DNA from: Buttiauxella selenatireducens | Lineage (GTDB): Bacteria; Pseudomonadota; Gammaproteobacteria; Enterobacterales; Enterobacteriaceae | Reading direction: 5' to 3' | Length of the DNA: 64,000 nt | NCBI RefSeq assembly: GCF_031432975.1 | Contig: NZ_CP133838.1 | Location: 4,960,001-5,024,000 of the forward strand | Notes under the pieces: model-generated | What the model was told of the DNA's origin: nothing | Database searches by the model: none | What the model saw: the letters and a program-made list of their open reading frames with translations, nothing else | Made by a program: the position numbers and the translations under genes | In this document: piece by piece, positions 1-64,000 of the stretch | Position numbering within the stretch: the stretch's first letter is position 1 | Layout: the number at the start of each line of letters is the position of its first letter

Positions 1-19
1 TCCGGAGCTTACCCTGGGC

Positions 20-1408
20 TTAACGCTCACCAACGATATGTCGGTTCTCTAAACTCGCGTTCTCTTCATCTTCCAATCTGGCCTGCTCGACCAGTTCGGG
101 ATTAATCTCACGTTTAACCTCAACACCCAGGCTGCGAAACGCATCTGCCTGAATGAGGATATTTCCGCGGCCTGAAGAGAGTTTTTTCATCGCCTGCCGA
201 TAGTTATCCTGAGCTTTATCCAGGCTTTGACCCATTGCGGACATGTCGTCAACGAAGAGGCGCATTTTGTCATACAGTCGGCTGGCGCGTTCGGCAATTT
301 GTTGCGCATTTCGGCTTTGATGCTCATAACGCCACAAATTGGCAACGGTTCGTAGCGCTACCAGCAAGGTCGTAGGGCTCACAAGCATGATGTTATTTTT
401 GAGTGCTTCGCTGATGAGTTCAGGCTGACGGTCAATCGCCAGTAAAAACGCTGGTTCGACGGGGATAAACATCAACACATAATCCAGAGAACGCAGCCCC
501 GGCAATTGCTGGTAGTCTTTGCGGCCAAGCATGCGGATATGGTTACGCATGCTGGCAATGTGCTCGTTGAGCGCACTTTCGCGAGTTAGCTCATCTTCAC
601 CGTTGTAATAACGTTCATAGGCCACCAGCGTCATCTTGGCATCGATGACGACATCTTTGCCGTGCGGCAAACGCACAATGACATCGGGCTGCATCCGGCT
701 GTTATTTTCGAGCTGAATATTGACCTGAGTTTCGTATTCATAACCCTCTCGCAAACCAGATGCCTCCAGCACACGAGTCAGCACAACCTCACCCCAGGTC
801 CCCTGAGTTTTGTTATCCCCTTTCAGAGCTTTGGTGAGATTCAGTGCCTCTTGCGCCATTTGGGCATTCAGCTGTTGAAGGCTACGGATTTCATGAGTCA
901 GCGTGTGGCGCTCGCGGGCTTCCTGACCAAAACTCTCTTGCACCTGGCGACGGAAACCATCCAGTTGTTCGCGCAATGGTGAGAGTAAGCCATTTAAACT
1001 TTGCCGGTTTTGTTCTTCAACTTTGCGGCCACTTTGCTCAAAAATACGGTTGGCGAGGTTTTCAAATTGTTCGCTCAGGCGTTGCTCGCTGTTAAGCATC
1101 TGGCGATGTTTGTCATCGGCATTAAGGCGGGTTTGTTCTAAAAGCGTGGAAAGTTCGCGGATATCCGCTTCCTGCGCACTTTTGATCTCAAGCTGGGTAC
1201 GCAATTCTCGATTGAGTTGCTCGCATTCCTCTTTCCAGTGCTGGTTTTGCTGTAACTCCTGCCGGGCCGCAGTCAGTTCACCGTAGATTTCTCGTTGCTC
1301 TTCATACAGTGCGGATTGCCTCCCGGTTGCGCGCAAACTCGCCAGCAACCATCCAGTCAGAACACCAACCAGTGCAATACCGATCCCGAATAAAATAGAA
1401 ATATCCAC
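20..1408 (-). CDS. rmuC: DNA recombination protein RmuC
   Basis: Encodes a 462-residue RmuC family protein, a nuclease-fold protein that limits recombination at inverted repeats. An N-terminal membrane segment (about residues 5-25) is followed by a long coiled coil (about 30-150) and the conserved RmuC domain, with motifs such as GNKTQG-like DNKTQGTWGEVVL and YVLMFIPVEPAFL. The E. coli protein is 475 residues, so this one has a shorter tail. The GTG at 1408 is preferred to the GTG at 1414 because AGGAG lies five bases upstream of it and the product then begins MDIS like the family. It follows udp on the same strand but is separated from it by a terminator. Confidence 0.95.
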   Translation of the reverse strand: MDISILFGIGIALVGVLTGWLLASLRATGRQSALYEEQREIYGELTAARQELQQNQHWKEECEQLNRELRTQLEIKSAQEADIRELSTLLEQTRLNADDKHRQMLNSEQRLSEQFENLANRIFEQSGRKVEEQNRQSLNGLLSPLREQLDGFRRQVQESFGQEARERHTLTHEIRSLQQLNAQMAQEALNLTKALKGDNKTQGTWGEVVLTRVLEASGLREGYEYETQVNIQLENNSRMQPDVIVRLPHGKDVVIDAKMTLVAYERYYNGEDELTRESALNEHIASMRNHIRMLGRKDYQQLPGLRSLDYVLMFIPVEPAFLLAIDRQPELISEALKNNIMLVSPTTLLVALRTVANLWRYEHQSRNAQQIAERASRLYDKMRLFVDDMSAMGQSLDKAQDNYRQAMKKLSSGRGNILIQADAFRSLGVEVKREINPELVEQARLEDEENASLENRHIVGER

Positions 1409-1507
1409 AGTCACTCCTGCAAGCCATGCTAAACATCAGCAAAATAAAATTCTGCTGTATAAATGTCCAGATGAAAAGGGATTTCCTGCGAGGCGTTACG
1501 CAAAGCG

Positions 1508-1534
1508 TAAAAATTAAGCCGGCTGCACCGGCTT
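1508..1534 (-). terminator. Intrinsic terminator of udp
   Basis: A perfect 7-bp stem (AAGCCGG/CCGGCTT, 1516-1534) with a 5-nt loop is followed on the minus strand by an AATTTTTA tract. It starts 8 bases after the udp stop codon, so it should end the udp transcript before rmuC. Confidence 0.85.
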
Positions 1535-1541
1535 ATTGGGA

Positions 1542-2303
1542 CTAGATTAAGCGACGAGCCGCTTCCACCACGATTTGCACCGCGTGGCTTTCTGTTTTTT
1601 TCATGGTTTCAGCATTCGGGATTTCTTGCTGAGTACGGTTCACAATCACGCCAGCCACCATACCCGCACGCAGGCCCTGGCTTGCGCACATGGTCAGAAG
1701 AGTCGCGGATTCCATCTCGTAGTTCATCACGCCCATCTGCTGCCACTCTTCCATGGAACCTTTATAGCGGCTCACTACGCGACCTGAGAAGGTGTCGTAA
1801 CGTTCCTGGCCTGGATAGAAGGTATCAGAAGAAGCCGTCACGCCAATGTGCGTGGTAGCACCGATAGATTTCGCCGCTTCAACCAGTGCGGTAGTACAGG
1901 CAAAATCAGCAACGGCTGGGAATTCCAGCGGTGCGAAGTGCAGGCTGGCACCGTCAAGACGCACAGACGCAGTGGTCACCAGAACGTCACCGACATTAAT
2001 ATGCGGTTGGATTGCGCCAGTCGTCCCGATACGCAGGAAAGTACGAATGCCCAGTTGCGCCAGTTCTTCCACAGCGATAGAAGTCGACGGGCCGCCGATG
2101 CCGGTCGAGCAGACAATGACTGGCTTGCCATCTAATTCAGCACGCCAGGTAGTAAATTCACGGTGGGCAGCCAATTTTACCGGCTTGTCCATCAGTACTG
2201 CGATTTTTTCCACGCGCTCTGGATCGCCCGGGACGATGGCAAGCGTTGCCCCTTGCAGATCATTTTTAGTGAGGCCGAGGTGAAAAACATCAGACTTGGA
2301 CAT
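1542..2303 (-). CDS. udp: Uridine phosphorylase
   Basis: Cytosolic nucleoside salvage enzyme that splits uridine with phosphate into uracil and ribose-1-phosphate. The 253 residues equal the E. coli length. The phosphate-binding N-terminus (IVPGDPERV, about residue 24), the central GIGGPS and GTTGAIQ motifs and [10 protein letters not shown] near 195 are typical of the PNP/UDP family. The ATG at 2303 has AGGAG a few bases upstream. The gene is monocistronic in appearance, with a CRP/CytR-type control region upstream and a terminator downstream. Confidence 0.97.
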
Positions 2304-2349
2304 AACAGACTCCTGCGTTGAATAGGTTGGCTTATCTATCTAAGGAGGT

Positions 2350-2443
2350 ACTGTACCGAACCTCTGCAAAGAATTACGTGACCGATTTCACTTTGAATGA
2401 AACAAATTACATTATTTTCAATTGAGATAGTGATCTGAATCAC
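2350..2443 (-). promoter_or_regulatory. udp promoter with two CRP sites (CytR-type)
   Basis: Two GTGA-N6-TCAC sites are seen at 2378-2391 and 2430-2443. Their centres are 52 bp apart. A -10-like TACAGT (minus strand, 2350-2355) puts the proximal site at about -41.5 and the distal one at about -93.5. In E. coli, CytR-repressed promoters such as deoP2 and udp use tandem CRP sites at nearly this spacing, with CytR held between them. CytR control is therefore inferred. The CRP-site pattern is directly visible. Confidence 0.75.
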
Positions 2444-2552
2444 ACTCAATCACAGAATGATCCATTAATCAGCCAACAATACAGCAACTCGAAGAATGGC
2501 AGGTAAAAGCTATAGTTATCGCACTGCGTTAATTCTGGTCAGGAGAATGCCA

Positions 2553-3380
2553 ATGAAAGAAGAAAAATCCATAGATAAATTGCCGGGCGGAAATTATGCA
2601 CCAGCGGCCTCCCCTCTGGCTTCAACCCTCTTGCATACCCCAGATGACGCGATTCTGGCGGGGGAAACGTCAATTCCTACTCAGGGTGAACAGATGCCTG
2701 CCTGGCACGCCAGGCCAAAAGGCGCTGAAGGTTCTTTGCCCATCGTGATTGTAGTGCAGGAAATCTTCGGCGTGCATGAACATATTCGCGATGTTTGCCG
2801 CAGATTAGCACTGGAAGGATACCTGGCCATCGCGCCAGAACTCTATTTCCGCCAGGGCGATCCCAATGATTTTGCAGATATTCAGACGCTTTTAAGTGGA
2901 TTAGTCTCTAAAGTTCCCGATGCACAGGTGTTGGCGGATCTCGATCACGTCGCCAACTGGGCGGCCAGGAACGGCGGCGATGCTCATCGCCTGATGATTA
3001 CCGGTTTTTGTTGGGGTGGACGAATTACCTGGTTATACGCCGCACATAATCCGCAGTTGAAAGCAGCCGTTGCCTGGTATGGAAAACTGTTGGGCGAGAA
3101 ATCTCTTAATTCACAACATCATCCAGTCGATATCGCTATTAATCTGAACGCGCCAGTACTTGGACTTTACGGCGGGCTAGACACCGGGATTTCGCAGGAA
3201 AGTGTAGAAACCATGCGCCATGCTCTGCGCGCTGCGAATGCCAACGCAGAAATCATCGTCTACCCGGAAGCGGGCCACGCGTTTAACGCAGATTATCGCC
3301 CGAGCTACCATGCCGATTCAGCAAAAGATGGCTGGCAGCGCATGCTGAAGTGGTTTGAACGATATGGCACGAAGAAGTAA
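2553..3380 (+). CDS. dlhH: Dienelactone hydrolase family protein DlhH
   Basis: A 275-residue alpha/beta hydrolase of the dienelactone hydrolase family (E. coli YsgA/DlhH, 271 residues). The nucleophile elbow GFCWGG supplies Cys153, and YPEAGHAF supplies His242. The acid residue is probably Asp in YGGLDTG. The longer frame beginning upstream lacks support. The ATG at 2553 has AGGAG with a 7-base spacer. Its physiological substrate is not established. It is transcribed divergently from udp and followed by its own terminator. Confidence 0.92.
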   Translation: MKEEKSIDKLPGGNYAPAASPLASTLLHTPDDAILAGETSIPTQGEQMPAWHARPKGAEGSLPIVIVVQEIFGVHEHIRDVCRRLALEGYLAIAPELYFRQGDPNDFADIQTLLSGLVSKVPDAQVLADLDHVANWAARNGGDAHRLMITGFCWGGRITWLYAAHNPQLKAAVAWYGKLLGEKSLNSQHHPVDIAINLNAPVLGLYGGLDTGISQESVETMRHALRAANANAEIIVYPEAGHAFNADYRPSYHADSAKDGWQRMLKWFERYGTKK

Positions 3381-3388
3381 TACAAGCC

Positions 3389-3413
3389 GCCCTGGCTCAA
3401 GCCAGGGCTTTAT
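3389..3413 (+). terminator. Intrinsic terminator of dlhH
   Basis: An 8-bp perfect stem (GCCCTGGC/GCCAGGGC) with a TCAA loop is followed by TTTAT, 8 bases after the dlhH stop. It marks the boundary between the conserved backbone and the accessory insert. Confidence 0.8.
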
Positions 3414-3541
3414 CCCTGATATTAATAAGCGTACTGCATCACATTCCTGAGCCTGCTTTTTTTACTCTTGCCAGCACCCAGCATCAAAAAATTTGCCGCA
3501 GCAAACACCTTCATGGCCCTGTTCACACTTTCCCTAACAGG

Positions 3542-3567
3542 TTTGATTTTTCTGCTCAGAAATCAAA
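3542..3567. promoter_or_regulatory. Inverted repeat upstream of the accessory operon
   Basis: TTTGATTT and AAATCAAA flank a 10-bp centre about 110 bp before the amidase gene. The symmetry and the A/T-rich arms resemble a LysR-type operator, and a LysR gene closes the cluster. That assignment is inference. The 3414-3673 gap otherwise contains A/T-rich sequence with no gene that I can see. Confidence 0.35.
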
Positions 3568-3673
3568 ATTTTCGACGCTGCACACCAAACTATTTCTCTG
3601 TTTAATACATCAGTTCTCCTCAATACTCACAACAGACACAACGAATTCTCACTTGGTGAACAGGAGATTTACG

Positions 3674-4339
3674 ATGACTCACGCTTTTGATGCCCAGCCT
3701 TTTGCACTGCCGTTTGATCCCAAAAGCACCGCACTGGTGATGATTGATATGCAACGCGATTTTGTCGAAGCCGGTGGTTTTGGCGAAGCGTTAGGTAATG
3801 ATGTTTCACTGGTGCGTAGCGCAATCGAGCCGTGCAAACGTGTTCTGGATGTCGCCCGCCAGGAAGGCCTGTTAGTGATTCATACTCGCGAAGGACATCG
3901 CCCTGACCTCACCGACTGCCCACCAGCAAAACTCACGCGCGGCGGTAAGACGTTTATCGGCGAAGCAGGCCCAATGGGCCGCACGCTGGTGCGCGGTGAA
4001 GCCGGTCACGACATTATTCCTGAGCTGTACCCTATTGCCGGCGAGCCGATTATTGATAAGCCAGGCAAAGGCGCGTTTTACCAGACTGACCTGCACCTGA
4101 TCCTGCAAAACAGCGGTATCAAAACGCTGATCGTCTGCGGCGTCACCACTGAAGTTTGCGTGAATACCACCGTTCGTGAAGCCAATGACCGCGGCTACGA
4201 ATGCATCATTCCTGAAGACTGCGTCGGTTCTTACTTCCCTGAATTCCAGAAATACGCCCTTGAGATGATCAAAGCCCAGGGCGCAATTTTCGGCTGGGTG
4301 AGCGACGCCAACAACATCATTAAAGGTCTTAAAGGCTAA
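3674..4339 (+). CDS. Isochorismatase-family amidohydrolase, biuret hydrolase-like
   Basis: A 221-residue cysteine hydrolase of the isochorismatase fold. The likely triad is Asp25 (MIDMQRDF), Lys129 (DKPGKG) and Cys162 (TTEVCV). HTREGHRPDL, RGE and DIIPELYPI also recall rhizobial biuret hydrolase BiuH, and the C-terminal FGWVSD recalls RutB. It therefore probably hydrolyses a C-N bond of a small ureide, releasing ammonia or a carbamate. The exact substrate cannot be read from sequence. The ATG at 3674 has AGGAGA six bases upstream, whereas upstream TTG/GTG codons have none. It is the first gene of the operon, five bases before the DUF2877 gene. Confidence 0.85.
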   Translation: MTHAFDAQPFALPFDPKSTALVMIDMQRDFVEAGGFGEALGNDVSLVRSAIEPCKRVLDVARQEGLLVIHTREGHRPDLTDCPPAKLTRGGKTFIGEAGPMGRTLVRGEAGHDIIPELYPIAGEPIIDKPGKGAFYQTDLHLILQNSGIKTLIVCGVTTEVCVNTTVREANDRGYECIIPEDCVGSYFPEFQKYALEMIKAQGAIFGWVSDANNIIKGLKG

Positions 4340-4344
4340 ACAGC

Positions 4345-5220
4345 ATGGCTATCGTCACCCTTACGGCAAACTCATGCGGATATTTAACCGCCAGGCGTTT
4401 GCCAGAAATTATTCAGGTTCATAGCTGTTTTTCACACGCTCTCAACCTGATCGACGACGATGGCCATCTTTTTACCCTGTTGAGTAGCGAGAAATATCAG
4501 AATCTGCCCGATGCCGTGCGCGTGACGCAGCCGGAAAACTGGGACTGGCGGCAGCAGGCAAGCCGCGGAGAGACAGTTCGCACAACCGCAGGAAAATTAC
4601 AGGCGCGGCACTGGCAGGTCGATATCAGCGCAGCGACTGTCTGGCAACCCAGGCTTGGCGGTTCATCAGTAAGCCTGAACGCGCTGCCAGACGCGCTGCG
4701 CCATTACGAAACACTCAGCTCGCAGCTTTTTTTGTTCTGCCTTGAGCACCAGGTTGAAAGTGATTTGCTTTGGGCGTGCAGCCCATTAATCCCCAGCGAA
4801 AGCAAACGCCAGTTGGCTCCCGCAGAAGCGATGGAACAGCTCGAATCTCAGGTGGCACAGCTTATCGGTTTTGGGCGCGGCCTCACCCCGGATGGCGACG
4901 ATTATCTGCTGGGATACATGGCTGCACTTTGGCCCTGGAAGCTAAACGCGGGGCTCAGGGAACATCAGCAAAGGCTGCATCAGGCCATCAGCATAAATCT
5001 GCCGCGCACCACGGATATCAGCCGCCATTACCTTAACCGGGCGCTGGAAGGCCATTTTTCGCAGCCGGTTTGCGAGTTGCTCGAAAAACTTACGGCACGG
5101 ACACCCACGGCAGACCTTATCGCCGCCACGGAACACGTTATGCAGTTTGGTGCGTCCTCCGGCGTGGACTGCCTCGCAGGAATATTACACGGGCTGCGAA
5201 ACATCAACACAGCTCATTGA
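4345..5220 (+). CDS. allH: DUF2877 protein, AllH (YlbF)-like carbamoyltransferase subunit
   Basis: A 291-residue DUF2877 protein. The family signatures FGRGLTPDGDD (about 178-188) and FGASSGVDCLAG (near 270) correspond to GLTPSHDD and SGAD of E. coli YlbF, which is 271 residues. In E. coli, YlbF together with FdrA and YlbE forms oxamic transcarbamylase (AllFGH), which phosphorolyses oxalurate to oxamate and carbamoyl phosphate. Here all three families are again encoded together, so a subunit of an equivalent enzyme is the simplest reading. Overall similarity to E. coli YlbF looks low, so the substrate may differ. The start lies five bases after the amidase stop. Confidence 0.75.
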   Translation: MAIVTLTANSCGYLTARRLPEIIQVHSCFSHALNLIDDDGHLFTLLSSEKYQNLPDAVRVTQPENWDWRQQASRGETVRTTAGKLQARHWQVDISAATVWQPRLGGSSVSLNALPDALRHYETLSSQLFLFCLEHQVESDLLWACSPLIPSESKRQLAPAEAMEQLESQVAQLIGFGRGLTPDGDDYLLGYMAALWPWKLNAGLREHQQRLHQAISINLPRTTDISRHYLNRALEGHFSQPVCELLEKLTARTPTADLIAATEHVMQFGASSGVDCLAGILHGLRNINTAH

Positions 5221-5238
5221 AAAAACACCACTGACTCA

Positions 5239-5261
5239 CGCAGCGCGGCAAACGCTCTGCG
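5239..5261 (+). other. Hairpin between the DUF2877 gene and fdrA
   Basis: A stem of 9 bp with one mismatch (CGCAGCGCG against CGCTCTGCG) and a 5-nt loop sits in the 97-bp gap before fdrA. No T tract follows, so a processing or stabilising role within the operon mRNA is more likely than termination. Confidence 0.4.
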
Positions 5262-5317
5262 CGGGATCGCTTTGCCCGGATTTCAACATTCGGGAATAAA
5301 GAAACAGGCATAACCTA

Positions 5318-6877
5318 ATGAAATCAGAGCATAAAGTTTTTAACAATCTCTATCAGGATTCCGTTTCCCTGATGCAGATTTCCGCCCAAATCAGCAAGCT
5401 GCCCGGCATTCAGCAGGCCTCCGTGGTGATGGGTACCGCCACCAACCTTGAGCAACTGCATGATGCAGGCCTTGGGGATAACATCGCCGCCGGGCCAAAT
5501 GACCTGGTGATCGCCGTACAGGGCGAAGACGACGCCTGCCAGGAAGCGCTGGATCTGGCGCATCAGCGCCTGAACAGCAAGCCAGCAGAAAGCGGCAACG
5601 ACGGCGTGCGCGCACCGGATTTAGTGAGTATGGAAATGGCGCTGGAAAAAGAGCCTGAATCCAATCTGGCACTGATTTCCGTACCGGGCGACTACGCCGC
5701 CGCCGAAGCGATTAAAGCCCTGAATCTTGGCATGAACGTGATGATGTTCAGCGATAACGTCAGCGTGGCGCAGGAAAAAGCGATTAAAACCCTCGCCCGT
5801 GAACGCAACCGTATCGTAATGGGCCCGGACTGCGGCACCGCGATTGTGAACGGTATTCCGTTGGGCTTTGCCAACGTGGTGAACCGTGGCGCAATTGGCA
5901 TCGTCGGCGCATCCGGCACTGGCGTTCAGGAAGTCACCTGCCGTATCGACCAACTGGGCGCGGGTATTTCCCAGGCGCTGGGCACCGGCGGCCACGATTT
6001 AAGTGAAGAGATTGGCGGCATTTCCATGCTGTTTGGCCTGCAAGCGCTGGCAGAAGACCCGGCGACTCAGGTCATCGTCTTGATCTCTAAACCACCCGCA
6101 AAAGCCGTTGCCGAACGGATTCTGGAACAGGCGCAAGCGGCGGGTAAACCGGTCGTGGTGAACTTCCTTGGTGCGAAGCCAGAAGACATTACCCGCCCAG
6201 GCGTGACCGCAGCGACCACGCTTGCCAGCGCGGCAGACCTCGCCGTTGCGTTGCTGAATAAAACTGAACTACGCCAGCACGCAACTCGTCCTGATGAAGC
6301 ACAGCTCGCGATGCTGGAACAAGCCTGCTCAACATTGCCAGCCACGCGTCAGCTTATTCGCGGTGTCTTTGCCGGCGGCACTTTCTGCTACGAAGCACAG
6401 CTTCTGTGCCAGCAAAACGGCTTTACCGCATCATCCAACACGCCGGTTTCCGGCAACAGCAAACTGGCGGATATCTGGAAAAGCAGTGGTCACACGCTGA
6501 TCGATATGGGCGATGACGATTTCACGCGCGGCAAACCGCACCCGATGATCGACCCTACGCTGCGCAACCAGCGCATTCTTGACGAGCTAAACGATCCGCA
6601 AACCGCCGTGGTGCTGTTTGACCTGGTACTCGGCTATGGCGCGTCGGAAGACCCGGCTGCCGGGCTGCTGGAGCTGCTCGCCCAAATTGATAAACAGAAA
6701 TTGCCGGTCCTCATCGCTCACGTCTGCGGCACTGAAGCCGACCCACAGCAGCGTAACCGCCAGATTGAAGCCCTGCGTGAGGCAGGCGTGATTGTCGCCG
6801 ATTGCAACGCGCAAGCCGCCGTTTGGGCAAGCAGCGTGGCACTGATTCAGGCTAAGAAAAACGGAGCATCCGCATGA
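5318..6877 (+). CDS. fdrA: FdrA family protein, oxamate carbamoyltransferase subunit-like (AllF)
   Basis: A 519-residue FdrA protein with the CoA-ligase-like Rossmann fold. It carries NVMMFSDNV and VMGPDCGT (about residues 144-178), VGASGTGVQEV (near 202) and GRGKPHPMIDPTLRN-like HPMIDPTLRNQ in the C-terminal half. E. coli FdrA (AllF) has 555 residues. FdrA is now known as a subunit of oxamic transcarbamylase. The protein should help transfer a carbamoyl group from a ureide to phosphate in the cytosol. Its stop overlaps the next start (ATGA), which implies translational coupling to the DUF1116 partner. The ribosome-binding site is weak (AGG nine bases or more upstream). Confidence 0.88.
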   Translation: MKSEHKVFNNLYQDSVSLMQISAQISKLPGIQQASVVMGTATNLEQLHDAGLGDNIAAGPNDLVIAVQGEDDACQEALDLAHQRLNSKPAESGNDGVRAPDLVSMEMALEKEPESNLALISVPGDYAAAEAIKALNLGMNVMMFSDNVSVAQEKAIKTLARERNRIVMGPDCGTAIVNGIPLGFANVVNRGAIGIVGASGTGVQEVTCRIDQLGAGISQALGTGGHDLSEEIGGISMLFGLQALAEDPATQVIVLISKPPAKAVAERILEQAQAAGKPVVVNFLGAKPEDITRPGVTAATTLASAADLAVALLNKTELRQHATRPDEAQLAMLEQACSTLPATRQLIRGVFAGGTFCYEAQLLCQQNGFTASSNTPVSGNSKLADIWKSSGHTLIDMGDDDFTRGKPHPMIDPTLRNQRILDELNDPQTAVVLFDLVLGYGASEDPAAGLLELLAQIDKQKLPVLIAHVCGTEADPQQRNRQIEALREAGVIVADCNAQAAVWASSVALIQAKKNGASA

Positions 6878-8289
6878 ACACCTTATTTAATCAGCCGCTG
6901 AAAGTGGTCAACGCTGGGCTGGCAGGATTTGCGAACAACATCCAGAAAGTCGGCGGTGAAGTGACTCCGTTGAACTGGCAGCCGCCAGCCCTCGGCAACA
7001 TTGAAGCCGGGTTGGATCTGGCGAGTTTACTGCGTCACCCGCTGGTCGAGCAGGCAAACCAGGTGGCGATGGAACGTTATCTGAACGCGCAGCCGGTGCT
7101 GGTAGACGTGATGTTCGCAGCAGAAGCGATTCCGGCGATGGCTGAACGCAAACTGATTCTGCATTCCGGTCCGCCAATCAGTTGGGACAACATGTGCGGC
7201 CCGGTACAAGGGGCGATTGTCGGCGCGATCCTGTTTGAAGGCTGGGCCACCAACCACGAAGAAGCTGAAGCTCTCGCGAAAAGCGGCGCCATCGACCTCG
7301 AGCCGTGCCACCACTACAACGCCGTCGGCCCAATGGCTGGAATTATCAGCCCGTCCATGCCGCTGTGGGTAATTGAAAACAAAACCAACGGCAAACGCGC
7401 GTTCAGTAATTTCAACGAAGGGCTGGGCAAGGTTTTACGTTTCGGTGCCAACAACGAAGAAGTTCTCAATCGTCTGCACTGGATGCGCAATGAACTGGCT
7501 CCGGCACTGAAAAAAGCAGTGCGTCAAATCGGCGAGCTGGAGCTGAAACCGCTGATGGCGCAAGCGCTGCACATGGGCGATGAAGTGCATAACCGTAACG
7601 CCGCTGCCACAGGCCTGCTTTGCAAGCGTCTGGTGCCTGCGCTGCTGGCCTGTAACCTGCCGCTGGAAACCGTGCAAAACGCGGTGGCCTTTATTACCGG
7701 CAACGACCACTTCTTCCTCAACCTGTCGATGGCCGCCTGTAAAGCGATGATGGATGCCGCCGCCGATGTGCCGTTCAGCTCGATGGTCACGGTGATGGCG
7801 CGCAACGGTGTGAACTTCGGCATTCGTTTGTCCGGCACCGGCGACCAGTGGTATCAGGCTCCGGCGAATCCGGTCGAAGGCCTTTTCTTCCCTGGCTACG
7901 GCGTGGACGACGCGGCTGCGGATTTGGGCGACAGCGCGATTACCGAAACCGCAGGCGTCGGTGGCTTTGCGATGGCGTCTTCACCAGCCATCGTGAAATT
8001 CGTCGGCGGCACACCTGCCGATGCCACCAACAACAGCCGTCGCATGCAGGCGATCGTCATTGGCTCGAACCCAGCATTTACGCTGCCCGCGCTGAACTTC
8101 GCGCCGACCGCCGCTGGCATCGACGCCCGCAAAGTCGCTGACCGTGGCATTTTGCCCATCATCAACACCGGCATCGCCCACAAACAGGCGGGCGTCGGCC
8201 AGATTGGGGCCGGGATCACCACAGCACCGATGTCGTGCTTCGTGGACGCGATTCAGGCACTTGCCCAATCTGTAGGAGAAAAAAAATGA
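6874..8289 (+). CDS. allG: DUF1116 protein, AllG (YlbE)-like carbamoyltransferase subunit
   Basis: A 471-residue DUF1116 protein, matching the YlbE (AllG) family, which is 419 residues in E. coli. Conserved stretches include HSGPPISWDNMCGP (near 97), NRNAAATGLL (near 240), VTVMARNGVNFGIR and NPVEGLFFPGYG (about 305-345). With FdrA and DUF2877 it completes the three-part carbamoyltransferase set. It overlaps fdrA by four bases and the kinase gene by four bases, so the three are probably translated in coupled fashion and in similar amounts. Confidence 0.85.
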   Translation: MNTLFNQPLKVVNAGLAGFANNIQKVGGEVTPLNWQPPALGNIEAGLDLASLLRHPLVEQANQVAMERYLNAQPVLVDVMFAAEAIPAMAERKLILHSGPPISWDNMCGPVQGAIVGAILFEGWATNHEEAEALAKSGAIDLEPCHHYNAVGPMAGIISPSMPLWVIENKTNGKRAFSNFNEGLGKVLRFGANNEEVLNRLHWMRNELAPALKKAVRQIGELELKPLMAQALHMGDEVHNRNAAATGLLCKRLVPALLACNLPLETVQNAVAFITGNDHFFLNLSMAACKAMMDAAADVPFSSMVTVMARNGVNFGIRLSGTGDQWYQAPANPVEGLFFPGYGVDDAAADLGDSAITETAGVGGFAMASSPAIVKFVGGTPADATNNSRRMQAIVIGSNPAFTLPALNFAPTAAGIDARKVADRGILPIINTGIAHKQAGVGQIGAGITTAPMSCFVDAIQALAQSVGEKK

Positions 8290-9245
8290 GCAAACCTTTA
8301 GCTGTCGTCGCGGTAGGCGGCAACGCGCTGATCCAGGACGAGAGTCACAACAGCATTCCGGATCAGTACGAAGCCGTAATGGAAAGCGTGAAGCACATTA
8401 CCGACATGGTGGAAGCCGGATGGGATCTGGTGCTGACTCACGGCAACGGCCCGCAGGTGGGCTTTATTCTGCGCCGCTCAGAAATGGCAAGCCGCGAAGT
8501 GGCTCCGGTGCCGCTGGATTACGCGGTAGGTGATACCCAGGGCGCGATTGGCTACATGTTCCAGAAAGCGCTGCATAACGAACTGATGCGTCGCGGTATC
8601 AACAAGCCAGTTGTCACCCTCGTGACGCAGACTTTAGTGAGCAAAGACGATGTTGCATTTGCCAACCCGTGCAAACCGGTCGGCGCGTTTATGGACGAGC
8701 AAACCGCGCAACTGCGCCAGAAAGAACTCGGCTGGACAATGATGGAAGACGCCGGTCGCGGCTGGCGTCGCACCGTACCTTCCCCTGCTCCGCTTGAAGT
8801 TATCGAGCGCGAAACGATCGCCAATCTGGTCAGCCAGGGCTACATCGTCATCGCCTGCGGCGGCGGCGGCATTCCTGTGATTCGCGACGAAAAGCGCGAG
8901 CTGAAAGGCGTTGAAGCGGTAATCGACAAAGACCTGGCCTCCGCGCTGCTCGCAAGCCAGCTCGGTGCCGATCTGTTGCTGATCCCAACCGGCGTGGAAA
9001 AAGTGGCGATTAACTTCGGCACCCCACAGCAGGAATGGCTGGACACGCTGACCGTCGCCAAAGCGCAGGAGTTGCTGGATCAAGGGCAATTCGGCGTTGG
9101 CAGCATGCAGCCGAAAGTGGAAGCGATTCTCGGCTTTGTGAATGCCAGCCAGAAGCAGGGCAAAAATGCCAGCGGTCTGATCACCAGCCCGCAGGCCATT
9201 AAAGCGGCTCTTGCTCACCAAAGCGGCACCTGGATCGCACCTTAA
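8286..9245 (+). CDS. arcC: Carbamate kinase
   Basis: A 319-residue amino-acid-kinase-fold enzyme that makes ATP from carbamoyl phosphate and ADP, releasing carbamate (ammonia plus CO2). Motifs in order are VAVGGNAL (7-14), THGNGPQVG (near 52), YAVGDTQGAIGYM, IACGGGGIPV (near 200), VEAVIDKDLAS and FGVGSMQPKVEA (near 275), the normal carbamate kinase set. The ATG at 8286 has AGGAG seven bases upstream, and ATGA overlaps the preceding stop. The same pairing with fdrA-type genes occurs in the E. coli allantoin region (allK/ybcF). It is the energy-conserving step of the cluster. Confidence 0.95.
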   Translation: MSKPLAVVAVGGNALIQDESHNSIPDQYEAVMESVKHITDMVEAGWDLVLTHGNGPQVGFILRRSEMASREVAPVPLDYAVGDTQGAIGYMFQKALHNELMRRGINKPVVTLVTQTLVSKDDVAFANPCKPVGAFMDEQTAQLRQKELGWTMMEDAGRGWRRTVPSPAPLEVIERETIANLVSQGYIVIACGGGGIPVIRDEKRELKGVEAVIDKDLASALLASQLGADLLLIPTGVEKVAINFGTPQQEWLDTLTVAKAQELLDQGQFGVGSMQPKVEAILGFVNASQKQGKNASGLITSPQAIKAALAHQSGTWIAP

Positions 9246-9259
9246 TCGTATTTATTGAT

Positions 9260-9277
9260 GGGGCGGAAAACCGCCCC
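9260..9277 (+). other. GC-rich hairpin after the carbamate kinase gene
   Basis: A perfect 7-bp stem (GGGGCGG/CCGCCCC) with an AAAA loop sits 15 bases after the kinase stop and is followed by TTATGACAAATTTT. The T tract is displaced, so it may be a weak terminator or a 3'-end stabiliser lowering expression of the last two genes. Confidence 0.5.
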
Positions 9278-9304
9278 TTATGACAAATTTTCTGGAGAAC
9301 TATC

Positions 9305-9697
9305 ATGGCTCAAACAACTTTACTCGCAGTCAACGGCACCCTGATGCGCGGCCTGAAACTCAACCCGAACATGCAAAAAGCAGGCGGTGTGTTCGTGCGT
9401 GAAGCCCGTACCGACGCGCACTACCGCATCTGGAGCATTAACGACGACCATCCAGGCATGATCCGCGTGATGCAAGGCGGCACAAATGTCTCGCTGGAAA
9501 TCTGGGAGCTGCCGTTAGCCAGCTTCGCCGCACTGCTGGAAAGCGAGCCTGCCGGGTTATCCATCGGCAAAGTCAAACTCGAAGACGGCAGCGAAGTGCT
9601 GGGCGTGCTGGCGGAAAACTGGCTGACCGAAGGGCAAAAAGAGATCACCGATCTGGGATGCTGGCGCAAATACACCGGCCATTTCCATACTGCGTAA
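9305..9697 (+). CDS. Stand-alone domain related to the C-terminus of allophanate hydrolase (AtzF)
   Basis: A 130-residue protein beginning with NGTLMRGLKLN (about 9-19), then HYRIWSINDDHPGMIRV, LEIWELP and IGKVKLEDGSEVLGVL. This pattern is that of the C-terminal domain of allophanate hydrolases, which has a gamma-glutamyl-cyclotransferase-like fold. In two-domain AtzF-type enzymes that domain decarboxylates N-carboxycarbamate left by the amidase domain. No amidase domain of the AtzF kind is encoded here, so the protein must act alone or with the amidase at 3674. TGGAG lies before the ATG. Function by homology only. Confidence 0.75.
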   Translation: MAQTTLLAVNGTLMRGLKLNPNMQKAGGVFVREARTDAHYRIWSINDDHPGMIRVMQGGTNVSLEIWELPLASFAALLESEPAGLSIGKVKLEDGSEVLGVLAENWLTEGQKEITDLGCWRKYTGHFHTA

Positions 9698-9721
9698 AAC
9701 GCCATTCAGAGGGAACAAGAT

Positions 9722-10945
9722 ATGCGTAAGACCCAAGAGAGTCTCAACACGGCGTCAGGATTACGTATTGCCATGATTTTGCTGGGCATTGCCGTCACGC
9801 CCGTGCTGCTGTCGTCTTCAAGCCTCGGCAACCAGCTTTCCAGCTCTAGTCTGATAAGCGTCGTATTGCTGGGCGGCCTGATTCTGACCGTGTTGTCGGC
9901 GATTACTATCAGCGTGGGCGAAAAAGCCCGTCTGCCCACTTACGGCATTGTGAAATATCCGTTTGGCGAGAAAGGCGCGATTGCTATCAACATTCTGATG
10001 GCCATCAGCCTGTTTGGCTGGATTGCGGTGACCGCCAATATGTTCGGCCATTCAGTGCATGATTTACTGGCACAACATGGGCTGGAACTGCCGGTGCAAC
10101 TGCTGGTAGCTGCGGGCTGTGTGATTTTTGTTGCCTCAACCGCGTTTGGTTTTGCGGTGCTGGGTAAAGTGGCGCAGTTTGCCGTGCCGGTGATTGCGCT
10201 AGTGCTTTGCTACATTCTTTACGTCGCAACGCATACCGAAGTTGCCGCACCCGCTGCGTTCACCAGCATGAACACCGGCGTCGCAGTATCAACCGTGGTC
10301 GGCACAATCATCGTGCTGGTTGCCACGCTGCCCGATTTCGGCAGTTTCGTGCATAACCGCAAACATGCGCTGATCGCCGCAGGCTTGACGTTCCTGGTGG
10401 CTTACCCGCTGCTGTATTGGGCAGGTGCGACGCCAAGCGCCATCTCCGGTCAGGGTTCTTTACTCGGCGCAATGGCGGTATTTGGTGCCGTTTTGCCTGC
10501 CGCTGTGCTGCTGATTTTTGCCTGCGTCACCGGTAATGCCGGGAATATGTTCCAGGGTACGCTGGTGGTTTCCACCCTGGTGACCCGTTTCCCTAAATGG
10601 CAGATCACCGTCGCACTGGGGATTTTATCCGCCATCGTCGGCAGTATGGATATCATGTCCTGGTTTATCCCGTTCCTGCTGTTCCTCGGGATTGCCACGC
10701 CGCCGGTTGCCGGGATTTATATCGCTGACTTCTTCCTTTATCGCCGTAACGGTTACGAAGAATCGGTGCTGACCCGCGACCCGCAAATCAAAGTGCTGAC
10801 CTTCGTTGCCTGGATTCTGGGCGCCGCAGTTGGCTTTATGACGGTCAATGGGCTGTTTACGCTCACCACCATCCCTTCAGTTGATTCAATTGCGGTGGCC
10901 TGCGTCGCTTATGCGGTGTTGAGCCGTATGAGTAACCGCAGCTAA
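9722..10945 (+). CDS. NCS1-family (cytosine permease-like) transporter
   Basis: A 407-residue inner-membrane protein with about 12 hydrophobic segments. Features shared with CodB-type NCS1 carriers are the N-terminal helix rich in small residues, PDFGSFVHN in the middle, and TPPVAGIYIADFFLYRRN near residue 325. NCS1 carriers import nucleobases, hydantoins, allantoin and similar ring or ureide compounds by ion symport. Placed at the end of the operon, it probably brings in the compound degraded by the upstream enzymes. The start follows an AGAGGGA-type site and lies 24 bases after the previous stop. Confidence 0.88.
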   Translation: MRKTQESLNTASGLRIAMILLGIAVTPVLLSSSSLGNQLSSSSLISVVLLGGLILTVLSAITISVGEKARLPTYGIVKYPFGEKGAIAINILMAISLFGWIAVTANMFGHSVHDLLAQHGLELPVQLLVAAGCVIFVASTAFGFAVLGKVAQFAVPVIALVLCYILYVATHTEVAAPAAFTSMNTGVAVSTVVGTIIVLVATLPDFGSFVHNRKHALIAAGLTFLVAYPLLYWAGATPSAISGQGSLLGAMAVFGAVLPAAVLLIFACVTGNAGNMFQGTLVVSTLVTRFPKWQITVALGILSAIVGSMDIMSWFIPFLLFLGIATPPVAGIYIADFFLYRRNGYEESVLTRDPQIKVLTFVAWILGAAVGFMTVNGLFTLTTIPSVDSIAVACVAYAVLSRMSNRS

Positions 10946-10972
10946 TTCCTGGGTATACTTGGTGCAACTATA

Positions 10973-11002
10973 AGTGGCTAGGCTCGAAACAGTTTAGCCA
11001 CT
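10973..11002. promoter_or_regulatory. Inverted repeat between the permease and LysR genes
   Basis: AGTGGCTA (10973-10980) and TAGCCACT (10995-11002) form perfect 8-bp arms around 14 bp, 21 bases upstream of the LysR start. No T tract follows. It could be an autoregulatory LysR operator or the folded 3' end of the operon mRNA. I cannot separate the two. Confidence 0.4.
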
Positions 11003-11023
11003 CAACACCAGCCAGGAAGCCAC

Positions 11024-11932
11024 ATGTTTATCTCCGATGAAACCATCCGCGTTGTCCATCTGGTCGCAAAATATCAGAGCATCACCACCGCCGCCGAGCA
11101 GTTGAACAAGGTGCCATCCGCTATCAGTTACACCATCAAAAAAGCCGAGGAGAGCATTGGCGCGGAGCTGTTTATCCGCAAGGGCCGCTATATCGAACTA
11201 ACGCCTGCGGGTAGCTATTTCATCGAACACAGCAAAACCATTCTTGGCGATCTTGATGCGCTTAAACGCAACACGGTGCTGATTCATGACGGGATTGAAA
11301 AAGAGCTGTCTGTCGCAGTGAATAACATTATCCCCACCGCCACGCTGGTTGAGTTTATCCGGGATTTTGAGCGCGAATTTTCCTCCACCACGCTGACGGT
11401 CAATCTTGAGGTGTACAACGGCTGCTGGGACGCGCTTTACAGTAAACGCGCTGATTTAGTGATTGGCGCGCCGCATTCAGTGCCGAGCACGGAAGGGATC
11501 ATCAGCGAACCGATTGGTCAACTGGAGTGGGATTTCGTGGTCAGCCCACAGCACCCGCTTGCCGGGCATCTCCAGCCGCTGGAAAACGCCGAGCTGCGCC
11601 AGTATTCCGCTATCTGCATCCGCGACACCGCCGTTAACTTCGCCCCACAACAGGCGTGGCTGCTGGAAGGTCAAAAACCGCTGTTTGTCCCGGACTTCGC
11701 CACCGCTATTGCGCTGATCCAGCAAAATGTCGGCATCGGTTATATTCCGCACCATCTGGCGCTGCCTCTGCTTAATAACGGTCAATTGCTGAAAAAACCG
11801 ATGCAGGAACATAAACACGCCACCAAATTATTCCTGGCCGCCCGTTCTGATGGCATGGGCAAAGTTTGCCGTTGGTGTATGGATTATTTGTTGCAGCCTG
11901 CGGTGAGTGGGAAGTTGGGTGGTGGGAGTTGA
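11024..11932 (+). CDS. LysR-family transcriptional regulator, AllS-like
   Basis: A 302-residue LysR regulator with an N-terminal winged helix-turn-helix (SITTAAEQLNKVPSAISYTI, about 19-38) and a periplasmic-binding-like effector domain from about 90 onward. The phrases ISYTIKKAEE, NNIIPTATLVEF and GIGYIPHHLA resemble AllS, the activator of E. coli allantoin genes. It lies in the same direction as the catabolic genes, 78 bases after the permease, so it may be co-transcribed or have its own promoter. It most likely senses the ureide substrate and switches on the operon starting near 3674. Confidence 0.88.
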   Translation: MFISDETIRVVHLVAKYQSITTAAEQLNKVPSAISYTIKKAEESIGAELFIRKGRYIELTPAGSYFIEHSKTILGDLDALKRNTVLIHDGIEKELSVAVNNIIPTATLVEFIRDFEREFSSTTLTVNLEVYNGCWDALYSKRADLVIGAPHSVPSTEGIISEPIGQLEWDFVVSPQHPLAGHLQPLENAELRQYSAICIRDTAVNFAPQQAWLLEGQKPLFVPDFATAIALIQQNVGIGYIPHHLALPLLNNGQLLKKPMQEHKHATKLFLAARSDGMGKVCRWCMDYLLQPAVSGKLGGGS

Positions 11933-11945
11933 TTAAACGCTTTGC

Positions 11946-12158
11946 CCCTCACCCCAGCCCTCTCCCAAAGGGAGAGGGAGGAAAGAGTGTCTTTTCGCTA
12001 ATGGACGAGGGAGAAAAGAGTGTCTTCTCGCTAATGGGCGAGGGAGAAAAGAGTGTCTTCTCGCTAATGGGCGAGGGAGAAAAGAGCGTCTTCTCGCTAA
12101 TGGGCGAGGGAAAAAAGAACGTTCCCTCTCCCGTTTTGGGAGAGGGTTAGGGTGAGGG
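11946..12158. repeat. Palindromic element with four 33-bp tandem units
   Basis: Outer arms of 21 bp (11946-11966 and 12138-12158) are inverted copies with two mismatches, of the type CCCTCACCC..CCCTCTCCC. Inside are four tandem 33-bp units at 11985-12017, 12018-12050, 12051-12083 and 12084-12116. Units 2 and 3 are identical. Units 1 and 4 differ by a few bases. The element fills the space between the converging LysR and metE genes and would fold into a large hairpin at both 3' ends. It resembles the non-autonomous intergenic elements common in enterobacteria. A half copy lies at 58560. Confidence 0.85.
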
Positions 12159-12165
12159 TAAATAA

Positions 12166-14427
12166 TTAAGCGCTACGCAAGTTCTGCGCCGCCTTCACCA
12201 TGTTCGCCAGCGCCTGGCGGGTTTCTGGCCAGCCGCGAGTTTTCAGGCCGCAGTCTGGGTTAACCCACAAACGCTCTGCCGGGACGCTCTCCGCCGCTTT
12301 CTTCAGTAACGCTTCAATCCATTCCACGCTTGGCACGTTCGGCGAGTGAATGTCATACACACCCGGCCCGATTTCGTTTGGATATTCGAACTCTTTGAAC
12401 GATTCCAGCAGGTCCATATCGGAACGTGAAGTTTCAATGGTGATCACGTCCGCATCCAGCGCCGCAATGGAATCCATGATGTCGTTGAATTCGCAGTAAC
12501 ACATGTGGGTGTGGATCTGCGTGTCATCGCGTACCACAGCGGCGTTCAGGCGGAAAGCTTCCACGCCCCATTCCAGATACGCCTGCCAGTCGGACTGACG
12601 CAGCGGTAAACCTTCGCGCAGCGCGGGTTCGTCGATCTGAATGATGCCAATGCCCGCAGCTTCCAGATCCGCCACTTCGTCACGCAACGCTAAGGCGATT
12701 TGCTTCGCGATGGTTTCGCGCGACACGTCTTCGCGTGGGAATGACCAACACAGAATCGTCACCGGGCCCGTCAACATGCCTTTTACTGGTTTGTCAGTCA
12801 GGGATTGCGCGTACTTTGCCCACTCCACGGTGATCGCTTCCGGGCGGCTGATATCACCAATCACGACCGGCGGTTTCACACAGCGGGAGCCGTAGCTCTG
12901 CACCCAGCCGTTTTGCGTGAAGACGAAACCGTCGAGGTGTTCGCCAAAGTATTCCACCATGTCGTTGCGCTCGGCTTCGCCGTGTACCAGCACATCCAGC
13001 CCCAGACGTTCCTGTTCAGCTACCGCTTGTTTGATGTGTTCAGCGATACCAGTGCGATAGTTGTTGGCATCCAGATTTCCCTTTTTGAAGTCCAGGCGCA
13101 GGCCGCGGATTTCAGTGGTTTGCGGGAAAGAACCGATAGTTGTTGTCGGCCACGCTGGCAGGTTAAAGCGCTGACGCTGCGCCACGGCACGAGCGGCATA
13201 GTCGCTGTGACGTTGGCTGTCTTGCGCGGTAATGGTCGCCAGGCGCTGTTCTACTGCCGCGTTATGTACGCGGCTTGAATGGCGACGAGCCTGAATTGGC
13301 GCGCTCCATTCCACCAGCTTTTCGGTGTTACCGCTGTTTAACGCTTCAGTCAGCAGTGAAAGCTCAGCACATTTTTGCAGGGCGAAGGCAAACCAGCTTT
13401 TCACTTCCGCATCCAGACGCGTTTCCACACTGAGATCGATTGGGCTGTGTAGCAGGGAGCAAGAAGAGGCCACCCACAGATCACGTTTCCCGACAATTGC
13501 CTGCAATTGTTGATATTTTTCCGTCAGATCGGCACGCCAGACGTTACGCCCGTTAATTACCCCCGCAGACAGCAACCAGTCAGCCGGAAGCTGCTGATGC
13601 AACGCGTTGATATCATCTTTACCGTGTACGAAATCGACGTGCAGACCCTGGACCGGCAGCGCGGTGATGGTGTTCAGGTTTGGCGTGACGCCTTCGAAAT
13701 AGGTGGTCAGCAACAGCTTAACGTTACCCTTCAGCGCGTCATAGGCAGGCTTGAACGCGTCCAGCCACGCCTGCGGCAACTCCAGCACCAGCGCGGGCTC
13801 GTCGATTTGCACCCATTCGATGCCGCGTTTTGCCAGTTCAGCCAGAACCTGTTGGTAAACCGGCAGAATGTCGTTGAGCAAGCTCAGGCGGTCGAACGGC
13901 TCACCCTTCACTTTACCCAGCCACAGATAGGTGACCGGGCCAAGCAGCACAGGTTTTACGTTGTGGCCCAGTGCCAGCGCTTCGTCCACTTCATCCAGAA
14001 GCTGTGTCCAGGTCAGTTTGAACTGCTGGCCTTGAGTAAATTCCGGCACCATGTAGTGATAGTTGGTGTTAAACCATTTCGTCATTTCTGCGGCAGCAGC
14101 AGGCTTGCCAGTCGGCGCGCGACCACGGCCCAGACGGAATAATGTGTCGATATCTACACTGCCGTCCGCGTTCTGATGACGAGCCGGTACATTGCCAAGT
14201 AACAAGCTGGTGGTCAGAACGTGATCGTACCAGGCGAAATCGCCCACTGGCAGTAACTCAACGCCGGACTGTTTTTGTTGATCCCAGTGACGAGCACGCA
14301 GTTCGCGGCCCACCGCCAGTAATTCTTCCTGGGTGGAATTGCCTGCCCAGTAACTTTCTTGTGCCTTTTTCAGTTCGCGGCGCAGGCCAACACGGGGGAA
14401 GCCGAGGGTGTGATTTTTGATTGTCAT
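12166..14427 (-). CDS. metE: Cobalamin-independent methionine synthase
   Basis: 753 residues, identical in length to E. coli MetE. It transfers a methyl group from 5-methyltetrahydropteroyl-triglutamate to homocysteine in the last step of methionine synthesis. Zinc ligands are visible as THMCYC (His641, Cys643) and [10 protein letters not shown] (Cys726), with the C-terminal barrel motifs [10 protein letters not shown] and [16 protein letters not shown] precedes the ATG. It is divergent from metR, with met boxes between them. The 3' end abuts the palindromic element at 11946-12158. Confidence 0.98.
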
Positions 14428-14460
14428 TTTCTTTCCTCAATATCATTATTCGACGCATTT

Positions 14461-14484
14461 AGCCGTCCAGATGTTTACACATCT
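14461..14484. promoter_or_regulatory. MetJ operator: three tandem met boxes
   Basis: Consecutive 8-mers AGCCGTCC, AGATGTTT and ACACATCT each match the met box AGACGTCT at six of eight positions. Tandem boxes at 8-bp spacing are the known binding arrangement of the MetJ-S-adenosylmethionine repressor. The position between metE and metR fits repression of both genes when methionine is plentiful. Confidence 0.75.
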
Positions 14485-14535
14485 ATATTGTGCAGGTACT
14501 GTATATTCCTCAAGCGCAATTTGCTCATGCCGAAG

Positions 14536-14548
14536 TGAAGGACTTTCA
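14536..14548. promoter_or_regulatory. MetR-type site overlapping the metR start
   Basis: TGAA-N5-TTCA, the MetR recognition pattern, ends on the first base of the metR start codon. Only one clear copy was found in the 120-bp metE-metR gap. It could serve autoregulation. Its part in metE activation is uncertain because of its position. Confidence 0.4.
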
Positions 14549-15501
14549 TGATCGAGATCAAACACCTGCGGACGCTCCAGGCGTTACGAAATTGCGGCTC
14601 TTTAGCCGCCGCCGCCGCCGCGTTGCATCAAACCCAATCGGCTCTCTCTCATCAGTTCAGCGATCTGGAGCAACGGCTTGGGTTCCGCCTGTTTGTCCGT
14701 AAAAGTCAGCCTCTGCGCTTTACTCCGCAGGGCGAAGTGCTATTGCAACTGGCAGAACAAGTGTTGCCGCAGATAAGCCGTGCGCTTCAGGCCTGCAACG
14801 AACCGCATCAGACAACGTTGCGTATCGCCATCGAATGCCATAGCTGTATTCAGTGGCTGACCCCGGCACTGGAGAACTTCCACAAAACCTGGCCGCAGGT
14901 GGATCTGGATTTCAAATCAGGCGTGACGTTCGACCCACAGCCCGCGCTACAGCAAAGCGAGCTGGATATCGTTTTGACATCAGACATTCTGCCGCGCAGC
15001 GGTCTGCACTATTCGCCGATGTTTGATTATGAAGTGCGCCTGGTGCTGGCAACGGATCATCCATTAGCCAACAAAACACGAATTGATCCGGAAGATTTGA
15101 GCAGTGAGACATTGTTGATTTACCCGGTGCAGCGCCAGCGTCTGGATATCTGGCGGCATTTCCTGCAACCGGCAGGCGTCAGCCCGTCGCTGAAAAGTGT
15201 GGATAACACGTTGTTGTTAATTCAGATGGTGTCGGCGCGCATGGGCATTGCCGCGCTGCCGCATTGGGTGGTAGAGAACGTAGAGCGCCAGGGTCTGGTG
15301 GTGACTAAAACCCTGGGCGAAGGATTGTGGAGCCGGTTGTACGCCGCCGTGCGCGATGGCGAGCAGCGTCAACCGGTGACAGAAGCGTTTATTCGCTCGA
15401 CGCGCTCACACGCTTGCGAGCATCTGCCGTTTGTGAAGAACGCGGAGCGACCCAACGGCGATGCACCCATAGCGAGGCCATTATCACCGTCCCACCAATG
15501 A
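14548..15501 (+). CDS. metR: LysR-family regulator MetR
   Basis: 317 residues, the E. coli length. The N-terminal helix-turn-helix ([20 protein letters not shown], about 17-36) and the co-inducer domain are intact. MetR uses homocysteine to activate metE, metA, metF and glyA. It is divergent from metE. Its last 113 bases overlap the 3' end of bioP on the opposite strand, so the C-terminal tail (about 37 residues) is encoded antisense to that gene. The start is the ATG next to AAGTGAAGGACT, with AAGG as ribosome-binding site. Confidence 0.97.
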
Positions 15502-16288
15502 TAAAACTCGGCCAGTGGGGCTGTTCTTGCCAGATGGCGAGGTTAACCAGCAGCCCTGCCGGAACATGCACGTTGTTCATGATGCCGAGCGTTCCTGCAT
15601 CCACCTGCGTTGCGCCATAGTTCCACATGAAATAACCCAGCCCGGAAGCTACGACGCCGAGCCATACCAGGATGCCCCATTGCAGGTTGGTGCTCGGCAG
15701 TTTTTGCGGATTCCCCAGCACAAACCAGGCGCATACCGCCACAATGAATGCGCCAAGATAAAACCATGAGAATGCGCAATGCTGCGGCATCGGACGGGTT
15801 TCCATCAGCCGTTTATAACCCACCATGCCGATAGCAAAGCAGATGTTGGCCGCCTGCACCAACAGCAGGCCAGTCCAGAAGTGATCGCTCACTTTGTCAT
15901 AGCGAATAATCGCCGCGCCAATCACCGCCAGCCCTGCACTTAATGCATAACCCCAGCGCAATTTGTTGCCACTGATCAGATCGTAAATTAGCGTGACATA
16001 CAACGGCGTCATCACGGTGAACAAAAGGAATTCTGAGACGGTCAGGTAGAGGTATGCCTGGAAGCTAAACAGGTACATCACGCCGAGTTGCAGCGCGCCT
16101 ACCAGCATATACAGCAGTAACGTTTTCGCGCTGTAACCTTTAAAACGCAGGAACGGCAGGAATACCAGGGCCGCAAGTCCGACGCGCATCAGCACCGAAA
16201 AATAGCTGTCGACATGCCCGGCAAGGTATTCGCCAATCAGACTAAATGAGAAGGCCCACAGGATTGTGGTGATGATCAGTAACGGCAC
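15389..16288 (-). CDS. bioP: Biotin transporter of the EamA family (YigM)
   Basis: A 299-residue EamA/DMT protein with about ten membrane helices and an [17 protein letters not shown] tail. It aligns along its whole length with E. coli YigM (BioP), the high-affinity biotin importer, also 299 residues. The start is a GTG at 16288 giving [13 protein letters not shown]. No upstream ATG in frame fits. It converges on metR with an antisense 3' overlap. EamA proteins often transport other metabolites, but the close similarity favours biotin. Confidence 0.93.
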
Positions 16289-16361
16289 GATGAAATCTCT
16301 ACAACAGGTTATGCCTTATTGTAGCGAAGGGTGTTGGCAGAGGCTTAGGTATTTGGTTGAC

Positions 16362-16384
16362 GAGTGGCGATTAAATCGCCACTC
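16362..16384 (-). terminator. Hairpin downstream of yigL
   Basis: Perfect 11-bp inverted repeat GAGTGGCGATT/AATCGCCACTC with a single central base, 12 bases after the yigL stop. No T tract follows on the minus strand, so it is a stabilising or weakly terminating structure. The remaining 16289-16361 stretch shows nothing else. Confidence 0.5.
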
Positions 16385-16396
16385 AATGTCGGCAAA

Positions 16397-17203
16397 TTAA
16401 TCTTTACCGAGGAACATCTTACGCAGGTAATGTGGAACGGCGTTATCGGCGTTGGTGCCAATCACTTCCAGCTCTGGCAACAAGTCTTTCAGGCGTTGGT
16501 GGGCATTGCCCATGATGCAGCCTTTACCCGCCATGCTGAGCATTTCTGCGTCGTTCATGCCATCACCAAAGGCGATGCACTCTTTCAGGCTGTAACCCAT
16601 TGCTTTGGATACCGCTTCCAGCGCGTGTCCTTTGGATACCCCGCCCGCCATCACTTCCAGACAAGTGAGTGTCGAGAAGCTGACATTAACTCGGTCACCC
16701 CAACGGGCAATCAACGCTTGCTCAAGCGGCAGCAATTTTTCGTGCGAATCACAGGTGAAGAACACTTTGCTGATACCATCGGCATCCAGCAAACCTGGCT
16801 CAAACAGGCTGTAATTAAACACGGCCTCTTTAAAATATTTCATCTCTTCAGGGCGATGACGGTTCATGAACCATTCGTCACCACGGTAGACGTTGGTCAC
16901 GATATCTTGATGGGTATGCACGACACCAAACAGATCACGGGCGATATCTTGATCAAGATCGTGGCTGAATACCAGGTTGCCGTCAGTATCATGCACGCGC
17001 GCACCGTTGGAGGTGATCATGTAAGCTTTGATTTCGAGGTTATCGCGGATTTGCCCCACATCGATATGGTGACGACCCGTAGCAAAGACGAAATTAACCC
17101 CTTCAGCGGTGAGCAATTTCAGCGTTTCTTTGGCGTATGGGGTGAGCAGGTGATCGGGGGACAACAACGTGCCATCTAAGTCAGACGCAACGACATGGTA
17201 CAT
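16397..17203 (-). CDS. yigL: HAD-family sugar/pyridoxal phosphatase YigL
   Basis: A 268-residue Cof-type HAD phosphatase. Motif I is ASDLDGTLL (7-15), with FATGRH near 43, a conserved Lys in GVSKGHAL near 190 and FGDGMNDAEML near 210. E. coli YigL (266 residues) dephosphorylates sugar phosphates and pyridoxal phosphate and takes part in relief of phosphosugar stress under SgrS control. The ATG at 17203 gives MYHVVASDLDG like the family, so the 22 upstream residues of the longer frame are rejected. pldB lies 31 bases upstream on the same strand, matching the pldB-yigL unit whose processed mRNA SgrS stabilises in Salmonella. Confidence 0.95.
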   Translation of the reverse strand: MYHVVASDLDGTLLSPDHLLTPYAKETLKLLTAEGVNFVFATGRHHIDVGQIRDNLEIKAYMITSNGARVHDTDGNLVFSHDLDQDIARDLFGVVHTHQDIVTNVYRGDEWFMNRHRPEEMKYFKEAVFNYSLFEPGLLDADGISKVFFTCDSHEKLLPLEQALIARWGDRVNVSFSTLTCLEVMAGGVSKGHALEAVSKAMGYSLKECIAFGDGMNDAEMLSMAGKGCIMGNAHQRLKDLLPELEVIGTNADNAVPHYLRKMFLGKD

Positions 17204-17234
17204 AGGATTTGAAACCTCAGGTGTTGAATTCAGA

Positions 17235-18227
17235 TTAATTATGCCTATCAAAAAACGTGATAATGGCATTCAGCGCTTCGGTCCGTATATCGTCCTTTTC
17301 GAACAGGATCTCATGATATGCACCGTTTATGACGTAAGGTTTTTCCCCCTCACAAGGGTTGCCCGCCGTGGCTCGAAGTTCACAGAATTGGTCATGCGCG
17401 CGATTATCAACGACGCGTTCCTCTTCTGCCTGCAGGATAAAAATCGGCGTGGTAATCGCAGTGGCTCCTGCTAAAACCTGTTCTCCTGCGAGTATCCCTT
17501 CTCGTACCCAGTGATTCGTTGGCCCACCGACCCGCAATGCTGGCTCGTCAGCATAAAAACGTAGGTTTCGGCGGTAACGTTCACGGCTATGGGTCAGGAC
17601 ATTAACGCTAAATGGTAATGCGCGCCAGCGGCCTGTTCCGATTGCATATCCCTCACGAAAACGTTGATGACCTTCCGCCCAATCAAGAATATGACGAACC
17701 ATCCAGTCCGGCCAGCGCAAGGCGATGCCAAACATGGGTGCGCTCAGCGCAACGGCATCAAAGCATTGTGAGTTCTTTTCCAGCCACAGCGTTATAATCG
17801 CCCCGCCCATGGAATGCGCTAACGCGTAGCGTTTTCTCCACGGACCATTCGCGACTTCATGCTGATAAAAGCGATCAAAATCGTCGACATAGTCGCTAAA
17901 CTTCGCCACATGCCCGCGATGCGAATCCGATAGCATGCGTCCAGAACGCCCTTGTCCACGATGGTCGATGATTAAAATGTCGAATCCACAAAGAAATAAG
18001 TCGTACGCCAATTCAGCATATTTGACATAGCTTTCGATTCGCCCAGGACAAACAACAATAACGCGGTCATGATCCTGCGAGCGAAACCGTACGTAGCGTA
18101 CCGGCACTTCGTCGACGCCTGAAAATTCACACTCTTCACGCTTACGCCAGAAGTCCATCAGTGGACCCGTGGTGAAAGCCGCAAAGGCATTTTCCCTGGA
18201 TAACCATCCATTTTTATGCTGAGTCAT
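17235..18227 (-). CDS. pldB: Lysophospholipase L2
   Basis: A 330-residue alpha/beta hydrolase that releases fatty acid from lysophospholipids at the inner membrane. It has IDHRGQGRSGR (near 90), the nucleophile elbow AHSMGGA (near 142), and the C-terminal GAYHEILFE with the catalytic His. E. coli PldB has 340 residues, so this protein is slightly shorter at its C-terminus. It is followed closely by yigL and divergent from rhtB. Confidence 0.95.
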   Translation of the reverse strand: MTQHKNGWLSRENAFAAFTTGPLMDFWRKREECEFSGVDEVPVRYVRFRSQDHDRVIVVCPGRIESYVKYAELAYDLFLCGFDILIIDHRGQGRSGRMLSDSHRGHVAKFSDYVDDFDRFYQHEVANGPWRKRYALAHSMGGAIITLWLEKNSQCFDAVALSAPMFGIALRWPDWMVRHILDWAEGHQRFREGYAIGTGRWRALPFSVNVLTHSRERYRRNLRFYADEPALRVGGPTNHWVREGILAGEQVLAGATAITTPIFILQAEEERVVDNRAHDQFCELRATAGNPCEGEKPYVINGAYHEILFEKDDIRTEALNAIITFFDRHN

Positions 18228-18306
18228 TTCGCTTTTTTGTGATTCGTAGCACGCTCATCAACAATAGCGTATTGTGGCATAAAAGTGTTCGATCAGGGAA
18301 TTTCAC

Positions 18307-18927
18307 ATGAGCGTTGAATGGTGGTTTACCTATCTCGTAACCACAATAATTCTGAGTCTTTCACCCGGTTCCGGGGCGATTAATACCATGACGACCGCCA
18401 TTAGCCACGGCTATCGTGGTGCGGCTGCGTCTATTGCAGGGCTGCAAACCGGTCTTGCGATTCATATCGTGCTGGTTGGTATTGGCCTGGGGGCAATTTT
18501 TTCGCATTCGCTGCTGGCTTTTGAAATTTTGAAATGGGCGGGAGCCGCTTACCTTGTCTGGTTGGGGATTCAGCAATGGCGTGCCGCTGGGGCGATAGAT
18601 TTAAATACGATAGCGGCCAGCCAGCCACGTAGCCGCCTGTTTAAGCGTGCGGTTTTTGTGAATCTCACCAATCCCAAGAGCATTGTCTTTCTCGCGGCAC
18701 TTTTCCCACAATTTATCGCACCCCATCAGCCGCAAGCGGCACAGTATTTAATACTCGGCGTGACGACCGTCGTGGTCGATATTATTGTGATGATAGGCTA
18801 TGCGACGCTGGCGACACGGATTGCGGGCTGGATTAAAGGGCCACGTCAGATGAAAGCACTAAACCGCGTGTTTGGTTCACTGTTTATGTTGGTTGGCGCG
18901 CTCTTAGCCGGAGCACGCCAGGCCTGA
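18307..18927 (+). CDS. rhtB: Homoserine/homoserine lactone efflux protein RhtB
   Basis: A 206-residue LysE-family exporter, the E. coli length, with about six membrane helices. The N-terminal [12 protein letters not shown] (18-29) and central [21 protein letters not shown] (near 115-135) are LysE signatures. It exports homoserine and its lactone. It is divergent from pldB and ends at an ERIC element that separates it from the converging rhtC. Confidence 0.96.
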
Positions 18928-19054
18928 TATACCCGTCATACTTCAAGCTGCCTCTTTGTTGGCTGCACTCACTTACCCGAATCGCTTAGTTTACTAAGCT
19001 CATCGGGATGCGCTCTCTGGCCGCCGCGATGCAACTCGAATTATTTTGGATATA
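18928..19054. repeat. ERIC element 1
   Basis: A 127-bp element with ends TATACCCGTC and TTGGATATA and a core CTCACTTACCCGAATCGCTTA..TAAGCTCATCGGGAT. The core matches the ERIC consensus around the ERIC2 and ERIC1R primer sites. It fills the convergent rhtB-rhtC gap and can fold into a long hairpin usable as a 3' end for both transcripts. Confidence 0.85.
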
Positions 19055-19067
19055 TTCAACGATATAG

Positions 19068-19688
19068 TTAGCGGGAAATGATCAGGTGGATACCGAATCC
19101 GGCAAACAATGCACCTGCGAACCCATCAATCCATTTAGCAAGGCGCTGGTAACCCCGGCGCATTTTCGGCAGTGCAAATAAGCTGGCAACCACGGTGAAC
19201 CAGGCCAGTGTTTCCAGTGAAATCAAAACAAACAAGCCCCAACGTTCTGCACTACCCACATCATCGCCGACAAACAATGAGAACACGCTGCCGAAGTAGA
19301 TAATCGCTTTTGGGTTTGCCAGGTTAGTGAGTAATCCTTTTACAAAACTGCGTCCGCTACGAGCCAGTTCAACATTCGGTGCTTGCTCGGAAGGCTTCTC
19401 TTTCTTCAATGCGCCACGCAGCATCTGGTAGCCCATCCAGCAAAGATACAAACCACCGCCAACCATGATGATGTTGTGCAACCACGCCATTTTTTCCAGA
19501 ATCAGATGCAAACCCAGCAGCGCTACGCCTGCCCAGATCATGACACCCATGGTAATTCCCAATACACCCATCATCGCTTCTTTACGAGAGCGGCTGACTG
19601 CGGTCTGGGAAACAAAGAAAAAATCGGGACCGGGGCTCATCAGCGCAACGATATGCACTAATGCCACCGTGAGGAAGAGCATCAACAT
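19068..19688 (-). CDS. rhtC: Threonine efflux protein RhtC
   Basis: A 206-residue LysE-family exporter, identical in length to E. coli RhtC. SPGPDFFFVSQTA (18-30) and GLLTNLANPKAIIYFGSVFS (near 118-137) are the family signatures. Exports threonine and, less well, homoserine. It lies 67 bases downstream of recQ on the same strand, as in E. coli, and converges on rhtB. Confidence 0.96.
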   Translation of the reverse strand: MLMLFLTVALVHIVALMSPGPDFFFVSQTAVSRSRKEAMMGVLGITMGVMIWAGVALLGLHLILEKMAWLHNIIMVGGGLYLCWMGYQMLRGALKKEKPSEQAPNVELARSGRSFVKGLLTNLANPKAIIYFGSVFSLFVGDDVGSAERWGLFVLISLETLAWFTVVASLFALPKMRRGYQRLAKWIDGFAGALFAGFGIHLIISR

Positions 19689-19755
19689 AGGAGTTAACTC
19701 GCAGGATAATTATTCAGTGAGCAACCATCCTGCCACGTTCGGGCAAGGCTGGCTA

Positions 19756-21585
19756 CTACTCATCTTCGCCATCAACATGGCTGCGAATCAGTGCCATGAA
19801 CTCACGACCAAAACGTTCCAGCTTACGCGTTCCAACACCATTCACGCCCAGCATTTCGCCTGGGGTAATCGGCATCTGCTCGGACATTTCGATTAATGTC
19901 GCGTCGTTAAACACCACATACGGTGGAATGTTTTCTTCATCGGCAATGGCTTTTCGCAGTTTACGCAGTTTGGCGAACAGCTTGCGGTCATAGTTACCGC
20001 CGAACGCTTTCTGGCTGCTGCTGCGGGATTTAACCGCGACGATACGCGGCACAGCAAGCATTAGAGGTTCTTCGCCGCGCAAGAACGGGCGAGCCGCTTC
20101 GGTGAGCTGCAATGCGGAGTGCTGGGCGATGTTTTGTGTCACCACGCCCAGGTGAATGAGTTGGCGGATAACGCTGACCCAATGTTCGTGCGTCTGGTCA
20201 CGGCCTATTCCGTAGACCGGCAGCTTGTCGTGCTGCAAATCGCGAATACGCTGATTGTTAGCGCCACGCAGCACTTCCACCACATAGCCCATACCAAAGC
20301 GCTGATTGACGCGATAAATACAAGACAGCGCTTTTTGCGCATCCACCAGCCCGTCGTAACGACGCGGCGGATCGAGACAAATATCGCAGTTGCCACAAGA
20401 TTGCTGGCGACCTTCGCCAAAGTAATTCAGCAATACCAGGCGGCGGCAGGTTTGCGCTTCAGCAAACGCCCCCATCGCATTGAGTTTATGGCGTTCGATG
20501 TCCTGCAATTGCCCGACCGGTTTTTCTTCCAGGCATTTACGCAACCAGGCCATATCGGCAGGATCGTAAAATAGCATGGCTTCCGCAGGCAGGCCGTCAC
20601 GCCCCGCGCGCCCGGTTTCCTGATAGTAGGATTCGATATTACGTGGGATGTCGAAGTGGGCGACAAAACGGACGTTGGGCTTATTGATACCCATGCCGAA
20701 TGCCACCGTAGCGACCACGATTTGCAGATCGTCTCGCTGGAATTTTTCCTGCACTTCAGCACGCACCTGGTGTTCAAGCCCAGCGTGATAAGCACCGGCG
20801 CTGATCCCTTTGCTTTGTAGGCGAGCGGCCGTATCTTCGACTTTGGCGCGGCTGCCACAATAGATAATGCCGGATTTTCCTTTCTGTTCTTGCACGTAGC
20901 GCATCAGCTGATCGAGAGGTTTAAACTTCTCCATCAGCATGTAGCGAATATTCGGTCGGTCAAAACTGCTGATTTCAATAAACGGATCGTGCAGACCTAA
21001 AAGGCGAACAATATCAGCACGAGTGGTGTCGTCAGCAGTGGCGGTGAGGGCAATAAATGGCACCGTGGGCAGGCGCTCACGCAACTGGCCCAGCGCGGCA
21101 TATTCTGGTCGGAAATCGTGACCCCATTGCGAAATACAATGCGCTTCGTCGACCGCCACCATCGAGAGATGCCATTGGCTGAGTTGATCAATGAAGTTAT
21201 CCATCATCAATCGTTCGGGGGCGATGTACAGCAGGCGAATTTGCCCGGTGCGACAACCCGCAAGCACTTCTTGCTGCTGCTCGCGAGTTTGCGTTGAGTT
21301 AAGACAGGCCGCCGCAACGCCGTTTGCCAGCAGTTGATCAACCTGGTCTTTCATCAAAGAAATCAGCGGCGAAACCACGACGGTTAGCCCACCGAATACC
21401 AGTGCCGGGATTTGATAGCACAGTGATTTACCACCACCAGTCGGCATGACAACCAGGCAATCACGCCCTTCCAGCACCGTTTCGATGATGGTTTCCTGAC
21501 CCGGGCGGAACTGTTGATAGCCAAAGGTATCTTGCAAAACCTGCCTGGCCAGCACTGCCTGATTAATGACTTCCGCCTGTGTCAC
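19756..21585 (-). CDS. recQ: ATP-dependent DNA helicase RecQ
   Basis: 609 residues, exactly the E. coli length when the GTG at 21585 is used. GGGGAAAGC precedes it and the product begins with TQAEV. Helicase motifs are MPTGGGKSLC (motif I, near 48), VDEAHCISQWGHDFR (near 145), SGIIYCGSRAKVE and QETGRAGRDG. The zinc cluster CxxCDIC (near 390) and the C-terminal HRDC domain (KLRKLRKAIADEENIPPYVV) follow. It acts 3'-5' in the RecF repair pathway. It lies 43 bases after pldA and upstream of rhtC. Confidence 0.97.
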   Translation of the reverse strand: MTQAEVINQAVLARQVLQDTFGYQQFRPGQETIIETVLEGRDCLVVMPTGGGKSLCYQIPALVFGGLTVVVSPLISLMKDQVDQLLANGVAAACLNSTQTREQQQEVLAGCRTGQIRLLYIAPERLMMDNFIDQLSQWHLSMVAVDEAHCISQWGHDFRPEYAALGQLRERLPTVPFIALTATADDTTRADIVRLLGLHDPFIEISSFDRPNIRYMLMEKFKPLDQLMRYVQEQKGKSGIIYCGSRAKVEDTAARLQSKGISAGAYHAGLEHQVRAEVQEKFQRDDLQIVVATVAFGMGINKPNVRFVAHFDIPRNIESYYQETGRAGRDGLPAEAMLFYDPADMAWLRKCLEEKPVGQLQDIERHKLNAMGAFAEAQTCRRLVLLNYFGEGRQQSCGNCDICLDPPRRYDGLVDAQKALSCIYRVNQRFGMGYVVEVLRGANNQRIRDLQHDKLPVYGIGRDQTHEHWVSVIRQLIHLGVVTQNIAQHSALQLTEAARPFLRGEEPLMLAVPRIVAVKSRSSSQKAFGGNYDRKLFAKLRKLRKAIADEENIPPYVVFNDATLIEMSEQMPITPGEMLGVNGVGTRKLERFGREFMALIRSHVDGEDE

Positions 21586-21628
21586 GCTTTCCCCACCACA
21601 AATACCGCCAGTTTTTAAAACAAATCGT

Positions 21629-22498
21629 TTAGAAAAGATCGTTAAGCATAACGCCGACACCAAAGCGTGTCTGGTTAAAGTTGTAATCAATTAATGATTC
21701 GCCATAGCCACTGTACAGTTGGCTATATAGGCGGACGTGTTTAGTGACCGGATAACTAAAGCCTAATTCTGCGCCGCCGTAACCGGTATTCCAGTTGTAC
21801 TGGCCTTTCATGCTCAGAATTGCATCACCAAACTGGTAGCCGACTCGCAGCTGGTAGTAGCCCATATATTTGGTGATATCAGGGTTATCGTCGGTGCTGC
21901 CAATGACATACCACGGCTTCACTTCCACCATCCAGTTGCCATTTTCAGCCATTAAACGCGTGTATAAACGGTTCCAGCTGCGGGACGTTGGGTCTGAACG
22001 GCCATTGGAATCGTGATTATAACCAAATTCGACATCACGTAATGTCCAACCCGCAAAGGATTCATCGGTCGCAAAACCGAGGAAAACTTGCGGTTCGTAG
22101 TTGGTTTCACGGAAAGGAGCAGACTCTTCACTGTTTGATAGCTGCCACCAGGATTTCTGTGTGTAGGACGCGCCCAGCACCGAGTTTGATCCAAAAATGC
22201 CACGCCAGATTGGGAACGCGAGGCTAAGCTGGAATTTCACTTCATCTTTCTTGGCATTATCAGACCAGTTGTAGGTTTTGATCGCTTCTTTATTGAGGTC
22301 GTCTGTCACCGTGTAAATTAAATAGTTGGTTTCATACGGATAAAGTGTAAATGGATTATCGTGTTCCAGAAGCATATTGGCGATGATGCTGCCGCGTACA
22401 GCGGGCGTATCGTGCACTCTTTTAATCGTTGCTTCCTGTGCGTAAGCAGTCAGCGGTAGCAGGCTCGCCGCCACTAACCATCCCAGAAACTTGCGCAT
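21629..22498 (-). CDS. pldA: Outer membrane phospholipase A
   Basis: A 289-residue outer-membrane beta-barrel that hydrolyses phospholipids misplaced in the outer leaflet, using calcium and acting as a dimer. A signal peptide with cleavage after AYA (residues 18-20) precedes QEATI. The active-site stretch GYNHDSNGRSDP carries the His-Ser pair, and the protein ends with the C-terminal Phe typical of barrels. The ATG at 22498 has AGGAG ten bases upstream. The seven-residue longer frame has no such site. The gap 22499-22660 to yigI is A/T-rich and must hold both divergent promoters. Confidence 0.96.
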   Translation of the reverse strand: MRKFLGWLVAASLLPLTAYAQEATIKRVHDTPAVRGSIIANMLLEHDNPFTLYPYETNYLIYTVTDDLNKEAIKTYNWSDNAKKDEVKFQLSLAFPIWRGIFGSNSVLGASYTQKSWWQLSNSEESAPFRETNYEPQVFLGFATDESFAGWTLRDVEFGYNHDSNGRSDPTSRSWNRLYTRLMAENGNWMVEVKPWYVIGSTDDNPDITKYMGYYQLRVGYQFGDAILSMKGQYNWNTGYGGAELGFSYPVTKHVRLYSQLYSGYGESLIDYNFNQTRFGVGVMLNDLF

Positions 22499-22660
22499 TG
22501 GCAATATTCTCCTGAACAAAAAGGTTTCAAATTATTTTCTCCGACACATTTTACATAGATATGCATGCTCAAGCTCTGTCTACCTTTCTTAAAGTGGAAA
22601 TCAACGATTTTGAAGCATAAAATAAACAATTAATTAACATAACGAGATCGAGGAAGATCC

Positions 22661-23131
22661 ATGTCGACCCCATTTCTAAGCCCTGAGGCCGCCCTGCAAC
22701 TGGTCGGTGAGATTTTTGTTTATCACATGCCATTCAACCGCGCGCTGGGTCTGGAACTTATCCGGTATGAAAAAAACTACGCTGAACTGAGCTTTAATAA
22801 CCAACCGATGATGGTGGGGAACTGGGCGCAAAGTATTTTGCATGGTGGCGTCATTGCTTCTTCTTTGGATGTTGCAGCAGGCCTGGTTTGTGTTGGTAGT
22901 ACACTGACCCGCCACGACAGTATTAGCGAAGAAGAACTGCGTCAGCGTCTGTCAAAAATGGGCACTATCGACTTACGTGTCGACTACCTGCGTCCGGGCC
23001 GTGGGCAACGATTTACCGCCAGTAGCAACCTGCTGCGTGCCGGGAATAAAGTGGCGGTTGCGCGCGTGGAATTACACAACGAAGAACGGGTGCATATCGC
23101 CAGCGCAACCGCCACCTACATGGTGGGGTGA
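22661..23131 (+). CDS. yigI: Hotdog-fold acyl-CoA thioesterase YigI
   Basis: A 156-residue single hotdog-fold protein of the PaaI group. The conserved [24 protein letters not shown] (about 47-70) carries the catalytic HGG loop and the Asp on the long helix. E. coli YigI (155 residues) is reported to act on medium and long-chain acyl-CoA. GAGG lies upstream of the ATG. It is divergent from pldA and is followed 51 bases later by rarD. Confidence 0.92.
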
Positions 23132-23182
23132 AAAGGGTATTCCTGTTACTATTTGCTTACTATTCATCAACGAGTTCCTTTC

Positions 23183-24097
23183 ATGGATGCGAAACAAACC
23201 CGCCAGGGCGTGTTACTTGCGCTGGCGGCGTATTTTATTTGGGGCATTGCGCCTGCTTATTTCAAATTAATCCACTACGTCCCAGCAGATGAAATCCTGA
23301 CGCATCGCGTGATTTGGTCGTTCTTTTTTATGGTGGTGTTGATTAGCTTGAGCCGCCAGTGGCCACAGGTGAAAAAATCCTGTCAAAACCGTAAGAAGGT
23401 TTTTGCGATGGCGCTGTCTGCGGTGCTGATCGGTGGGAACTGGCTGTTGTTCATTTGGGCGGTGAATAACAATCACATGCTGGAAGCGAGCCTCGGCTAC
23501 TTCATTAACCCGTTGGTTAACGTCGTACTGGGGATGATCTTCCTTGGTGAACGGTTCCGCAGAATGCAGTGGGTAGCCGTGGCACTCGCAGCCTGTGGCG
23601 TTCTGGTTCAGCTTTGGACATTCGGCTCGCTACCGATTATCGCTCTTGGCCTCGCGTTCAGCTTTGCGTTTTACGGGCTGGTGCGTAAGAAAATCGCCGT
23701 CGATGCACAAACAGGAATGTTGGTAGAAACGCTGTGGCTATTACCGATTGCCGCTATCTATTTGTTTGGTATCGCAGACAGCTCAACCAGCCATATGGGG
23801 CAAAACCCCATGTCTCTGAATTTACTGCTTATCGCGGCAGGTGTGGTCACAACGATTCCGCTACTGTGTTTCACCGCAGCGGCAACGCGCTTGCGCCTCT
23901 CGACGTTGGGTTTCTTCCAGTACCTTGGCCCTACCCTTATGTTCCTGCTGGCTGTGACGTTCTACGGTGAAGTGGTCGGCAAAGATAAGATGCTGACCTT
24001 CGGGTTTATCTGGGCAGCACTGGCGTTGTTTATTCTTGATGCGGTTTATACACAACGACATTCACGAATTGCAGCACGCAGCGCGGCTGATAAATAG
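23183..24097 (+). CDS. rarD: EamA-family transporter RarD
   Basis: A 304-residue membrane protein with about ten helices. It aligns throughout with E. coli RarD (296 residues), including AAYFIWGIAPAYFK (10-23), NWLLFIWAVNN near 80 and SLGYFINPLVN near 100. Physiological substrate is unknown. An early link to chloramphenicol resistance in Pseudomonas gave the name. The ATG at 23183 (MDAKQTRQG) matches the family start, and the upstream in-frame codon at 23153 lies in a poor context. Confidence 0.92.
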   Translation: MDAKQTRQGVLLALAAYFIWGIAPAYFKLIHYVPADEILTHRVIWSFFFMVVLISLSRQWPQVKKSCQNRKKVFAMALSAVLIGGNWLLFIWAVNNNHMLEASLGYFINPLVNVVLGMIFLGERFRRMQWVAVALAACGVLVQLWTFGSLPIIALGLAFSFAFYGLVRKKIAVDAQTGMLVETLWLLPIAAIYLFGIADSSTSHMGQNPMSLNLLLIAAGVVTTIPLLCFTAAATRLRLSTLGFFQYLGPTLMFLLAVTFYGEVVGKDKMLTFGFIWAALALFILDAVYTQRHSRIAARSAADK

Positions 24098-24100
24098 TAA

Positions 24101-24124
24101 AAAGGGAGCCATTCGGCTCCCTTT
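24101..24124. terminator. Bidirectional terminator between rarD and corA
   Basis: A 10-bp perfect stem AAAGGGAGCC/GGCTCCCTTT with an ATTC loop. On the minus strand it is followed by TTTACTATTT, a good end for corA. On the plus strand CCATTTT follows, ending rarD. Confidence 0.88.
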
Positions 24125-24135
24125 CCATTTTCATC

Positions 24136-25086
24136 TCACAACCAGTTCTTCCGCTTGAAGTAGAGATAAGGTGCAAGCCCCGCGAGGATCATCACGATAA
24201 TCGCCGCTGGATAACCGAAGCTCAGTTTCAACTCTGGCATAAACTCGAAGTTCATTCCGTAGCTGGACGCCACAAGCGTTGGCGGCAGGAACACGACCGA
24301 TACCACCGAGAAGATCTTGATGATGCGGTTCTGCTCGATGTTGATAAAGCCCATCGCCGCCTGCATCAGGAAGTTAACTTTCTGGAACAGGGATTCGTTG
24401 TGTGGCAGCAGGGATTCGATATCTCGCAGGATTTCACGCGCCTGCTCCAGTTGCCCACTCGGCAAACGCGCTTTACGCACCAGGAAGTTGAGTGCGCGTT
24501 GGGTATCCATCAGACACAAACGCACTTTCCAGCCGATATCTTCAAGCTCTGCGAGTGTTGAAAGCGCAGCGTCGTACTCATCGCCTTGATGCCCTTCCAT
24601 AATCACGCGGCTGAGTTTCTCGAGGTCGCTATAAATATTTTCGATTTCATCTGCCAGCTGTTCGATTTTGGTTTCAAACAGGTCGAGCAGTAATTCGTAA
24701 GCGTTGCCGTCCACCATCGCGTTACTACGGGCGCGCATACGGTAAAGGCGAAATGCCGGTAATTCACGTTCACGAAGCGTAAACAGGCGACCTTCACGAA
24801 TGGTGAATGCCACGGTGCTGTTGCCCGCATGATCGTCTGCATCTTCAAAAAAGAAAAATGAGTGGATGTGCAAGCCGTCTTCGTCTTCAAAGAAACGCGC
24901 GGATGCTTCGATGTCTTCCAGTTCCGGGCGTGTTGCCAGGCTTTGACCAAGTTCCGTTTGCACGCGCTGCCGCTCATTCTCTTCAGGCTCGACCAGATCA
25001 ACCCAGACAGAATTGCTCAGGTTGTCAGCCTCGTCTAATTCGAGACGGCACAGACGATTGTTTTCCAGTTGAAATGCGCTCAGCAT
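24136..25086 (-). CDS. corA: Magnesium/cobalt/nickel transporter CorA
   Basis: 316 residues, the E. coli length. A large acidic N-terminal cytoplasmic domain is followed by two C-terminal membrane helices with the selectivity motif [12 protein letters not shown] (YGMN, about residues 276-290) and the basic tail YFKRKNWL. It forms a pentameric channel for Mg2+ uptake. The ATG at 25086 has GGAG upstream. Sixteen extra residues in the longer frame are rejected. A long leader with a short open frame and alternative hairpins lies upstream, consistent with the known leader control of corA. Confidence 0.97.
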
Positions 25087-25223
25087 GACCGGTACTCCCA
25101 ATGCAAAAAATAACAGGGACAGTTCGGTTGGCACACAGACAGAAACGATATAGGTTTCAGACCATTAAAAAGTCTGACTCATTGCGACGGGATATACGAG
25201 ATATGAGGTCGCCGACAACCACT

Positions 25224-25322
25224 AAGGCTATCAGCATAAGAGGATAGCCTTAGAAGTTGTACCTGGATGACAGGTTATTGAGCCAGTATTTACTGGGTGT
25301 GTCCAAGGCGAGTGTCCTCTTA
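25224..25322 (-). promoter_or_regulatory. corA leader: mutually exclusive stem-loops around corL
   Basis: On the minus strand a perfect 9-bp stem AAGGCTATC/GATAGCCTT (25224-25251) begins at the corL stop codon. Its loop and right arm contain TCCTCTTA, which is fully complementary (8 bp) to TAAGAGGA at 25315-25322, the corL ribosome-binding region. The two pairings cannot coexist. In Salmonella, corL translation selects between two corA leader folds and Rho-dependent termination, and the same design is visible here. Confidence 0.75.
25250..25306 (-). CDS. corL: corA leader peptide CorL
   Basis: A short open frame of 18 sense codons beginning with TTG at 25306, preceded by AGAGG nine bases upstream and ending at TAA inside the leader stem. 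The predicted peptide is Met-DTPSKYWLNNLSSRYNF. Salmonella corA has a 17-codon corL in the same leader, and the coupling of its stop codon to the hairpin seen here supports this assignment. Translation itself, not the peptide, is the likely signal. The unusual TTG start lowers certainty. Confidence 0.65.
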   Translation of the reverse strand: MDTPSKYWLNNLSSRYNF

Positions 25323-25378
25323 GCGTAATCGTGCGCGCATGTTACGCCACCACAAATATGGCGTCAACACGCAACGGG

Positions 25379-25504
25379 ATACCCGTCGTCTTTCAAGTTG
25401 CAGGTGCGTTAGCTACGTTCACTCACCCAAATCACTTACTTATGTAAGCTCATCGGGATTCGTTCTCTTGCCGCCTTCCTGAAACTTGAAATCCATTGGG
25501 TAAC
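25379..25504. repeat. ERIC element 2
   Basis: A full-length ERIC of about 126 bp. CACTCACCCAAATCACTTACT is followed by TATGTAAGCTCATCGGGATTC, nearly the ERIC2 and ERIC1R sites, with ends GATACCCGTC and ATTGGGTAA. It sits between uvrD's 3' end (9 bases away) and the corA leader, so it is on the uvrD transcript and probably acts as its 3' structure. Confidence 0.9.
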
Positions 25505-25513
25505 TATAAAAAA

Positions 25514-27676
25514 TTACACCGTTTCCAGGCGTGCATAAGCTGCCACCAACCACTTAATTCCCTGGCCTGGGAATGCCACCTGAATTCGGCTGTGTTCACC
25601 GCTCCCTTCCAGGTTGACGACCGTGCCTTCACCAAATTTGGCATGGCGAACACGCTGCCCAAGGCTAAAGCCAGAATCATTCTCGGAGATTGGCGTTCCC
25701 ATGCGTTTATGGCTGACCGGGCGGCTGATGCTTGCCCGCAGGCGCACTTCTTCCACGCAGTTTTCCGGCAACTCGCCGATAAAGCGTGACGGCCGGTGAT
25801 AGACTTCTTTGCCATACAAACGGCGCGTTTCGGCATAGGTTAACGTGAGTTTTTGCATCGCACGCGTCACGCCGACGTAAGCCAGGCGGCGCTCTTCTTC
25901 CAGGCGTCCACCTTCATCCAGTGACATCTGGCTCGGGAACATGCCCTCTTCCATGCCGACGATAAAGACTTGCGGGAACTCCAGACCTTTCGCCGAGTGC
26001 AATGTCATCAATTGCACCGCGTCTTGCCAGGTATCCGCTTGCCCTTCACCGGCTTCAAGAGCCGCATGTGACAGAAAAGCCTGCAGAGGCATCAGGTCTT
26101 CGTCTTCATCCTGGTAGCTGAACTGGCGTGTTGCTGTGACCAGTTCTTCTAAGTTTTCGATACGCGTCTGGCCTTTCTCACCCTTTTCTTGCTCGTACAT
26201 CATCATCAGACCGGAATCTTTGATTACACGGTCAGTTTGTACGTGCAGAGGCATATCAATGGTTTCATGGGCCAGCGCGTCGATAAGCTCCATAAAGCGT
26301 TGCAGCGCTGAAGCCGCACGCCCCGCCAGCACTTTTTCCTGAAGCAACAAACGGCAGGCTTGCCACATTGTCAGTTGCTTGTCGCGGGAAGTCTGGCGAA
26401 CAACGTCCAGCGTGCGATCGCCAATGCCACGCGTTGGCGTGTTTACCACACGTTCAAATGCGGCATCGTCGTTACGGTTGGCGATCAGGCGCAGATAAGA
26501 GAGCGCATCTTTGATTTCCTGGCGCTCGAAGAAGCGCATCCCACCGTAAATACGGTACGGCATGCTGACCTGCAATAATGCTTCTTCCAGTACACGAGAC
26601 TGGGCGTTGCTGCGATAAAGAATCGCGCATTGCTCGAGTGCACCGCCATTTTCCTGCCACGTCTTGATGCGATTAACCACGAAACGGGCTTCGTCCAGTT
26701 CGTTAAAAGCACAGTAAAGTGAAATAGGTTCCCCGTCGCTGCCATCAGTCCACAGCTCTTTACCCAGACGGCCTGAGTTATTCGCAATCAAGGCGTTGGC
26801 GGCATTCAGGATGTTATTGGTGGAACGGTAGTTTTGCTCAAGGCGAATGGTTTGTGCGCCAGGGAAATCCGTCAGGAAGCGCTGGATGTTCTCAACCTGC
26901 GCACCGCGCCAGCCATAAATGGACTGGTCATCATCGCCAACGATCATCACTTTGCCGGTGTCACCCGCCAGCATACGAATCCACGCGTACTGGATGCTGT
27001 TGGTATCCTGGAATTCGTCCACCAGAATGTTGGTGAAGCGTTCGCGATAGTGATTGAGAATGTGCGGTTTGTTCAGCCAAAGCTCATGAGCACGCAGCAG
27101 CAGCTCGGCGAAATCCAGCAAGCCCGCGCGGTCACACGCTTCCTGATAAGCCTGATAAATTTTTTGCCAGGTTTGCTCTACCGGATTGCCATAGCTTTCT
27201 ATGTGGTGCGGACGTAAACCTTCGTCTTTCTTACCGTTGATAAACCACATCGCCTGGCGTGCAGGCCACTGTTTATCATCAAGATTCATGGCTTTGATCA
27301 GGCGCTTTAACAAACGGAGTTGATCTTCGCTGTCGAGGATTTGGAAATCCTGAGGCAAATTCGCATCCATGTGATGCGCGCGCAGTAAACGATGTGCAAG
27401 GCCGTGGAAAGTACCGACCCACATCCCGCCCTGACTGGTGCCCATCAACTGACCAATACGGTGGCGCATTTCTGCGGCTGCTTTGTTGGTGAACGTCACG
27501 GCCATAATGGAATATGGCGAGCAATTTTCGACGCTAATCAACCAGGCAATGCGGTGAACCAATACGCGTGTCTTACCACTGCCCGCTCCGGCCAGCACCA
27601 GCATATTGCTACGCGTGGCTGCGACGGCTTCGCGCTGTTTGTCATTGAGGCTGTCGAGCAGGTAAGAAACGTCCAT
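25514..27676 (-). CDS. uvrD: DNA helicase II (UvrD)
   Basis: 720 residues, the E. coli length. A superfamily 1A 3'-5' helicase for nucleotide excision repair, mismatch repair and dismantling of RecA filaments. Walker A AGAGSGKT holds Lys35. DEFQDTN (motif II, near 220), [13 protein letters not shown] (motif III), EQNYRST (motif IV), LMTLHSAKGLEF (motif V) and YVGVTRA (motif VI) follow. The flexible C-terminal Tudor-like part ends AYARLETV. The ATG at 27676 replaces the longer frame. Upstream are a LexA box and a hairpin. Confidence 0.98.
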   Translation of the reverse strand: MDVSYLLDSLNDKQREAVAATRSNMLVLAGAGSGKTRVLVHRIAWLISVENCSPYSIMAVTFTNKAAAEMRHRIGQLMGTSQGGMWVGTFHGLAHRLLRAHHMDANLPQDFQILDSEDQLRLLKRLIKAMNLDDKQWPARQAMWFINGKKDEGLRPHHIESYGNPVEQTWQKIYQAYQEACDRAGLLDFAELLLRAHELWLNKPHILNHYRERFTNILVDEFQDTNSIQYAWIRMLAGDTGKVMIVGDDDQSIYGWRGAQVENIQRFLTDFPGAQTIRLEQNYRSTNNILNAANALIANNSGRLGKELWTDGSDGEPISLYCAFNELDEARFVVNRIKTWQENGGALEQCAILYRSNAQSRVLEEALLQVSMPYRIYGGMRFFERQEIKDALSYLRLIANRNDDAAFERVVNTPTRGIGDRTLDVVRQTSRDKQLTMWQACRLLLQEKVLAGRAASALQRFMELIDALAHETIDMPLHVQTDRVIKDSGLMMMYEQEKGEKGQTRIENLEELVTATRQFSYQDEDEDLMPLQAFLSHAALEAGEGQADTWQDAVQLMTLHSAKGLEFPQVFIVGMEEGMFPSQMSLDEGGRLEEERRLAYVGVTRAMQKLTLTYAETRRLYGKEVYHRPSRFIGELPENCVEEVRLRASISRPVSHKRMGTPISENDSGFSLGQRVRHAKFGEGTVVNLEGSGEHSRIQVAFPGQGIKWLVAAYARLETV

Positions 27677-27680
27677 TGGC

Positions 27681-27705
27681 ACCGCCACGTAAGAGAAGTG
27701 GCGGT
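27681..27705 (-). other. Hairpin sequestering the uvrD ribosome-binding region
   Basis: Perfect 8-bp stem ACCGCCAC/GTGGCGGT with a 9-nt loop, ending four bases before the uvrD ATG on the mRNA. The purine-rich arm nearest the start is the only ribosome-binding candidate. Attenuation of uvrD transcription has been reported in E. coli. Here the visible structure suggests a limit on translation instead, as no T tract follows. Confidence 0.45.
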
Positions 27706-27714
27706 CAGCCACCC

Positions 27715-27769
27715 CTGGAATTTTATACAGAGTTGTTGATGATTATATCAGCGCGGTGAGGGATGCCAA
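27715..27769 (-). promoter_or_regulatory. uvrD promoter and LexA box
   Basis: On the minus strand TTGGCA (27764-27769), a 16-bp spacer and TATAAT (27742-27747) form a promoter within the yigB 3' end. CTGTATAAAATTCCAG at 27715-27730 fits CTG-N10-CAG, the SOS box, just downstream of the start region. It places uvrD under LexA repression as in E. coli. Confidence 0.85.
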
Positions 27770-28459
27770 CTGCGAAATTTCCAGATGTGGCAATAAACGG
27801 CTGTCATCAATCTGCATCAAGTCGCCATCGCGCAGGTTTATCCAGCACGCCTGTAACCCACTGCGAATCGCCCCTGCGACATCCGTCGTCAGGTCATCGC
27901 CAACATGCAGGATATGGCCGAGCGGAACATTCAGCTTTTCTGCTGCCAAATGATACATGTCGTTGAAGGGCTTGGAACGCCCATGAGGACCCGCTCGCAA
28001 GACAAACTTAAAGTAATGATCGAGGCCAAAAAGATGGGGCTCGGCATTACCGTTTGTAATCGCCACCAGCGGCCACTTTTTAGCAAGCGCAGCCAGCGTG
28101 TCGTGAGTTTCTTGCGGCACGTCGATTTGACTACGCCAGTGGGCAAAGTTCTCCATCGATGCCTGTGCGCCTGCGGAGGCTTCCTCTGCCGAAAGACCCG
28201 CGTTTAACATCGCTTGTTCTACCGCACGGCGACGCCATTCGGTGACATCGTGATAAATATCTGGTTCTGCGAGGCGCAGCGCATGTCGAATACGCAAAAA
28301 ATCGGGGCGTTGAAGATGGTTTAGCTTCGGATGGTAATTCTGCACGAAGCTCATTGATTCCCGCTCGGTACGCTCAATCACCGCACGGTTGTCGTACAGC
28401 GTATCGTCGAGATCAAAAGTGAGCGCGGCAATAGTCCCTAATGGGCGGTAAAAATGCAT
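27743..28459 (-). CDS. yigB: HAD phosphatase YigB (riboflavin pathway)
   Basis: 238 residues, the E. coli length. HAD subfamily IA with motif [13 protein letters not shown] (near 13-24), motif [10 protein letters not shown] near 118, and motif [16 protein letters not shown] near 185. E. coli YigB dephosphorylates 5-amino-6-(5-phospho-D-ribitylamino)uracil and FMN. Its start codon shares one base with the xerC stop, so it is translated from the yigA-xerC-yigB mRNA. The uvrD promoter lies in its 3' end. Confidence 0.95.
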
Positions 28460-29364
28460 TACGATTTCCCTCGTTTAGCGCGTGGATGGGCAGCATCATA
28501 CACTGAGGCTAAGTGTTGGAAGTCGAGATGGGTATAGATTTGCGTCGTGGAAAGATTGGCGTGGCCTAATAACTCCTGCACGCCGCGCAAATCACCGCTG
28601 GATTCCAGCATGTGCGTGGCGAATGAGTGGCGCAGTTTGTGTGGATGTACATGGCTGTTCAGCCCCTGTTTTATCCCCCACTCGCTAAAACGTTTCTGGA
28701 CGTTGCGCGTTGAAATACGCTTCCCTTGTTTCGAGAGAAACAGCGCATCGTCATCCGGACCAAAAAGCTCGCGCAAATCCAGCCAGTGTTCAACCCAGAT
28801 AACGGCAGATTTCCCCACCGGAACCCGACGCTCTTTGCTGCCTTTCCCCATCACCCAAACTTCGCCCGTCGTCAGGTCGATATGACGACAATCCATATTA
28901 ACCAGTTCAGAAAGACGCAGCCCTGCTCCGTACATGACTTCCAGCATTGCACGGTCGCGTACCGCAAGCGGATCGTTAATGTCGATATCCAGCAGACGGT
29001 TAACGTCATCGACATCGATATTTTTGGGCAGGTGACGGCCAGCTTTCGGCGTCGTTATACCTTTTGCGGGATTGGCTTTAAGTTCGCCCTGGCTGACACA
29101 CCAGTCAAAGAAACTGCGAAGCGCGGAGAGACGTAATGCCAGGCTTGACGGCCCAAGACCTGCCTTGCGGCTGCGAACGGCCAGGGAACGAACCACCGCT
29201 GCATCGCACTGCTGCCAGGAGTTCAACTTCATCTCAGCGGCAAGGCCGATAATCGCAGCCAACTGACGACCATAATTAAGCAAGGTCAGCGGGCTTAGCT
29301 GGCGCTCTACTTTCAGGTAGCGCAGAAAGCCATCGACAGAGGATTGCAGCGGGGAGACGGTCAT
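28459..29364 (-). CDS. xerC: Tyrosine recombinase XerC
   Basis: A 301-residue site-specific recombinase which, with XerD, resolves chromosome dimers at dif under FtsK control. N-terminal SAM-like domain, then the catalytic domain with the Arg of [28 protein letters not shown]-like [16 protein letters not shown] containing the nucleophilic Tyr near 278. E. coli XerC has 298 residues. The ATG at 29364 overlaps the yigA stop by four bases, which fixes the start. Confidence 0.97.
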
Positions 29365-30065
29365 ACTCGCTCGATCCAACGCTCCAGAAGATCGGGCAGC
29401 ATCAGCGCCAGTTCGTGCAGTAATTGCGTGCCTTGCCCTTCCTGGTAATGCTGAGGATCGCGGCTACTGAATACCAGCACGCCTAAATCCGCATCACTTC
29501 CTAACAGCGACAGTGCCACAGAACCAATAGCTTTTGCCTGAGGCAAAACAACCAGTAACTCAGGGCCGTTCAGCGACCCGAGATAATGCTGTCGGTCGCC
29601 CAGACGTTGAATGCGAAGCGACTCGAAAGCCTGTCGACTCAGCGCCAAATGCGTAAAATCAGAAGGAGCACCAATCCGCCAACGGTCTGCAAAAAGACGC
29701 ACATTCGCGCCAGCCAGACCCATTTCACGCGCCCAACGGTGCAGACGGTTGAGCATTTCCTGCAAGCTGGTTGCAGACGCCAGGCGGCCCTGCAATTTCA
29801 GTAAGCGATAGAAAAGCCCTTCGTTGGCACTCGCTTGTTCCATCAACAAGGTCATGTTTTCTTCAAGAAAATTGATATGGTTACGGCTGCGCGCCATGTG
29901 CCACTCAACCAACGATACAGTACCGCGCACCGGATGCGGGACTTGCATCTGTTCTACATGCTGGGCGTTACGAATAAAGAAATCGGGATGACGTAGCAGA
30001 TACTCCGCCACAACACGGTCATCCAGTTCCAGTACGGCTTCTTGCTGTTCCTCGGCGTTCTTCAT
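29361..30065 (-). CDS. yigA: DUF484 family protein YigA
   Basis: A 234-residue DUF484 (GAF-like fold) protein, close to the E. coli length of 235. Conserved points are [12 protein letters not shown] (near 19-30), [10 protein letters not shown]-like [13 protein letters not shown] and the C-terminal [17 protein letters not shown]. No biochemical role is established. It overlaps dapF upstream and xerC downstream by four bases each, so the dapF-yigA-xerC-yigB genes form a tightly coupled operon. Confidence 0.93.
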
Positions 30066-30886
30066 AGATGTATAAATCCATCATAGACATGGGCCGCCGG
30101 ACCGGTCATAAACAGCGGATTTCCCGGCCCTTTCCAGGCGATATCAAGGCGGCCACCAGGCAGCTCTACGCGAACCTGTTCCGCAAGTATTCCTTGCAAG
30201 ATGCCCACGGCAACTGCGCCGCAAGCTCCACTACCACAAGCTTGTGTTTCCCCCGCGCCGCGCTCATAAACACGCAGGCGGATATGCTCTTTCGTCACGA
30301 CCTGCATAAAGCCGATATTCGCGCGCTCCGGGAAACGCTCATGGTTTTCCATCACCGGCCCCAATGTTTCCACAGCAGCCGTCGTCACATCATCGACTTG
30401 GATAACGCAATGCGGGTTACCCATCGAGACGACGCCACACATAATGGTTTGTTCGGCGGCACGCATAATATAGGTCTTTTCCGCTTTGTTTGCGCGGAAC
30501 GGTACGGCGGATGGCTCGAAGTTCGGCTCACCCATATTCACGCATACCAGCTCATCTTCGGTCACGCTGAGGACCATGCGACCATTGGCAGTGCTGACGC
30601 GAATATCGCGTTTGTTAGTCAGCCCTTTCAGGCGCACAAAACGCGCGAAACAACGCGCACCATTGCCGCATTGAGAAACTTCGCTGCCATCGGCGTTGAA
30701 AATACGGTAATGGAAATCCAGGTCAGGATCGTAAGGTGGCTCAACCACCAGCAACTGATCGAAACCCACTCCCAGATGTCTGTCGGCCAGTCGGCGAATC
30801 AGCTCAGGGGAGAAATAGACGTTTTGAGTCACCGCGTCGACGACCATAAAGTCATTACCAAGGCCATGCATCTTCGAAAACTGCAT
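30062..30886 (-). CDS. dapF: Diaminopimelate epimerase
   Basis: 274 residues, the E. coli length. Converts LL- to meso-diaminopimelate for lysine and peptidoglycan synthesis without a cofactor, using two cysteines: Cys73 in SQCGNGARC and Cys217 in [12 protein letters not shown]. The ATG at 30886 ([13 protein letters not shown]) has GGAGCAGAAG just upstream. A second ATG four codons earlier overlaps that site and is less likely. Confidence 0.97.
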
Positions 30887-30924
30887 CTTCTGCTCCATAT
30901 ACGCGGCTACTTATCGATAATTAG

Positions 30925-31131
30925 CTAGTAGACAACCTGAGTCGGTGCGTTATCCGTACCACGATTATTGCGGTCTGGCGTCGCCGATTGGGTCTTTTTC
31001 TCAGGACTTACCTGAGTCGCGGGTTTGGTTTTACCATCGGCAGGCGGAAAGTACAGAGGCCCTTTAAGACCGCAGCCAGAAAGACTGAAAAGTGCCAGCA
31101 TAAATGCCAGTGGGCAGAAAATTTTCTTCAT
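30925..31131 (-). CDS. lptM: Lipoprotein LptM (YifL)
   Basis: A 68-residue lipoprotein with a signal peptide ending in the lipobox LSGC (Cys20), then GLKGPLYFPPAD, which is the conserved mature N-terminus. The rest is Pro/Thr/Gln-rich. E. coli LptM assists maturation of the LptD-LptE lipopolysaccharide translocon in the outer membrane. It lies 38 bases upstream of dapF and is divergent from cyaY. Confidence 0.95.
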   Translation of the reverse strand: MKKIFCPLAFMLALFSLSGCGLKGPLYFPPADGKTKPATQVSPEKKTQSATPDRNNRGTDNAPTQVVY

Positions 31132-31259
31132 TATTGAGATGCCTGTAATCCAATATTCTGTCTTCTATCATCGCAGGTGATCCCTGAAAAGCAATACTCT
31201 TTTCTATTCACGGGTGTTGCTTTTATACTGCCCTGAAGACGAACAACTGAGAAAAAGAT

Positions 31260-31580
31260 ATGAACGACAGTGAATTTCATCGCCTGGCTGATGGCCTGTG
31301 GTCAACAATCGAAGAACGCCTGGATGACTGGGATGGGGACAGCGATATTGACTGCGAAATCAATGGTGGCGTGCTGAGCCTGAGTTTTGAGAACCGCAGC
31401 AAGATTATTATCAATCGCCAGGAACCTCTGCATCAGGTCTGGCTTGCGACCAAAAGTGGCGGCTACCATTTTGACCTGAAAGGGGATCTCTGGATTTGCG
31501 ATCGCAGCGGCGCTGAGTTTTGGGCGTTGCTGGAAGAGGCTTGCACGCAGCAAGCCGGAGAGCCGGTTAGCTTTAGCTAA
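31260..31580 (+). CDS. cyaY: Frataxin homologue CyaY
   Basis: 106 residues, the E. coli length. Acidic first helix ([23 protein letters not shown], rich in Asp/Glu) followed by the frataxin beta sheet with [20 protein letters not shown]. It binds iron and modulates Fe-S cluster assembly on IscS. It ends two bases before the converging cyaA stop. Confidence 0.97.
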
Positions 31581-31582
31581 GT

Positions 31583-34135
31583 TTAGCTATTGCTGTACTG
31601 TTGAAGCAGCGGTGTTGAGCTATCATCATGATTAGCTGGCGTCGCTGCTGTGATAGCCTGGTTGCGGAACGGAATGACCTGAGAGCGCCCATCCACTTTC
31701 ACAATCTGATAAAACTGTGGCAGGTTGAAGTTGATAAAACTTGAGCCGTAGGTAAAGCGATCGTGCGACGATGAGTAGAAACGGCTAACGTCACGCACTA
31801 AATCTTCTTTGCTACCTTCGCAGTGGTGATATACCTCTGCCCGGTTGCTCTCATCAAGAATGTAGATATTGAATCCTTGATCCTCATTCGCTTCTTCAAA
31901 GAAGAATTGAATGATCCCTTCGCTGGCAAACCCATCGACCACCGACGGCAATTGAACCTGGTTGGTTTCAACTTGCACTGACAAGCCATGCAGTTTGTTA
32001 TGCGAAATCGCGCCGTAGAACTCGACCGCATTTTCTAGTTTTTGCACCGATACGCTTAGACGTTCGAAGAACAGCCCCCACGTTTGGCCAGAGATCCGCA
32101 ACGCTTTAAAGCGGCCAGGCTCCTGGCGAGTGCTCGACAAACGGAAGTCGATACATTCAGAAACCAGCTGCTGTACTCGAGTGCGGATTAACCCTCGCAG
32201 ATGCTGGCTATAGCAGAAAACTTCAACGCTATCAGGTGGTGCGGCATCCTGGTGCATTTTGCCCAGAATCGTTTTCAGGGCTTCAATCATGGACTGTTCA
32301 CCATTGAAGTGCAGTGTACGCACTTCATTCCATGAGTTGCGGTAAAGCAAATCAACGCTTCCTACCAGGCACTGCTGTTGCTGCCCGAAACTGAATACAT
32401 CCAGCTTACGGAAATCGAAATGAACAACCTGATTGCGGAACGCGGCTGTCGGGTCGTATTCGAGGTTAACGATTATAGCCAAATGGCGAATTTCACATGG
32501 GCTATACAACGCTTTCGCTGTTGGTGCAGGCAAACGTAGCGGGAAATGGTGCGACACATCGGCAACCATTTCCTGCAGTTTTGGTAAATCACAAATACCG
32601 TTGCCCTTAATAAACAGACGGGTGCGGGAAGTCAGCAGGCCATTGAAGTAGGCCCATGCCACCAGCTTATTAAGATAACGGTTATATTCCAGCGGTTGAT
32701 GGCTGATGATGGAATCCATGTTCGGCGCGCGGTTGTACAGATACCAGCCTGAACGGTTGGCACGGCCCGGCGGCACATGGATGAAGGTCAGATTGGGTTC
32801 TGACAGATCAGGGGAGATCTGTGGGTTAACCAATGTCACTTTGCCCGGCAGCGCTTCAAACGCCGCATACAATTTACGGGTTAAAACACCAATATCTTGT
32901 GGGCTTGCACTGACGCTCAGATTATTGCGGCGCGCGAAACGAATCAGGTTACGATAGCTTTGCATCATCGCATCCAGAAGCTCGTTATGTGCATCACGAA
33001 CCTGGTCAATTTTCCAGTTGGCGCGGTTATCCAGCATCGCCAGGCGTGCTTCGTCCCAGCCCCAATCTTTGACCAGTTGGCTTAATACTTCACGACGCCA
33101 GCCAACGCACGCACGTTCACGGGAAAGTTTTTCGCACACTTTGAGATAGAAGCAACGGCGGACTAAATCCAGACGTGCGTTGTCTTCGATTTGCGAAAGA
33201 TAGTGAGTCACTCGCTCCAGCATCATGCAATACGGATCAAGCCCGAAAGAGACTATCTCACCATCATGCAAACGTTGTTTGATGTCTTTTGCCAGCAAAC
33301 GCGTGTTCGGATATTCCCAGGAATAAGCTTCAAGCAGCAGCGTTTTCAGCACCGCTTTATAAGGAGAGTCGATACTTTTATAGAGCTGCCAAAGGCTGGC
33401 ACCAAAGTACTCTTCAGCCGAAAGGGAACTTAAACCGCCGAGATCCAGCCACTCGTTTGGTGTGAGCACACCCTGAGAATAGAGGCTCATCACGTAATCG
33501 TCGTAATGATCTTCTTCATCACCCGGAACCATACTCCAGAGAATACGTTTCCCGGCCAGGCGCACCGCAGTACGATAAAATTCATCCAGCAACAAGATGT
33601 GTTGTGTAGAACCGCAATCTTCACCGCCCAGGCTGCCACTTTCGTTGTGGCGGAAGCGGTTTTCGTCAATCAGGAAGAAACTGACTTCAACACCTAAGGA
33701 GGCTGCCCAGCTTTCCAGCACACTACATTTGCGTTGCAGTAACTGGCGCTCGTCGTTATCGAGCCAGGACTGGTGACACACCCAAATATCCAAATCGGAT
33801 GAACAGCTCTGCCCAACGGACGAGGTGCTGCCCATTGAATAAAGACCTGTAATAGGTAATTCACCCGGATCGGTTTTCTGCGGCGGCATGCCACGCATCA
33901 ATTCGAGTTCGTTTAGGTAGTGGCGTTGGGTTTCATCAGGCGTGTAGATGCAAATGCCATGTGGAACGTTACCTTCAAGGTAACCTGGCATCAGCGGGTG
34001 ATGATAATGTAGCAATGTTGGCAGAAGACTGTAGACCTGTTGGAAAGCAGGCCCCATGGCAGCAAGTGCGCGATCTACACGCAGTTGGTTAATGGCATCC
34101 AGTCTCTGTTTAAGAGTCTCAATATAGAGGTACAA
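31583..34135 (-). CDS. cyaA: Class I adenylate cyclase
   Basis: 850 residues against 848 in E. coli. The N-terminal half is catalytic, with the nucleotidyltransferase-like [15 protein letters not shown] (about 107-121). The C-terminal half is the regulatory region that responds to the glucose phosphotransferase system. The start is TTG (34135), giving [14 protein letters not shown]. coli cyaA also starts at TTG, which keeps expression low. No ATG in frame fits. It is divergent from hemC, with a CRP site between them. Confidence 0.97.
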
Positions 34136-34194
34136 GACATATCGCCTGATGGTTTCAGTATTTCGAAAAAACCCGTTTCCCGGTTGTTGCCTCT

Positions 34195-34245
34195 ATTATA
34201 AACGACAAGGCAAAGAATTGCTGGAAACGTGATCAATTTAACACC
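34195..34245 (-). promoter_or_regulatory. cyaA promoter with CRP site
   Basis: TATAAT (minus strand, 34195-34200) is a clear -10. A CRP-like site, TGTTA-N6-TCACG on the minus strand (34228-34243), lies just upstream and its flanks match the CRP site I recall in the E. coli cyaA control region. There it allows cAMP-CRP to repress cyaA, and the same feedback is likely here. Confidence 0.65.
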
Positions 34246-34356
34246 TTGCTGGTTGACCGTAAAGAAAGATGCGCTACACGCCAAGTTCCTCTCCGGCTCC
34301 CTGCTTTATATTCCATAATACGAAAGACATCCCTCTTTTCCGAAAAACCGTTGAAA

Positions 34357-34386
34357 CTGACAGCCTTCCGTGAAGAGTGGTAGGAT
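34357..34386 (+). promoter_or_regulatory. Probable hemC promoter
   Basis: CTGACA (34357-34362), 18-bp spacer and TAGGAT (34381-34386), ending 30 bases before the hemC start. Each hexamer has five or four matches to the sigma70 consensus. Confidence 0.5.
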
Positions 34387-34416
34387 GGTCAGGGACGATA
34401 ATTACGGTAACTAGCA

Positions 34417-35358
34417 ATGTTAGACAATGTATTAAGAATTGCCACTCGCCAAAGCCCATTAGCACTTTGGCAAGCACATTATGTCAAACAACGCCTGATG
34501 GCGAACCATCCCCAGCTCACGGTTGAACTGGTGCCTATGGTTACGCGTGGCGACATCATTCTTGATACACCGCTGGCAAAAGTTGGCGGCAAGGGATTGT
34601 TTGTCAAAGAGTTAGAGCTCGCCCTTCTTGAAGGGCGTGCAGATATCGCAGTGCATTCAATGAAAGATGTACCTGTCGAGTTTCCTGAAGGGCTTGGCCT
34701 GGTGACAATTTGCGAGCGCGATGATCCGCGTGATGCCTTTGTTTCCAACAATTTCGCCAACCTCGATGATTTGCCAGCTGGCAGCGTAGTCGGTACATCA
34801 AGCCTCCGTCGCCAATGCCAGATTGCCGAGCGTCGCCCGGACCTGGTCATTCGTTCATTACGCGGCAACGTCGGCACCCGTTTGGGTAAACTCGACAATG
34901 GTGACTACGATGCGATTATTCTTGCCGTCGCCGGTCTTAACCGCCTTGAATTGCAATCCCGCATTCGTTACGCCTTGCCATCTGAAGTTTCTCTTCCCGC
35001 TGTGGGCCAGGGAGCTGTCGGCATCGAGTGTCGCCTTGACGATATACGTACTCAGGAGTTGCTTGAGTCGCTAAATCACGAAGAAACGGCGATTCGCGTC
35101 CGGGCAGAGCGTGCCATGAACATGCGTCTTGAAGGCGGATGCCAGGTGCCAATCGGCAGCTATGCCGAATTAAGCAATGGCGAGTTATGGCTGCGGGCAT
35201 TAGTGGGCGCACCCGATGGTTCAATCCTGGTTCGCGGTGAACGTCGTGGTAAACCAGAAGATGCCGAAGCTATGGGTGTTTCCCTTGCTGAAGAACTCCT
35301 TGATAAAGGCGCCCGTGAAATTCTCGCCGCAGTTTATGACGGAGATGCTCCGGCATGA
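34417..35358 (+). CDS. hemC: Hydroxymethylbilane synthase
   Basis: 313 residues, the E. coli length. Polymerises four porphobilinogen units. The dipyrromethane cofactor Cys242 is in [12 protein letters not shown], and the N-terminal [13 protein letters not shown] and the DPRDAF loop are conserved. First gene of hemCDXY. Its stop overlaps the hemD start (ATGA). Divergent from cyaA. Confidence 0.98.
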
Positions 35359-36095
35359 CGATCCTTGTCACCCGCCCTTCGCCCGCAGGGGACGAGTTAG
35401 TGAGCAGACTGCGCGCACTGGGGCAGGTGGCTTACAGCTTCCCTCTCATCGAGTTTTCCCCAGGCCGACAGTTGGACAAACTGCCGGCAATGCTCGCGAG
35501 CCTTTCCGCAGGCGATCTGGTTTTCGTTCTATCGCAGCACGTCATACATTATGCCCAGCCACAATTAAGCCAAAATTCGATGTCATGGCCTGCAAATCTT
35601 GCCTGGTTTGCGATTGGACGTACGACTGCATTAGCGTTTCATACAGTCAGTCATTTGCCGGTTCGTTATCCACAAGATCGGGAAACGTCGGAAGTCTTGC
35701 TACAATTACCTGAATTACAGAACGTTGCCGGGAAACGAGCGCTCATTTTACGCGGCAACGGTGGCCGTGAACTGTTAGGTGAAACGCTGACAGAACGCGG
35801 TGCAGAAGTGACGTTCTGCGAATGTTACCAAAGAAGTGCCAGAATTTATGATGGAACAGAAGAAGCCTTTCGCTGGCGCGAGCGTGGGGTTTCAACGCTG
35901 GTCGTGACGAGCGGTGAAATGCTACAGCAACTTTATGCGCTCATTCCCGAATGGTATCGAAAAAACTGGTTACTCCACTGCCAACTCTTAGTTGTTAGTG
36001 AGCGTCTGGCAGACCTTGCCCGGGATCTGGGCTGGCAAGATATTCGGGTCGCCGATAACGCAGACAATGACGCGCTGCTTCGCGCGTTACAATAA
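35355..36095 (+). CDS. hemD: Uroporphyrinogen-III synthase
   Basis: 246 residues, the E. coli length. Closes and inverts ring D of hydroxymethylbilane. The family is weakly conserved, but [13 protein letters not shown] at the N-terminus, [13 protein letters not shown] (near 130) and [11 protein letters not shown] (near 185) are the expected landmarks of the two-domain fold. Translationally coupled to hemC by a four-base overlap. An ERIC-derived segment separates it from hemX. Confidence 0.96.
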
Positions 36096-36103
36096 ACTTT
36101 AAC

Positions 36104-36166
36104 CTAAGATAATTCGAGTTACAGGAAGGCGGCGACGCACATGCAACTTGGATTTTGACGGGTATA
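36104..36166. repeat. Internally deleted ERIC element in the hem operon
   Basis: About 63 bp retaining the ERIC ends, AATTCGAGTTACAGGAAGGC on one side and TTTTGACGGGTATA on the other, without the central ERIC1R/ERIC2 region seen in the elements at 18928 and 25379. Short ERIC forms with internal deletion are known. It lies within the hemD-hemX gap and is therefore transcribed as part of the operon mRNA. Confidence 0.75.
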
Positions 36167-36184
36167 CAATAATGGGACGCTACA

Positions 36185-37366
36185 ATGACGGAACAACAGA
36201 ATACCTCCGCCATGGTTGAAGAGACCACACCTGCGGTGGAAAGCGCACCGCTTCCAGAACAACCACCAAAAAAAAATCGTAATGGTATTGCCGGAATTGC
36301 CCTGGGTGCGATTGCCATTGCTATTGCCCTGGCGCTAGGTGGCGGTCTTTACAGTTATGGTAAGCATCAGTCAGCGGCGCAAACGGCCAACACCGATGCT
36401 CTGGCAACACAGTTAATCGCCTTACAAAAGCAGCAAGAACAGCAGCAATCAGCGCTGGAAACGACCATCAAGCAGCAAGCGTCGGCTCTCGAAGAGTCGA
36501 ATCGTCAGCAGGCGAATCTGGCGCGTGAGCTTGATGAAGTCCAGCAAAAAGTGGCGACGATTTCAGGAAGTGATGCAAAAACCTGGCTGTTAGCGCAGTC
36601 CGATTTCCTGGTGAAACTGGCCGGTCGAAAACTGTGGAGCGATCAGGATGTCACTACCGCCGCTGCACTTTTGAAAAGTGCAGATGCCAGCCTTGCTGAC
36701 ATGAATGATCCGAGTCTGCTTGTTGCTCGCCGTGCGCTGACAGATGACATTGCTGCACTGTCTTCTATTACTCAGGTCGATTACGACGGGATTATCCTCA
36801 AGCTAAATCAGCTTTCTAATCAAGTCGATAACTTGCGCCTTGCAGACAATAATACCGATGACACGCCGATGGACTCTGATGGTAGCGAGCTTTCAAGCAC
36901 CGTCACGGAATGGCGTCAGAACCTGGCAAAAAGCTGGCACAACTTTATGGATAGTTTCATTACTATTCGTCGTCGTGATGAAACAGCGGTTCCGCTTCTG
37001 GCACCAAACCAGGATGTTTATCTGCGTGAGAATATCCGCTCGCGTCTGCTGGTTGCAGCGCAAGCCGTTCCACGTCATCAGGATGAAACCTATAAGCAGT
37101 CGCTGGAGAATGTCTCCACCTGGGTTCGTGCCTATTACGATACCAACGACAGTGTGACCAAATCGTTCCTCGATGAACTGGACTCTCTCAGCCAGCAAAG
37201 CATCAATATGGATGTGCCGCAAACGCTGGAAAGCCAACCTCTGCTGGAAAAACTGATGCAGACTCGGGTGCGCAATTTACTCGCTCAGCCCGCTGCGAGT
37301 ACCGCAGCGCCAGCGCCAACTGAACCTGTACCAGCACCGGTGCCTGCACCCACTCAAGGAGAATAA
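36185..37366 (+). CDS. hemX: HemX, membrane protein of the hem operon
   Basis: 393 residues, the E. coli length. A Pro/Glu-rich cytoplasmic N-terminus (1-35), one membrane helix ([20 protein letters not shown], about 37-56), a Gln-rich coiled coil (about 75-125) and a periplasmic domain follow. The tail is Ala/Pro-rich. It was once annotated as uroporphyrinogen-III methyltransferase, but it lacks the SAM-methyltransferase motifs, and its function is not settled. Two bases separate it from hemY. Confidence 0.93.
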
Positions 37367-37368
37367 GC

Positions 37369-38565
37369 ATGATTAAAGTCTTATTACTCTTTCTGTTGTT
37401 GATCGCCGGGATCGTCCTCGGGCCGATGCTTGCCGGGCATCAGGGCTATGTGCTGATCCAGACTGACAATTACAACGTGGAAACCAGCGTCACGGGCCTG
37501 GTGATCATTCTTATCCTGAGCATGGTTGTGCTGTTCGCCATCGAGTGGGTACTGCGTCGTGTTTTCCGTACCGGTGCTCGTACACGTGGTTGGTTTGTTG
37601 GACGTAAAAGCAGCCGCGCGCGTAAGCAAACTAAAGCTGCATTGCTGAAACTGGCAGAAGGTGATTATCAGCAAGTTGAAAAGCTCATGCTGAAAAATGC
37701 CGATCATGCGGAACAGCCAGTGGTGAACTATTTGCTGGCCGCCGAAGCTGCACAACAGCGCGGCGATGAAATCCGGGCAAACCAACATCTTGAACGTGCG
37801 GCAGAGCTGGCAGACCACGATCAGTTACCAGTAGAAATTACTCGTGTACGCCTGCAACTGGCTCGCAATGAGAATCACGCAGCGCGTCACGGTGTGGATA
37901 AATTACTGGAAACGGCTCCGCGTCATCCAGAAGTTCTACGTCTGGCTGAAATGGCTTATGTTCGTACCGGTGCGTGGGGCTCGCTGCTTGATATTTTGCC
38001 AGCAATGGACAAAGTACAGGTTAGTGATGAAGCCCATCGTGCAGAGCTTCAGCGCCAGGCCTGGATTGGTTTGATGGATCAGGCGATGGCTGATCAAGGT
38101 AATGATGGCCTGAAAACCTGGTGGAAAAACCAAAGCCGTAAAACACGCCACGAGACGGCGCTACAGGTCGCTATGGCGGAGCATCTCATTGAATGTGACG
38201 ATCATGACGCTGCGCAGGAAATCATCCTTGATGGTCTAAAACGCCAGTTTGATGAACGTCTGGTGTTGCTGATGCCGCGTTTGAAATCAGGAAACCCAGA
38301 GCAACTCGAAAAAGCCCTTCGTCAGCAGATCAAAACTCAGGGCGATCGTCCGTTGCTGTACAGCACACTGGGACAGTTGCTGATGAAGCACGGTGAATGG
38401 CAACCCGCATGCGAGGCATTCCGCGAAGCCATCAAACAGCGCCCTGATGCGTTTGATTACGCCTGGCTGGCAGATTGTCTGGATCGTCTGCACCAACCTG
38501 AAGAAGCGGCGACCATGCGTCGTGACGGCCTGTTGTTAACTCTGCAAAATAATCCTAATCCGTAG
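37369..38565 (+). CDS. hemY: HemY, TPR-containing inner-membrane protein
   Basis: 398 residues, the E. coli length. Two N-terminal membrane helices (about 4-22 and 41-62) anchor a cytoplasmic domain of TPR-like helices (for example VNYLLAAEAAQQRGDE and PLLYSTLGQLLMKHGEW). It is linked with heme synthesis by its operon, but it is unrelated to the protoporphyrinogen oxidase HemY of Gram-positives. Followed by an intrinsic terminator. Confidence 0.94.
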   Translation: MIKVLLLFLLLIAGIVLGPMLAGHQGYVLIQTDNYNVETSVTGLVIILILSMVVLFAIEWVLRRVFRTGARTRGWFVGRKSSRARKQTKAALLKLAEGDYQQVEKLMLKNADHAEQPVVNYLLAAEAAQQRGDEIRANQHLERAAELADHDQLPVEITRVRLQLARNENHAARHGVDKLLETAPRHPEVLRLAEMAYVRTGAWGSLLDILPAMDKVQVSDEAHRAELQRQAWIGLMDQAMADQGNDGLKTWWKNQSRKTRHETALQVAMAEHLIECDDHDAAQEIILDGLKRQFDERLVLLMPRLKSGNPEQLEKALRQQIKTQGDRPLLYSTLGQLLMKHGEWQPACEAFREAIKQRPDAFDYAWLADCLDRLHQPEEAATMRRDGLLLTLQNNPNP

Positions 38566-38570
38566 TCACT

Positions 38571-38594
38571 AAGGGCGAAATCTTTCGCCCTTTT
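38571..38594 (+). terminator. Terminator of hemCDXY
   Basis: A 10-bp stem AAGGGCGAAA/TTTCGCCCTT with a two-base centre is followed by TTCCCTTT, six bases after the hemY stop. Confidence 0.85.
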
Positions 38595-38621
38595 CCCTTT
38601 CTCGCTTCCCTTTCTGAAAGC

Positions 38622-38826
38622 AAAAAAAAACACCCGCCAAAAGGCAGGTGTTAAAACAGGTCTGTATGACAACTAAATGGTGCTTCACTCAACGTTATGT
38701 CCATGGTGTTGGATGAGGTCTGAAAGACGACATCTGTCGGTGGACGATAAGCACCGTAAATCGGCTCTGCGTCATTCCTGGGTTTATGAAGCCTAAGCAA
38801 ACATAAGAAGTGGAATGAGCATCTAC
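38622..38826 (-). ncRNA. glmZ: Small RNA GlmZ
   Basis: A 205-nt RNA on the minus strand beginning GTAGATGCTCATTCCA and containing CATGGACATAACGTTGAG and GAAGCACC, close to E. coli GlmZ. It ends at a CACCTGCC/GGCGGGTG stem followed by nine T residues. GlmZ pairs with glmS mRNA through the AACGTTGAG segment and activates glucosamine-6-phosphate synthase translation with Hfq. GlmY and RapZ control its RNase E decay. Its place next to hemY is the same as in E. coli. The two directions end back to back, with the hemY terminator beside it. Confidence 0.93.
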
Positions 38827-38837
38827 AGATATATTAT

Positions 38838-38853
38838 TGCACGATACGTGCCA
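38838..38853 (-). promoter_or_regulatory. Sigma54-type promoter of glmZ
   Basis: TGGCACG-N4-GTGCA on the minus strand matches the -24/-12 consensus TGGCACG-N4-TTGCA except for one base. The -12 C at 38839 predicts initiation at about 38827, next to the conserved GlmZ 5' end. An A/T-rich TAATAT overlaps it and could act as a sigma70 -10. Overlapping sigma54/sigma70 promoters are known for glmY and glmZ in enterobacteria. Confidence 0.7.
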
Positions 38854-38965
38854 TGTTTGTATTCAAAATTAATATGAGTATGTAATCGTTTTGCATTCAG
38901 CATGTTACCGGAGGACTTTCAGGTGCCCGGTCCGTTGCTTTCACTCATTAATCCCATCGCAACAG

Positions 38966-38983
38966 TGTCTCTTTTTAGAGACA
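38966..38983. promoter_or_regulatory. GlrR-type activator site upstream of glmZ (proximal)
   Basis: Perfect TGTC-N10-GACA, the pattern bound by GlrR (YfhA), about 150 bp upstream of the predicted glmZ start. It fits an enhancer for the sigma54 promoter. Confidence 0.6.
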
Positions 38984-39059
38984 CCAATACGCTTTAATAA
39001 AATTTTTGTTATTTATTAAATAGTTATAAGTCACCAAACAACGACAATTAAAACCACAA

Positions 39060-39077
39060 TGTCGTGAAATTGAGACT
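39060..39077. promoter_or_regulatory. GlrR-type activator site upstream of glmZ (distal)
   Basis: TGTC-N10-GACT, one mismatch to TGTC-N10-GACA, 94 bp further upstream than the first site. The intervening 38984-39059 stretch is A/T-rich and could bend or bind IHF. Confidence 0.4.
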
Positions 39078-39154
39078 GAGCTAACGCAATGCCGTCTCGC
39101 TGCGCTCGGCTCAAACCTCCTTCGGAGGTTCTCTTCCTCTGTAAACTACAGACG

Positions 39155-39184
39155 TAAAAAAACCCAACCTTGCGGTTGGGTTTT
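39155..39184 (-). terminator. Terminator in array unit 1
   Basis: AACCCAACC/GGTTGGGTT stem with a four-base loop followed by a T tract on the minus strand. Distal copy of the terminator that follows proM. Confidence 0.8.
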
Positions 39185-39320
39185 CTTGAATTTGGTCGGC
39201 GAGAGAGGATTACTCGCCACTGCGTGACTCGCCCTGCGGGCCGTTGCTAAAGCAACGTTGTCTCGCTGCGCTCGGCTCAAACCTCCTTCGGAGGTTCTCA
39301 TCCTCTACAAACTACAGACG

Positions 39321-39350
39321 TAAAAAAACCCAACCTTGCGGTTGGGTTTT
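39321..39350 (-). terminator. Terminator in array unit 2
   Basis: Same stem and T tract as the unit 1 terminator, exactly 166 bp away, reached only by transcripts that read through the first terminator. Confidence 0.8.
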
Positions 39351-39486
39351 CTTGAATTTGGTCGGCGAGAGAGGATTACTCGCCACTGCGTGACTCGCCC
39401 TGCGGGCCGTTGCTAAAGCAACGTTGTCTCGCTGCGCTCGGCTCAAACCTCCTTCGGAGGTTCTCATCCTCTACAAACTACAGACG

Positions 39487-39516
39487 TAAAAAAACCCAAC
39501 CTTGCGGTTGGGTTTT
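39487..39516 (-). terminator. Terminator of the tRNA operon
   Basis: AACCCAACC/GGTTGGGTT stem plus seven T residues, nine bases after the CCA of tRNA-Pro. It is the first termination point met by the tRNA operon transcript. Confidence 0.9.
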
Positions 39517-39524
39517 CTTGAATT

Positions 39525-39601
39525 TGGTCGGCGAGAGAGGATTCGAACCTCCGACCCACTGGTCCCAAACCAGTTGCGCTACCAAGCTGCGCTACTCGCC
39601 G
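39525..39601 (-). tRNA. proM: tRNA-Pro (anticodon TGG)
   Basis: 77 nt on the minus strand, CGGCGAG acceptor with encoded CCA, GGTTCGAATCC T arm and anticodon loop TTTGGGA. It matches E. coli proM. Last tRNA of the four-gene operon. Confidence 0.97.
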
Positions 39602-39638
39602 AAATACTGCTTTTACTTCTTACTGCTTAACTTAGAGA

Positions 39639-39725
39639 TGGTGCGAAGAGAGGGACTTGAACCCTCACGTCCGTAAGAACACTAACACCTGAAGCTAGCG
39701 CGTCTACCAATTCCGCCACCTTCGC
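39639..39725 (-). tRNA. leuT: tRNA-Leu (anticodon CAG)
   Basis: 87 nt on the minus strand with a long variable arm, acceptor GCGAAGG, anticodon loop CTTCAGG and encoded CCA. Matches E. coli leuT in order and sequence type. Confidence 0.97.
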
Positions 39726-39741
39726 AATATCACTAAATTAA

Positions 39742-39818
39742 TGGGGTGGCTAATGGGACTCGAACCCACGACAACTGGAATCACAATCCAGGGCTCTACC
39801 AACTGAGCTATAGCCACC
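39742..39818 (-). tRNA. hisR: tRNA-His (anticodon GTG)
   Basis: 77 nt on the minus strand beginning GGTGGCTA with the extra G expected at position -1, anticodon loop TTGTGAT, encoded CCA. E. coli hisR type. Confidence 0.97.
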
Positions 39819-39894
39819 ACTGAAAACTTTTTTGCACGGCCAACTTTCTTAGAAAGAAGTGCCGCCGCAGCTCCAACGCCCTTCTTAATAAAGA

Positions 39895-39971
<77 letters not shown>

Positions 39972-39992
39972 ATAGCGCCGTTGCGGGGTCGG

Positions 39993-40021
39993 ATATTACG
40001 GCCTTCATGCTCGGCTGTCTA
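39993..40021 (-). promoter_or_regulatory. tRNA operon promoter
   Basis: TAGACA, 17-bp spacer and TAATAT on the minus strand, followed by the GC-rich discriminator CCGACCCC. That discriminator is typical of promoters under stringent control. It lies about 22 bases before argX. Confidence 0.8.
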
Positions 40022-40100
40022 GTGCTTATTTAAATAAAATGCGCATTTGGTCATGCTTTGCACATTCTGATGATTATCCAGCCAATTTCACCCATCAAAC

Positions 40101-40124
40101 TCCCTTTATCTGCACACAAAGGGA
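40101..40124 (-). terminator. Hairpin after wecG
   Basis: 7-bp stem TCCCTTT/AAAGGGA with a 10-nt loop, five bases after the wecG stop. Only GTTTG follows, so it is a weak terminator at best for the wec operon. In E. coli yifK lies between wecG and argX, but here only this 157-bp gap is left. Confidence 0.4.
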
Positions 40125-40128
40125 TATT

Positions 40129-40869
40129 TTAAAGGCGACCGGTATAATGCCAGGCCAGATAACGCAGCAGTTTTATTTGGCGCGTGATACGGCTCGGCTG
40201 CGACAACAAACGGTAAAGCCATTCCAGACCAAGGTTCTGCCATACTTTTGGTGCACGCTTCACATGGCCCGTAAACACGTCATAGGTACCGCCAACGCCC
40301 ATATACAACGCAGCAGGATGCACCTTACGGCAATCACGCATAAAGATTTCCTGCCGTGGCGAGCCCATCGCAACCGTCACAATCGCAGCACCACTGTCGC
40401 GAATACGCTCAAACAAAGCTGGCTGCTGTTCCGCTTTGAAGTAACCATCCTGACTGCCGACAATATTCACCTGCCACTGCTTGCGCAGTTTGGCCTCTGT
40501 TTGCGCCAGTATTTCCGGTTTGCCACCGATGAGAAAAACCGGTGTGCCTTCTTGCCCCGCTCGCTGCATCAGCGCTTCCCATAGATCAGCACCTGGCACT
40601 CGCGACACGACCGCACCAGGGAATTTTTTACGGATAGAACGAACCACGCTTATGCCGTCAGCGTATTTGTATTCCGCCTCCTGGATTAGCGTTCGCACTT
40701 CTTGCTCACGCTCTGCGGAGAGTATTTTCTCAGCGTTAATCGCCACCAAAGTGCCGCAGCGCAGCGAACCGTCTGCATAGAGGTAATCCAGAGCGTGCTG
40801 CATATCGCGCCAGCCAAGAAGATCCAGGTCGCGAATAGCGTATGAAGGTGCTGTAGTCAGTGGACTCAT
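40129..40869 (-). CDS. wecG: UDP-N-acetyl-D-mannosaminuronic acid transferase
   Basis: 246 residues, the E. coli length. A WecG/TagA-family glycosyltransferase that adds ManNAcA to lipid I of enterobacterial common antigen (ECA) at the inner face of the inner membrane. Family marks are [12 protein letters not shown] (about 74-85), [16 protein letters not shown] (near 120) and [12 protein letters not shown] (near 170). Last gene of the wec operon, overlapping wzyE by four bases. Confidence 0.96.
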
Positions 40870-42242
40870 GATATTCCTTGTGATGCATTTTGGGTGCTGG
40901 TGGTAATTTTCGGTGAACGCCGTAACCGTTGATGCACCAGCCCCGCACTATCAAATAACCAGTAAAGTAATTTCGCGAGCATCAAACAGACGCCAAATAC
41001 CATCAGGAAAAACACCACGCGTGAAACGAAGGAGTCCAACCCCTCTCGCGCCAGAACAATCATGTTAAAGATCGCTCCGAAGCAGAAACTATGCAAAATG
41101 GCCGCTTTGTATTTATTGGTTTCCCGATTGCCCAATTCATATAACCAGTCGAACCATTTGATGATGAGTCCCACCACAACCGCGCCCAGCGGGATAAACC
41201 ACACTCCGCCCATCACCACCAGCGAGCCAATTAAGGTAGGTGAAATCGCCAGCCCAGAATGGTTGTTGAGAATTTCCCAGGTAAAGTAGTTCGCACTGTT
41301 CAGAACGATGCTCGGCCTGCCTGGCCATAACCAGGTTGGGATAAAGACATAAAAATCACGCAAGATCGGGGCCAGTCCCTGGAACTCAATTTTGTCGTAA
41401 TTTTGCAGCAATAATCCCAGGTTTTCCCACGGAGAGAAGGTATCGCGCGTCAGGTACAAGAAGGTATAAAACGCTTCATCGCCGCTGACGTTCAGACCGT
41501 AGCGTTTCAACGCCAGCCAGAACATCCCAACAATACCAAAGACGCCCGCAGCCGCCAGCATCCACAGCGAAATCCAGCCACGGATAATGCCGATGAACAA
41601 GAAGATGGCGAATGCGATGATGATATTGGCGCGTGTACCGCCGACAATCATGTAGGTCAGCAGACCAAAGGCTACTGTGCTGACAAGGAAGAACAGCCAG
41701 GCTCGCCCATCTTGTTTCAGGAAATAGACCACCAGCATCGCGGGAATAAAGAAGTAGAAGAAACGCTTTAACGCAACGCCCGACACTTCGCTGGAGAATA
41801 TTTGGCTATAAGAATGCAGCTTAAATAACAAAAATCCGTTATGCATAAAGAAGATGCCGACGCTAACCAGCGCCACCACCATCAACATCACCCACGTGAG
41901 ATGAGTCTCAACCCGGTTCATGGTAAAGACAGGACGCCGAACTGATGCGGTTCGCTTCTCACGCAGTCGCGTTTTGTAAGCGACATAATAGATACCGTAG
42001 AAACACACGGCTGCGAGTTGTGCCTGGAGCAACACATCTGGCGGCACGACTGCCACACCGAAGCGAAACACCAGGGTGCAGGTAAACGGGAAACCAAAGA
42101 AAAACGTCAGCAAATACAGCAGTGAGAAGAACACATTAAAATTGAAACGCACCCGGCGGAATTCCTGGTACGTTAAAATGCCAATGAACATCACTGAGGC
42201 AAACCAGACCACAAACAAACCGCTAAATTGCAGCAAACTCAT
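40866..42242 (-). CDS. wzyE: ECA polysaccharide chain polymerase
   Basis: A 458-residue integral membrane protein with about eleven helices (E. coli WzyE 450). It joins trisaccharide repeats of ECA in the periplasm. The WzyE landmarks are [17 protein letters not shown] near the end and [11 protein letters not shown] in the middle. Coupled by overlaps to wecF and wecG. Confidence 0.95.
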
Positions 42243-43318
42243 GCGGTTTCTCCTGATGCAATTTCCAGTGCCCGTTTCCAGCCATCGATGTAATTTGGAT
42301 TAAAGAAGGCGATTTTTTGTTTATCCAGTAAGCGTAGTTGACGCTGCGCTTCGCGCACTATCGACTCATTCAACGGATCGCCCGTAAACAACACCGGGAT
42401 ATGCTGCTCGGTCATGTCCTGCCAGAAAGGATTTTTGCGGCTGAGTACACAAGGGATCCCCGCCTGGATAAGCAAGCAGAGCGTACCGATGCCTTGCTGG
42501 CGATCAAAAATGAAATACCCCAGATCGCATTGGCGCAACAGAGTCACATACTCGTTGAAGTCCATTTTTTCCGTTAGGATTTGCAGGTTTTCTTCGCTAA
42601 AGAGCGCCCGCCCCGCTTGCTGCACTTCATGAATATAGGCGTCATTATTGCCAGGATACCCCATCGGGACCACAACGCGCACCGTGTCGCCAAACTGGGC
42701 ATGAATCGCTTTTAACGCTGCAATATGCTGGTTGCTGAGATCGCCGGAATTCCCGACCAGCAATGTCATTTTCCCCGTTTTGACGTCTTCGCAGGTGTTA
42801 CTCTCAGGCAATAAGTCCATTCGTGTTGGGAAATAAATCAGCTCACCCGGCACGCGTGGGTGACGTTCATGGAAATAGTTCAGATCGCCCCGGGTGGCAA
42901 ACACGCGCCCGACACGGCCCTGCGCGATGCGACGCAGCAGGTAAAAAGCCCGAAATTTTAAGCTCTTCGAGGCCTCGTAAAGATCAGCGCCCCAAATATG
43001 CCAGTACATCTGGGCGGGTTTCAAACCACCGGTCAACAGAGCAATCCACAGCGCACTGTTAAAGTTGCCGTGGAAGAAAAAGCGTTGTTGGCGGTTAGCT
43101 CGAGCTTTTACCACAACAGCCTGCGCCAGCGCTTTTTTGGTGGGATAAAGCGTTATGGCAAGCGCAGGAAAAGCGGAAAGCAAAGTGTCGTCCTTTGACA
43201 CCACCATAAACTGGCGTGCATGCGGATTTGAGACAGCCAGCGCGTCATTGAAGAAACGCAGTACCGTTTGATTATGATGCGGGATATCCGATCCCAAAAC
43301 GTGAATCAGTGTCGTCAT
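42239..43318 (-). CDS. wecF: TDP-Fuc4NAc:lipid II Fuc4NAc transferase
   Basis: 359 residues, the E. coli length (WecF/RffT). Adds 4-acetamido-4,6-dideoxygalactose to lipid II, completing the ECA trisaccharide (lipid III). The N-terminal [20 protein letters not shown] and central [11 protein letters not shown] are characteristic of this family. Overlaps wzxE by four bases. Confidence 0.96.
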
Positions 43319-44565
43319 GCTCGTCTACGATAAATGAGAAAAACGCTGCAACAGAGCGTGAAGTAAATGATGTACGTTGCCATATAGGCCTGCGCGGCCC
43401 CCAGAGCACCATGCGCAGGTATAAGCCAATGTGAAAAACCGGTCAATAATGCGAACTGGCTGATTTCCGTCAAGATATAGAAGCGAAGCGAGGCTTTCGC
43501 TATTACTAAATAGCCAAATACGTACGAACCCACTTTCAGCACATCCCCCACCAACTGCCAGGCAAAGAGATCGCGCATCGCGATGAATTTATTTGAAAAA
43601 AGTAGCCAGATAGCAAAATCGCGCAACAGCCAGACGGTGAAACTTGCCAGAGCCACCGCGGGCAGCACGAATTTCAGCGCACGAACAATCTCGCGACTAA
43701 TATCAGATTTGTTGGTTAAGCGTGAAAGCGTTGGCAACAGATAGACGCTAAACGAAGCAGTGATAAATTGCAGATAGGCATCTGAAATACTGCTCACCCC
43801 CTGCCAGATACCAACATCATCCCAACTGTAGTGCGCGGCAAGCAGGTTACGCATCATGACGTAGGCCACCGGTAGAGTGACCGAGGTCATCAGCGCCATA
43901 AGGGTAAATTTACCAAGGCTGCTGGCGTACACTTTGTCCCACTGAGGTTTCAGATAGCTGAGCGGAACATGTTCGCGCCGGACCAGCATGATTCCCGCAG
44001 GAATCAGCACCAGTGCAGGAACTAACGCAAGCCCCAATAATGCTCCCTGATAACCGCCCAGACGATAACAAAGGTAGTACGCCATCACGCCGATAATACT
44101 GCCGCCAATCAGCGCCAGCGCGTTACCCGCAGCGTCCCGAAACCCTTTCATGATTGCCAGCGACAAGTTCGCCCAAGCAATCCCCATCTGCACTAACGCC
44201 ACCAGGCGAACGAGCCCCTGGTAATTTTCATGTCCAAATAACCCAAGGCTAATGGGCTTTGCCGCCACAACAAAAATAATGGCTAAAAGCGTCGAGAAGC
44301 CAAGCACCATCGCTGATGACGTGCCAATCACCTTGCGTAATTGTTCGGGTTGATCGTGATATTGCGCGACGTATTTTGTCACGCCGTTGAAGATCCCCGC
44401 CCCGGCAAGCACGCCTAATACGGTGACCATCTGGCGGAAGTTACCAGCCTGCCCAACCCCACTCGGGCCAAATGCCACAGCAAGCAGCTTCACCACCAGC
44501 AAACCGGCAGCAATTTTTACCAGTGTGGACCCTGCGGTCCACACCGAAGCTTTCGCGAGTGACAT
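43315..44565 (-). CDS. wzxE: Lipid III flippase
   Basis: 416 residues, the E. coli length, with 12 or so membrane helices. It flips undecaprenyl-linked ECA trisaccharide across the inner membrane. The N-terminal [21 protein letters not shown] fits the MOP-superfamily Wzx type. One base separates it from wecE and it overlaps wecF. Confidence 0.96.
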
Positions 44566-44566
44566 A

Positions 44567-45697
44567 TCAGGAGAAGAAGCTTAACAACGTATTGATAACA
44601 GTACGTTGATTCGCAGGAGACAGGTTATAGAACAACGGCAGGCGCAACAGGCGCTCACTTTCTTGAGTAGTGAAATGGTCTTCGCCGTGGAAGTAACCAA
44701 ACTTCTCGCCAGCCGGGCAGTCATGTAATGGGATATAATGGAACACCGCCAGAATTTCCGCCTCTTTCAGCCAGGAAATCAGAGCACTGCGATCGTCAAT
44801 ATCACGCAATTTGATATAAAACATGTGCGCATTTTGCACGCAGTCTTTTGGAATAGATGGCAGTTCAATACGCCCTGCTTTAGCCAGCGGTGTCAGGGCA
44901 TCGTAGTAGGCATGCCACAGCTTCAGTCGCTGTTGGTTAATCTTTTCAGCCGCTTCGAGTTGCGCCCACAGATAAGCTGCCTGCAAGTCGGCCATCAAGT
45001 AGCTTGAGCCAATATCCCGCCAGGTATATTTATCCACCTGCCCACGGAAGAACTGGCTGCGGTTAGTGCCTTTCTCGCGAATAATTTCCGCACGCTCGAT
45101 AAGCGAAGGGTCATTAATCAGCGTCGCGCCGCCTTCGCCACCCGCCGTATAGTTTTTGGTTTCATGGAAGCTGAAGCAACCAATGTGGCCAATTGTCCCT
45201 AACGCGCGGCCTTTGTAGGTCGACATCACGCCCTGCGCCGCATCTTCCACAACAAACAGATTATGCTTGTTGGCAATCGCCATGATGGTGTCCATTTCAC
45301 AGGCTACACCGGCGTAATGAACAGGAACAATCGCACGAGTCTTCTCGGTGATTGCCGCTTCAATCAGCTTTTCGTCAATGTTCATGGTGTCCGGACGAAT
45401 ATCGACAAACACCACTTTTGCCCCACGCAGAACGAAAGCGTTAGCAGTAGAAACAAAGGTATAGCTCGGCATAATAACTTCATCGCCGGGCTGAATATTT
45501 AACAACAGCGCCGCCATTTCCAGTGATGCCGTGCAGGAAGGTGTTAGCAGCACTTTTTTGCAACCAAAGCGGTGCTCCATCCATTGCTGGCAACGACGCG
45601 TGAAACCGCCATCGCCACAAAGCTTGCCGCTACCCATCGCAGCCTGCATGTATTCGATTTCCGTACCTACTACTGGAGGAGCATTAAATGGGATCAT
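44567..45697 (-). CDS. wecE: dTDP-4-amino-4,6-dideoxygalactose transaminase
   Basis: 376 residues, the E. coli length (WecE/RffA). A PLP-dependent sugar aminotransferase of the DegT/DnrJ/EryC1 family. MPSYTFVSTANAF (near 78), VVEDAAQG (near 150) and the PLP-Lys in SFHETKNYTAGGEGG (near 181) are clear. Converts dTDP-4-keto-6-deoxyglucose into dTDP-Fuc4N, so its substrate must come from an rffG/rfbB-type enzyme not encoded in this window. Confidence 0.97.
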   Translation of the reverse strand: MIPFNAPPVVGTEIEYMQAAMGSGKLCGDGGFTRRCQQWMEHRFGCKKVLLTPSCTASLEMAALLLNIQPGDEVIMPSYTFVSTANAFVLRGAKVVFVDIRPDTMNIDEKLIEAAITEKTRAIVPVHYAGVACEMDTIMAIANKHNLFVVEDAAQGVMSTYKGRALGTIGHIGCFSFHETKNYTAGGEGGATLINDPSLIERAEIIREKGTNRSQFFRGQVDKYTWRDIGSSYLMADLQAAYLWAQLEAAEKINQQRLKLWHAYYDALTPLAKAGRIELPSIPKDCVQNAHMFYIKLRDIDDRSALISWLKEAEILAVFHYIPLHDCPAGEKFGYFHGEDHFTTQESERLLRLPLFYNLSPANQRTVINTLLSFFS

Positions 45698-45701
45698 TTT
45701 T

Positions 45702-46400
45702 TCACCTGTATAACCAGAAGGCGGTGCTTTCTATAGTGGCACCGCTTTGAACATAGCGCCGCAGAGCTGCGGTATTGCTGATTTGCGTAGCCACGCGTAG
45801 TGTTTGGAGGCCACGTTGCTGACACCAAAAACAGGCTGCATCCATCAGCTGAGCGCCAACACCACGACCTGCCAGCAAGCCAATACGAGCCTCATCATCA
45901 TTTAGCTGACGCATGCTCACAAAGCCTTGTATCGCATTGCCGTTTTTCAATAACAGGCACTCATGGTCAAAGGTGCCGAGCACGGCATTCTCAACCCATT
46001 GTGCGTAGAAACGGCCACTATCCGTTGCCTGATACCAGGGCGTACGAAAACGGCTTTGTGTGAAGATATTGGCGGCTAAATCCCGCAATACAGGAATATC
46101 AGCACTTGTGGCAAGCTCTACAGAAGATGGAGCATGTTGCGTGCCAACTTTCAGTACAAAATCGACTTCCCCTTCAACCAGTTTAAAACCGAGTTGCTGC
46201 AAACCATCAAGCAGGGCAGTTTGCTGGGTAGAGATTTTCGCCTGTACGCGAGCATAGGCATCGAGGTGTTGCGGGGTCAGCAAAGGCGCGTCTTCTTCAA
46301 AGCGAAGAATTCCGCTGTTCACCGCAAAGAATTGATTCTCCCAGTCGAGAGATTCAATTCTTGCTTGAACGGGCACAGAGCAAAACGTCATCGGCTTCAT
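45702..46400 (-). CDS. wecD: dTDP-fucosamine acetyltransferase
   Basis: A 232-residue GNAT acetyltransferase (E. coli WecD 224). [17 protein letters not shown] (near 180) is the acetyl-CoA loop, and [14 protein letters not shown] and STAFWLYR mark the two ends. The start at 46400 (MKPMTF) has CAGG close upstream and lies 16 bases after the wecC stop. A second ATG at 46391 is possible. Longer frames would run into wecC. In E. coli, rffG and rffH lie between wecC and wecD, but here they are absent. Confidence 0.93.
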
Positions 46401-46416
46401 TTGCGCCTGGCGAAAA

Positions 46417-47679
46417 CTAGCGCCAGACCCCTTTGGTATCAACAACCCAGCGCTGCTGGACTTGCGTACCTGGGATGGCTTTGAATACCTGGTGATCAAC
46501 TAACATCACCAGGACATCGGCCTGCGCAAGGGCTTCATCAGTCGTTGCTAATTCACAGTGTCCAGCGAGCGTTTTTGGCAGTTGGTGGACATTGGGCTCA
46601 ACAACCCATGTTTTGCCGCTGTGCCACGAACTGAGAGTTTCAGCAATTTCCATCGCCGGGCTTTCACGCAGGTCGTCAATATTCGGTTTAAAGGCCAGTC
46701 CAAAGCAGGCAATAGTGATTTCACTGGCGCGCTTACCCGTCTCTGATAAGCAGTCTGCAATGGCAGCTTTCACCTGGTTTACAACCCAGTGTGGCTTGCC
46801 GTCGTTGACTTCACGCGCGGTGCGGATCAACTGTGCATGTTCAGGGTTCTGCGCGACGATAAACCAAGGGTCAACCGCGATACAGTGCCCACCCACGCCA
46901 GGACCTGGCTGCAAAATATTGACGCGTGGATGACGGTTAGCAAGGCGGATTAATTCCCAGACATTGATCCCCTGATCGGCACAAATCAGCGAAAGCTCGT
47001 TAGCGAATGCGATGTTCACATCACGGAAACTGTTTTCTGTCAGCTTGCACATTTCAGCGGTGCGGGAGTTCGTTACGATGCACTCACCTTCGAGGAAAAT
47101 CTTGTACAGTTCGCTGGCTCGCGCGGAACAAAGCGGTGTCATACCGCCAATCACCCGATCATTTTTGATGAGTTCTACCATCACCTGGCCTGGCAATACG
47201 CGTTCCGGGCAGTAAGCAACATTAACATCTGCTGCTTCACCGGCCTGTTGTGGGAAAGTCAGGTCAGGGCGAAGTTCGGCGAGCCATTCCGCCATTTGCT
47301 CGGTTGAACCGACAGGCGAAGTTGACTCAAGGATAACCAAAGCCCCTTTTTTGAGAACGGGCGCAATGGAGTCAGCGGCGCTTTTGACAAAAACCATATC
47401 CGGTTCATGATCGCCTTTGAACGGCGTAGGTACCGCAATCAAAAAAGCATCCGCTTCAACTGGCTGTGTGCTGGCGCGTAAGAAACCGCCTTCCACAGCA
47501 GTTTTAACCACCTTATCGAGGTCAGGCTCAACAATATGAATAGCACCACGATTTATGGTATCTACCGCATGTTGGTTAATATCAACACCTACGACGTTTT
47601 GCTGTTTAGAAGCAAATGCCGCCGCAGTGGGTAATCCGATATAGCCAAGACCAATCACAGAGATGGTTGCAAAACTCAT
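46417..47679 (-). CDS. wecC: UDP-N-acetyl-D-mannosamine dehydrogenase
   Basis: 420 residues, the E. coli length. Oxidises UDP-ManNAc to UDP-ManNAcA with two NAD+. Rossmann motif [14 protein letters not shown] (10-23), the catalytic Cys in the [11 protein letters not shown] stretch (near 258) and [17 protein letters not shown] (near 330) are conserved. It overlaps wecB by four bases and is followed directly by wecD. Confidence 0.97.
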
Positions 47680-48809
47680 TGTTGTGTCACCTGATTTTTC
47701 TTTAATGCAGCCAAAATTTGTTCACAGGCCTTACCGTTGCCGTAAGGATTATGTGCCCGACTCATCACTTCATATTCGTTTTCGTCTTTCAACAAACGCG
47801 TTACCTGGCGGACGATCTCTTGAGTATCCGTCCCCACCAAACGAACAGTACCTGCATCTACAGCTTCAGGGCGTTCAGTGGTATCACGCATCACCAATAC
47901 AGGTTTACCCAGCGATGGCGCTTCTTCCTGAATGCCACCTGAGTCAGTCAGAATGAGATACGCATGGTTCATTAAATAGACAAATGGCAAATACTCCTGC
48001 GGGTCGATCAACACTATGTTTTTGACGTCCCCAAGAATACGCGTAACAGGCTCGCTAACATTCGGGTTCAGGTGTACAGGATAAACAATCTGAACATCGC
48101 TGTTTTGTTTGGCAATTTCAGCCAACGCGTGACAAATACGCTCAAAACCATCACCAAAGCTCTCGCGACGGTGCCCCGTGACCAGAATCAGTTTCTTACT
48201 GCTATCCAGGAATGGGTGACACTGCGCCAAAGAGCTACGCAGATTGTCATCGGCAAGTACACGATCGCGGACAGAAATCAGCGCATCAATCACCGTATTG
48301 CCGGTGACGAAGATATTATTGTCGCTGATATTTTCACGTACCAGGTTTTGTCGGGAATTTTCTGTCGGAGCAAAGTGATATGTCGCCAGATGCCCGGTAA
48401 TCGTTCTGTTCGCTTCTTCTGGCCACGGAGAAAACAGATCGCCAGTACGCAGACCCGCTTCAACATGTCCGACCGGAATACGCTGATAAAATGCAGCCAG
48501 GCTAGTGGCAAGCGTCGTCGTCGTATCGCCATGCACCAGCACCACATCTGGCTTAAAGGACTCAAGAATCGGCTTTAATCCCTCGAGAATTCGGCAGGTA
48601 ATTTCCGTCAGCCCTTGCCCCGGCTTCATGATGTTTAAATCATAATCCGGCTCGATGGAAAATAAATTCAACACTTGATCCAGCATCTCACGATGCTGTG
48701 CAGTCACGCAGACTTTTGCGTCAAAAAATGGATCTTTTGCCAACGCATCAACCAGAGGAGCCATTTTGATAGCCTCCGGGCGCGTGCCAAAAACAGTTAA
48801 CACTTTCAC
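47676..48809 (-). CDS. wecB: UDP-N-acetylglucosamine 2-epimerase (non-hydrolysing)
   Basis: 377 residues (E. coli 376). [12 protein letters not shown] (8-19), VHGDTTTT (near 93), [10 protein letters not shown] (near 210) and [15 protein letters not shown] (near 288) are the family signatures. It makes UDP-ManNAc for the ECA pathway. The terminator-like hairpin at 48827-48860 sits just upstream of its start. Confidence 0.98.
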
Positions 48810-48826
48810 AGCAATTCTCTTTTATT

Positions 48827-48860
48827 AAAAAAGGTGAAAGCCGTCCATCGAGCTTTCACC
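48827..48860 (-). terminator. Terminator-like hairpin inside the wec operon
   Basis: On the minus strand GGTGAAAGC, a 10-nt loop and GCTTTCACC are followed at once by six T residues. It sits between wzzE and wecB and looks like a complete intrinsic terminator. Unless read through, it would leave wecB and everything downstream with less mRNA than wecA-wzzE. Confidence 0.75.
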
Positions 48861-48871
48861 GGGTAAGGGCG

Positions 48872-49924
48872 TTATAACAATTTTGGACGGCGAGCTAATG
48901 CCACGCCAGCACCAATCAGGGCCCCAACCATACCCCACATGATCAGTAAGAATGCCCGGCGTGGACTATCACGCTTCACAGGCTCTTCAGGGGTACGTAA
49001 ATAGCGGTAGGTTTGGAAGCGAGCGTCGAGCGTCGGCCCAACATTCAGCGTCGACAGCATGGCTCGATTCTGGTCGTAGTCGATATCGTAGTTTGGACCT
49101 ACCGCTTGCAGGCTTTCAAGGCGTGCTTGCAACATAGGACGTCCTAACATGAACATTTCAGAATCGGGTAACTCATCGGCAGGAACTTCTGTTTCACTTT
49201 TAGAAATATTCTGCTGTTCTGCGATTTTCAGCGCTTGCTCAATACTGTGTACTTTGCGGTCGAAAATTGACTTCGCAACGGCTTCCTGGCGTTTAACTTG
49301 TGCTTTCATCTGAACAGTGCGAGCAGCCCAAGCCCCCGACAGCTCTTCATTCAGATGGCTTGCTGCACGCTGGCTGGCAAAAGCGACATACTGACGCAGC
49401 AGGTTGTTAGCGTCGGCCGCAGTTTCAGCAATTAACTTGACGCTATCGCTGGTATTACGGGTGACGTCGCCTGCTGTAAACTGAATGTTATCAACCATTT
49501 CGTCTAGCAACGCAGCATCAACTTTACTGTTGCCGACCTGACGTTGTTTGTAATAGTCAGTCTGCAGCCAAAAATCACGGCGGGTATCGTAGGCAGATAG
49601 CTGCATGATGAATTCTTTGTAAGCTTCATCCATCACCGACGGCTGATCAACCGGCAGCATATTGGCTCTGAGGTCAAGATTCCGCAGGAATTGCTGCTGC
49701 GAATAGTAACCACCCAGCATGTTCACTGTAGGGCGGTCAGTTATCGCGTTAGCACTCCACTCCTGCTTAGCAAAGAAGGTGTAGATTAGCGCGACAGCTG
49801 CAAACAACACAGCCACACCCACAATCCACAACTTACCTTGCCAAAGTGTCCGGAATAAACCACGAATGTCCAACTCGTTGTCTACCATTCCCGGGTTACT
49901 TCCTGGCACGTTTTGTTTCATCAC
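48872..49924 (-). CDS. wzzE: ECA chain length regulator WzzE
   Basis: 350 residues (E. coli 348). A polysaccharide co-polymerase with two membrane helices (about 30-50 and 325-345) and a periplasmic coiled-coil domain. The C-terminal helix has the Pro-rich VKRDSPRRAF lead-in. It sets the modal length of ECA chains. It lies 20 bases after wecA. Confidence 0.95.
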   Translation of the reverse strand: MMKQNVPGSNPGMVDNELDIRGLFRTLWQGKLWIVGVAVLFAAVALIYTFFAKQEWSANAITDRPTVNMLGGYYSQQQFLRNLDLRANMLPVDQPSVMDEAYKEFIMQLSAYDTRRDFWLQTDYYKQRQVGNSKVDAALLDEMVDNIQFTAGDVTRNTSDSVKLIAETAADANNLLRQYVAFASQRAASHLNEELSGAWAARTVQMKAQVKRQEAVAKSIFDRKVHSIEQALKIAEQQNISKSETEVPADELPDSEMFMLGRPMLQARLESLQAVGPNYDIDYDQNRAMLSTLNVGPTLDARFQTYRYLRTPEEPVKRDSPRRAFLLIMWGMVGALIGAGVALARRPKLL

Positions 49925-49944
49925 TTCCCCAATTACATTCAGAA

Positions 49945-51036
49945 TTAAGAAATGCCACTGCTGTTTCTACGTTGCCGACGCTTATGACGTCTTATAAAAC
50001 GAGCCACTTTCCAGGCGCGCTTGATGCAATAATCATATAGAACAAATGCAAGCAAGAATAATGCCAACATTACCCACTCAGGAATAGAATGAATATATTC
50101 TGCGGCGACACCGATGCTGGCAAGCAACGCCGCCGCTGCTGTGATAAGCACGAAAGCCTGACGAGAAGTAAACCCAGCACGCATGATCAAATGGTGAATG
50201 TGCTGACGATCTGGGGAGAATGGACTCATACCTTTGCGTAACCGACGGTACATGATGGCAATCATGTCCATTAAAGGAATGGCGATAATCCACAAGGCGG
50301 TGACTGGGCTGATTGGATGAGTTTGACCCTGCGTAGTTTCCAGCAAGATCCAGATAACAGTAAAGCCTATGAGCGTGCTGCCCGCATCACCCATAAATAC
50401 TTTATAGCGACGGCCAAGTATCCCGAGGTTTAAAAGAATATAAGGCAGGATGGCCGCAATCATTGCGAAACACCACATCGCCAGACTCAATTGCCCATCG
50501 AAATAAAGGATAATTCCCATTGCCGCAAAGGATACGCAAGAAAGTCCTCCAAGCAGGCCATCTATACCATCAACCATGTTGAAAGCATTTATTGCTGCCC
50601 AAACCGCAAATAAGGTTAAAAAATAACCGAACGGGCCGAGTACCATCTCCCATGAACCAAAAATATACCCGAGGCTGACCAGGTATAATTTCCCGACAAC
50701 CATCATAACAATGCCAATTAATGCCTGTATTGAGGCTCTAATTTTTACACTGATATCAAAGCGGTCATCCAGAGCACCGATTAACACCAGTACCCCGGCA
50801 CAGGTCAAATAGAGCCATGCATGGGGAATGTAATAATTGGCAATCAGGAAGGTAAAGCAGATCCCGGCATAAACAGAAATGCCGCCCACCAAAGGAATGA
50901 GTCCCTGGTGGCGTTTGCGGAAGTTTGGTTTATCTACCAAGCCGATTCTTTTCGCCACTTTGCGTGCGAAGAAAAGAAAAACGGTGGTGAATAAAAAAAT
51001 ACTTACCAGGTCAGTTCCAGCGGTGATTAAATTCAC
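49945..51036 (-). CDS. wecA: Undecaprenyl-phosphate GlcNAc-1-phosphate transferase
   Basis: A 363-residue membrane enzyme (E. coli 367) starting ECA and many O-antigen chains. Motifs include VDKPNFRKRHQGLIPLVGG (27-45), the Asp pair LIGALDDRFD (near 90), NAFNMVDGIDGLLGG (near 155) and FMGDAGSTLIG, plus the HIHH motif near 280. GTG at 51036 is chosen: the E. coli gene also begins GTG-AAT, and AGAGAG lies upstream. Its tail differs from E. coli. First gene of the ECA operon, downstream of rho. Confidence 0.96.
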   Translation of the reverse strand: MNLITAGTDLVSIFLFTTVFLFFARKVAKRIGLVDKPNFRKRHQGLIPLVGGISVYAGICFTFLIANYYIPHAWLYLTCAGVLVLIGALDDRFDISVKIRASIQALIGIVMMVVGKLYLVSLGYIFGSWEMVLGPFGYFLTLFAVWAAINAFNMVDGIDGLLGGLSCVSFAAMGIILYFDGQLSLAMWCFAMIAAILPYILLNLGILGRRYKVFMGDAGSTLIGFTVIWILLETTQGQTHPISPVTALWIIAIPLMDMIAIMYRRLRKGMSPFSPDRQHIHHLIMRAGFTSRQAFVLITAAAALLASIGVAAEYIHSIPEWVMLALFLLAFVLYDYCIKRAWKVARFIRRHKRRQRRNSSGIS

Positions 51037-51240
51037 AGTGCAAGCTCTCTGCAAAATAAAAGGTCAAGGCGAACTCAATCAAAGTCTACCCAGTCCAATG
51101 GTTATATACATCGAATCCTTGAACAACCGGTTTATTATTTACACAACGTTATCTCAGCGTTTTTGATAATAAAATTATGGCATCCGTTGCCACGGTTGAT
51201 GCTTAACGGTGATGGTCGATTCTATATCGTATATACCACT
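51037..51240 (-). promoter_or_regulatory. rho-wecA intergenic region (wec promoter expected)
   Basis: About 200 bp of A/T-rich sequence after the rho terminator. TATAAC on the minus strand, about 70 bases before wecA, is a possible -10, but no convincing -35 stands at proper spacing. No JUMPstart/ops element was found. A promoter is expected here because rho ends at a strong terminator, but I cannot place it exactly. Confidence 0.4.
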
Positions 51241-51247
51241 AAAGAAA

Positions 51248-51271
51248 AACGCCACGACTAAGCGTGGCGTT
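51248..51271 (-). terminator. Terminator of rho
   Basis: 9-bp perfect stem AACGCCACG/CGTGGCGTT with a six-base loop, followed by TTTCTTT on the minus strand, 17 bases after the rho stop. Confidence 0.9.
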
Positions 51272-51288
51272 CCCCGAGTTTTTATTGC

Positions 51289-52548
51289 TTACGAGCGCTT
51301 CATCATATCGAAGAAGTCTTCGTTGGTTTTCGTCATCGCCAATTTGTTGATGAGGAATTCCATCGCATCAATCTCACCCATTGGGTGGATGATTTTACGC
51401 AGGATCCACATTTTCTGCAGTTCTTCCTGGGTCGTCAGCAATTCTTCTTTACGCGTACCTGAACGATTATAGTCGATAGCAGGGAACACGCGCTTCTCAG
51501 CGATTTTACGCGCCAGATGCAGTTCCATGTTGCCGGTACCTTTAAATTCTTCATAGATAACTTCATCCATTTTAGAACCGGTATCAACCAGAGCCGTAGC
51601 GATGATAGTCAAGCTACCACCCTCTTCCACGTTACGCGCCGCACCGAAGAAGCGTTTTGGACGATGCAGGGCGTTAGCGTCCACACCACCGGTCAATACT
51701 TTACCGGATGCCGGTACTACGGTGTTATAGGCACGAGCCAAACGGGTAATGGAATCGAGCAGAATGATCACGTCTTTCTTATGCTCAACCAAACGCTTCG
51801 CTTTCTCGATGACCATTTCAGCAACCTGAACGTGGCGAGAAGCTGGCTCATCAAAGGTAGAAGCAACAACTTCACCCTTAACCAGACGCTGCATCTCGGT
51901 CACTTCTTCAGGACGTTCATCAATCAGCAGAACCATCAACACACAATCAGGGTGGTTGTAAGCGATGCTTTGCGCGATATTTTGCAGCAGCATGGTTTTA
52001 CCGGCTTTCGGCGGTGCCACAATCAGGCCACGCTGGCCGCGACCGATTGGGGATGCCAGATCCAGTACGCGAGCGGTTAAGTCTTCAGTAGAACCGTTAC
52101 CACGTTCCATGCGTAAACGAGAGTTAGCATGCAGCGGGGTTAAGTTTTCGAACAGGATTTTGCTACGCGCGTTTTCCGGTTTGTCGTAGTTAACTTCGTT
52201 AACTTTCAGCAGTGCAAAGTAACGTTCACCTTCTTTCGGCGGACGAATCTTACCGGAGATGGTATCCCCTGTGCGGAGGTTGAAACGGCGGATTTGGCTG
52301 GGAGAAACGTAGATGTCATCGGGACCGGCGAGGTAGGAGCTGTCTGCAGAGCGGAGGAAACCAAATCCGTCCTGCAATATCTCCAGTACACCGTCACCAA
52401 AGATATCTTCGCCACTCTTCGCATGTTGCTTCAGGATGGAGAAAATAATGTCCTGCTTGCGCATACGGGCTTGGTTTTCCAGCCCCATATTTTCGCCGAG
52501 AGTAATCAGCTCAGAAACCGGCGTATTCTTTAATTCGGTAAGATTCAT
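51289..52548 (-). CDS. rho: Transcription termination factor Rho
   Basis: 419 residues, the E. coli length. A hexameric RNA translocase. The N-terminal RNA-binding domain has GFGFLRS (near 61-67). The ATPase domain has Walker [13 protein letters not shown] (near 178), Walker [11 protein letters not shown] (near 260), the Q loop and [13 protein letters not shown] (near 283), and the C-terminal NTRKEEL-like GTRKEELL. The mRNA leader is about 310 bp. E. coli Rho controls its own leader, and this leader has a vestige of rhoL. Confidence 0.98.
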
Positions 52549-52659
52549 AATGGTGGGTTCTTAAACTCGGGGTAAATCTCGAACATGTATCGTGAATGGT
52601 ATGGCAGGATCATCCATGCCTGTTTAATGGCCACCACCACATGTCTTATCGCTGTCTGG

Positions 52660-52731
52660 TCATAGGAAAAACGCAGAACTGAAACGACACGACGGAATGG
52701 GTGATACGCCCGAAATCGATTTTGCGACCGT
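52660..52731 (-). pseudogene. rhoL: Vestige of the rho leader peptide gene rhoL
   Basis: In one frame of the rho leader the codons read ISGVSPIPSCRFSSAFFL and stop at TGA (52660-52662). This matches the middle of E. coli RhoL (33 residues) as I remember it. No ATG, GTG or TTG lies in this frame at the aligned start, where ACG is found, and the stop comes early. The nucleotides are conserved better than the frame. A competing 64-codon frame from GTG at 52739 ends in ATGA on the rho start, but has no ribosome-binding site. Confidence 0.5.
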
Positions 52732-52905
52732 ATGTTCACTGTAAAACAGCGTCTTAGTGAAAGTTAACTGGAAGCATTGGGTATTACAAAGATTCAAACT
52801 ACAAGACAAGTTCAAAATGCAGTAAAAGTAACTTAGCATGACTGACGCCGGGCGTCCAGCAGCTCACAAAAATTTGCGAACCCGCACGCACCGGCTGAGA
52901 TTCCA

Positions 52906-53235
52906 TTATGCCAGATTAGCGTCGAGGAACTCTTTTAACTGGCCTTTAGACAGCGCACCCACTTTGGTCGCAGCCACTTCACCGTTCTTGAACAGCAACA
53001 GAGTTGGGATACCACGGATACCGTATTTCGGTGCCGTGCCCGGGTTCTGATCGATGTTCAGTTTAGCAACGGTCAGATTGCCCTGATATTCATCAGCGAT
53101 TTCATCAAGAATCGGGGCGATCATCTTGCATGGACCGCACCACTCTGCCCAGAAATCAACCAGAATCAACCCATCAGCTTTTAGCACGTCCGTGTCGAAA
53201 CTGTCGTCAGTCAGGTGAATAATTTTATCGCTCAT
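52906..53235 (-). CDS. trxA: Thioredoxin 1
   Basis: 109 residues, the E. coli length. Active site WAEWCGPC with Cys33 and Cys36, the buried Asp27 and the cis-Pro in RGIPTLLLF. General cytosolic disulfide reductase. It lies upstream of rho on the same strand with a 357-bp gap that holds the rho leader, and is divergent from rhlB (131-bp gap with no clear regulatory motif seen). Confidence 0.98.
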
Positions 53236-53366
53236 GTTCTACTCCGCAGGATTATGTCTACCTTGTTGGTGTAGCATTAACCAACTCAGGGTGACTTTAT
53301 TTCACCCCGTTTATTTCAACGGATGTGCTTTCGTAAAGCAATAGTAAACTGATATTCTACCACACT

Positions 53367-54638
53367 ATGAGCAAAACACATTTGACCGAACAGAAGTTTT
53401 CCGACTTCGCCCTACACCCTAAGGTGATTGAAGCCCTTGAAAATAAAGGCTTTCATAACTGCACCCCAATTCAGGCACTGGCACTACCGCTGACACTAGC
53501 GAATCGTGACGTTGCAGGGCAGGCGCAAACCGGTACTGGCAAAACGATGGCGTTTTTAACGTCAACGTTCCATTATTTACTCTCTCACCCGGTTCCAGAG
53601 AATCGCCAGGTGAACCAGCCGCGTGCCTTAATCATGGCGCCGACTCGTGAACTGGCAGTACAAATTCACTCTGATGCAGAGCCACTTGCACAATCGACCG
53701 GCCTGAAACTCGGGCTGGCATATGGTGGCGATGGCTACGACAAACAGCTTAAAGTATTGGAAAGCGGTGTTGATATTCTTATCGGCACAACGGGCCGTTT
53801 GATTGATTACGCTAAACAAAACCACATTAACTTAGGTGCAATTCAGGTTGTGGTATTGGATGAAGCCGACCGGATGTACGATCTGGGCTTTATTAAAGAT
53901 ATCCGCTGGTTGTTCCGTCGCATGCCACCTGTCACACAACGCCTGAATATGCTGTTCTCCGCCACATTATCTTACCGTGTGCGTGAACTGGCGTTCGAGC
54001 AGATGAACAACGCGGAATACGTGGAAGTTGAGCCGGAACAAAAAACCGGTCATCGCATCAAAGAAGAGCTGTTCTACCCTTCTAACGAAGAAAAAATGCG
54101 CCTGCTACAGACGCTTATCGAAGAAGAGTGGCCAGATCGCGCAATCATCTTTGCCAACACCAAACACCGTTGTGAAGATATCTGGGGTCACCTGGCTGCA
54201 GATGGACATCGTGTTGGGCTGTTAACAGGTGATGTTGCTCAGAAAAAACGTCTGCGCATCCTTGATGAATTCACCCGTGGCGATCTCGATATTCTGGTTG
54301 CAACCGATGTTGCCGCTCGCGGTTTACATATCCCGTTAGTGACTCACGTTTTCAACTACGATTTACCGGATGACTGCGAAGACTACGTTCACCGTATTGG
54401 CCGTACCGGTCGTGCAGGTGAAAGTGGGCATTCCATCAGCCTTGCGTGTGAAGACTATGCGTTAAACCTGTCTGCTATTGAAACCTATATCGGTCACTCA
54501 ATCCCAGTCAGTAAGTACAAAACTGAAGCACTGTTAAGCGAACTTCCTCCACCGAAGCGTCTGACACGTTCCCGTCCGGGTAACGGTCCTCGCCGTAATG
54601 GTGGCGCCTCCCGTGGTAATCGTCGTCGCACAGGTTAA
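53367..54638 (+). CDS. rhlB: ATP-dependent RNA helicase RhlB
   Basis: 423 residues (E. coli 421). DEAD-box helicase of the RNA degradosome that feeds structured RNA to PNPase. Q motif [10 protein letters not shown] (35-44), AQTGTGKT (near 54), [14 protein letters not shown] (near 165), SATLS and [10 protein letters not shown] (near 330) are present. The Arg-rich tail (about 400-423) is typical. Divergent from trxA and six bases before gppA. Confidence 0.97.
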
Positions 54639-54644
54639 AAATTT

Positions 54645-56129
54645 ATGCTCAGCTCCACCTCGCTGTATGCAGCAATTGATTTAGGCTCAAATAGCTTTCA
54701 TATGTTGGTTGTACGTGAGGTGGCAGGGAGTATACAAACCCTTGCCCGCATTAAACGGAAAGTACGTCTTGCTGCTGGTTTAAGCAGCGATAATACGCTT
54801 TCACGCGAAGCGATGGAGCGCGGGTGGCAATGCCTGCGCTTATTTGCTGAACGTCTACAAGATATCCCTCAGACACAAATTCGTGTTGTCGCCACCGCGA
54901 CACTGCGCCTTGCTATCAATGCCAATGAATTCATCGAGCAGGCTGAAAAAATTCTCGGTTGCCCGGTACAAATTATCCATGGTGAAGAAGAAGCTCGCCT
55001 GATTTATCAGGGTGTTGCTCATACTACGGGTGGTGCAGATCAGCGCTTAGTCGTTGATATCGGCGGCGCCAGTACTGAACTCGTGACTGGCAGCGGTGCG
55101 CAAACTACAGCGCTGTTTAGCTTATCCATGGGTTGTGTGACCTGGCTCGAGCGCTTCTTCAGCGACCGAAATCTGGCAAAAGAAAACTTTGATGCCGCAG
55201 AAGCGGCTGCAAAAGAAGTGCTCAGGCCCATTTGTGATCGGTTAAAACATCATGGTTGGAAGGTATGCGTCGGGGCTTCTGGCACCGTACAAGCATTGCA
55301 AGAAATCATGATGGCGCAGGGAATGGACGAACGCATCACGCTTGTAAAACTTCAGCAGCTGAAGCAAAGAGCGATTCAATGTGGGCGGCTTGAAGAGCTG
55401 GAAATTGAAGGTCTGACGCTCGAAAGAGCACTGGTGTTCCCAAGCGGTCTTGCCATTTTAATTGCGATATTCGAAGAGTTATCGATTGATTGTATGACGC
55501 TTGCAGGTGGTGCGTTACGTGAAGGTCTGGTCTACGGCATGCTTCATCTGTCTGTTAATCAGGAAATCAGAAGTCGCACTGTGCGTAATATCCAACGCCG
55601 TTTTATGGTCGATACCGGCCAGGCAGAGCGCGTACAGCAGTTAGCTCAGGCTCTCGCCAACCAGGTCAAGGACGCATGGAGCCTTACACCGCTCAGCATC
55701 GAAATGCTAAACAGCGCCGCTTTGCTTCATGAAATTGGTCTGAGTGTCGATTTTAAACAAGCACCACAACATGCGGCCTATCTGGTGAAGAATCTCGATC
55801 TTCCGGGTTATACGCCTGCACAGAAAAAGCTGCTTTCGACACTGATGTTAAACCAGACAAACCCCGTCGATCTCTCTTCACTCCACCAACAAAATGCTGT
55901 GCCGCCGCGCATTGCAGAACATCTTTGCCGTCTGCTACGTCTGGCGATTATTTTCGCCAGCCGCCGCCGGGATGACATCCTGCCGGAAATCACGCTGAAA
56001 GTGGAAAGCGAATCCTTACTTCTGGAGCTGCCAGAAAAGTGGCTTGAATGTCATCCATTGGGGGCTGAATTACTGGCACAAGAAAGCCTGTGGCAAAGCT
56101 ATGTCCACTGGCCTCTGACCATCAAGTAA
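54645..56129 (+). CDS. gppA: Guanosine pentaphosphatase/exopolyphosphatase GppA
   Basis: 494 residues, the E. coli length. Actin-like ATPase fold of the Ppx/GppA family: [15 protein letters not shown] (9-23), VATATLRLA (near 87), [12 protein letters not shown] (near 120) and [12 protein letters not shown] (near 139). Converts pppGpp into ppGpp and can degrade polyphosphate. Six bases after rhlB, so probably co-transcribed. It converges on rep with one base between the two stop codons. Confidence 0.97.
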
Positions 56130-56130
56130 C

Positions 56131-58152
56131 TCAGTTTTTACGTGCTTTTGCCAGCATTTCACGGATGTTGGCAACATTATTCTGACCTTTATGCATCCGC
56201 TCTTCAGCCGATACCACCTTGCGTTCGGTCTCCCACTGCAAATCATCTTGTGGTAATTCCAGTAAGAAACGACTCGGCTCCGGGCGCACCAGTTCGCCAT
56301 ACTGACGGCGTTCTTTACACAGCGTAAAGGTCAATTCTTTCTGCGCGCGAGTAATCCCCACATACGCGAGGCGACGCTCTTCTTCGATATTATCTTCATC
56401 AATACTGCTTTGATGCGGCAGCAGTCCTTCTTCCATCCCCACTAAAAATACATAGGGGAACTCCAGCCCTTTCGAGGCATGAAGAGTCATCAACTGAACC
56501 TGATCGGCTTCTTCATCGTTTTCTCCGCGTTCCATCATATCGCGCAGGGTAAAACGGGTGACGACTTGAGTTAGTGTCATCGGCTCGTCTATTTCCGATC
56601 CTTCAAGCATTTCGGTCATCCAACTAAACAGTTGGTTGACGTTTTTCATACGCATTTCTGCCGCTTTCTGGCTAGGCGATGTTTCGTAGAGCCAGCTTTC
56701 ATAATCAATGCCATGAATTAAATCGCGTACCGCCGCAATCGGCTCACGCTCAGCAAGAGTGGCCACATCGCGCAACCAATGGGTAAAACGCTGTAACGAC
56801 TCCAGGCCACGCCCGCTAAGCGTCTGACTCAAACCCATGTCGAAGCTGGCGCCAAACAAACCTTTGTTACGCTGCATCGCCCATGCACCCAGTTTTTGCA
56901 GCGTAGCCGGTCCGATTTCACGCTTCGGTGTATTCACGATACGCATGAATGCACTGTCATCATCTGGGTTGGTCAGTACACGCAAATAAGCCAGAAGATC
57001 TTTGATTTCCGGACGGGAGAAAAATGATGTTCCGCCTGAAATGCGATAAGGAATGCGGTTCTGCATCAGCATCTTCTCAAACACGCGCGACTGGAAATTA
57101 CCGCGATAGAGAATAGCGTAATCTTTGTAACTGGTTTTATTGATAAAATGATGAGCTATCAGCTCGCCAGTCACCCGCTCAGCCTCATGATCTTCGCTAT
57201 TTGCCGTCACCACTTTCAATTCAGTGCCGTAACCCAGCTCCGAAAAAAGCCGCTTTTCAAAAACATGGGGATTATTGGCGATCAGAATATTCGCCGCCTT
57301 CAGAATACGCCCGGAAGAACGGTAGTTCTGTTCAAGCTTAATGACCTGAAGCGCCGGGAAATCCTGACTTAGCAGGACGAGGTTTTGCGGTCGGGCACCG
57401 CGCCAGGAATAGATCGACTGATCATCATCCCCTACCACGGTGAATCGTGCCCGCGCACCGACCAGCAATTTCACTAATTCGTACTGGCTGGTGTTGGTAT
57501 CCTGATACTCATCCACCAGCAAATAGCGAATGCGGTTTTGCCAGCGTTCACGCACTTCTTCGTTACGTTGCAAAAGCAGCGTCGGTAGCAAAATCAGATC
57601 GTCAAAATCCAGCACGTTGCAGGATTTCAGGTGTGCATCGTACAGGCCATAGCAATGGGCGAAGATTCGGTCACGCTCTCCTTTCGCCTGCGCTGCGGCC
57701 TGAGAAGGCGACATCAGATCATTTTTCCAGTTTGAGATCGTTGAGATCAGTTGCTGCAATAAAGTCTTATCTTCTTCGAGCAAACCTTCGGTCAGCTCTT
57801 TCAGCAAAGCTGTCTGGTCGGTGTCATCAAACAATGAGAAATTAGATTTCATCCCAAGCGCCGCGTATTCACGCTTAATGATTTCAAGCCCCAAGGTATG
57901 GAAAGTTGAGATCAATAAGCCGCGCGCTTCTTTGCGCCCCAGCGTTTGTGCGACACGCTCTTTCATCTCACGCGCCGCTTTATTGGTAAACGTAACGGCG
58001 GCGATATGACGAGCCTGATACCCGCATTCGCGGATCAAGTACGCCATTTTATTGGTGATGACACGCGTTTTGCCCGAGCCTGCGCCAGCCAGAACCAGGC
58101 AAGGCCCAGTGACAAATTCGACGGCTTGTTGTTGGCCAGGGTTTAAACGCAT
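56131..58152 (-). CDS. rep: ATP-dependent DNA helicase Rep
   Basis: 673 residues, the E. coli length. Superfamily 1A helicase that clears proteins from DNA ahead of replication forks and is needed for some phages. Walker A AGAGSGKT with Lys28, [38 protein letters not shown] and YVGITRA are present. ATG at 58152 gives MRLNPGQQ, the family start. Divergent from ppiC. It has no terminator visible at its 3' end and it abuts gppA. Confidence 0.97.
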
Positions 58153-58235
58153 AAGGTCACTCAATGAAAGTCAGGAGGGGAGAAAAAGAGCATGGTAGTA
58201 TAACGAGCGTAATCAACATGACTCAAGGTACTATC

Positions 58236-58517
58236 ATGGCAAAAACCGCGGCAGCATTGCATATCCTTGTTAAGGAAGAAAAACTGGCTCAGGAAATTTT
58301 GGCGCAGCTTCAGAATGGCGGCGACTTTGAGAAACTGGCTAAAAAGCATTCCACCTGCCCGTCAGGCAAAAAAGGCGGTCACTTAGGTGAATTCCGTCAG
58401 GGCCAGATGGTTCCGGCGTTCGATAAAGTGGTGTTCTCCTGCCCACTGCTCGAGCCAACAGGCCCGCTGCACACGCAGTTTGGCTACCACATCATCAAAG
58501 TGTTGTACCGGAACTAA
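58236..58517 (+). CDS. ppiC: Parvulin-type peptidyl-prolyl isomerase PpiC
   Basis: 93 residues, the E. coli length. Single parvulin domain: [16 protein letters not shown] (7-22), [27 protein letters not shown] (near 43-69) and the final [11 protein letters not shown]. Cytosolic cis-trans isomerase. The ATG at 58236 has AAGG nearby and matches the family start. It is 83 bases from the rep start and ends in a terminator. Confidence 0.97.
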
Positions 58518-58522
58518 ATAAC

Positions 58523-58549
58523 AAAGCCTTCTCAATGAGAAGGCTTTTA
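58523..58549. terminator. Bidirectional terminator between ppiC and ilvC
   Basis: 11-bp stem AAAGCCTTCTC/GAGAAGGCTTT with a 3-nt loop, TTAG after it on the plus strand and GTTATTT on the minus strand. It ends ppiC and can also stop ilvC transcripts. Confidence 0.85.
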
Positions 58550-58559
58550 GTGTTTGTAA

Positions 58560-58591
58560 CCTCTCCACGTGGGAGAGGGCCGGGGTGAGGG
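58560..58591. repeat. Half copy of the palindromic element seen near metE
   Basis: CCTCTCC-ACGT-GGGAGAGG followed by GCCGGGGTGAGGG. It shares GGGAGAGGG and GGGTGAGGG, at the same spacing, with the right end of the element at 11946-12158. It sits in the 3' untranslated part of ilvC. Confidence 0.75.
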
Positions 58592-58606
58592 CATCAGGCG
58601 GCTCGA

Positions 58607-60082
58607 TTAACCCGCAACTGCAATACGTTTCATATCCTTCATATACCCACGCAGCTTCTTACCAACGGTTTCGATTTCATGATTGCGAATCGCTTCGTTA
58701 ACTTCACGTAATTGCGCGTTATCAACTGCACCCGCTGGAATTTCTTTGCCCAAATCGCCCGCTTGCAGCGTAGTCATAAACTCTTTCAGCAATGGAACCG
58801 CTGCGTAAGAGAACAGGTAGTTGCCGTATTCTGCGGTATCGGAGATAACCACGTTCATTTCGTACAGACGCTTACGAGCAATGGTGTTCGCAATCAATGG
58901 CAGCTCGTGCAGAGATTCGTAGTAGGCAGACTCTTCGATAATACCCGCATCCACCATGGTTTCGAATGCCAGCTCAACGCCCGCTTTCACCATGGCGATC
59001 ATCAGAACGCCTTTATCAAAGTATTCCTGCTCAGAGATTTTACCGTCAAACTGTGCTGCGGTTTCGAATGCCGTTTTACCGGTCTCTTCGCGCCAGGTCA
59101 GCAAGTTTTTATCGTCATTTGCCCAGTCAGCCATCATGCCGGAAGAGAATTCACCGGAGATGATGTCATCCATGTGTTTCTGGAACAGCGGAGCCATAAT
59201 CGTTTTCAGTTGCTCGGACAGCGCATAAGCACGGAGTTTTGCCGGGTTGGACAAGCGGTCCATCATCAGCGTAATACCACCTTGTTTCAGCGCTTCAGTG
59301 ATGGTTTCCCAACCGAACTGAATCAGTTTTTCAGCGTATGCTGGATCGGTACCTTCTTCCACCAGCTTATCGAAGCACAGCAGGGAACCCGCTTGCAGCA
59401 TACCGCACAGAATAGTTTGCTCGCCCATCAGGTCTGATTTCACTTCAGCCACGAAGGAAGATTCCAGAACACCTGCGCGGTGGCCACCAGTAGCCGCAGC
59501 CCAGGCTTTGGCGATCGCCATACCTTCGCCCTTCGGATCGTTTTCCGGGTGAACCGCAATCAGCGTCGGCACGCCGAAACCACGTTTGTATTCTTCACGA
59601 ACTTCAGTACCAGGGCATTTTGGAGCAACCATCACCACGGTGATGTCTTTACGAATTTGCTCACCCACTTCAACCACGTTGAAACCGTGGGAATAACCCA
59701 GTGCTGCGCCATCTTTCATCATTGGCTGAACGGCTTTAACAACCGCAGAGTGCTGCTTATCTGGCGTCAGGTTAACAACCAGATCCGCTTGCGGGATCAG
59801 CTCTTCGTAAGTCCCAACTTTAAAACCGTTTTCTGTCGCTTTACGCCATGAAGCGCGTTTTTCAGCGATAGCTTCTGCACGCAAAGCGTAAGCCACGTCC
59901 AGACCGGAGTCACGCATGTTCAGACCCTGGTTCAGGCCCTGTGCGCCACAACCGACGATGACGACTTTTTTGCCTTTAAGGTAGCTTGCTTCATTGGCGA
60001 ATTCATCACGCCCCATGAAACGACATTTACCCAGTTGCGCCAACTGCTGGCGCAGGTTCAAAGTGTTGAAATAATTAGCCAT
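58607..60082 (-). CDS. ilvC: Ketol-acid reductoisomerase (class II)
   Basis: 491 residues, the E. coli length. Second step of isoleucine-valine synthesis, Mg2+ and NADPH dependent. The NADPH motif [16 protein letters not shown] (37-52) and the [18 protein letters not shown] stretch (near 155) are conserved, and the duplicated C-terminal helical domain identifies the long class II form. Divergent from ilvY, which controls it. Confidence 0.98.
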
Positions 60083-60207
60083 CGTAGTGGTACTCCGTCA
60101 TTGTCGTGTTGTGCTTTTGTAAGGTTCGCAAGCCGTGTCTTGCTTGCGATAATGAACTCACTATATGACAGGAAATGCGTTGCTTAAATTGATATATTAA
60201 CAACGTG

Positions 60208-60228
60208 ACGTTGCAGTTTTTGCAACGT
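60208..60228. promoter_or_regulatory. IlvY operator
   Basis: Perfect inverted repeat ACGTTGCA-GTTTT-TGCAACGT between the divergent ilvC and ilvY genes. IlvY is known to bind operators of this sequence type there and to activate ilvC when acetolactate or acetohydroxybutyrate accumulates. Confidence 0.8.
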
Positions 60229-60248
60229 AGAAATGAGGGTTGATGACC

Positions 60249-61142
60249 ATGGATTTGCGCGATCTGAAAACGTTCCTTCACCTCGCAGAAAGCCGCCATT
60301 TCGGCAGAAGTGCACGTGCAATGCACGTGAGCCCTTCGACGCTTTCGCGCCAGATCCAGCGCCTTGAAGACGATCTGGGTCAACCCTTGTTTTTACGCGA
60401 TAACCGCACCGTTACGCTGACGGAAGCCGGAGAACAACTCAAACAGTTCGCCCAACATACCCTTTTGCAGTATCAGCAAATGCGCCACACCATTGGGCAG
60501 GAAGGGCCATCGCTCACCGGGGAGTTACATCTTTTTTGCTCCGTCACCGCCGCGTACAGTCATTTACCCCCCATTCTCGATAGATTCCGTGCGGAGCACC
60601 CCAACGTGGAGATCAAACTGACCACGGGCGATGCCGCAGACGCCGTAGAAAAAGTGGATTCTGACGAGGCTGATATCGCTATTGCAGGCAAACCTGAGAC
60701 ATTGCCGCCAGGTATTGCCTTTTCCATTCTGGATAATTTATCTGTGGCCCTAATCGCACCGGCGTTACCCTGCCCGGTTCGTGCACAGGTAAATCTACCT
60801 GACCCAGACTGGGCAAAAGTGCCGTTTATTTTGCCGGATCAAGGTCCGGTACGCCGCCGCATTGAGCTGTGGTTCCGCCGCCAAAAAATCAGTAATCCGT
60901 TTATTTACGCGACTGTCGCGGGGCATGAAGCAATGGTTTCGATGGTGGCATTGGGCTGCGGCGTGGCGTTGATTCCTGAAATCGTACTGGAAAATAGCCC
61001 TGAGCCAGTACGTAACCGCGTGCAGATACTGGAACGCAGTGATGAAACCACGCCGTTCGAGCTTGGCGTTTGTGTACAAAAAAAGCGGCTCAATGAGCCG
61101 CTTGTTCATGCGTTCTGGAAGTTACTGCCCGGTAGCCACTAG
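60249..61142 (+). CDS. ilvY: LysR-family regulator IlvY
   Basis: 297 residues, the E. coli length. Helix-turn-helix SRHFGRSARAMHVSPSTLSR (16-35), then the co-inducer domain with GPVRRRIELWFRR (near 205). Activates ilvC and represses itself. The ATG at 60249 (MDLRDLKTF) matches E. coli, although a second ATG at 60243 is nearer to GAGGG. Its stop codon overlaps the end of the converging ilvA by four bases. Confidence 0.96.
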   Translation: MDLRDLKTFLHLAESRHFGRSARAMHVSPSTLSRQIQRLEDDLGQPLFLRDNRTVTLTEAGEQLKQFAQHTLLQYQQMRHTIGQEGPSLTGELHLFCSVTAAYSHLPPILDRFRAEHPNVEIKLTTGDAADAVEKVDSDEADIAIAGKPETLPPGIAFSILDNLSVALIAPALPCPVRAQVNLPDPDWAKVPFILPDQGPVRRRIELWFRRQKISNPFIYATVAGHEAMVSMVALGCGVALIPEIVLENSPEPVRNRVQILERSDETTPFELGVCVQKKRLNEPLVHAFWKLLPGSH

Positions 61143-62683
61143 CCCGCCAGGAAGAAACGGAACGCTGGATTGTTAGATTCGTCGTGGCAATCATAGCCCA
61201 GCTCGTTAAGCCGGGTTTCGAAATCAGGCTCGTTATCGCCCAGTTCGAATGCCGCCAGTACACGACCATAATCCGTACCGTGGCTACGGTAGTGGAACAG
61301 CGAGATATTCCAGTGCGTCCCCAGCGTTTGCAGGAATTTCAGCAAAGCGCCTGGTGATTCCGGGAATTCGAAACTGTACAACCGCTCGCGCAATGGCTTA
61401 GACGGACGCCCACCCACCATGTAACGCACGTGCAGTTTCGCCATCTCGTCATCAGAAAGATCGACCACGCCGTAACCATTTTCATTCAGCAGTGCGATAA
61501 TCTCGTGCCGCTCTTCCGCACCGCGTGTCAGACGAACACCCACGAAAATGCAGGCATCTGACGAACTGGAATAGCGATAGTTAAACTCGGTGACCGAACG
61601 CCCACCCAGCACCTGGCAGAATTTCAGGAAGCTGCCTTTTTGCTCAGGAATGGTGACGGCCAGCAATGCTTCACGCTGTTCGCCCAATTCGCAACGTTCA
61701 GAGACATAACGCAGGCCGTGGAAATTGACGTTGGCACCTGAAAGCACATGCGCAAGGCGCTCGCCACGGATCTGATGTTGCTGGATGTACTTCTTCATGC
61801 CCGCCAGCGCTAAAGCGCCAGACGGCTCAGCAACCGCACGAACATCTTCGAACAAATCTTTCATCGCCGCGCAAATCGCATCGCTATCTACGGTGATGAT
61901 GTCGTCGAGATATTCCTGGCACAGACGGAAAGTTTCATCGCCAATACGTTTAACCGCAACACCTTCAGCAAACAAACCCACTCGCGCCAGATCAACCGGC
62001 TTGCCCGCATCCAATGCCGCTTTCAGACAGGCTGAATCTTCTGCTTCGACGGCAATCACTTTGATTTGCGGCATCAACTGCTTGATCAACACCGCAACAC
62101 CCGCTGCCAAACCACCACCGCCAACGGGTACAAATACGCGATCGATATGCGCATCTTGTTGCAGCAGCTCAAGCGCCAGCGTGCCCTGCCCGGCAATCAC
62201 TGCCGGATGGTCGAACGGTGGCACGTAAGTGAAACCCTGCTGTTGCGAAAGTTCGATGGCGCGAGCCTTCGCTTCATCAAAGTTTGCGCCATGCAGAAGC
62301 ACTTCACCGCCAAACGCTCTGACAGCATCCACTTTGATATCCGCCGTGGTCACCGGCATGACTATCAAAGATTTAATGCCCAAACGCGTTGATGAAAGCG
62401 CCACGCCCTGGGCATGGTTGCCCGCCGATGCCGTAATCACGCCACTGGCTTTTTGCTCACTGTTCAGTCCAGCAATCATCGAATACGCGCCGCGCAGTTT
62501 AAAACTGTGCACCGGCTGGCGATCTTCACGTTTCACCAGAATGACGTTATCCAGACGTGACGACAGCTTTTCCATCTTCTGCAATGGCGTGACCTGCGCA
62601 ACTTCGTAAACCGGAGCGCGCAGCACGGCTCGCAGATATTCCGCCCCGCAAGGGGCGTCAGGTAGCGGTTGTGATTCGGCCAT
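61139..62683 (-). CDS. ilvA: Threonine deaminase (biosynthetic)
   Basis: 514 residues, the E. coli length. PLP enzyme converting threonine to 2-oxobutyrate, first step toward isoleucine. PLP-Lys in HSFKLRGAY (Lys62), ASAGNHAQGVA (near 85) and the Gly loop VGGGGLAAG (near 188). The C-terminal half has two ACT-like domains for isoleucine and valine control. Second ATG (62683) is preferred: GGAGG is six bases away. It overlaps the ilvD stop region, as in the ilvGMEDA operon. Confidence 0.97.
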   Translation of the reverse strand: MAESQPLPDAPCGAEYLRAVLRAPVYEVAQVTPLQKMEKLSSRLDNVILVKREDRQPVHSFKLRGAYSMIAGLNSEQKASGVITASAGNHAQGVALSSTRLGIKSLIVMPVTTADIKVDAVRAFGGEVLLHGANFDEAKARAIELSQQQGFTYVPPFDHPAVIAGQGTLALELLQQDAHIDRVFVPVGGGGLAAGVAVLIKQLMPQIKVIAVEAEDSACLKAALDAGKPVDLARVGLFAEGVAVKRIGDETFRLCQEYLDDIITVDSDAICAAMKDLFEDVRAVAEPSGALALAGMKKYIQQHQIRGERLAHVLSGANVNFHGLRYVSERCELGEQREALLAVTIPEQKGSFLKFCQVLGGRSVTEFNYRYSSSSDACIFVGVRLTRGAEERHEIIALLNENGYGVVDLSDDEMAKLHVRYMVGGRPSKPLRERLYSFEFPESPGALLKFLQTLGTHWNISLFHYRSHGTDYGRVLAAFELGDNEPDFETRLNELGYDCHDESNNPAFRFFLAG

Positions 62684-62685
62684 CA

Positions 62686-64000
62686 TTAGCCTCCAAGCTT
62701 ACTTTTATCGCGCACCGCACCTTTATCAGCACTGGTGGCAAGCATGGCGTAAGCGCGCAGAGCGAAGGAGACCTGGCGTTCACGCGCACGTGGAGTCCAG
62801 GCTTGATCACCGCGAGCTTCTTGCGCTTCACGACGAGCTGCCATTTGCTGCTCGGACAGTTCCAGTTGGATACCACGAGACGGGATATCAATCGCGATCA
62901 TGTCGCCATCTTCAATCAGTGCGATATTGCCGCCGCTTGCCGCTTCTGGGGAAACGTGGCCAATAGACAAACCAGACGTGCCCCCAGAGAAACGGCCATC
63001 CGTGATCAGAGCACAAGATTTTCCGAGGCCCATAGATTTCAGGAAAGTCGTTGGGTAGAGCATCTCTTGCATGCCCGGCCCGCCTTTTGGCCCTTCGTAG
63101 CGAATGACGACGACGTCGCCCGCCACAACTTTTCCACCAAGGATGGCTTCAACCGCATCATCCTGGCTTTCGTAGACTTTTGCAGGGCCACGGAACACCA
63201 GACTTTCATCGTCCACGCCTGCGGTTTTTACGATACAGCCATTTTCCGCGAAGTTGCCGTACAGAACCGCCAAACCACCTTCCTGGCTGTACGCATGCTC
63301 TTTGGAACGGATACACCCTTCTTTACGGTCTACGTCCAGAGAATCCCAACGGCAAGATTGTGAGAACGCCTTAGTGGTACGAATACCCGCCGGGCCCGCA
63401 GAGAACATGCTTTTCACGCTTTCGTCTTTGGTCAGCATGACGTCGTACTGTTCCAGCGTTTGCGACAGCGTCAGGCCCAACACGTTTTTCACGTCACGAT
63501 GCAATAAACCACCACGATCCAACTCGCCCAAAATACCGATGACGCCGCCCGCGCGGTGCACATCTTCCATATGGTATTTCTGGGTGCTTGGCGCGACTTT
63601 ACACAACTGAGGCACTTTGCGAGAAAGCTGGTCGATGTCAGTCATCGTGAAGTCGATTTCAGCTTCCTGAGCCGCAGCCAGCAAATGCAGAACGGTATTT
63701 GTCGAGCCACCCATCGCAACATCCAACGTCATGGCGTTCTCAAACGCTTTTTTGCTGGCGATACTGCGTGGCAACGCACTTTCATCATCTTGTTCGTAAT
63801 AACGCTTGGTCAGGGAGACGATACGTTTGCCGGCATTCAAGAACAGCTCTTTACGATCGGAGTGTGTTGCCAGCAAAGATCCGTTACCCGGCTGGGATAA
63901 GCCCAGCGCCTCGGTCAGGCAGTTCATCGAGTTGGCGGTGAACATACCTGAACAAGAGCCGCAAGTTGGGCATGCGGAACGCTCAATCTGCTCGCTTTGC
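62686..64000 (-). CDS. ilvD: Dihydroxy-acid dehydratase, 3' part
   Basis: The 438 C-terminal codons of IlvD. The frame is open to the end of the window and the start lies beyond 64000. The Fe-S ligand region [17 protein letters not shown] is present near the edge, then [16 protein letters not shown] and the C-terminal [20 protein letters not shown] and [12 protein letters not shown]. The enzyme dehydrates dihydroxy acids in isoleucine-valine synthesis. Its TAA is two bases from the ilvA start, matching operon organisation. E. coli IlvD has 616 residues, so about 180 are missing from the window. Confidence 0.97.

Follow-up and report, generated by a model that had tools for sequence, protein, structure and literature searches.

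The window analysed here (64,000 nucleotides of Buttiauxella selenatireducens, contig NZ_CP133838.1, positions 4,960,001 to 5,024,000) carries, between dlhH and metE, eight genes (3674–11932, all on the + strand) that are best explained, with somewhat more confidence than doubt, as a predicted operon for the breakdown of triuret by phosphorolysis with a yield of ATP. A preliminary description of this DNA rightly placed eight co-directional genes here, but the "several" four-base overlaps that it reported are just two, both ATGA: FdrA/AllG (6874–6877) and AllG/carbamate kinase (8286–8289). The remaining gaps within the set measure 5 to 97 bases, and from this layout the eight genes are likely to form a single operon. 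The GC content of the region is 56.4%, compared with 50.9% and 51.2% in its flanks. An alignment of seven upstream regions shows that the blocks CAAAATTTTCG, AATACTC and GGAGAT in the segment preceding the first gene (3500–3673, +) are kept in relatives. A consensus promoter scan of this segment gave three hits against 3.9 expected, which is not above chance, a terminator consensus scan was at or below chance, and positions 1–15000 contain no Rfam match to a known RNA regulator at the gathering threshold.

The first gene (3674–4339, +) encodes an amidase of 221 residues with an isochorismatase fold (PF00857, 162 bits), the top PDB match of which is the structure of the triuret hydrolase TrtA (6xix). 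The protein is 58% identical to TrtA, to our knowledge the one characterised enzyme of its kind, and 53% and 54% identical to two biuret hydrolases. It had been called biuret-hydrolase-like, a label that finds no support: its score against the biuret hydrolase (BiuH) model NF050097 is 274.7 bits, under the cut-off of 370, and at all six published sites that discriminate TrtA from BiuH it carries the TrtA residues (F35, N41, A134, E160, Y187 and I205) and not those of BiuH (Y, Y, S, D, T and V) (PMC7948467). Biuret hydrolase is therefore rejected as its identity on this score and these residues. The catalytic residues D24, K129 and C162 and the substrate contacts F29, E72, K132 and Q202 are all conserved. 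An alignment of 120 rows splits into 97 TrtA-type proteins (92 with exactly FN[A/S]EYI) and 23 BiuH-type proteins (YY[S/A]DTV), and the exact motif FNAEYI occurs in 81 of the 120 rows, including that of the window. TrtA-type and BiuH proteins differ consistently at fourteen columns, but within the TrtA type those encoded in transcarbamylase loci can be told from the rest at a single column, a conservative one (V/L). A preference for triuret over biuret of about 10,000-fold is a defining property of TrtA. The amidase is thus better read as a triuret hydrolase, and triuret, which was missing from the substrates proposed earlier (biuret, oxalurate or a hydantoin-type compound), is now the best candidate.

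The other families assigned previously were all recovered in profile searches. The next three genes encode an AllH-family subunit (formerly DUF2877; 291 residues; 4345–5220, +; PF11392, 89 bits, cut-off 25), to which an NCBIfam profile search gave no match, an FdrA (AllF-family) subunit (519 residues; 5318–6877, +; NF004760, 503 bits, cut-off 433; PDB 3dmy, "Protein fdrA") and an AllG-family subunit (formerly DUF1116; 471 residues; 6874–8289, +; PF06545, 324.8 bits; PDB 3clq, uncharacterized). All three pass curated cut-offs and lie in one operon, which confirms an AllFGH-type set. They are followed by a catabolic-type carbamate kinase (319 residues; 8286–9245, +; TIGR00746, 360.6 bits, cut-off 358.25; NF009007, 385.5 bits, cut-off 266) that starts at ATG 8286 with AGGAG ahead of it, and not at GTG 8235 as in the list of open reading frames. 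Downstream of a lone AH_C protein, described below, lies an NCS1-type permease (407 residues; 9722–10945, +; PF02133, 52 bits, cut-off 23.5), which scores 146 bits against a cytosine permease model, below the cut-off of 326, and is probably a ureide importer. Nucleobases and hydantoins are frequent cargo of NCS1 permeases. The last gene (11024–11932, +) encodes a LysR-type regulator of 302 residues (PF00126, PF03466) that is PunR/AllS-like, with both scores below the respective cut-offs (PunR, 283 bits against 345; AllS, 224 bits against 372).

From the families, residue signatures, linkage and distribution seen in the sequences we infer every substrate and reaction of the following route. The permease would take up a ureide, most likely triuret, which the TrtA-type amidase would convert to 1-carboxybiuret and ammonia. 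The FdrA/AllG/AllH complex would then phosphorolyse an N-acylurea derived from triuret. The favoured substrate is carboxybiuret, a close analogue of the AllFGH substrate oxalurate, and its reaction with phosphate would give carbamoyl phosphate and allophanate; alternatively, carboxybiuret would be decarboxylated to biuret, the phosphorolysis of which would give carbamoyl phosphate and urea. Carbamate kinase would transfer the phosphate to ADP, yielding ATP, ammonia and CO2, and the lone AH_C protein would act on an N-carboxylate intermediate, either carboxybiuret or allophanate. Phosphorolysis would in this way replace the purely hydrolytic BiuH–AtzF route and save one ATP per triuret. The chances are about even that this constitutes a third outlet for triuret, in which the FdrA/AllG/AllH proteins of this lineage are ATP-coupled phosphorylases of carboxybiuret (or biuret) and AH_C, which has been crystallised from E. 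coli, supplies a new enzyme activity.

The AH_C protein (130 residues; 9305–9697, +; PDB 5c5z) belongs to its fold family with a PF21986 score of 137.8 bits, and profile searches of the 130 residues found AH_C alone and no allophanate hydrolase amidase domain. Over the aligned stretch, 5c5z, which we take to be c4763, is identical to an E. coli AH_C protein (locus L069). Motif analysis assigns the window protein to an NGTLMRG subfamily. The histidine of the GAH motif, presumably the catalytic histidine of the AtzF C-domain, is present in 23 of 23 AtzF C-domains; leucine takes its place in the window protein and in 97% of the 36 AH_C proteins, free-standing or fused, that were compared. Lacking this invariant histidine, the protein may also lack AtzF chemistry; judged by its sequence, the lone AH_C is a distinct subfamily. 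AH_C is present in some form in 19 of the 20 transcarbamylase-type TrtA loci of the near-relative sample (best 80 of 580), and is fused to the amidase in two loci (L124, L062) and to carbamate kinase in five (L060, L061, L076, L081, L083). There is no support for equating the lone AH_C with TrtB, the known carboxybiuret decarboxylase. One genome encodes a TrtA that shares 92% identity with that of Herbaspirillum; its small gene next to TrtA looks AtzH/HpxZ-like by eye, and no AH_C gene except AtzF was found.

The set of genes and its order recur in other families and phyla, so that the arrangement is beyond chance. Among the best 80 of 580 amidase relatives, a sample whose proportions are valid for near relatives only, FdrA lies within reach in 19 of 80 TrtA-type loci, or 20 of 80 when L114, in which AllG alone was seen, is counted. 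In the reverse search, TrtA adjoins all 11 FdrA matches of at least 50% identity outside the genome itself, and wider reads of the loci L062 and L034 place TrtA beside both. On the FdrA tree, the TrtA-linked label needs 3 changes, compared with 20.8 when shuffled. The AllF and YahF proteins of K-12 sit in clades other than that of the window FdrA, the lineage of which nearly always has a TrtA neighbour; two TrtA-linked FdrAs (L078, L106) are nearer to YahF. Orthology to E. coli AllFGH is rejected on this separation, as seen in a quick tree with SH-aLRT support only. The earlier proposal, a ureide operon in which AllFGH-type phosphorolysis is combined with a carbamate kinase, is supported by the profile families, with an FdrA that is not an AllF orthologue.

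The distribution of BiuH and AtzF was compared between 31 genomes with transcarbamylase-type TrtA loci and 58 other TrtA genomes. With the contrast weakened by shared ancestry, the genomes not being phylogenetically independent, and with absences made soft by some incomplete MAGs, AtzF exceeds its cut-off in 11 of 31 versus 50 of 58 genomes, BiuH is found in 7 of 31 versus 34 of 58, and neither is found in 15 of 31 versus 4 of 58. The comparison group includes a hand-picked part of 30 loci rich in BiuH beside TrtA (17/30 versus 18/58 overall), and the contrast is smaller with the full group (BiuH, from 23/30 to 34/58; neither enzyme, from 0/30 to 4/58). L080 and L073 (same assembly as G058) were left out, L134 and L140 (AllG-like match of 41–43%, without FdrA) are in neither group, and G530, with an AtzF-like match below the cut-off, was scored as lacking AtzF. 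When the 31 genomes are thinned by hand to one per group (n = 20), 4 have BiuH, 5 have AtzF and 12 have neither. On the amidase tree the transcarbamylase label needs 3 changes, leaving one to three independent pairs, a number that does not allow a test.

A lesser but real possibility is the route through biuret, with AH_C decarboxylating carboxybiuret and the urea released by the complex being recycled by urea carboxylase and allophanate hydrolase. AH_C adjoins TrtA in rearranged operons (L078, L080, L085, L106, L114), its fusions to the amidase fit the same idea, L117 combines TrtA, BiuH and AH_C without AllFGH, and urea carboxylase and AtzF are adjacent in the host. However, neither urease nor AtzF was seen in E. 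coli (G648), Aeromonas and other carriers, and 14 of the 31 transcarbamylase-type genomes have no urease match, so that release of urea would leave half of the nitrogen unused there. The loci L077 and L079 contain TrtA, AllFGHK and AtzF, and their genomes show no BiuH or urea carboxylase over threshold, a combination that supports conversion of carboxybiuret to allophanate.

It is unlikely that the operon houses two separate routes, with TrtA acting on triuret and AllFGH and carbamate kinase forming an ordinary oxalurate phosphorylase (oxamic transcarbamylase). Such a division was proposed for nitrifier contigs with trtA, biuH, atzF and allFGHK (PMC12625717), E. coli AllFGH is proven on oxamate and oxalurate according to the available part of its description (PMC11326118), and three loci (L106, L114, L128) hold BiuH together with transcarbamylase genes. 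Against it, the window FdrA falls outside the AllF clade, the operon has no oxamate-handling gene, and in the 15 genomes noted above no second enzyme known to use the TrtA product was seen. Moreover, the host already has an allantoin/oxalurate (Hpx) locus elsewhere, with a PuuE-type allantoinase, HpxZ, an AtzE-family amidase and an allantoate amidohydrolase fused to OHCU decarboxylase; the operon itself does lie outside any allantoin locus, as described earlier, but the host is not devoid of one. A substrate of a different kind, an N-acylurea derived from a pyrimidine or hydantoin, is quite unlikely: the frequent cargo of NCS1 permeases and a pyrimidine role proposed, in the part of the source available, for region GR29 (PMC12928451) speak for it, but profile searches found no ring-opening enzyme in the operon, and the residues that bind triuret are conserved in the amidase. 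Very unlikely is a biuret operon in which the amidase forms allophanate and the complex phosphorolyses it to carbamoyl phosphate and carbamate; allophanate is conceivable as a substrate of the complex and the amidase is within the BiuH/TrtA superfamily, yet it scores below the BiuH cut-off.

The proposed triuret operon is best read as a variant on known pathways. The Herbaspirillum TrtA–TrtB–BiuH–AtzF pathway, with carboxybiuret as a predicted intermediate (PMC7948467), begins with an enzyme of the same residue type, but the window operon lacks BiuH, a complete AtzF and a second amidase and instead has FdrA/AllG/AllH, carbamate kinase and the lone AH_C. E. coli AllFGH and AllK, as far as their available description goes (PMC11326118), share the three subunit families and the kinase step, whereas the window FdrA is in a separate clade, is linked to TrtA rather than to allantoin genes, and its complex presumably acts on carboxybiuret or biuret and not oxalurate. 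The yahEFGI locus of K-12 and a yah-type locus that gives the host its second AllFGH-type set also combine AllH, FdrA, AllG and carbamate kinase outside an allantoin locus; unlike the window, they have no TrtA or AH_C, a different permease and a YahJ-like amidohydrolase. Comammox and AOA contigs have trtA/biuH beside allFGHK, a similar co-location, with triuret and oxalurate taken as separate pathways (PMC12625717).

The gene order is already known in genomes. According to the available parts of the sources, it occurs in an ExPEC island flanked by metE and ysgA (PMC3349570) and in GR29 (PMC12928451), where the full set of eight occupies the site that it has in the window; those parts tie no function to triuret. 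No biochemistry of the whole eight-gene operon was found in the literature searched. E. coli BL21-AI has the same operon at the same site, where K-12 lacks it, and 1547 of 5426 complete E. coli genomes have a match to the amidase gene. BL21 and K-12, with its empty site, form a natural test pair that requires no strain building. If the proposed route is true, a gene set common in E. coli would gain a substrate, and triuret would be a nutrient for BL21, for over a quarter of the E. coli strains with complete genomes and for hosts of the conjugative plasmids that carry the operon. Triuret is a product of uric acid oxidation observed in human urine, as stated in the available part of PMC7948467, and its presence there would give an ecological reason for the operon in its carriers. 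The young AllFGH transcarbamylase class would widen from oxalurate to polyureas, and an ATP-conserving option would stand beside the purely hydrolytic pathway of triuret and biuret.

The eight genes between dlhH and metE (3674–11932) all lie on the forward strand, as the preliminary description had it, and their Pfam and NCBIfam families are an isochorismatase-fold amidase, AllH, FdrA (the AllF family), AllG, a carbamate kinase (start at 8286), a lone allophanate-hydrolase C-terminal domain (AH_C) protein, an NCS1-type permease and a LysR. ATGA overlaps join FdrA to AllG and AllG to the carbamate kinase. The GC content of the operon is 56.4%, against 50.9% and 51.2% in its flanks. The gap between LysR and metE contains a 33-base tandem repeat (11970–12118, 4.5 copies, 93% matches). 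By eye, a candidate CRP-like half site (TTTGA-N6-TCACA) is seen in the E. coli upstream copies and is weaker in the window (3500–3673).

The amidase, initially called biuret-hydrolase-like, does not deserve that label: it scores 274.7 bits on the biuret hydrolase (BiuH) model, below the cut-off of 370, shares 58% identity with the triuret hydrolase TrtA, as against 53% with one BiuH and 54% with another, and carries the TrtA residue at all six positions that tell the two enzymes apart, with catalytic and contact residues kept. Its closest PDB match is 6xix, titled 'Cysteine hydrolase', one of the TrtA structures, of which PMC7948467 names 6XJE and 6XJ4; we read 6xix as apo TrtA. In an alignment of 120 amidases, 97 are of the TrtA type, 92 of them matching FN[A/S]EYI at every position, and the other 23 are BiuH-type; 14 columns separate the two types at ≥85%, and a single column (V/L, at ≥80%) separates the TrtA-type proteins of loci with AllFGH-type genes from the other TrtA-type proteins. 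Given the TrtA-like residues and this one-column difference, we read the window amidase as a predicted triuret hydrolase.

The E. coli oxamic transcarbamylase AllFGH converts oxalurate to carbamoyl phosphate and oxamate (available text of PMC11326118). The FdrA phylogeny proposed in the preliminary description, run as a quick tree of 63 sequences, did not group the window protein with K-12 AllF: it falls in a TrtA-linked group, apart from both K-12 AllF and YahF, that spans Pseudomonadota, Actinomycetota, Myxococcota and Chloroflexota. On this tree, linkage to TrtA, scored for 36 of 63 rows, requires three changes versus 20.8 in shuffles, in a sample biased by the many rows found via TrtA. Two TrtA-linked FdrAs (loci L078 and L106) are placed nearer YahF, and one FdrA inside the lineage (L063) has no TrtA within the 20 kb read. 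Sampling from FdrA first, with its own genome excluded, agrees with the lineage seen in the tree: TrtA adjoins FdrA in 11 of 11 matches of at least 50% identity. Below 50%, FdrA is TrtA-linked in two genomes (G039 and G013), and yah- and all-type FdrAs show no TrtA link where 20 kb was read (L004, L064–L068), the view of the remaining matches being limited to 4.5 kb each.

Among the best 80 TrtA-type loci, kept out of 580 relatives in a GTDB genome scan, AllFGH-type genes occur in 20 (FdrA in 19), BiuH in 21 and both in three. Genome-wide, the allophanate hydrolase AtzF exceeds its cut-off in 11/31 genomes with an AllFGH-type set versus 50/58 without (Fisher p 1.9e-6), BiuH is found in 7/31 versus 34/58 (p 0.0016), and neither is found in 15/31 versus 4/58 (p 1.2e-5), all three tests ignoring kinship; the trait changes only three times on the amidase tree, too few for an independent test. 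The direction of these counts fits FdrA/AllG/AllH acting in place of BiuH and AtzF behind TrtA. One locus (L196, genome G713) carries, within 20 kb, a TrtA set with AllFGH and carbamate kinase (AllFGHK) and a second set, TrtA-BiuH-AtzF.

From their chemistry, carboxybiuret, the predicted TrtA product, may be regarded as oxalurate with one inserted NH, and allophanate as oxamate likewise. Two loci (L077 and L079) combine TrtA, AllFGHK and AtzF, and their genomes have no BiuH over the cut-off and no urea carboxylase at 1e-200; there, carboxybiuret would be converted to allophanate through the FdrA/AllG/AllH complex. Alternatively, the complex could release urea. In favour of this, the host, in whose genome no urease was found, carries a urea carboxylase beside AtzF through which it could use urea; against it, no urease is detected at 1e-100 in 14 of the 31 AllFGH-type genomes, E. 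coli (G648) and three of the Aeromonas type among them. Allophanate as the product has the edge over urea.

Of the 20 transcarbamylase loci, 19 encode AH_C in one form or another (as a separate protein in 12, kinase-fused in three, amidase-fused in one and inside AtzF in three), L090 being the sole one in which none was seen. Across all loci retrieved, amidase fusions occur at L124 and L062, and kinase fusions at L060, L061, L076, L081 and L083. The window protein (9305–9697) and 35 lone or fused relatives carry NGTLMRG; 23 AtzF C-domains carry GAH, with the His invariant. The AtzF C-domain reportedly (Fan et al. 2013) decarboxylates N-carboxycarbamate, probably via the His of the GAH motif. 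Because NGTLMRG stands in place of GAH, the lone AH_C is, judged by this motif, a subfamily distinct from AtzF C-domains, to which the AtzF reaction is not to be transferred. NGTLMRG is reminiscent of the GTL motif in gamma-glutamylcyclotransferase-like folds.

An orphan permease family (L119:10721–12307 and relatives; L004:7839–9386) lies at most 300 bases from TrtA in 30 of the best 80 TrtA-type loci. Its tested members had no Pfam match (one chance-level, E 0.27), two had no NCBIfam match at 1e-20 and one had no PDB sequence match. Identity to the permease encoded in the host's yah-type locus (L004:7839–9386) is 38%, and the predicted model (pLDDT 87.5) matches the UraA/SLC26 fold at a TM of about 0.5. 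This is probably a ureide permease family. On a 3.3 kb archaeal contig of a Bathyarchaeota MAG (L103), a TrtA-type amidase is accompanied by a member of the orphan family and by a carbamate kinase. In the host yah-type locus, a 515 aa permease is located between AllG and carbamate kinase; K-12 (L155) has the small yahH alone there, perhaps the outcome of a deletion along the E. coli lineage.

The placement outside any allantoin locus stands for the operon site; elsewhere the host carries a locus of the Hpx type, which encodes PuuE allantoinase, allantoate amidohydrolase/OHCU decarboxylase, HpxZ, an AtzE-family amidase and a gamma-glutamyltransferase-like protein scoring slightly below its cut-off. 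The host also has a yah-type AllFGH set besides the window operon, and in another genome of the species (G009) there is, in addition, a third FdrA, which belongs to the 45% class. With the Hpx-type locus and the yah-type set in place, a possible action of the window operon on oxalurate would thus be redundant in this host.

A search for the same eight-gene order recovered it in Buttiauxella (4 of 12 genomes, each time between dlhH and metE), in E. coli chromosomes and on an E. coli plasmid, the conjugative IncK2/Z pCh101 (L153), where it is complete. The amidase gene of E. coli Combat2C1, in which the eight genes are followed by other island genes, is matched in 1547 of 5426 complete E. coli genomes, with at least 80% of the gene covered in 1544; querying in near mode with the complete operon of the window finds the same number of genomes, but no place reaches 80% coverage because identity is ~75%. 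In BL21-AI the full set of eight is flanked by ysgA (the dlhH homologue) and metE, which in K-12 MG1655 adjoin each other with no operon between. In 83 of 264 matching plasmid records the amidase is 80–90% identical to that of the window. Operon genes are already in print in an ExPEC island between metE and ysgA (available text of PMC3349570) and in region GR29, discussed as pyrimidine-related (available text of PMC12928451), and the gene order is therefore not new.

Among open-licence literature, we found no paper in which an AllFGH-type enzyme acts on what TrtA produces. The closest published parallel is in nitrifiers, where allFGHK lies beside trtA, biuH and atzF and oxalurate is treated as a separate substrate (available text of PMC12625717). 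Overall, the observation behind the preliminary description, eight genes in one direction between dlhH and metE, is confirmed; its interpretation, a ureide operon with ATP recovery and with biuret, oxalurate or a hydantoin-type compound as candidate substrates, is right in part only, and the best reading is a triuret operon. The novelty of the eight-gene operon is its proposed function, not its gene order, and we hold with moderate confidence that it is a predicted ATP-conserving triuret operon.
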